A program made the position numbers and the translations under genes. The notes beneath the pieces are model-generated. The model searched no databases. It saw nothing but the letters and a program-made list of their open reading frames with translations, and had not been told where the DNA came from. Of a DNA stretch of 25,341 bases, positions 1 through 25,341 are shown one piece after another; within the stretch, counting starts at the first letter, position 1, and each line of letters opens with the position of its first letter. The stretch lies in the IMG/VR virus record IMGVR_UViG_3300047276_000490, positions 1-25,341 of that record; one strand, 5' to 3'. This DNA is from a virus.

Positions 1-52
1 CGCCGATAGGTGGGGTGGTAGCACTGCGGGGTTTACCCTTGCACGGGCGCCG

Positions 53-520
53 ATGGGGATCAGTGTGACCGGCATGCCGATCGTGCTCTGCGCCCTTGCC
101 CTTGCCTCAGTGGCCTGTGCTGATCCCGTGCCGGAGTCCTGGGTCCGTGCCGTCGAACAGGTCGAGACCGGCGGGCGCAACGTCGACGGGGACCGCGGTA
201 AGGCCAAGGGCGTGCTGCAGTGGCACGCCAGGGCCTGGGCTGACTGCAGCCGGGTCCGTAAGGCTGCCGGGCTGCCGATCTACCCTTACGCCTCAGCCCG
301 TGATCCTGAGCGCGCCAGGGCTTACGCGTCGACCTGGCTGACCTATTTGCGTGCCAGGCTGACCAGGGAGATCGGCCGGCCGGCCCTGGCTAACGAGACC
401 TGGCTAGCCTGGAACCTGGGCTTTGAGGGCTTCAGGCGCTACGGCTTCCAGGCCTGGCACCCCGATCTGCCGGTCTCCAGGTACGAAGCTGCCAAGCGCG
501 TGCTGACCCTTTCCCGATGA
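53..520 (+). CDS. Secreted lysozyme-like (lytic transglycosylase-type) protein
   Basis: A 155-residue protein with a short hydrophobic N-terminus (PIVLCALALASVACA) that looks like a Sec signal peptide cleaved near ACA|DP. The next segment, AVEQVETGG (Glu38) followed by a GDRGKAKGVLQ stretch, has the catalytic-Glu plus G..G..Q pattern of the lysozyme/SLT superfamily. A peptidoglycan-cleaving role (endolysin or virion lysin) is therefore inferred. An alternative start at 74 gives the more typical signal peptide MPIVLCALAL. The stop overlaps the terminase small subunit start by four bases (ATGA), so the two genes are translationally coupled. The holin-type genes are far away on the other strand. 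Fold-level assignment is from motif reading only. Confidence 0.65.
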   Translation: MGISVTGMPIVLCALALASVACADPVPESWVRAVEQVETGGRNVDGDRGKAKGVLQWHARAWADCSRVRKAAGLPIYPYASARDPERARAYASTWLTYLRARLTREIGRPALANETWLAWNLGFEGFRRYGFQAWHPDLPVSRYEAAKRVLTLSR

Positions 521-1092
521 GCGAAAAACCCAAAACCCCCACAAACGTCAACCAGCCGAAGGACAGCTGGAAGGGCGAGCTTCAGATCAAGCCAGGTCCA
601 GGCGCAGCTCAGCTGAGCAACCAGGAGATCAGCTTTTGCGAGGCCTACGTGGGCAACGGCGGGGACGCGAAGGCAGCTGCGACAGCTGCGGGCTACGAAG
701 ATCCAGGCGCAGCTGTGAAGCTGCTCCTGGCTGATCCGCGGATCCGGGAGCTTGTTGAGGTCAGCCGGGATACTGACATAAAGACGGCCGGAGCTACGCG
801 TGCCTGGGCGGTCATGAATGAGCTCATGACCGATCCGTCGTCGCCGGCCCAGGTCAAGTTCCAGGCTGCGCGCTGGACCCTGGAAGCTTCCGGGCACGGG
901 CTGAGCGCTGTGGCTGCGAGCTTGCAGCTGGGGCTGAAACAGTCCGGTAAGCAGCTGCACCAGATGAGCGTAAAGGAGCTGGAGGAGTTTGTGCGATCTG
1001 GGCGCGCGACGTTCGACAACCTCAAAAGCGCGGTAAAAGCGGGTATTCCGGGCAAAAACGACGTTTTGGACCTGGAAGGCCCAAAAAAGTAG
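517..1092 (+). CDS. terS: Terminase small subunit
   Basis: A 191-residue protein. Residues about 35-90 hold the Terminase_2-type N-terminal helix-turn-helix pattern: a FCEAYVGNGGDAKAAATAAG core followed by a DP(G)xAxxLLxDPRI motif, which binds pac/cos DNA in this family. The middle is helical, as expected for oligomerisation, and the C-terminus is basic and polar (GKNDVLDLEGPKK). The start overlaps the lysozyme-like gene by ATGA. Small and large terminase genes are usually adjacent, but the next gene here is RusA on the opposite strand, so the large subunit must lie elsewhere. Confidence 0.8.
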   Translation: MSEKPKTPTNVNQPKDSWKGELQIKPGPGAAQLSNQEISFCEAYVGNGGDAKAAATAAGYEDPGAAVKLLLADPRIRELVEVSRDTDIKTAGATRAWAVMNELMTDPSSPAQVKFQAARWTLEASGHGLSAVAASLQLGLKQSGKQLHQMSVKELEEFVRSGRATFDNLKSAVKAGIPGKNDVLDLEGPKK

Positions 1093-1108
1093 GGGCCAGG
1101 AAGCCCCA
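1093..1108 (+). terminator. Short GC hairpin after terS (weak terminator candidate)
   Basis: GGGGC and GCCCC arms enclose a 6-nt loop right after the terS stop, followed 10 bases later by only four T's. It lies between convergent genes. This is weak evidence for termination. Confidence 0.3.
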
Positions 1109-1147
1109 GGAAGCCTTTTGATCTCCTGGTCCGACCTGGGATACCCC

Positions 1148-1582
1148 TTACTTCAGCCAGTCAGGCGGGAGCAGATCCTGGGGTGGTTTAAAGCCATCCC
1201 AGGTTTCCAGCTCGATCGTGACGCCGGCCTGATCCTGGGAGCTCCAGGCCTTAGCCAGGGTGAGCTCTGCGACCTGGCTGTCATTAGCCAGGAGGCCGGT
1301 GTCCTGGAGGGCGTCGAGGGCGAGCTTGGCCAGGTTGTCGAGATCGGGGACGTTTGTATGCGCGGTTCCGATCCTGGCCTGATCCTTGGTCGGCATATAA
1401 AACTGCATGGAACAGGCCAGGGCGCCTTTTGGCAGCGTGAAGGGCACCTGAGCTGCAGCTGACTTGATCCTAGCCTTCCAGGCTGAAGCCAGGGGATCAG
1501 CGCAGCTTACGGCGCGGTTGTTGACGACGCGAGGCCTGGGTTGAGGCCTGGGGTGTCCTTTGACGACGACGATGAGCTTCAT
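1148..1582 (-). CDS. rusA: RusA-family Holliday junction resolvase
   Basis: A 144-residue protein of typical RusA size. The N-terminus has the GHPRPQPRPR pattern (family PxPKPRPR). The catalytic region PDLDNLAKLALDAL...NDSQV places D80, D82, K86 and D101 with the same spacing as the D70, D72, K76 and D91 catalytic set of E. coli RusA. In phages this dimeric endonuclease resolves branched DNA before packaging or after recombination. It lies apart from the other recombination genes (12-14 kb) and is read convergently with terS. The start ATG at 1582 has no clear Shine-Dalgarno sequence. Its upstream region is the repeat-rich stretch 1583-1820. Confidence 0.88.
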   Translation of the reverse strand: MKLIVVVKGHPRPQPRPRVVNNRAVSCADPLASAWKARIKSAAAQVPFTLPKGALACSMQFYMPTKDQARIGTAHTNVPDLDNLAKLALDALQDTGLLANDSQVAELTLAKAWSSQDQAGVTIELETWDGFKPPQDLLPPDWLK

Positions 1583-1630
1583 GTGCAGCTTGTTTTGAGG
1601 AATCGGGTCGGCCTACGCGAGATAAAGCGT

Positions 1631-1683
1631 TAACGGTCATGCCCCCTGGCCTTTAGGCCTAAGGGGGTTAATGACAGCCGTTA
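1631..1683. repeat. Large imperfect hairpin upstream of rusA
   Basis: The inner stem CCCCCT-GGCCT pairs with AGGCC-TA-AGGGGG. The outer arms TAACGG and TCAT pair with ATGA and CCGTTA, giving a roughly 50-nt dyad. It could be a terminator, an RNA structure in the rusA 5' leader, or a protein-binding dyad. There is no T-run directly after the stem on either strand. Confidence 0.6.
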
Positions 1684-1714
1684 GGCGTCTTAACCTTATC
1701 CCGTAGGGATCCTC

Positions 1715-1773
1715 ACTTTCCTCATAGTAAATACAGGTGTTTCATGCGTATAGAGGAAAGTAAAAGTTTCCTC
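1715..1773. promoter_or_regulatory. Three-arm ACTTTCCTC / GAGGAAAGT inverted-repeat cluster
   Basis: ACTTTCCTC (1715-1723) is a perfect inverted match to GAGGAAAGT (1753-1761). The middle arm can instead pair with TTTCCTC at 1767-1773 (7-bp stem, 7-nt loop). The 10-mer ACTTTCCTCA recurs at 1965-1974. The intergenic position between rusA (leftward) and a rightward gene suits operators or an alternative-hairpin leader. Function is inferred. Confidence 0.45.
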
Positions 1774-1940
1774 ACGAGATAGTCAGGCCCTATCCGCAGC
1801 TTTATACGCGCAAGCGCGACGTGTTGATCTTCAGGGGTTTGCCATGGCTGCAGCTGATAGCCAAAACGGATAGCGCCCAGATCACCAAACTGTCAGCTGA
1901 GCGGCTTGACTATCCGGGATTTTTCAAAAACCCTAGGAAA

Positions 1941-2237
1941 ATGGCACCAAACCAAAAACGAGGAACTTTCCTCAAAACATGGGGGTCGGAACCCGCCCTG
2001 GAACCGTGCGGATCGGTCCCCGCGGTGATCCGTCGCCTGAAGCTGCCGGCGCTGCCGGTGGGATCTATGTTCGCGTGGTACTATGACCGCCTGGACAAGC
2101 AGCGTTGCCAGATGGACGCGTACCGGCGCAAGGTGGCGGATCGGCGTGCTCGGCAAGCGGCGTGCGTGCGCCGGTACCGGGCGAAGCTGCGCGCGGCCCG
2201 GCCGGATCTGAAGGCGATCTGGCGCAAGCGCGGCTAG
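1941..2237 (+). CDS. Small basic protein, unknown
   Basis: A 98-residue frame. From about codon 14 onward third positions are strongly G/C, like neighbouring genes, which supports coding. The C-terminal half (YYDRLDKQRCQMDAYRRKV... followed by repeated RR/YR clusters) is helical and very basic, suggesting nucleic-acid binding; I cannot assign a family. The start is uncertain. ATG 1941 follows CCTAGGAAA. ATG 2068 (MFAWYYD) follows GGTGGGA and would give a 56-residue protein. The frame also stays open back to 1821. The gene ends exactly at the left arm of the 112-bp palindrome. Confidence 0.45.
   Translation: MAPNQKRGTFLKTWGSEPALEPCGSVPAVIRRLKLPALPVGSMFAWYYDRLDKQRCQMDAYRRKVADRRARQAACVRRYRAKLRAARPDLKAIWRKRG
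1960..1973. repeat. GAGGAA-CT-TTCCTC dyad
   Basis: A 14-bp palindrome-like dyad within the start of the small basic gene. It contains part of a second copy of the ACTTTCCTCA 10-mer seen at 1715-1724, so it belongs to the same repeat family. Confidence 0.5.
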
Positions 2238-2348
2238 GCGCTGTCAGCATATAAACACAGGAACGGGCTTATTTTTTCGGAAAACCCCCTAGGGGAGTTA
2301 TCCGAACAAATAATAGGCGCTTTTTCGCGATCATATGCTGACAGCGCC
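2237..2348. repeat. 112-bp imperfect palindrome with perfect 16-bp arms
   Basis: GGCGCTGTCAGCATAT (2237-2252) is exactly inverted at 2333-2348. Inside lies a nested dyad, TTCGGA...TCCGAA (2276-2306), around CCCCTAGGGG (2286-2295). The segments between (GCTTATTTTTTCGG left; inverse of CCGAACAAATAATAGGC right) are also largely complementary, so the whole stretch can fold as one long hairpin. It is AT-richer than its surroundings and lies between convergent genes. Replication origin, terminator, recombination site or telomere-like site are all possible. Confidence 0.75.
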
Positions 2349-2356
2349 AAACAGAA

Positions 2357-2392
2357 GACCCTCCCGTGCGCTTTCGCGTAGAGGGGAGGGCC
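2357..2392. terminator. CCCTCCC / GGGAGGG hairpin
   Basis: A 7-bp GC stem (2359-2365 with 2384-2390) with a loop that contains a smaller GCGC/GCG stem. On the minus strand it is followed by TCTTCTGTTT, a weakly T-rich tail. It may act as a back-up terminator for the leftward operon. Confidence 0.4.
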
Positions 2393-2437
2393 ATTGTGGA
2401 TCTGATCGTGCCGGGCTGCCCCGTCGGCGCAAGGCAC

Positions 2438-2467
2438 AAAAAAGGCCCCAGCGTGAGCCAGGGCCTT
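2438..2467 (-). terminator. Rho-independent terminator of the leftward operon
   Basis: On the minus strand AAGGCCC-TGGC-TCAC-GCTG-GGGCCTT is followed by a T-run (A's at 2438-2443 of the + strand). It lies 23 bp after the stop of the last leftward gene (2490). Confidence 0.85.
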
Positions 2468-2489
2468 GGGAGACAGCCAACCAAACCGA

Positions 2490-2918
2490 TCACCACCAGG
2501 ACGTGTAGAAGACGGCCTTGCCGGCCTTGAGGGCCTTGCGGGCCTTTTTGATGAAGGCCAGGTCGTCCTTACGGTCTTCGGACGTGCTGACGCCCCAGAA
2601 GAAGCCGGCGGCCTTGGGCAAGGCGCCGGCGTCGACTGCGGCTTCCAGTTGGTCCAGGTCGAACTCCGTGAGGCGCACGAACTGGCCGGCGTTGAAGGCC
2701 GGGCCCATCTCCGCCTTGGTGTCGTCGCCGAACAGGCCTTCCTTGTGGAAGTACAGGTCGGTCATCCACTGATGGAGGTCCGGGTGCTTGCGCCACTGGT
2801 GGATCATCGTGGCGTCGTCCGGGCTGGCCGGGTGCCAGGTCGGCATCTGATCGGCGCCGAGCTCCTGGCGTTCGACCTTATCCGGGTCGCACGTCAGAGC
2901 GAACATGTCGAGGCCCAT
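2490..2918 (-). CDS. Conserved phage protein, MGLDM...SWW type
   Basis: A 142-residue protein beginning MGLDMFALT and ending AVFYTSWW, with a WRKHPDLHQWM segment and a GFFWGVS segment in the middle. I recognise this layout as a widespread phage and bacterial protein, sometimes mislabelled phosphoglycerate kinase in databases, with no established function. No signal peptide or membrane segment is present. It is the last gene of the leftward unit. Its ATG lies 4 bp after the stop of the upstream gene, with AAAGG about 11 nt before the start. Confidence 0.75.
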   Translation of the reverse strand: MGLDMFALTCDPDKVERQELGADQMPTWHPASPDDATMIHQWRKHPDLHQWMTDLYFHKEGLFGDDTKAEMGPAFNAGQFVRLTEFDLDQLEAAVDAGALPKAAGFFWGVSTSEDRKDDLAFIKKARKALKAGKAVFYTSWW

Positions 2919-2922
2919 AACT

Positions 2923-3339
2923 TTAGGCCTTTTGGACCGACGCCTTTTTGGCTTCGATCTGTTCGACGAGCTTGTCGGCCGGGAACAGCCAGGTCTTGCC
3001 GTCGGCGCCTTGGGTAAGGAGCTTCCCGGACCGGCTGTTGTAGCCCGTGACGACGTAGGTTTCGTTCCCGCGTCGCGTGAGCAGCGTGACCTTGTCGCCG
3101 TAGTTGAGCCCGTTAAGGACCACTTCGGACCAGGTGTTGAGCGCGTCGCGTTCGCGGGTGTGCTTGTTGCCTTCGGCGTCGACGACGCCGATGTGAAGCT
3201 TCATATCGGCGTGGGTATCAGCATAGGTGCTGCGCCCGGTCGAGATGCTGACGCCGTGCTTCGCGGCGACCGCCTGGAGGGCGGCGTTGATGTCCAAGGC
3301 CAAGGCCTTGAGAACATCGGGATTTAGGTTTTTGATCAT
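2923..3339 (-). CDS. Phage hypothetical protein
   Basis: A 138-residue soluble protein of unknown function. The N-terminal 30 residues are helical (NPDVLKALALDINAALQAVA), followed by a probable beta-rich domain (GDKVTLLTRRGNETYVVTGY...GKTWLFPADKLVEQI) that reads like a small barrel or tudor-like fold; that is an impression only. The start ATG at 3339 has no Shine-Dalgarno sequence. Its leader is C/A-rich (CCAACCAACCAAAAAACC then GAAAAACATG), like those of many genes in this window. Three tandem hairpins lie just upstream (3373-3430). Confidence 0.7.
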   Translation of the reverse strand: MIKNLNPDVLKALALDINAALQAVAAKHGVSISTGRSTYADTHADMKLHIGVVDAEGNKHTRERDALNTWSEVVLNGLNYGDKVTLLTRRGNETYVVTGYNSRSGKLLTQGADGKTWLFPADKLVEQIEAKKASVQKA

Positions 3340-3372
3340 GTTTTTCGGTTTTTTGGTTGGTTGGTGGATTAA

Positions 3373-3430
3373 CTGACGGGGCTCGTCAGCCGGCGCGAGA
3401 CGCCGGGACAGCCGGCTTTCGCCGGACTGT
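3373..3430 (-). promoter_or_regulatory. Three tandem hairpins in a 5' leader
   Basis: In + coordinates: CTGACG/CGTCAG (3373-3389), CCGGCG/CGCCGG (3390-3406) and ACAGCCGGC/GCCGGACTGT (3408-3430). The last has a GAAA tetraloop on the transcribed minus strand. They fill most of the 97-bp gap between two genes of the same operon. RNA processing, transcript stabilisation or partial termination are possible. Confidence 0.55.
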
Positions 3431-3436
3431 TTCGCC

Positions 3437-3700
3437 CTATGGTTTGGTTTCGAGGACTCGGATGCGTTCCTTGATGCCGTTGATCTGGTGCAGGATGTAT
3501 CCGTACACCGCGTGGTCCTTGGTCATCTTGCGAAGCGCGACGGCCAGGTCCACGTCGGTGGCCGTGTTGACCACCGCTTTGTAGGCCTCGGTCGAAGCCA
3601 TCATGGTTATGCCGGCCTCGCGTTCCTCGGCGCGGAAGCGTTCCAGTTCCTCGCGCAGGAAAAGGATCCGGTGCGCGAGCGATAGTCGGGGCTTAGCCAT
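3437..3700 (-). CDS. Small helical hypothetical protein
   Basis: An 87-residue, mostly helical protein. The N-terminus (LSLAHRILFLREELERFRAEEREAG) is likely a coiled coil and the C-terminus (YILHQINGIKERIRVLETK) a second amphipathic helix. No recognised family. It starts within the end of the upstream gene (8-bp overlap, 3693-3700), with a GGGGAC stretch about 10 nt before ATG, so translation is probably coupled. Confidence 0.65.
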   Translation of the reverse strand: MAKPRLSLAHRILFLREELERFRAEEREAGITMMASTEAYKAVVNTATDVDLAVALRKMTKDHAVYGYILHQINGIKERIRVLETKP

Positions 3701-4139
3701 AGATGACGTCCCCGTATACCGCGACCTGGAGCAGCGCGCCGGCGTCGATCACGTCGACGTCGCCGGCCACGTCCTCGTCGCCCACGAGCAGCAGGACCGC
3801 CTTGGAGAGCAGTTTGCCTTTCAACGGGCCGTCGGACTTGGACGGGTAGACGCTCATACTGTTGAGCACCTCGGTGAGGATGCGTTTCGCGAACCAATCC
3901 GCGGTGACGCGGATGGGCTCGGGGTCGGCATCGGTATCGAACGGGCCGTCCTTATTGGGGACGACGGTCACGGCAGCCTGGAACCCGTAAGGGCCGTCGG
4001 CGTGCGCGTATTCCTTCCAGGTCTTGAAGTCGCTCCGGGTGTACGAGCCGCCTTCGACGGCGGTGACGATCACGTAGGAGAAGGCTTCCAGAACCTTGGC
4101 ATCGAAGGGCTTGTCGCCCAGGTTGTCTCGGTCGCTCAC
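3693..4139 (-). CDS. Phage hypothetical protein (GTG start)
   Basis: A 148-residue acidic protein with no recognised domain. It opens MSDRDNLGDKPFDAKVLEAF and continues SYVIVTAVEGGSYT. The GTG start at 4139 is supported by a strong Shine-Dalgarno sequence (AAAGGAGG, 8 nt upstream) located in the last codons of the upstream gene, with a GTGA stop/start overlap. This is one of the few clear Shine-Dalgarno sequences in the window, and it occurs at an overlapping junction. The C-terminal half is rich in alternating Asp and hydrophobic residues. Confidence 0.7.
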   Translation of the reverse strand: MSDRDNLGDKPFDAKVLEAFSYVIVTAVEGGSYTRSDFKTWKEYAHADGPYGFQAAVTVVPNKDGPFDTDADPEPIRVTADWFAKRILTEVLNSMSVYPSKSDGPLKGKLLSKAVLLLVGDEDVAGDVDVIDAGALLQVAVYGDVIYG

Positions 4140-4543
4140 TTGAGGCCTCCTTTCTTGATGGCCGCCTGGACCTTGGCCTTGCGGGCGTTGGCATCAAAGG
4201 CGACGCCCCCAGGGCTGATCGCTTCGTTGAACATGTGCGCCATGGCATCGTTCAAGTTGGGCTCCAGGGCCTTGGGAAGCTTGAACCACCCGCGCTTGTG
4301 GGCTTCGACCGCGCCGGGACCGGCGAAGTTGAAGACCAGCGAGAGGGCCAGCTGCAGGAACTGGCGTTCGCCGTAGATGGCCCGGCGCTTGTCGGCGTCG
4401 GACCGGGACGGCTTGTCCAGGATCCCGATGCTCGTGTAATACCGCACGAGGCGTTCGGTCGGCTTGGGAAGATAAGCCGGGATCTTTTTTGCGGTGTGGT
4501 CGGCGAGCTCGCTCGCGGTCCATCCGCTTTGGGTTGTTTTCAT
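4136..4543 (-). CDS. MerR-like helix-turn-helix protein
   Basis: A 135-residue protein. Residues about 8-65 (WTASELADHT...TERLVRYYTSIGILDKP...RRAIYGERQFLQL) match the winged-helix pattern of MerR-type DNA-binding domains. The C-terminal part (FNEAISPGGVAFDANARKAKVQAAIKK) replaces the usual effector or coiled-coil domain and has no obvious ligand site. It probably regulates transcription of phage or host genes. It is the first gene of the leftward block ending at 2490. The leader is C/A-rich (TTTCCACCAACCATG), without a Shine-Dalgarno sequence. An intrinsic terminator lies upstream, so it may have its own promoter, though I could not find one. Confidence 0.7.
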   Translation of the reverse strand: MKTTQSGWTASELADHTAKKIPAYLPKPTERLVRYYTSIGILDKPSRSDADKRRAIYGERQFLQLALSLVFNFAGPGAVEAHKRGWFKLPKALEPNLNDAMAHMFNEAISPGGVAFDANARKAKVQAAIKKGGLK

Positions 4544-4570
4544 GGTTGGTGGAAAGAGGTGGTCCTCTAT

Positions 4571-4610
4571 AAAACAGGAAGGGGCCCCCGCCTTTTGGAC
4601 GAGGGCCCCT
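4571..4610 (-). terminator. Intrinsic terminator between two small genes
   Basis: On the minus strand AGGGGCCC...GGGCCCCT (arms 4603-4610 and 4580-4587) with a 15-nt loop is followed by TCCTGTTTTAT. It lies 6 bp after the stop of the 4616-5023 gene. Confidence 0.7.
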
Positions 4611-4615
4611 GTGGT

Positions 4616-5023
4616 TCACTTCTTGGCCTTCAGTTTCGCCAGGCGCGCTTCCAGTTTTTCGATGAGGATCTGGCGCTTGTCCTTGACGCTGGTGGCGCCG
4701 TAGAACTTGCGGAGATCGACCCCGTCGATATGCGGATAGGACGCCCCGGACTTCAGCCGGGCCGCGATGAGGTCGCGGACACCGCTGATCCAACGCGCCT
4801 TGCAGTCAGCGAGGTCGACGTTGTGCTTCGGGCTTTCGAGGGCCAGGACGGCGTTGTGGCCGGCTTCGATCAGACGCGTCACGAGACGCGTGTTGATGCA
4901 GACGACCTTGTCGCCACCGCGCTTGGTGGCGCGCTTGGACTTGGCTTTGCCGGCGGCTTGGACCGCGCCGGCGTCGGTGGACTGTGTGCCCGTGTCCACG
5001 GGGGTCTGCTGTTGCGTACGCAT
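4616..5023 (-). CDS. Basic hypothetical protein
   Basis: A 135-residue protein. The N-terminal 35 residues are low-complexity and then Lys/Arg-rich (GKAKSKRATKRGGDK), followed by a folded middle (VVCINTRLVTRLIEAGHNAVLAL) and a C-terminal Lys-rich coiled coil (KRQILIEKLEARLAKLKAK). DNA or RNA binding is plausible from charge only. The start at 5023 lies just after the CCCGGC-GAAA-GCCGGG hairpin element (5037-5052), with leader TCCCTTTCACTG and no Shine-Dalgarno sequence. An intrinsic terminator follows it. Confidence 0.65.
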   Translation of the reverse strand: MRTQQQTPVDTGTQSTDAGAVQAAGKAKSKRATKRGGDKVVCINTRLVTRLIEAGHNAVLALESPKHNVDLADCKARWISGVRDLIAARLKSGASYPHIDGVDLRKFYGATSVKDKRQILIEKLEARLAKLKAKK

Positions 5024-5036
5024 CAGTGAAAGGGAG

Positions 5037-5079
5037 CCCGGCTTTCGCCGGGGAACGGATTTGATCCCGTCCGGGATTA
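5037..5079 (-). repeat. Two-hairpin element, copy 1
   Basis: In + coordinates, CCCGGC-TTTC-GCCGGG (5037-5052) is followed by an ACGGAT...ATCCCGT hairpin and CCGGGAT. A near copy is at 5364-5408. Both copies lie on the transcript that carries the tRNA genes. On the minus strand the first loop is GAAA (GNRA type). Confidence 0.65.
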
Positions 5080-5235
5080 TAGGCTCAGATCCAGGTCAAT
5101 GTGGGCACTCCAGGTCTTGCGGTAGGCCTTGTACAGATCGCTGGCCCGCTTTTGGGCCACCTTGTACCGCTTCCACTGCTTGTCCATTTTAGCGCCGAGG
5201 GCCTTGAGCTTCTTCTTCTTTTGGGTTTTGGTCAT
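5077..5235 (-). CDS. Small lysine-rich protein (52 aa)
   Basis: A 52-residue protein that starts MTKTQKKKKLKALGAKMDKQ and ends TWSAHIDLDLSL, highly basic in the first two thirds. It is accepted as real because its ATG at 5235 is preceded by CCGCAACCGATAACCAAC, the same C/A-rich leader found before many other genes here, and because it fills the space between a tRNA gene and the 4616-5023 gene. Unknown function; nucleic-acid binding is plausible from charge. Its stop overlaps the duplicated hairpin element. Confidence 0.65.
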   Translation of the reverse strand: MTKTQKKKKLKALGAKMDKQWKRYKVAQKRASDLYKAYRKTWSAHIDLDLSL

Positions 5236-5278
5236 GTTGGTTATCGGTTGCGGCCGCGCGGAATTGCACGGCCTAAAG

Positions 5279-5354
5279 TGGCGCCCCCACGGAGAATCGA
5301 ACTCCGGTCTCCAAGATGAAAGCCTGGTGTCCTAGCCAGCTAGACGATGGGGGC
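5279..5354 (-). tRNA. tRNA-Glu (anticodon UUC), copy 1
   Basis: A 76-nt cloverleaf. The acceptor stem is GCCCCCA/TGGGGGC with discriminator G and an encoded CCA end (5279-5281). The anticodon arm is CCAGG-CTTTCAT-CTTGG, giving anticodon TTC. The T arm is CGGAG-TTCGATT-CTCCG. It decodes GAA/GAG. Copy 2 shares the anticodon but has a different acceptor stem, so it is not a recent exact duplicate. Confidence 0.93.
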
Positions 5355-5363
5355 TAAAGTTAA

Positions 5364-5408
5364 CCCGGCTTGCGCCGGGAGACGGATGGCGATCCCGTCC
5401 GGGATCCT
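5364..5408 (-). repeat. Two-hairpin element, copy 2
   Basis: In + coordinates, CCCGGC-TTGC-GCCGGG (5364-5379) is followed by GACGGAT...ATCCCGTC and CCGGGAT. It repeats the element at 5037-5079 with changes mainly in loops. It lies 10 bp upstream of tRNA-Glu copy 1 and may be a processing or structural signal. Confidence 0.65.
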
Positions 5409-5505
5409 TCGTTGCCCATGGTGTTGCACCAAGTTCTACACGGTCTCCGTGTCCATTTGCCCGCATTTGCCTTGGGGGATGATAGGTATTTCCCTACAAC
5501 GAAAG

Positions 5506-5580
5506 TGGTGCCCTTACGGGGAATCGAACCCCGGTTATGCGGATGAAAACCGCATGTCCTGACCGCTAGACGATAAGGGC
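5506..5580 (-). tRNA. tRNA-Glu (anticodon UUC), copy 2
   Basis: A 75-nt cloverleaf. The acceptor stem is GCCCTTA/TAAGGGC with discriminator A and an encoded CCA (5506-5508). The anticodon arm is TGCGG-TTTTCAT-CCGCA, giving anticodon TTC. The T arm is CGGGG-TTCGATT-CCCCG. It is transcribed leftward with copy 1, 151 bp downstream. Confidence 0.94.
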
Positions 5581-5589
5581 AAAGTGAAG

Positions 5590-5641
5590 CCTGCCGTTTC
5601 GTAGCAGCCCGCCGAGCTCCCAGCTGATGTGGTCGGTGACG
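5590..5641 (-). repeat. 52-nt repeated element, copy next to tRNA
   Basis: On the minus strand it reads ACCGACC...GGGAGCTC-G-GCGG...CGAAACGGC. It aligns with the element at 5884-5935, with about 70% of positions shared by eye, including the GGGAGCTC core. Confidence 0.5.
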
Positions 5642-5883
5642 GGCCGCAGTATACGGCTAGGCAAGCCCCCAATGGGGGGCGTAAAGGATCCGCATGTTGG
5701 GCCGGTGCTCCTGTCATGCAAGTGGAGCTACCGGCCCGTGCTCTCCTGGAGCTTGTTGGTCGGTTCATGCGGGTTGGATGGCCCCAGTGGATCCGGGGCC
5801 GGAAAGTGGCCCTGCTGGTTGCCCAGCAGGGTAGGTGCCTGGCCTATGCCAGGTCTTGTCGGTTTGGTTGGACTGTCAAAAAA

Positions 5884-5935
5884 CGGGCCGTTTTTCGGGC
5901 ATCCGCTGAGCTCCCGCATAACGCGGTCGGTAGCG
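5884..5935 (-). repeat. 52-nt repeated element, upstream copy
   Basis: On the minus strand it reads ACCGACC...GGGAGCTC-A-GCGG...CGAAAAACGGC. It pairs with the copy at 5590-5641; together they bracket the hairpin-rich region. Confidence 0.5.
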
Positions 5936-5960
5936 TGTTGCCGTACTGACGACACCTGAG

Positions 5961-6027
5961 AACATGCCGATGTTATCAAATCGTGCAAGCGTATTTTGCA
6001 CTTATTTGAAAATATTTTTCGGGGCAC
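5961..6027 (-). promoter_or_regulatory. AT-rich putative promoter region for the tRNA/ncRNA unit
   Basis: The only AT-rich stretch in this part. It lies just downstream of the 6028-6055 terminator and upstream of the structured region. It contains two dyads, GTGCAA...TTGCAC (5983-6001) and AACAT-GCCG-ATGTT (5961-5974). GATAAC on the minus strand could be a -10 box, but no good -35 box lies at a standard spacing. Confidence 0.35.
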
Positions 6028-6055
6028 AAAAAAACCCCCGTTTTATTGGGGGTTT
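6028..6055 (-). terminator. Strong rho-independent terminator of the replication operon
   Basis: On the minus strand AAACCCCC-AATAAAAC-GGGGGTTTTTTT. It lies 9 bp after the stop of the last operon gene (6064). The opposite strand also has a short T-run, so it may be partly bidirectional. Confidence 0.9.
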
Positions 6056-6063
6056 GATCTAAA

Positions 6064-6198
6064 TCAGCCGCCGGTAAGCTCGTGCAGCCGCCGGGCAAGC
6101 GCCAGGATCCGAACGGTGTTCCACTGGCTTGGGGACGTGTGCACCAGGATCTGCGCGAGCTCCTTGGCGACGGCTTCGATCTCGTCACTTGTTGCCAT
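6064..6198 (-). CDS. Small helical protein (44 aa)
   Basis: A 44-residue protein that opens MATSDEIEAVAKELAQILVH and ends LALARRLHELTGG, predicted helical with no membrane segment. It is supported by a clear Shine-Dalgarno sequence (AAGGAGG about 10 nt before ATG 6198), a 14-bp overlap with the upstream gene, and its place as the last gene before the terminator at 6028-6055. Unknown function. Confidence 0.65.
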   Translation of the reverse strand: MATSDEIEAVAKELAQILVHTSPSQWNTVRILALARRLHELTGG

Positions 6199-6391
6199 AA
6201 CGCGTGGCCTCCTTGACCAGGCGATCCCAGATCGCGACTGCGGCGTGGCATTGATCGCAGCCGTCTTCGTCGTGGACGCAGCCTTCCTGCATCGGCAGCG
6301 CGACGTTGTTGCCGGCGCTGATCAGGCGCTGGATCAGGAGATCCTTGTCGGCGAGCTGCGCGATCAGCTTTCGTTCGTTGTGTTCGCTCAT
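6185..6391 (-). CDS. Small protein with Cys/His cluster (68 aa)
   Basis: A 68-residue protein starting MSEHNERKLIAQL. A CVHDEDGCDQCH segment puts Cys38, His40, Cys45, Cys48 and His49 close together, which could bind zinc. The start ATG 6391 overlaps the upstream stop as ATGA. An in-frame ATG at 6454 would give 89 residues but a long overlap, so it is not preferred. Unknown function; it is one of several small accessory proteins at the end of the replication operon. Confidence 0.6.
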   Translation of the reverse strand: MSEHNERKLIAQLADKDLLIQRLISAGNNVALPMQEGCVHDEDGCDQCHAAVAIWDRLVKEATRYGNK

Positions 6392-6639
6392 TGTTTTGGG
6401 GGAAGATGATCCTTGGGGAACGGGATCTCGGATCCGTTCTTTCCGGATCGCCAATCAAGCCAATCCTTCAGATCGGCCTGGAGCCCGTTCCATTTGAGGT
6501 AAGACCGGATGCCTTCCAGCTCGCTGAGCTCTCCGGTCAGCCGCTCGACCTCGGCCTTTAGGCGGGCGATTTCCGCTAGCTGTGTGTCGATAATGCCGTT
6601 GTATTGTTCAACGGTGCGTTCGTGATTTTGATCAGCCAT
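6388..6639 (-). CDS. Small coiled-coil protein
   Basis: An 83-residue protein. Residues about 8-45 (VEQYNGIIDTQLAEIARLKA continuing EVERLTGELSELEG) have heptad hydrophobic spacing typical of a coiled coil. The C-terminus (LKDWLDWRSGKNG) is Trp-rich and polar. It overlaps the upstream gene by 8 bp. The start is preceded by CAACCGACATG, which here is also coding sequence of that gene. Unknown function. Confidence 0.6.
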   Translation of the reverse strand: MADQNHERTVEQYNGIIDTQLAEIARLKAEVERLTGELSELEGIRSYLKWNGLQADLKDWLDWRSGKNGSEIPFPKDHLPPKQ

Positions 6640-6856
6640 GTCGGTTGTACGGCTCCGGGCCGTCGACGATCGTGAAGCCGTCGTTGCCGCTGATCAGCTT
6701 CGACCCGTCGGCGAAGGTCTTGGTGTTGGTCGCGCGTTCGACCTGGGCTTGCAGCTTCGCGACCTGGCTGGCCAGGGACGCGACCTGGGCTTCCAGGTGG
6801 TTGATGCGGCCCAGGACGTGGGCCATGTGGTCGTTCAGTCGTTCGATATCGTTCAT
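6632..6856 (-). CDS. Small coiled-coil protein
   Basis: A 74-residue protein. Residues 3-45 (IERLNDHMAHVLGRINHLEA then QVASLASQVAKLQAQVER) form a clear heptad coiled coil. The short tail (ADGSKLISGNDGFTIVDGPE) looks like a small beta element. The start overlaps the primase-helicase stop (ATGA). Together with the next gene it makes two consecutive coiled-coil proteins that may interact; function unknown. Confidence 0.6.
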   Translation of the reverse strand: MNDIERLNDHMAHVLGRINHLEAQVASLASQVAKLQAQVERATNTKTFADGSKLISGNDGFTIVDGPEPYNRHG

Positions 6857-9114
6857 TGTTTGTACTTGGTATGGCAGGAATTATTGGAGGCGTCGTAGAT
6901 CCAGTCACGCCAATTAGGCGGATCGTAGGCGCCGGAGCTGAGCTCCGCGCCGGCGGAGTCCGAGGCGATCGGGCCGCCTGGGATATCGAGCCACTTCTTG
7001 TCGCGGCCGCCCTTGGCGGCCGTGGCGACGACGCTGCCGTCCATCTTCATATGGTCGACCAGGCGTGCGAACTCTCCTGGGCCGGTATGGCTGAAGATCG
7101 GGGGGAGCTCGTTTCGGCGTAGGTACAGCCCGGACTTGGAGTTCTTGCCCTCCAGGGAGTACGGGTGCCCGGAGCTTGCGGCGCGCTCGATGGCGGCCAG
7201 GAGCCAGGCATGGCTTTCGTTGAAATTGGGATCGCTATACCGGTCCTGGCTGGTGACGTCGGCCAGGAGCCCGCAGGGCTGCCGGTGCAGGGTCAGCTCC
7301 CCTTTGAGCATCTCCGGGTTGTTCTTCTTAACGATGGCCATCTTGTACAGCATGCCGCGTTCGGACATGAGGTCCATGGCCGCCATGCGCCGGTCGTAGT
7401 CGGAGCAGTGCCACATTCCGATGACGGCGCGGAAGGCCGCGGGCAGCGCGGAGCTGCCGCGGATCGAAGCCAGCATGTCCTCGCCGTTGCGGATGGGCTC
7501 GTCGCCCTGCTTGCGGATATGGTGGGACACCAGGATCGTGGGCATCTCGCCGGTGGCGCCCCGGACCTTGGTGAGCTCGCGCACGAACTCGTTGATGATG
7601 ATCGCGGCGTTCTCCTCGCCGTGCAGGGTGCTGTTGAGCGTATCCAGCATAAAGAGCTTTAGGTCAGGGATGGCAGCCATCTGCTTGAGGGATTCCTTCC
7701 AGCGTTCGCTGGAGCAGGACGACCCGGTGCGCTGATCCTTCTCGACCAGGGGGAAGCTGCCGCCGGCCTCGATCAGGGGGACGATGATCAGCTTGTCCTC
7801 GGACGCCTTGCGCGTCTCCTGGGGGTCGATATCGTTCATGCGCCGGCGGAGCTCCTCGCGGTCGTCTTCGGTCGTCATATAGACAACCGACCCGCCGTAG
7901 TTGACCTTGTGGCCAAGCCAGGTGTTTGCGCAACCTGGCTTCCAGGTGGCTACTTTGATTGCTAGATCGAGCATAAGAAAGGTCTTACCGGCGCCGCCTT
8001 CGGCGACGAACAGCTGGTGCTTGCCGTCCATGACCAGGCTTGAGACCAGGAAGCGGCGGGGCTCAAGGGGGCCCTTGTCCCATTTGCGGACGACCCAGTC
8101 CTTGAGGATCAGCTCCTTGTGCTGGACGATCTCCAGGATCTCGCCCTTCTCGGCGCGGTCCTTGTTCACCAGCCCGGTGAACTCGGCCTGGAACTGGGCT
8201 GCGGGCCAGGGTGGAACCATGTTCAGCTCTACCCAGGTGCGGGTAAGCTCCTTGGCTTGGTCCATGGTATAGTCGCCTTTCCGGGCCAGGCTGATGTAAT
8301 ACCCGGCGACGCGGCTGAAGGTAGCCCAGCGGGTCGAGGCGCCTTCCCCGCCGGCGTGGACCTTGTCGTCTATGATCAGCGGTGCCTTGGGCTCCTGGCT
8401 GGCGCCTGGGGCGTCGAGCACGGGCATGTCGGCGGGCAAGGGGAGGTGGTCGGCGGCCACGATCATGTCGACCACCTGGTAGGTGCGCATGCTCAAGGGC
8501 TGGATCGTGACCGGCGTGGGCTTGCCGTTCTTGTTGTGGACGGAGCCGGCGATGCGGACGGGCTGGTGCGCGCGTCCAAAGGGGTTGGTGGCTACGCCCA
8601 GGCCGAACATCATATCGCCCCCGCCGCCCAGGGCTATCCGGTGGCGGAGCTTGATCAGCCCGGAAATGTCCTGGCATAGGTTGTCCAGGGTCCAATACGC
8701 GTGGCGCTTCTGGTGCCCTTCGGCGGTCTTGCCGCCGGAGTAGACCACCGCGGTGGGCATGCCCATGACGTTCTCAAGCTCGATCATCTTCTCCGGGATA
8801 TCGCCGCTGTCTATGTCGACGACGACGGACCCGAAGGCCTGGACGTTCTTGGCTTCGCCCTTCGGCGCCGACAGGATCGCCGGCACGATGAAGGATCCGA
8901 TGCCGTTCTCGTTCCAGCGCGCGACGTGGCGGGAGACCTCGGCGACCAAGGCTTCGGGGCTGCCCCCGATGGCGGCCAGGTCGATGAAGATATCCTCGCG
9001 GAACTTGCCCTCCTGAGGCGTGCCCTTTTCGCCGATGCCGCGTAGGTTGACATAGCCCTGGTTGGGGCAGCTGCCGAACACGACCGACAGGTAGGCGTCG
9101 ATCTGATCGCTCAT
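6853..9114 (-). CDS. Primase-helicase (AEP/RepB-like primase fused to RepA/RecA-fold helicase)
   Basis: A 753-residue protein when started at ATG 9114 (MSDQIDAYLS), which overlaps the upstream stop as ATGA. A longer open frame to 9366 is P/R-rich and is a shadow of the previous gene. The N-terminal part has AEP primase signs: VVVDIDSGD (Asp100, Asp102) and PTAVVYSGGKT...GHQKRHAYW. The C-terminal part is a RecA-fold hexameric helicase: Walker A AEGGAGKT (371-378), Walker B-like LKLFMLDTLNS, and a VSHH segment. It likely opens and primes the replication fork. It is the largest gene of the overlapping operon; no DNA polymerase is encoded in the window. Confidence 0.85.
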   Translation of the reverse strand: MSDQIDAYLSVVFGSCPNQGYVNLRGIGEKGTPQEGKFREDIFIDLAAIGGSPEALVAEVSRHVARWNENGIGSFIVPAILSAPKGEAKNVQAFGSVVVDIDSGDIPEKMIELENVMGMPTAVVYSGGKTAEGHQKRHAYWTLDNLCQDISGLIKLRHRIALGGGGDMMFGLGVATNPFGRAHQPVRIAGSVHNKNGKPTPVTIQPLSMRTYQVVDMIVAADHLPLPADMPVLDAPGASQEPKAPLIIDDKVHAGGEGASTRWATFSRVAGYYISLARKGDYTMDQAKELTRTWVELNMVPPWPAAQFQAEFTGLVNKDRAEKGEILEIVQHKELILKDWVVRKWDKGPLEPRRFLVSSLVMDGKHQLFVAEGGAGKTFLMLDLAIKVATWKPGCANTWLGHKVNYGGSVVYMTTEDDREELRRRMNDIDPQETRKASEDKLIIVPLIEAGGSFPLVEKDQRTGSSCSSERWKESLKQMAAIPDLKLFMLDTLNSTLHGEENAAIIINEFVRELTKVRGATGEMPTILVSHHIRKQGDEPIRNGEDMLASIRGSSALPAAFRAVIGMWHCSDYDRRMAAMDLMSERGMLYKMAIVKKNNPEMLKGELTLHRQPCGLLADVTSQDRYSDPNFNESHAWLLAAIERAASSGHPYSLEGKNSKSGLYLRRNELPPIFSHTGPGEFARLVDHMKMDGSVVATAAKGGRDKKWLDIPGGPIASDSAGAELSSGAYDPPNWRDWIYDASNNSCHTKYKQ

Positions 9115-9494
9115 GGCATCAGCCGGTTGTTCCGGTTCGGCAGCTGGAGTCCGTTGTCCTTGATGAAGCGGGAAACGTTCCACTCGCCGACGCCTAGCGC
9201 AACCGCGATCTGCGCGTGGGTCTTGCCCTGGGCGCGCATCTCCTGGATCTTCGCCTCCCAGCCGGTCTTGTCGAACTTGTAGCCCCGGCGGTTGCGGCGG
9301 TTCTTCCACTGGAAGCCGGTGATACGGGTCCAGTTGCGCAAGCAGGACGGCGACCAGCCCAGCCACTCGGCAGCCTGGTTGATGTTCATCCCCTTGCGGT
9401 TGGCGCGGTGCATCAGGGGAAGCATGGCCTTGATCCGTTCCATGCGCCCGTAGGTCATATCGACGCTGCGGAACTTGGAGCTCTTGCGGTTCAT
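9111..9494 (-). CDS. DNA-binding protein with two helix-turn-helix motifs
   Basis: A 127-residue basic protein from ATG 9494 (MNRKSSKFRS). Two HTH segments are visible: residues 38-55 (INQAAEWLGWSPSCLRNW) and 92-111 (THAQIAVALGVGEWNVSRFI), joined by a basic linker (KNRRNRRGYK). The stop/start overlaps on both sides are ATGA, so it is translationally coupled with the nuclease block above and the primase-helicase below. A role as initiator-like or regulatory DNA-binding protein for replication is inferred from position. Confidence 0.65.
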   Translation of the reverse strand: MNRKSSKFRSVDMTYGRMERIKAMLPLMHRANRKGMNINQAAEWLGWSPSCLRNWTRITGFQWKNRRNRRGYKFDKTGWEAKIQEMRAQGKTHAQIAVALGVGEWNVSRFIKDNGLQLPNRNNRLMP

Positions 9495-9793
9495 AGGAGG
9501 CGGATGAAGATCGGGGTTCGCTTGCCGACGTAGGCGCCGGTGACGTTGAAGCTCATATGCTCCAGGGCGTCTTCCTCGGTCATACCGTCGCGGGTGCGGA
9601 AGATCTCGATGCACTTGTCGTAGCTGTAGGCCACGACGGGTTCGGATACGCCTTCGGTGATGCCGATGATCGCGGCGTCCAGGCCGTCAGCCACGAGCAT
9701 CTCGCCGTCGGCGAGTTCGTCTACCAAGGCGCGCATGACGGCGCCCTCCTTTTCGAGCTGCTTGAGCTCCCGCTTGCTTACTTTTTTAGCCAT
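9491..9793 (-). CDS. Conserved phage protein of unknown function
   Basis: A 100-residue protein from ATG 9793 (MAKKVSKRELKQL). The core reads DGLDAAIIGITEG...AYSYDKCIEIFRTRDGMTEE...FNVTGAYVGKRTPIF. I recognise this as a protein common in phage replication regions but do not know a proven function. The start is preceded by the C/A-rich leader CAACCCCCAACC...GAAACACCAAAATG and lies inside the end of the nuclease gene (16-bp overlap). The frame extends to 9841, but the leader argues for 9793. Confidence 0.7.
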   Translation of the reverse strand: MAKKVSKRELKQLEKEGAVMRALVDELADGEMLVADGLDAAIIGITEGVSEPVVAYSYDKCIEIFRTRDGMTEEDALEHMSFNVTGAYVGKRTPIFIRLL

Positions 9794-10548
9794 TTTGGTG
9801 TTTCGGTTGGGGGTTGAATGAAGGTGGGTTTGGACCAGCACGTGGCGCGGAAGTCACAGAACTTGCAGCGGAAGTCGGTGGACTCGTTGCTGATCCTGTT
9901 GAGCTCCTCAGGGTTGCTTGAGCTGACGACGCGCACGGCGCGGTCGCTGGCCTCCTGGGCTGCGCGGGCGTCGAAGGCGATGATCTCGGCGTGGACCTCG
10001 CCGGTATTGCGGTTCTGGATCGTGAACACGCAGACCTGGAGCTCCATATAGGCCATGTAGACCTGTGCCTGGGCGTAGTACAGGGGCTTGGCGACCTTGA
10101 TGCCCTTGGTCACGGCTTCCTTCCAGCCCTTCTCGTTCAGCGCCTTGTTCTCCCACAGGGCCGGCCATGCCACGGCGACACCGGCTGGTCCAGCCAGGAT
10201 CACCCCGTCGATATGGCCCTTGAGCTTGCCCCCGGCGGCGGCGAAACCGAACTGCTTGCCGTCCTCCCCGGAAGTCAGGAGCTCAAAGCCGGCGATCTTC
10301 AGGTATTCGGCCATGCGGCCTTCGCCGTCGTGGCCCATATCGAAGATGCGCAAGATCGACGCCTTGAAATCCTTATCGGGTGGTTCGTTGTGGTAGATGT
10401 AGCCGAGCTTGCGGTCGCAGGGATCGCCCCACACGGAAGCGCCCAGGTATTGCCGGCGTTCTTGGCCGCGGCGCTTGAGGGTCATGGCTGAATCCAACGA
10501 TGCGACGACGGCGGCCGCAGCAGGATCGGGGTTAAAGTCCTGGAACAT
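9778..10548 (-). CDS. Cas4/RecB-like PD-(D/E)XK nuclease with Fe-S cysteines
   Basis: A 256-residue protein. Nuclease motifs in order: H73 in MGHDGEGRMAEYL, D114 in GHIDGVI, WENKAL (Glu133, Lys135), and YYAQAQVYM (the QxxxY-like motif). Cys44 (CDRKLGY) together with CKFCDFRATCW (Cys228, Cys231, Cys237) gives the four-cysteine arrangement that binds a 4Fe-4S cluster in Cas4 and AddB-type nucleases. It probably acts as a DNA exonuclease in recombination or replication. Its ATG overlaps the helicase stop (TAATG), so the pair may work together in end processing. Confidence 0.82.
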   Translation of the reverse strand: MFQDFNPDPAAAAVVASLDSAMTLKRRGQERRQYLGASVWGDPCDRKLGYIYHNEPPDKDFKASILRIFDMGHDGEGRMAEYLKIAGFELLTSGEDGKQFGFAAAGGKLKGHIDGVILAGPAGVAVAWPALWENKALNEKGWKEAVTKGIKVAKPLYYAQAQVYMAYMELQVCVFTIQNRNTGEVHAEIIAFDARAAQEASDRAVRVVSSSNPEELNRISNESTDFRCKFCDFRATCWSKPTFIQPPTETPKWLKK

Positions 10549-12188
10549 TATTTTAGGATGATGTGCTGGATGCGTGGTTCGTTAAGTTTCCAGGTGATCA
10601 AGCAGCATGCGAGGTACTTGGTCATGCCGAAGACGATGCCCTGGGCAAGGCCAAGCATTGACAGTTGCTTGTCGGAAGCTGGCTGCGTCAGCCAGCGCTT
10701 GGTCTTCTTGGCTGCGTCCTTGTTGCCGTGCTCCCGGAGGAAGTCGTCGGCGGAAGCCAAGGCCTGGAGCTTGTCCGGGGATCGGTTGAGGAAGTTTACC
10801 CGAGTCCCACGGAGTCCCCCGACCGCATGCCACATCCCGTCGTGGTCGACCAGGCATGCCCAGGCGTCGATCCCGTGCGCCATCGTGACGGCGCCGTCGA
10901 ACATGTCCTGCCACCGGAAGGGAGAAAGCTCCATGAGGTGGATCTCGGTCATGACGAACTCCTCCAGGGGTTTCCGTGGCGTTCCTTGGCTGTCTTCTTC
11001 GGTATGGTCATGGCCGCACACCGGGCAGATCTTGACGCCTGGCGGAAGCTCTATGCCGCAGCCGTCGCAGTGGCGGGTGCGGTCGGATGGTTCGCGGTCC
11101 CGTCCAACGGTCGGATCGCACTCGATCGATCCGTGGGTCAGCAGGGAATACCCGAAGTCCAGGACGATGCAGTCGGATTTGACGACGCCTGGGTAGCGCG
11201 CCGGGTCGACCTTGCGCAGTCCGCGCCCGATCATCTGGATCATCGTGCCCTTGTAGGAGCACGGGCGCAGCAGGATGACGCAGCTGACGTCCTGGCAGTC
11301 CCAGCCTTCGGTCAGCACGGCGACGTTGACGAGCACCTGGATCTCTCCCTTGTCGAAGCTCTTGAGCACCTTGCGACGGACGCCGTCGGGCATGTCGCCG
11401 TGCACGATATCGCAGGATACGCCGGCGACCTTGAAGCCTTCCATGACGTGCTCGGCGTGGGATACGGTGGAGCAGAAGGCAACGGTCTTGCGGGTTCCGG
11501 CCCGGTCTTTCCATTCCTGGATCACGCGCTCGTTGACCGCCTGTTTGTCCATGATCTGGGACACGGCGTCCATGTCGAAGTCGTTGGCGGTCATCTTGAC
11601 CTTGGCCAGGTCGCCGCGGATATCGCAGTCGACGACGAAGAACCGCGGCTTAACGAGGAAGCCTGAGGCGATCAGCTCGCCCAAGGTGATGACGTCTGAG
11701 ATGTTGTTGAACGCGGCGAGCAGCGCCTTGCCGTCGCCTCGCTGCGGCGTCGCGGTGACGCCGAACACCTTGAGGCGCGGGTTGATTGAGCGCGCCTGGG
11801 CGATGATGTTCTGGTAGCTGGCTGCAGCCACATGGTGGGCTTCGTCGATGACGAGCAGATCCAGCGGGGGGATGGACTCCAGGTTGTCCTTACGGCACAA
11901 GGTTTGGACCATCCCAAAGGTGACACCTGGAGACCAGCGCTTGCGGTCCGCGGTGTATAGGTCGGTTTCAACGGTAGGGGCGACGGCCCGGAACGTGGCC
12001 CGGTTCTGGGCTACGAGCTCGTCGCGGTGTTGCAGGATCAGCGCGCGCCCGCCGATCTGCTTGGCTACCGCCGAGAGCATCACTGTCTTGCCGGCGCCGG
12101 TGGGCGCGATGCCTAGGGTGTTGCCCTTGGTGTTGAGGGCGTCGATGCAGCGGTCGACGAAGTCGCGCTGGCGTGGGCGTAGAAGCAT
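10548..12188 (-). CDS. DEAD/DEAH-box superfamily 2 helicase
   Basis: A 546-residue protein with all core SF2 motifs: Walker A APTGAGKT (28-35), DEAH (115-118), TATPQR (145-150), LTEGWD (292-297) and QMIGRGLRK (318-326). A CDGC...CPVC zinc ribbon (Cys374, 377, 388, 391) follows the helicase core, and the C-terminal 140 residues are a separate accessory domain. It resembles phage SSL2/RecG-side helicases that unwind or remodel branched DNA. It is the first gene of the operon running to 6064. The leader ends ATACCGACATG, with no Shine-Dalgarno sequence. Confidence 0.9.
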   Translation of the reverse strand: MLLRPRQRDFVDRCIDALNTKGNTLGIAPTGAGKTVMLSAVAKQIGGRALILQHRDELVAQNRATFRAVAPTVETDLYTADRKRWSPGVTFGMVQTLCRKDNLESIPPLDLLVIDEAHHVAAASYQNIIAQARSINPRLKVFGVTATPQRGDGKALLAAFNNISDVITLGELIASGFLVKPRFFVVDCDIRGDLAKVKMTANDFDMDAVSQIMDKQAVNERVIQEWKDRAGTRKTVAFCSTVSHAEHVMEGFKVAGVSCDIVHGDMPDGVRRKVLKSFDKGEIQVLVNVAVLTEGWDCQDVSCVILLRPCSYKGTMIQMIGRGLRKVDPARYPGVVKSDCIVLDFGYSLLTHGSIECDPTVGRDREPSDRTRHCDGCGIELPPGVKICPVCGHDHTEEDSQGTPRKPLEEFVMTEIHLMELSPFRWQDMFDGAVTMAHGIDAWACLVDHDGMWHAVGGLRGTRVNFLNRSPDKLQALASADDFLREHGNKDAAKKTKRWLTQPASDKQLSMLGLAQGIVFGMTKYLACCLITWKLNEPRIQHIILK

Positions 12189-12312
12189 GTCGGTATGCGT
12201 GGATGGGGGGGCTCCGGGATAGGCTGTCCAACCATAAGCTTCACCGGTAAAGGCATGGTAGCCGGGATGGAACCGACTCCGTCCTTACTTTCCTGCCACG
12301 CCCCCTTCTCCT

Positions 12313-12344
12313 AAAAATGGACCGGCTAGGTTGCCCTAGCCGGT
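12313..12344 (-). terminator. Intrinsic terminator after the DUF669-like gene
   Basis: On the minus strand ACCGGCTAG-GGCAAC-CTAGCCGGT is followed by CCATTTTT. It starts 6 bp after the stop at 12350 and separates the recombination operon from the replication operon. Confidence 0.8.
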
Positions 12345-12349
12345 TGTGA

Positions 12350-13060
12350 TCAGTACGGGTTGTTGCCGGAAGTGTCCAGGCCAAGGTCGCCGTTCTGGCG
12401 CTTGTTGATCCACTTCGGCCCGTTGTTGATCGTGGGCTGCGTCGGGGCGATGGGCGCCACCGGGCGGATGACGGGCTGGATCGGCGCCTGGGCGGGAGCG
12501 CCGAAGGAAGGCTGGCCGAACGCGGTCTTGCGGGCAACCGAGCCGTCGCCGGCAAGCTGCGTCCACAGCTTGCTGGTGCCGGAGGACGGGGCGGGAGACA
12601 GGAACTCGGCGACCTCGTTCTTGTCGTCGTAGCCGTCCTTGCCCTTGGCAACCTTGATCTTGATCGCGACAGTCAGGCCTTCCAAGGCGGCGATCACGGC
12701 GTTGAAGCTGGCGCCATTGAACTTGTCGTAGCTCCGGGCGTCCAGGGGATTGAACACGCCGGCGGCCTCAAACATGCGGCACATCGCGGCGAGGCCCATC
12801 AGGGCGCCGTCGTTTTTGCCTTCGTTGCGGAGGGCGTGGTTCTGGTTGCGCTCGTCCTGAGGGTTCATGACGATCGTCCAGACCTTGCGGCCGGTGTACT
12901 GGCCTTCGGAAATCGTGAGCTCCAGGTTGGCGTAGGTGCCGCCCGTGCGCTTGGACTCCTTGATGCCGGTCGGCTTGACCACGGCGAAGGCCAGCGTGCC
13001 GTGGGGGATGAGGGCGCTGGGGCCCTGGGAGCTGGAGGCTCCGGATTGCGAGGTGAACAT
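12350..13060 (-). CDS. DUF669-like single-strand DNA-binding protein
   Basis: A 236-residue protein. Residues 15-150 (HGTLAFAVVKPTGIKESKRT with GGTYANLELTI and YTGRKVWTIVMNP) follow the pattern of phage DUF669/SSB-like proteins: strand, K..K.GG.Y..LE, then GR.VW. The C-terminal 80 residues are Pro/Gln/Ala-rich and disordered-looking, as in SSB tails. It sits next to the Sak4-like ATPase, a pairing known for phage annealing systems. The leader is AACAAAACCAAACC...AAAAAACATCATG, without a Shine-Dalgarno sequence. The SSB role is inferred. Confidence 0.7.
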   Translation of the reverse strand: MFTSQSGASSSQGPSALIPHGTLAFAVVKPTGIKESKRTGGTYANLELTISEGQYTGRKVWTIVMNPQDERNQNHALRNEGKNDGALMGLAAMCRMFEAAGVFNPLDARSYDKFNGASFNAVIAALEGLTVAIKIKVAKGKDGYDDKNEVAEFLSPAPSSGTSKLWTQLAGDGSVARKTAFGQPSFGAPAQAPIQPVIRPVAPIAPTQPTINNGPKWINKRQNGDLGLDTSGNNPY

Positions 13061-13088
13061 GATGTTTTTTGGTTTGGTTTTGTTTTTT

Positions 13089-13946
13089 TTAGGATGCCTT
13101 GTTCGGCAGAGTTGTGACGATGTTGGTGTCGATGCGCTGACCCTCGCGGATCTTGGTGATCAGGAGCCCAAGGTCGGGAGCTTCGACCATGTCCAGGCGA
13201 CCGGAACGGTCCTTGGCGGGGTATCCCCAGGGGTTCATCTGGGTGCACACGAGGCCGCGGTACGGGAGGCCTTCCGGCGTGGTGAACGCCTGGAGCGTGA
13301 TCACTTGGTCGAAGATACCCGGAAGTTCGCGACCGGTTTTGGAGCCCTCGATCTGGGGCGTCCAGGTGACGCGGTTAAGGTCGTCCTTCTCGGAGTCCAG
13401 GATGCCGACCACGATGATCGACTTGCTGGAGTGCTGGAGGTGGGTCAGCCAGCGCATCATCTCGCGACCGAGGAGGCCGTAGGCGCTGCGGTTGTCGGGC
13501 TTGCCGGTCTTCTCGGACACGGCTTCCGGCTGGATCTGCGCCCACTTCAGGCACTCGCGGGACGCCACGGTGATGGAGTCCACGAAGATCGTGCTGTACT
13601 TGGACAGGTCGAGGTCGGCGAAGACCTGGGCGATCTTGGCATACATGGCTGCCGAGTACGGGCCGTCGCGGTCGGCGGGATCGGGTCCGCCGATGTACAG
13701 GGCGAGCGCGCGGGCGATCTCCCAAGGGTGGGCGCCCAGTTCGGTGGCAGCCGTACGGACGTCGAGGACGTCACCAGCCCAGTCCTGGATAGCCAGGGTG
13801 CCGGCTTCCAAGTCCACGAACAACGTGGTCTTGGGGTCGAGCGTGCGCGCGAGCGTGGTCTTGCCGACTCCGGACGGGCCGAAGATGGCGATGTTGATCT
13901 TTGGGACGGCGCGAAGGCGCTCGTCCGCTTTGACGATGCGGATCAT
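13089..13946 (-). CDS. Sak4-like (AAA_24) RecA-fold recombinase
   Basis: A 285-residue protein with Walker A GPSGVGKT (23-30), a TTLFVDLEAG segment after it, and Walker B-like STIFVDSIT, followed by KSIIVVGILD. This is the arrangement of phage AAA_24/Sak4 ATPases, remote RecA relatives that anneal single strands with help from a cognate SSB. The DUF669-like gene immediately downstream fits that partner role. The start ATG 13946 follows CCCCCAACCAAACCGACAC, the common C/A-rich leader. Confidence 0.85.
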   Translation of the reverse strand: MIRIVKADERLRAVPKINIAIFGPSGVGKTTLARTLDPKTTLFVDLEAGTLAIQDWAGDVLDVRTAATELGAHPWEIARALALYIGGPDPADRDGPYSAAMYAKIAQVFADLDLSKYSTIFVDSITVASRECLKWAQIQPEAVSEKTGKPDNRSAYGLLGREMMRWLTHLQHSSKSIIVVGILDSEKDDLNRVTWTPQIEGSKTGRELPGIFDQVITLQAFTTPEGLPYRGLVCTQMNPWGYPAKDRSGRLDMVEAPDLGLLITKIREGQRIDTNIVTTLPNKAS

Positions 13947-13971
13947 GTGTCGGTTTGGTTGGGGGTGGAAA

Positions 13972-14331
13972 TCAGTTATTACGGGAAGTCTTCACCCGTT
14001 TCCCTTCCGCGTAAGCCTTGTCCATCAGAAGCTCGGACATGTGGGCAGCGCTGCGAGCAGAGACGATTGAATACATCAGCGACATGTTGCCGCGAAGCTT
14101 GGGCCAAACCCGGATCAAGATCGGGCCTTCCTTGTAGTAGACCTTCCCGTCAAGCTGGATGAAGCGCCAGTTGTCGCCATCAGCCGGCATGTTGGCCGCA
14201 AGCTTGAGGGGGGAGACGTCGATGACGGCGCCGTCGTTGTCGGAGTTTGCGGGCATGTCGTTCATCTCAACATCCGGGCGTTCGGCCTTGAGTTGATTCA
14301 TGAACTGCAGGATTGGTGTGTCGGTTTCCAT
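13972..14331 (-). CDS. Phage hypothetical protein
   Basis: A 119-residue soluble protein of unknown function. The N-terminus is acidic and Asn/Asp-rich. The middle WRFIQLDGKVYYKEGPILIR is likely beta, and the C-terminus is a basic helix (MSELLMDKAYAEGKRVKTSR). It lies in the recombination operon between the Sak4-like ATPase and another unknown gene, 20 bp downstream of the latter. The leader is CCCAACCCACAAAACACATG, without a Shine-Dalgarno sequence. Confidence 0.65.
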   Translation of the reverse strand: METDTPILQFMNQLKAERPDVEMNDMPANSDNDGAVIDVSPLKLAANMPADGDNWRFIQLDGKVYYKEGPILIRVWPKLRGNMSLMYSIVSARSAAHMSELLMDKAYAEGKRVKTSRNN

Positions 14332-14351
14332 GTGTTTTGTGGGTTGGGAAA

Positions 14352-14774
14352 TTAGGCCAGCGTGATCTTGGGCTCGGTGTGCTCGACGGTCCGGGCCTCG
14401 TTCAACGCAGCGATCAGGGCGTCGTCGGTCAGGGCCTTGTAGGTGGTCTCCTTGACGGAGAACTTGATGCTGAAGATCTTCTCGACCTTGTCCCAGGTCA
14501 TGTCGCCGGCGATGGCTTGGAGGCGCTTGGAGTCCCAGGTGATCTTGGGCTTGAGCTCGTAGTTGAGCTTCACCCCGTCGATCTCAGCGGTGATGGAGCC
14601 GGTGGTCTTGCCCGCGTCAGCCAGGGCGGAGGCAAGGCGGTCCTTGGTGCGCTCGGTGATGGCGGCGTGGAACGTGGCCTTGGCTGCTTCCAGCTGGGCG
14701 ATGGCCAGGTCGATCTTGCGGATGTTGTCGGTCAGCTCCTGGAGGGGGCGGCCGGCTAGGTTGTTGTCAGTCAT
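14352..14774 (-). CDS. Conserved protein of phage recombination regions
   Basis: A 140-residue protein. The N-terminal half (IRKIDLAIAQLEAAKATFHA...TKDRLASAL) is an alpha-helical coiled coil. The C-terminal half has the pattern KITWDSKRLQAIAG...KFSVKETTYKAL...ALNEARTVEHTEPKI. I have seen similar proteins beside phage recombination genes but know no proven activity. The leader CCACCCAACCAAACAACCG then ACATG is one of the clearest copies of the shared leader. It overlaps the upstream HTH gene by 8 bp. Confidence 0.7.
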   Translation of the reverse strand: MTDNNLAGRPLQELTDNIRKIDLAIAQLEAAKATFHAAITERTKDRLASALADAGKTTGSITAEIDGVKLNYELKPKITWDSKRLQAIAGDMTWDKVEKIFSIKFSVKETTYKALTDDALIAALNEARTVEHTEPKITLA

Positions 14775-15030
14775 GTCGGTTGTTTGGTTGGGTGGAATTG
14801 GGACCGGGTAGGATCGTGCGGACGTATTCGGAGATGACCAGGGGTTGGCCCTCGCGCTTGGCGAGCTCCATCAGGATCAGCAACCGGGACGACGGGATCG
14901 AGCTGCGCTCGGTCCACTTTTCGATCGTCTTGACGGAGATGCTATGGCGCATCGTCGTATTGAGGCGGCGCCACAATTCTGTGCGTCCGCCGAACCGCTT
15001 GATGATAGCTTTTACGTCGAGCTGGTACAT
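14767..15030 (-). CDS. Cro/XRE-like helix-turn-helix regulator
   Basis: An 87-residue protein from ATG 15030 (MYQLDVKAIIKRFGG). Residues 5-55 (AIIKRFGGRTELWRRL...ISVKTIEKWTERSSIPSSRL) read as a Cro-like HTH in which SVKTIEKW is the recognition helix. A TTG at 15045 would add five residues. It is the first gene of the early/recombination operon and lies next to an operator-like dyad (15072-15084), so autoregulation is likely. No partner repressor or integrase was found in the window. Confidence 0.7.
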   Translation of the reverse strand: MYQLDVKAIIKRFGGRTELWRRLNTTMRHSISVKTIEKWTERSSIPSSRLLILMELAKREGQPLVISEYVRTILPGPNSTQPNNRHD

Positions 15031-15071
15031 CGGTATGAAACGCAACGTGCCCCTGATCCGACGCCGCGCAA

Positions 15072-15084
15072 CTACAATTAGTAG
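15072..15084. promoter_or_regulatory. Operator-like dyad upstream of the HTH gene
   Basis: CTACAATTAGTAG is a near-perfect 13-bp dyad 42 bp upstream of the HTH gene start. CTGACA lies just upstream on the minus strand and could be a -35-like box, but no well-spaced -10 box is evident. Confidence 0.35.
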
Positions 15085-15089
15085 GACTG

Positions 15090-15413
15090 TCAGCTTCTCT
15101 TTGCCACCCGGTAGATGATAGCACCTAGCACTGCCGTGGATCCAAACGCCATGGCGATCGCGATATCCCGTGTCGCCTTCATCGCAAGGGTCGCCTGGCT
15201 CAGCTGGTGCTCCGTGTTCTTGTCGTCGAACTTCAATCCTTCGGCTGTTATCAGTCCAGCCATGGCATGGCTATCTTGGAACGCGTTGAGCGTGTATTGC
15301 AGCAGCCAGGCGGTGGCACCGGCGCACGCGATCGTCACGATGGCCGAGATCCCGACGGCGTAGACGTCGTTAGCGTTTACGCTTTCCGGCTTTGGCTTGG
15401 GCTTTCGCTTCAT
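15090..15413 (-). CDS. Two-TM membrane protein, holin/lysis-cassette candidate
   Basis: A 107-residue protein. A short Lys/Pro-rich N-terminus (MKRKPKPKPE) precedes a membrane segment at about 17-42 (VYAVGISAIVTIACAGATAW), then a polar stretch, then a second segment (IAIAMAFGSTAVLGAIIYRV) and a basic tail. The N-in/C-in topology and size suit a class II holin or antiholin. It overlaps the upstream holin-like gene by 44 bp in another frame, the kind of dense overlap common in lysis cassettes. Confidence 0.6.
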   Translation of the reverse strand: MKRKPKPKPESVNANDVYAVGISAIVTIACAGATAWLLQYTLNAFQDSHAMAGLITAEGLKFDDKNTEHQLSQATLAMKATRDIAIAMAFGSTAVLGAIIYRVAKRS

Positions 15414-15726
15414 CGAGCTTGGAGTTTAGCTTGGTTTTGACCATGGCCAGCGTCCAGTCGGCAACCTCAGGGGCTGCGTAAGACAGGGCGCCAACCGCCG
15501 CGAACTGAAGGTGCACCGAGCTTATGTATTCCTTCACGACCATCGAGCTGAAGAAACCTACGACGCACGCTACGAAAATCCGTCGGGCCACATATCCCAA
15601 CGATTGCTTCTCCGTGCTCATCACGAGACGCGCGGTCATCGCGCCCGCCCCCAGGGCTGAGGCCGTGGCCCCATCCCGGATCACCTGTTGGACTTCCTCA
15701 GGGCTGTTGGGGGGAGGGGGGCTCAT
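15370..15726 (-). CDS. Holin-like protein
   Basis: A 118-residue protein with two hydrophobic helices: VARRIFVACVVGFFSSMVV and LQFAAVGALSYAAPEVADW. The sequence between and after them, with a conserved Gly/Ala-Pro turn and a Lys-rich C-terminus (AQAKAGKRKR), resembles the LydA/phage_holin_3-type family. It would form inner-membrane lesions at lysis. The start lies inside the end of the lipoprotein gene (29-bp overlap). Family call is from pattern recognition. Confidence 0.65.
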   Translation of the reverse strand: MSPPPPNSPEEVQQVIRDGATASALGAGAMTARLVMSTEKQSLGYVARRIFVACVVGFFSSMVVKEYISSVHLQFAAVGALSYAAPEVADWTLAMVKTKLNSKLDEAKAQAKAGKRKR

Positions 15727-16405
15727 TGACGGTGTCGCGCGCCTTGTCGTAGGCGACCCAGATCAGGAGCCCTGCCAGCACGGCGCCGGCGGATCCGCAG
15801 ATCCAGGTAAACCATGGGCTGTCGATGACGTAAGGGACGGCGCCGGCGAAAGCACCAGCCAGGAGCAGGGGAGCGCCCTTCTTGATCCCGGCGAAAGCCA
15901 TGGCGACGCCGCCGAAGACCACCAGCGCGGCGCCGGTGATCGTCCAGATCTTGCGGTCGGATTCCTTCTCGATGCGGATCATGTCCTCCTTCAGCTTGCG
16001 GTTCTCAGCCTTTAGGTTGGCGATCTCCAGGGCGTTGCGCTGCGCGAGCACTTCGGCCTTCTCCCAGTCGGACGTCAGCTTGGACAGGAACTTGCGCGCG
16101 TATTCGGTCTGGTCGACGTAGGCCTTCTGATCCTGGGCGGCTGCCCGTGCTAGCGCAAAAGCCTTGTCGCCTTCGCTTGCCGGCGGGAGGTAGGCCTGGG
16201 CTAGCTTGGCTTCGGCCTTAACCACCGCGGGCTTCTCGGCGTTAGTCTCGATCGCCACGAGCCCGGCGGCTACGCGCCCGTCGATCTTGTCCTGGCTTTT
16301 GCCGATCTTGTCCAGGGCGTCAGCCCCTGCGGTAGGCACGGGATCAGGAACCGGCGTGGTAGCGCAGCCAGCCAGGATCAGGGTGATCGCAAGGATGGTT
16401 TTCAC
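15698..16405 (-). CDS. Lipoprotein with C-terminal membrane segments (u-spanin-like candidate)
   Basis: A 235-residue protein with a GTG start overlapping the upstream stop (GTGA). The N-terminus is a lipoprotein signal (TILAITLILAGC, Cys14). A long helical or coiled-coil middle (about 100-150: WEKAEVLAQRNALEIANLKA...KEDMIRIEKES) leads to two or three C-terminal membrane helices (IWTITGAALVVFGGVAMAF; APLLLAGAFAGAVPYVI; WICGSAGAVLAGLLIWVAY). A lipidated outer-membrane end and an inner-membrane end joined by a coiled coil is the design of unimolecular spanins, which normally have a single TM. Its place among holin-like genes supports a role in lysis. The extra TMs are unusual. Confidence 0.6.
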   Translation of the reverse strand: MKTILAITLILAGCATTPVPDPVPTAGADALDKIGKSQDKIDGRVAAGLVAIETNAEKPAVVKAEAKLAQAYLPPASEGDKAFALARAAAQDQKAYVDQTEYARKFLSKLTSDWEKAEVLAQRNALEIANLKAENRKLKEDMIRIEKESDRKIWTITGAALVVFGGVAMAFAGIKKGAPLLLAGAFAGAVPYVIDSPWFTWICGSAGAVLAGLLIWVAYDKARDTVNEPPSPQQP

Positions 16406-16542
16406 TTCTTGAACTCGTCGGCGATGGTCTTGGCCTTGGCCTCCAGGATGCGGGCCTTTTCGACGTTATTGCGGTACAGCAACACGCCACCAAGGGCACC
16501 GGACAGGAAGGCGAAGGCAACGGACAGGAGGTAGAACGTCAT
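16402..16542 (-). CDS. Small single-TM protein (46 aa)
   Basis: A 46-residue protein that starts MTFYLLSVAFAFLSGALGGV and continues LLYRNNVEKARILEAKA. One N-terminal membrane helix is followed by a charged amphipathic helix. It is accepted because it sits between the giant gene (stop 16551, 8 bp upstream) and the lipoprotein gene (GTGA overlap), and because it has strong codon composition. The topology recalls small phage lysis or Rz-like inner-membrane proteins, but it is very short. Function unknown. Confidence 0.6.
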   Translation of the reverse strand: MTFYLLSVAFAFLSGALGGVLLYRNNVEKARILEAKAKTIADEFKK

Positions 16543-16550
16543 GGTGATTG

Positions 16551-19500
16551 TTATTTATCCTTTGTCGGACGAGGTTGGCGATACTTGTATGGGTTTTGAT
16601 CCTCCCTCTTTTTGTCGGGCTTTTCCTCCTTGGTGGCGTCCAAGGCTGCGTTGGACATGGTCGTATCGTTTGTAGCCATCACGGCTGCCGTGCCCAAAGC
16701 CGGGTTGATGGCAGAAGCACCGGCGACGATGACGCCTTTGACAGGCGGGATGGCCGCCCGGACGGCGGACTTGTTGGCTGAAGCCATGGCTGCTGGGCGC
16801 TTGGCCTCGTCGCCGATCTGGGCGACCGCGTAGTTCTTGGCAGCGCGGGCGGTGCCGATGGCTTCCTGGCCGACCACGCCGCCGGGAGGCTGATCGCGCA
16901 TCACGAACTTCATGGACTGTTCGATCTTCGGTCCGAAGACGCCGGCGTAGGAAGCGGCGTCCAGGAACTTCGCCCACCAGGGATCGTCCTCGTGCTTGAT
17001 CGAAGCCTCCGTAGGGTAGAGCTCGCGGCGCAGCTTGAACATGGCGCCGAACGCCATGATGGCGAACGGCAGCATCATGGCAGGGGCAGCCAGGCGTAGG
17101 CGGTCGATCGCGTTGTAGTCCCCGCTCATGACCGATTGCTTGGCGTTGTCGTAGATACGGCTGTTGGCTTCTGCGGCGTAGGAATAGGTGAAGCTCTGGA
17201 GCTGCAGCCACATCTTGCCCATGAGGTTGTCCTGGAACACCGGGCGATGGGCTCGGTTTGCGCGCACCGCGGTTTGGTTCGTGAAGCGGACTTGGGCTTC
17301 CTCGTACAGCTTGGACATTGGGCTGCCGTCGGTCATGACCGCGAAGCGCTGGTCCGCCGGCGTGGCGTTCAGCTTCTTCATCCAGGCCGCGAAGGCCTGG
17401 TGCTCGGATTCCGGTACGCCCAGCTCGGTCAGGTCGCGTGCGGCGGATCGGCTGGCGTCCATGCCGAACGTGTTCATCCAATGCGTGCCGTCGATCATCT
17501 TGCAGATATCGCCGATGTAGCTGTGACCGATCGCATGGGAAGCCTGTTGCTTGGCTGTCTCGGTGGCGTCCATCAGGTTGGCCTTGTAGATACGGTTGGT
17601 CAGCCAGCGCATCCTGGGGTTCTGGTTGTCCATGCCCAGTTCCATGCTGTGCGTCGTCATCCAGGCGTCCTCAAGGTTGTTATGGATCGTGCCGATGTGC
17701 TCGCCGTACTGCTGCCAGAAACTTTCGTTGCTGAGCATCTTCACGATCGGCTTGTCCTTGATGAACTCGTTGACCGAACGCGCCCAGGTTTCGACGTAGG
17801 CGCGGATCGCGGTGAGCGGGCTGCCCGTTCTCACGCCCATGGTGATGGGCTCAAACAGGTTGCTCATGAAGCTCTTGCCCAGGGACGTGGCAGCCGTGTA
17901 AAGGGTCACGGAATCCATGAAGGCTTGGCCCGATTTCCCCAAACCGGCGGTCCCCAGGCCGGCGGCCTGGCACACGAGCTGGTGCATCTCGTCGATGACC
18001 TCGTGCGGAACGCCTTCGGCCTCCATGCCAACGGCGTATTTTTCCCAACCAGATCCGTCGGCGCCGAACTTGCGGGCGACCTCTGCGCTCTTGACGGCGC
18101 CTCCGACATACCGGGTGATCACCAGGAACGGATCGTTGGACTGCCAGGCGCGCATGATGTTCTGGGCTTGACGGCCAAACACGCGTTCCTTGCTGGAGTT
18201 TTCCCGCATGGACGGGGACGTCTTGCTGATCAGGCTGCCAAAGTCGGACGCAGCCATGCCTCGGACGTGGGTATTGTACAAAGCCAAGGCTGCGGCAGCT
18301 GCCGCTGAATCAAGCTCAGGGCCGCTCATGGTCTTGGACAGCTCAATCCTATAGGCGCGTTCAGCATCGGCCAGGAACGCAGCTCGATTTTTCGCGATCA
18401 GGTCAGAGTTATAGACGACCGGGAAATAATCCTGGATCTGACCAAGGTCTTCGCCCGCCTGGGTGCGGTAGTCATGCAGATCGGCCAGGAACTGCTTCAG
18501 GTCGGCAGCCACCTTGCCTTCGATCCCGGTAGCAAAATTGCGGCGTCCGGTGATCTGATCGGTCAGGCTTTCATAGAACCTTTCACGGCTAGCCGTATCC
18601 ATGGAAGCCAGGTGATCGCGCAACGGCTCCATGATATTGCGGAACCGGTTCATGTATTTGGCCCTGGCGGTCATGATCGAGGCCGGGATGGACCTGGGCG
18701 CCGCGCTACCCTGGCTGCCGGGACGGTTGTGGATCAGGTCGGCAACGGCTTGGATCGTGGCGCCTGGGTATCGGCTGGCGTTCTGGTGCGCCTTCACGCT
18801 GATCCCGCTGAAATACCGCATCGTGATAACGTCCCATGCCCTACGCGCCGCCGAGATCTCCGGGTTCACGGGCGCTGCGCCTGGAGCCGCAGGGGTGTTG
18901 GAATTTGGAGGCGTGATGGGAGGGGGAACCGTAGGTGCAGGGTTCTGATTTGTTCCGCCTACCGCAGGAGGGTTTTGGAAACGCTTTGAAAGCTCCACAT
19001 TAACCTTCGTGCCAGGAGCTTGCTTCTGGTTTGTGTCTTTTTCCGTCTCAAATTTGAGGATGCTTTCCTCGTATGCCTTGCGGTCTACCGTCCCGTTTCT
19101 GATCGCGTTGAACGAATCCTCCTGGGCTACGGGATCGTTATGCGCTTTCATGCCAACGCCTGGCGTCATGGCAAACGCGGTCGTCAGGGCTGCCTTGTTC
19201 CCATGGATCTTAAACGCCATCTGGAAACCGTTGGTCGTGTCGTAAATGGTGATCTTGGTCTCGTTCCCGTTGGCGTCCGTCAGGTAGACCCTGGAATCGG
19301 CGTTTTTGATGAAATAATCGATGGCTTCGCCGTACGCCTTGATGCCCTCCTGGTTGTTGTTCGTGATCTCGTCGATCCGATCGTCGATGCTTTGCCCAGG
19401 ATTCCTGGTCGCAAGCGCGTACCGGTGGACGACCTGGTGCCAATGCCTCATGACGCCGTGAAGGAAACCATAACCCATGGTCCCTAACCTGTTGCCGTAA

Positions 19501-22500
19501 GCCTGAGATCCAGCCTGGATCACGACCTCGCGGTTTCCAAGAAGGGGTGACGTTTCGCTTACCATCGGATTCCCGTTGTGCGTAAATTCAGAACCATTGA
19601 CGATGGCTCCGTTTTTGCCTTGAGGCATGATCTGACGAGCGCCGGCAAACAAGGCTTCTGCCTTGTCCGGGTCGACGACGTTTGAGTGCGTCACGTATTC
19701 GCCCTCGGATCCGCCCAGGATGCTGGCGATCGCGTCGACCACGTCCTGAGGCATGTCCCAGTTTCTTCCGTTCATGTTCCAGCTGTATGTGCCGTCGATC
19801 TTTTCTAGCGCGGCCTCGACCAGCTTGTTTTTAGCATCCTGTGTGGTGGCGGCTTCGTAGGCATTCTTGAAATTAGCTACGGCGAGCGGCGATCCAGGGG
19901 GTGGGTTTTGGATGTGGCGTTTTTCTTTATCAAGCTCGGCTTTGTCTAGCTGCTCGTTGGTCAGATTCACGCCACCAGGGCCTTCGCGATTCACGATCGT
20001 GAACCTAGCCCTGGTGGACATGTTCCGGCCTTCGTTGGCCTGGCGGTTCTTGGCCTGGACGCCAAGCGCGCCGATGTGCATGGCCTGGATATCCTGGGGC
20101 GAGAACGTTCCGAGCTTCACGCGCCCGTTGGTCATCTTGTAGATCACGCGGTTGACGGCTCCACAGAACTTTTCCCATAACGGGCGGGCAAGATCGGCTT
20201 CGTCGGCGGACGCCAAGGCGTTCTCGATGTACGCGCCGACCTCCTCCATGAGGACGTTTGCGAACGCCTTGCGCTCGTGCTCGTCGATCTCAAAGCCCGT
20301 GTTCGCCGGCTCGAAGATCTGATCCAGCAGGAAGTCAATGTCCTCCGGGGAGATCGCGGTTTCGCCTTGTTCAAACGACGCGAAGTCCATGCCGATGAAG
20401 CGTCGGAAACGCTTGTCCAGCATCATGACGGCTTCGGAATACCGGCTGTCGTTGAGCATGGCCCAAACAGCCATATGCACGGCGCGTCCGGCGACCGGGT
20501 TGCCGTCGTGGTAGTTCTTGATCGTGTCGTTGAAGAAGTCGCTGACGATCTGGTCGCTGTCGCCAAAGCCCAGGTGCTGCCCGATCTCGTGCAGGATCAC
20601 GGCCTTCATCTCTGCAGGGGTTCCGACCTTGGGGGCGATGATGTATGCCTTGCCGTAATGCGCCCAGCCGCCGGCGTTGCTCATCTCAGCTGCTTCCATA
20701 GGCGATAGCGTAGGATCGGCTTCGCGGACCGTGTCGGCAAACGTGAGGATACCGGAGTCCACCAGGCCCGCGATGACGTCGGCGCCGAAGGCTTCCTCGG
20801 CAACCCTGCGGGCTTCGACCTTGTCCATCTGCCCAGGCTGCAAGCCGGCGCTCAGGCGGCGGCGGGGCTCGCCGGGCTCAAACACCTCTGGATTCTTACG
20901 AGAACCAGTAAAATCATAGCCCTTTACCTTATCCACGTCGGCGCCGATGTAGGCGGCGAGCTCCTGCTTGACCTGTTCGCGGAACGTCGGGTCTTCAATC
21001 CTGGCTGCCAGGGACACGCGAATAACGTCACCGGTAGCATCGATCCGACCATGAGCTGCGCCGTTCAGTAGGCTAGGGTCTTCATGGATCAATTCAGCCC
21101 AATCGAGATGCGTAGGGTGGTTGCTTTGTCGCAGCATTGTTATGTGGTTAACTTTTGCAGCCTCGGCAATTTGAGCTCTGAGGTCTTCCCAGTTAATTAC
21201 CTGTAGCTTGCCTTGCTTGTCGTAAGCCCAAAGCCAGGTCTTTTCTCGGTTTTTCTGGCCTTTTGCATGGCCGACGTCGGTCCACCATTGGATCCGCTTA
21301 GCGCCGGGCAGCTCGTTCTTGGCGCGCAGCTCAGCCTGGCGCTTAAGCCAAGCCTGGCGGCCTCCGCCAGGGATCGCCTGGTTCTCGCCGTCGTCGTAGC
21401 CGGCGGGGGGCTCAAGCAGCTGCGAGCTGGACTCCATCTTGGCCTTCCATTTTGCGAGGTTTTCTTTGACGTCTACGCCGATCCTAATGTCCCTTAAAAT
21501 CTTCAATTCTTCGGGACTGTATTGGTTCGGGATCTTCGCGTACATGTCCTTGCGCTCAATATACCATCCTTCGGCGTCTGGATCCCACTGTCGGAACGGA
21601 TCGCGACCATGGGTTTCATCAATGTCGCCGCCTTCCCATTCAACGTTTTCGGATCCGAACAAGGATTCGGCTGCTTTGATGGGACGGTTTTCGGGATCAA
21701 CCACAACGGCGGTCAAGCCTTCGGCTTCGTTGATCCGTTTTGCTCGCTCGACCACTTCGGCCATGATGACCTTGGACAAACCAACGCCCCTGAACTTTTC
21801 CCTTACCTTGATCCAGACGAGCTCCATGTTCCGTTCGTCTTGATCAAAGTTGAATTCAAACTGGGCAATAGATTTGCCGTTCAGCTTGATCGAACCCTTG
21901 TATCCCTCAGATGAAAGATCCAAGGAAAGCTCAGCCTTTTTTAGGCTGCGTGGCATCTTAGTGGCTTCTCGCGTCAAGAACCCGCGATCTGCCAGCCCCT
22001 GGTCTGTATGGTTGGCTACATCAAACTGGTACCCCCTGGGAAGGTGTTTGTTGCTGATGACCGGTTCGGACCCAGGTTCAGCTACCGCCTCATCGCTTTT
22101 TTTTTTTGGACCAGCCAGCCCTTGTTCGACGACGTCCTTGAGGGAACTCGGAGTCTCGGCGGCGGTTTCAGCGGCGTTTTCGACGCCCCCTTCGGCGGCG
22201 TTTTCCTGGGCGTTTTCGCCGCGGTTGTAGCCGGATCCGGGTTCCTGGAAATCGTTGCCGTAGGATCTAACGTCGTTGGAACGGCTGACGCCTTTATTGT
22301 CGAATACGTCCAACAGGGTGATCTTGGTGGAGTTGGCGACGTAGCTCATGTTCTCGATAGCCTTGGTTGCCAAGGCCTTATCCATGCCGGCGGTATACAA
22401 CATCATGTTGACCGCGTTTGAGCGGTCGATACCGGCCACATATTTGCTGAACCCGGTCTGCTTGGTTGGGTTGTCTCCTGGCAAGATGGCCTTCATCGCC

Positions 22501-25341
22501 GTCATCACATCGCCGTCCAGGGGGATGGCAGCTACGGGCCTGTTGGCGTTATCCAGCAAAACGATACCGGGCTGGTCGTCGCCGAAGATGCGGCGAATTT
22601 CCGGACCAGCCACGAATTGATCGCTTAACTGCACCTTGCTTTTAGACACCGCGTACGAGAACATGCGCTCCGTGAGCGGGATCGTGAACTTGCGCGGAAG
22701 CGGCTTGATCTTCTGATCTGAGTAGATTCTGCCGCCGTTGTCCTGCATGGCGTAGCGATCACCGGCGATCGCCATCATGCCCATGTAGCGCAAGTTAGCC
22801 GCCTCCAGAAGTCGTTGAAGGTTGCTGCCGGAGCTAATGTCAGCGGGAGACAACGACCCTTTCTGGGAAGGGTGATTATGGACGACCCAAACATTGGCAG
22901 CACCAGGGGTGCTTGCGGCGGTGCCGACCAGGATGCCAGGATTGAAGCCACAAGCGGTCGGGCCGTTCAGCTGGTGAGCGGCGATCTGCAAGGGCTTACC
23001 GGCCTTGTCGGTGATCAGGAGAACGAGCTGTTCCTGTGGGCGCTTGCGCATGCCAGCCATGATATGGGCAGCGTCGTCCATGGTCTTGACGGTTTGGACG
23101 CCCGACGCGACCTGACCGGTCGTGGAGTGCTCGACGAACTGATCCAGCATGGCGTCGGACAAACCGAACTGCTTCATCTGTTCGCCGGATAGGCGGCCGA
23201 AAACACCAGGGGTGGCGTCCAGGCGGGGGAACGCGGAGACATTGACGCCAGGCGCCTTGGGGGCACGAGGCTTGCGGGTCTTCTTGATGATCGGCGCGGC
23301 GGGCTGGGCGTTTTCCAGGCCGCTGTCCTGACCTTCGGGGGCGGCTTCGCCGCCTTCCTGAACGCCGTATTGGGAGCCTTCTTCTTTGACGTTTTTGGCG
23401 CTGGTGATGACCAGGTCGGCATCGTAGATGCCGTGTTCACGACCGATGCGAGCTTCGCCGGTTCGCTTCAGGTCATCCATCAATTCCTGCCACTGTTCCA
23501 AGCTGATATCAGCATCGGCAAATTGGGAGTACCCTTTGATGGTCACGCCATCAGGGCCAATGATGGCGGTCGCCTGTCGGTCCTTTTCCGGGTTTCCGTT
23601 TCGTTCCGAATTCTCGCCTTTGATAGCGGAGTCATAGAACACAAGGCTCATGGTCTTGGCCTTCGGCTTACCGCCTTCCTCGACGCCCATGCCCTGGCTG
23701 ACCACGTCACCCAGGGACTTCGGCGCTTCTTGCTCGATCGGGGCCTGTTCGCCTTCGCCTTCGGCGCCGTAGTTGGCGCCTGGCTCGTTGAAACCGCCGC
23801 GATCGCCGGTCTTGAACCTGATACCCTGTGGGGCAGCAGATTCAAAGCTACCATACATTCCCGAGCTGATGACTTGATTGACGAAGTTCTTGCTGTTGTT
23901 GATGACGTCGTCGATCGTCACCCTGGAGTTGCTGACGCGAAGGACAGCACGCTGAAGGTTGCGAACGGCTTGCGCGCGCGTATCGTTTCCGGACGTTCCA
24001 ATGTCGTTAGGGCCGACGCTGATAATTAGGCGTTCTGCATTGGATCGCTCAATAGCGGCCATAAGCATGGCGAGCGGGTTGTTCCATGCGCCAGCCTTGG
24101 TGTCCTTTGAAAACTCGGTGCGCTTGTAGACCCGCTTATCCTGTTCCGGGTTGGCTCGTTCATCTTCGGATCCGATGTAGTCGCGGCCCTGGCCTTGCTC
24201 CTGGTTGATAATGGAATCGCCGTTGGAGGCGGCGTAGCGCATCTCGTCGATGCTCATCTGGATTACGCCGACTAATCGACCAGCCTGATCAAGCAAGGCT
24301 ACGCCTGGGAGGTTGCGCAAAAGCGGGGGGATCTGTTCGATGGCGTCCTTCGGCTGCGTGATGCGCGGGAACAGGGCGCCCTTGCGGACCTCAAACATGC
24401 GCTCAACGACCTGGATTTTGGCCATAGCCATGGGATGCGTCTCGCTTGTGCCAGGTCTATCATCAAACGGAATGACATTTTGGACGGCTCTGGAATCAAC
24501 ATACGCAGGATCCGGATGATTCATGGCAGCCGGACTGTGGTTCACAAGTTCACCGCCAGGGTGGAAGATGTACTTCGGAACCATGGTGCCTTGATGAGCG
24601 TCGCCATCGCTGACCACTAAAGAACCGCCAAAACGAAGGCCGACGGACTCGATGCTCTTGGACAGCATCCTGGCTGCGTTAGCGTCAGCCGGCGAAAAGC
24701 GCGCCGTCGTGGACGGATGGTTGTGAACCATGTAGACCGTACGCGCACCGCGCGTGCTTGCGGCAACGCCGGCGATCAGGTGGGGGAAGAAGTTCGTGGA
24801 ACTGGTTCCGCCCAGGGTATGGCGCAGGATCTGGATCGGACGACCCTGGCCGTCCAGGATCACAGCCATGAAGTTCTCCTGGGGCTGCTTGCGGAGGTAT
24901 TCGTAGGCCAGGGCGGCCACGTCGTCGGCGTTGTCCATCGGGCGATCCGGGACGTTCATCTCACCGATCACAGATCGGTCGACAAACTGGCTGAGGATGG
25001 CGCGCGTCAGGCCGACGCGGGACAAGAGGTTGGGCGAAACGCCCTTGCCGCCGGCGTTGTCGCCGATCGGGCCGCGGGAGAACTTACGATTATCCCTGCC
25101 GGTGATCGTAAGGTTGCCGTCTTTGATCGCGGATTCAACCGGACGCGCGTTCTGCAGCGGCGAGCCGGCCATGGCCGGCTCCATTTCCGGTTCGACAGGA
25201 GCTTCGGCGGGCTGCTCTTGGGGCTGCTCCTGGGGCTGCTCGATCGGAGCGGGTTCGGCGGGAGCTTCGTAGGGAGCGGGCTGATAACGACGACCCGGAT
25301 CCTGGGCTTGCTGCGCGGGAGCGGGGGCCGGAGCGGGAGCC
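16551..25341 (-). CDS. Giant polyvalent protein: two JAMM/RadC-like domains, GNAT-like, zincin, C-terminal virion region (partial)
   Basis: The frame stays open to the right edge, so the start lies outside the window; at least 2,929 residues are visible. Numbering from Met at 25184: upstream is a Pro/Gln/Glu linker. JAMM 1 has E103 and H154-N-H156-x10-D167. JAMM 2 has H769, H771 and D782 with the same spacing. A GNAT-like segment (VREKFRGVGLSKVIMAEV) lies near 1125. The zincin motif HEIGQH is at 1532-1537. A Pro-rich linker lies near 2080-2110. A long helical C-terminal region follows, with a membrane-like segment (APAMMLPFAIMAFGAMF) near 2700 and a basic end. This is the layout of phage polyvalent proteins that are packaged and injected to modify host defences or proteins. 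Enzyme activities are inferred from motifs. Confidence 0.8.
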   Translation of the reverse strand, partial: APAPAPAPAQQAQDPGRRYQPAPYEAPAEPAPIEQPQEQPQEQPAEAPVEPEMEPAMAGSPLQNARPVESAIKDGNLTITGRDNRKFSRGPIGDNAGGKGVSPNLLSRVGLTRAILSQFVDRSVIGEMNVPDRPMDNADDVAALAYEYLRKQPQENFMAVILDGQGRPIQILRHTLGGTSSTNFFPHLIAGVAASTRGARTVYMVHNHPSTTARFSPADANAARMLSKSIESVGLRFGGSLVVSDGDAHQGTMVPKYIFHPGGELVNHSPAAMNHPDPAYVDSRAVQNVIPFDDRPGTSETHPMAMAKIQVVERMFEVRKGALFPRITQPKDAIEQIPPLLRNLPGVALLDQAGRLVGVIQMSIDEMRYAASNGDSIINQEQGQGRDYIGSEDERANPEQDKRVYKRTEFSKDTKAGAWNNPLAMLMAAIERSNAERLIISVGPNDIGTSGNDTRAQAVRNLQRAVLRVSNSRVTIDDVINNSKNFVNQVISSGMYGSFESAAPQGIRFKTGDRGGFNEPGANYGAEGEGEQAPIEQEAPKSLGDVVSQGMGVEEGGKPKAKTMSLVFYDSAIKGENSERNGNPEKDRQATAIIGPDGVTIKGYSQFADADISLEQWQELMDDLKRTGEARIGREHGIYDADLVITSAKNVKEEGSQYGVQEGGEAAPEGQDSGLENAQPAAPIIKKTRKPRAPKAPGVNVSAFPRLDATPGVFGRLSGEQMKQFGLSDAMLDQFVEHSTTGQVASGVQTVKTMDDAAHIMAGMRKRPQEQLVLLITDKAGKPLQIAAHQLNGPTACGFNPGILVGTAASTPGAANVWVVHNHPSQKGSLSPADISSGSNLQRLLEAANLRYMGMMAIAGDRYAMQDNGGRIYSDQKIKPLPRKFTIPLTERMFSYAVSKSKVQLSDQFVAGPEIRRIFGDDQPGIVLLDNANRPVAAIPLDGDVMTAMKAILPGDNPTKQTGFSKYVAGIDRSNAVNMMLYTAGMDKALATKAIENMSYVANSTKITLLDVFDNKGVSRSNDVRSYGNDFQEPGSGYNRGENAQENAAEGGVENAAETAAETPSSLKDVVEQGLAGPKKKSDEAVAEPGSEPVISNKHLPRGYQFDVANHTDQGLADRGFLTREATKMPRSLKKAELSLDLSSEGYKGSIKLNGKSIAQFEFNFDQDERNMELVWIKVREKFRGVGLSKVIMAEVVERAKRINEAEGLTAVVVDPENRPIKAAESLFGSENVEWEGGDIDETHGRDPFRQWDPDAEGWYIERKDMYAKIPNQYSPEELKILRDIRIGVDVKENLAKWKAKMESSSQLLEPPAGYDDGENQAIPGGGRQAWLKRQAELRAKNELPGAKRIQWWTDVGHAKGQKNREKTWLWAYDKQGKLQVINWEDLRAQIAEAAKVNHITMLRQSNHPTHLDWAELIHEDPSLLNGAAHGRIDATGDVIRVSLAARIEDPTFREQVKQELAAYIGADVDKVKGYDFTGSRKNPEVFEPGEPRRRLSAGLQPGQMDKVEARRVAEEAFGADVIAGLVDSGILTFADTVREADPTLSPMEAAEMSNAGGWAHYGKAYIIAPKVGTPAEMKAVILHEIGQHLGFGDSDQIVSDFFNDTIKNYHDGNPVAGRAVHMAVWAMLNDSRYSEAVMMLDKRFRRFIGMDFASFEQGETAISPEDIDFLLDQIFEPANTGFEIDEHERKAFANVLMEEVGAYIENALASADEADLARPLWEKFCGAVNRVIYKMTNGRVKLGTFSPQDIQAMHIGALGVQAKNRQANEGRNMSTRARFTIVNREGPGGVNLTNEQLDKAELDKEKRHIQNPPPGSPLAVANFKNAYEAATTQDAKNKLVEAALEKIDGTYSWNMNGRNWDMPQDVVDAIASILGGSEGEYVTHSNVVDPDKAEALFAGARQIMPQGKNGAIVNGSEFTHNGNPMVSETSPLLGNREVVIQAGSQAYGNRLGTMGYGFLHGVMRHWHQVVHRYALATRNPGQSIDDRIDEITNNNQEGIKAYGEAIDYFIKNADSRVYLTDANGNETKITIYDTTNGFQMAFKIHGNKAALTTAFAMTPGVGMKAHNDPVAQEDSFNAIRNGTVDRKAYEESILKFETEKDTNQKQAPGTKVNVELSKRFQNPPAVGGTNQNPAPTVPPPITPPNSNTPAAPGAAPVNPEISAARRAWDVITMRYFSGISVKAHQNASRYPGATIQAVADLIHNRPGSQGSAAPRSIPASIMTARAKYMNRFRNIMEPLRDHLASMDTASRERFYESLTDQITGRRNFATGIEGKVAADLKQFLADLHDYRTQAGEDLGQIQDYFPVVYNSDLIAKNRAAFLADAERAYRIELSKTMSGPELDSAAAAAALALYNTHVRGMAASDFGSLISKTSPSMRENSSKERVFGRQAQNIMRAWQSNDPFLVITRYVGGAVKSAEVARKFGADGSGWEKYAVGMEAEGVPHEVIDEMHQLVCQAAGLGTAGLGKSGQAFMDSVTLYTAATSLGKSFMSNLFEPITMGVRTGSPLTAIRAYVETWARSVNEFIKDKPIVKMLSNESFWQQYGEHIGTIHNNLEDAWMTTHSMELGMDNQNPRMRWLTNRIYKANLMDATETAKQQASHAIGHSYIGDICKMIDGTHWMNTFGMDASRSAARDLTELGVPESEHQAFAAWMKKLNATPADQRFAVMTDGSPMSKLYEEAQVRFTNQTAVRANRAHRPVFQDNLMGKMWLQLQSFTYSYAAEANSRIYDNAKQSVMSGDYNAIDRLRLAAPAMMLPFAIMAFGAMFKLRRELYPTEASIKHEDDPWWAKFLDAASYAGVFGPKIEQSMKFVMRDQPPGGVVGQEAIGTARAAKNYAVAQIGDEAKRPAAMASANKSAVRAAIPPVKGVIVAGASAINPALGTAAVMATNDTTMSNAALDATKEEKPDKKREDQNPYKYRQPRPTKDK
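22097..22107 (-). repeat. 11-A homopolymer tract inside the giant gene
   Basis: Eleven T's on + (eleven A's on the coding strand) encode the Lys run of GPKKKSDEA near residue 1026, between the second JAMM module and the GNAT-like region. One extra A gives stop after ...KKR. One lost A gives AMRR then a stop. It is a candidate slippage site. Confidence 0.7.

Follow-up and report, generated by a model that had tools for sequence, protein, structure and literature searches.

A giant polyvalent-type phage protein with two RadC domains and a conserved poly-A tract, a candidate site of programmed transcriptional slippage

The DNA analysed here (the window) is the full 25,341-base virus record IMGVR_UViG_3300047276_000490 of IMG/VR, and one end of it is occupied by a single giant open frame whose features are collected in Table 1. 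Since the frame is open right up to the contig end, the N-terminus of the protein is truncated, such that the encoded product has at least 2929 amino acids and its N-terminus is missing. A sequence-only reading of this DNA had placed the protein start at an ATG at position 25184, but the window is the whole record and the frame runs off its end, so this ATG is internal. Comparison with the relative L004 puts the missing N-terminal part at about 300 residues, and the additional 300 or so N-terminal residues of the relatives are proline-rich. In L015, a complete relative in fused form, the frame spans 3693 codons from stop to stop on a 45.1-kb contig. Besides the truncated N-terminus, the sequence-only reading had overlooked the probable degenerate partners of the RadC domains, the poly-A tract on which the interpretation below turns, and what may be a nuclease-like domain.

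Table 1. Features of the giant gene; positions are those of the window and residues those of the truncated frame.
Feature	Position	Strand	Details
Giant-protein open frame	16551..25340	-	2929 codons; 5'-truncated at contig end
RadC/JAMM domain 1	24600..25019	-	residues 108-247; E155, H206, H208, S216, D219; Pfam RadC and profile matches
Probable degenerate RadC-like domain 1	23901..24419	-	about residues 308-480; lacks HxH; profile-profile RadC match
RadC/JAMM domain 2	22740..23174	-	residues 723-867; HxH at 821/823, D834
Probable degenerate RadC-like domain 2	22281..22703	-	about residues 880-1020; AlphaFold2 pLDDT about 90, RadC-like element order; profile match
A11 tract, proposed slippage site	22097..22107	-	T11 on plus strand; end of RadC block
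GNAT-like domain	21651..22013	-	about residues 1110-1230; RGVGLS at 1184; Pfam E=0.0048, Foldseek probability 1.00
Zincin-like region	20211..20798	-	about residues 1515-1710; HEIGQH 1584-1589, EE 1699-1700; conserved in relatives
Possible BECR-type nuclease domain	19164..19586	-	about residues 1919-2059; conserved G-x-G-x-x-H...H, helices then four strands
C-terminal helical virion-type domain	16554..18923	-	residues 2140-2929; conserved; matches KPP25/phiR18 and Mae-Yong1326-1 proteins
Membrane-like segment	17037-17093	-	residues 2750-2768

In L004 the giant gene comes after genes for terminase, portal, major head protein and an internal virion protein; internal virion genes likewise lie upstream of it in L031, and in both L004 and the window it precedes the replication module. 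The window region downstream of the giant gene (6853-16405) is a replication and recombination module encoding a primase/helicase-like AAA_25 ATPase, a Cas4-type exonuclease, a helicase, a Sak4-like annealing protein and one protein with weak matches to SSB families. Two tRNA-Glu genes, both with anticodon TTC, stand in close tandem at 5279-5354 and 5506-5580. On another contig, IMGVR_UViG_3300032307_000462 (L014, L030), RadC regions of the same gene type are found at both ends, pointing to a genome of about 45 kb that is terminally redundant or circularly permuted. A PADLOC search for known anti-phage defence proteins gave no match, and a search for cellular relatives returned weak matches to the RadC region in two Prevotella-type MAGs and nothing else.

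It is beyond doubt that the giant protein contains two RadC domains. The Pfam RadC model matches two stretches of the chain (E=1.7e-25; 5.4e-18 and 1.3e-12 per domain), the family profile matches PDB 2qlc (E=1.1e-11), and the RadC fold is accompanied by the Glu and HxHx7SxxD metal-site residues of the RadC/JAMM family, with the catalytic E, HxH, S and D invariant in all 22 aligned RadC units from the window and its relatives. The two complete JAMM signatures described in the sequence-only reading are real, and the residues it named are correct once its numbering is shifted by 52 residues. The function it attached to them, the stripping of protein conjugates in the host, is not supported. Iyer et al. 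(PMC5512222) argue that the RadC clade is unlikely to contain the groove that receives a ubiquitin tail and that its probable substrates are nucleic acids or nucleotides; because the window domains belong to this clade, a ubiquitin-type protease was not kept as the leading idea, and nucleic acids or nucleotides are favoured over protein conjugates as the probable targets.

The RadC block is internally duplicated, residues 41-560 matching the second half of the L004 protein with E=3e-31. Behind each RadC domain comes what is probably a degenerate RadC-like domain, lacking HxH; the duplicated unit appears to be this active/inactive pair. The profile of the degenerate domain scored 33.9 against the RadC profile, where the maximum in 100 column shuffles was 18.5 (0/100 as high), and the structure predicted for the second degenerate copy (pLDDT about 90) runs strand, helix, strand, strand, helix, strand, helix, strand, which is the RadC order. 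We call the second domain of each pair a degenerate RadC only with the qualifier "probable" because the HHalign probability of its match to RadC is only 53%. The active/degenerate pair is also found in distant giant proteins at 24-32% identity. Giant phage frames with at least one RadC and with HExxH or HExxxH motifs (L044-L052) range from 1569 to more than 6400 codons and have 24-32% identity to the RadC pair of the window, and L042, a shorter relative at 58%, has one RadC. Active and inactive MPN subunits are paired in eukaryotic complexes, and an active/inactive tandem of the JAMM fold, recalling these paired subunits, suggests a regulated enzyme.

Past the RadC block, the chain carries several further candidate domains. 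For the GNAT-like domain that had been read from the motif RGVGLS, Foldseek gives a fold match (probability 1.00, best E=3.9e-4), but the Pfam match lies under its cut-off (E=0.0048), and the motif ends in Ser where the acetyl-CoA loop motif is Q/R-x-x-G-x-G/A. A related stretch occupies the same place in L014, L015, L029 and L058. The zincin motif of the earlier reading, HEIGQH, is likewise present, as HExxxH and not HExxH, and is followed further downstream by a conserved EE..AY; these motifs are conserved and sited in predicted helices, and L011 has HExxH at the place equivalent to the window HExxxH, but no family model matches the region and the fold search of it was not significant. HExxxH is a form described for polyvalent metallopeptidases, for which Iyer et al. 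proposed a self-cleaving role (PMC5512222). The domain with the conserved G-x-G-x-x-H...H pattern is perhaps a BECR nuclease: PBECR1 was matched with E=0.062 in the relative L016, matches to the HigB fold were weak, and a model of the zincin and nuclease regions gave no significant fold match. Whole-chain searches of Pfam, NCBIfam and PHROG named RadC, then weakly GNAT and a generic JAB, and nothing else. The cargo between the A tract and the zincin is mosaic in L015, L012 and L016, with lengths that differ by hundreds of residues and with two or three copies of a "TDxGH" module (window residues about 1315-1420).

Among near relatives, conservation is highest over the last 790 residues of the protein, at about 51-79% identity. 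They make up the long helical C-terminal region with a membrane segment that the sequence-only reading had correctly picked out, and they match a protein of Pseudomonas phage KPP25/phiR18 that its depositors annotated as virion structural. The two proteins share a homologous C-terminal helical domain, just before which the KPP25/phiR18 protein has a metallopeptidase-like HESMH motif, but identity is 22-23%, the N-terminal cargo is different, and no A tract was found. Protein UUJ74515.1 of Microcystis phage Mae-Yong1326-1 (2441 aa) has a related C-terminus (E about 1e-29), a similar genome position, a proline-rich N-terminal half and HExxH motifs, but it is without RadC and is annotated as a peptidoglycan transglycosylase. 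The 709-aa protein of Rhizobium phage RHph_N65 was set aside, as it gave no match to the C-terminal profile.

Judged by its sequence, the giant protein belongs to the phage polyvalent proteins, an established class that includes the N4 virion RNAP and P1 DdrB and for which packaging and injection have been proposed (Iyer et al. 2017, PMC5512222). Its single long chain carries several enzymatic domains that are unrelated to one another (two RadC, a GNAT-like domain, a zincin-like motif), and its shared C-terminus and the internal virion genes upstream of it in L004 and L031 link it to the virion. The resemblance extends to the very large size of the chain, to RadC, GNAT-like and HExxxH/HExxH metallopeptidase-like domains, and to adjoining virion genes. 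It differs from the proteins of that survey in the tandem of active and probable degenerate RadC and in the conserved poly-A site of slippage type; frameshifting or slippage is nowhere mentioned in PMC5512222. The mixture of domains, which had been judged unusual, is so only in part, as RadC, GNAT and zincin are each known in polyvalent proteins and RadC together with HExxH/HExxxH recurs in other giant phage proteins that we found. Because of the domain mix, the internal-virion gene neighbours in relatives and the virion-structural C-terminus, the protein is probably packaged and injected, as had been proposed, and its likely role is to deliver RadC and its companion enzymes as infection begins.

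A run of 10 or 11 As closes the RadC block in each of the nine contigs that reach across this place. Five have A11 (the window, L014, L015, L029 and L058), and in these the giant gene is one continuous frame with stops in both alternative frames within 3-7 codons of the run start. Four contigs have A10 (L004, L024/L012, L021 and L025). In L004, L024/L012 and L021 the protein is split into two frames that stand in a -1 relation and are joined at the A10 run, while the L025 contig ends one base past it; the RadC frame terminates 3 codons later, the zero frame stopping at KKKT(R/K)R. The next longest A run on the coding strand, in the five sequences checked, is 8, and the tract is absent from L042. 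The locus presents what is expected of a slippage site, namely a conserved homopolymer at least about 9 bases long and a useful outcome in each of two frames. A shorter run, T8 on the plus strand and A8 on the minus strand, lies between two replication genes at 13083-13090 of the window.

A perfect hairpin that ends at the first A of the run is found in A10 genomes only, as GGGGCUC-loop-GAGCCCC in L004/L025 and as GGUCUC-loop-GAGACC in L024/L021. Measured against random synonymous codons, these hairpins have P values of 0.0008-0.0036, whereas the A11 genomes give P values of 0.31-0.92 under the same null and the window is without a clear hairpin. The signal represents two independent lineages, in which the register differs by one base.

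Both layouts have counterparts in bacteria. Bacterial RNA polymerase slips where 9 As or Ts stand in a row; in Thermus thermophilus dnaX, such a run of 9, with both other frames closed by stops, yields two proteins, and in a Roseiflexus IS, a hairpin abutting the run stimulates realignment (PMC5009743). The A11 layout, a single frame with a run of As and stops in both other frames, is like that of dnaX, and the A10 layout adds a perfect hairpin directly 5' of the run as in the Roseiflexus element, so transcriptional slippage is favoured over ribosomal frameshifting. The precedents are not exact: dnaX is a clamp-loader gene in which slippage was shown experimentally, while here it is proposed from sequence, and the Roseiflexus case, also experimentally demonstrated, concerns a T5C5 motif in a transposase gene, with no clear hairpin in the window to compare. 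With moderate confidence, we propose that this polyvalent protein is subject to programmed slippage, probably by RNA polymerase, which would give a short RadC-only product and the giant one. A limited literature search found no earlier report of such slippage in phage internal virion proteins.

The same two products might come from -1 ribosomal frameshifting on A_AAA_AAG in the A10 genomes, as in E. coli dnaX. This motif is in the right phase in L004, L024 and L021, and the SU10 major head protein, made in two forms by ribosomal slippage, is a precedent among phage virion proteins (PMC4281155). We nevertheless consider this route unlikely. RNA structure 3' of the tract was nothing unusual against the synonymous-codon null (z about 0 to 1.2), so that stimulation by a downstream structure was rejected, and the hairpin that is unusual sits 5', abutting the run. 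Moreover, 10-11 As exceed the needs of ribosomal slipping, and A11 genomes would gain a truncated product only.

It is also conceivable, if rather improbable, that there is no recoding at all, with separate genes in the split genomes, an ordinary fusion elsewhere, and an A run that encodes a lysine linker or arose as a mistake of assembly. Assemblies can get the length of a homopolymer wrong, and the lengths given here are taken from them; in addition, an ATG 26 codons past the tract in split genomes, preceded by an SD-like sequence, could start the second part alone, although the SD-like sequence is poorly spaced. Against this, the lysine codons at the tract are all AAA in every lineage, whereas lysine is otherwise encoded by AAG in 74-90% and by AAA in 10-26% of cases, and this uniformity has persisted despite near-saturated synonymous divergence (four-fold sites are 42-58% identical between the main lineages). 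Furthermore, wherever a split genome has sequence past the tract, its two frames stand in the same -1 relation, although the contigs come from separate metagenomes, and the peptide KKK-DEAVAE after the tract is common to split and fused members.

That the tract is a DNA-level contingency (phase-variation) locus, toggled by replication slippage between A10 (split) and A11 (fused), is very doubtful: both lengths do occur in related phages, but a single branch (support 91/93) separates A10 from A11 genomes without mixing, the near-identical L024 and L021 are both A10, the restriction of the hairpin to A10 genomes suggests a stable arrangement, and no length variants of the same tract flank were found in viral contigs.

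Programmed transcriptional slippage can be envisioned as follows. The conserved C-terminal helical domain would probably place the chain in the internal (ejection) machinery of the virion, with variable enzymatic cargo before it, comprising two active and inactive RadC pairs, GNAT, zincin and, perhaps, a nuclease of BECR type. The programmed site would be the A10/A11 tract immediately past the RadC block, where slippage, most likely of RNA polymerase, would leave some of the mRNA with a changed number of As; in A10 genomes the hairpin abutting the tract would assist. Two products would then share the RadC block, one stopping a few codons past the tract and the other running through the zincin and virion domains; the default would be the giant form with A11, as in the window, and the short form with A10. 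Once the protein has entered, its zincin may cleave the chain to release the cargo. More tentatively, the phage lineage may use programmed polymerase slippage to set how much RadC is free relative to the virion-anchored giant protein, with a hairpin only where the giant form needs slippage and with a RadC block that is an active/inactive tandem.

If this is true, these phages would control both the dose and the anchoring of injected cargo with one homopolymer, and they would provide a naturally occurring pair of states, A10 with the hairpin and A11 lacking it, in which to test hairpin-assisted polymerase slippage. It would also mean that gene callers split some such proteins wrongly, and that RadC-only genes adjoining giant virion proteins in phage contigs merit a check for slippage.
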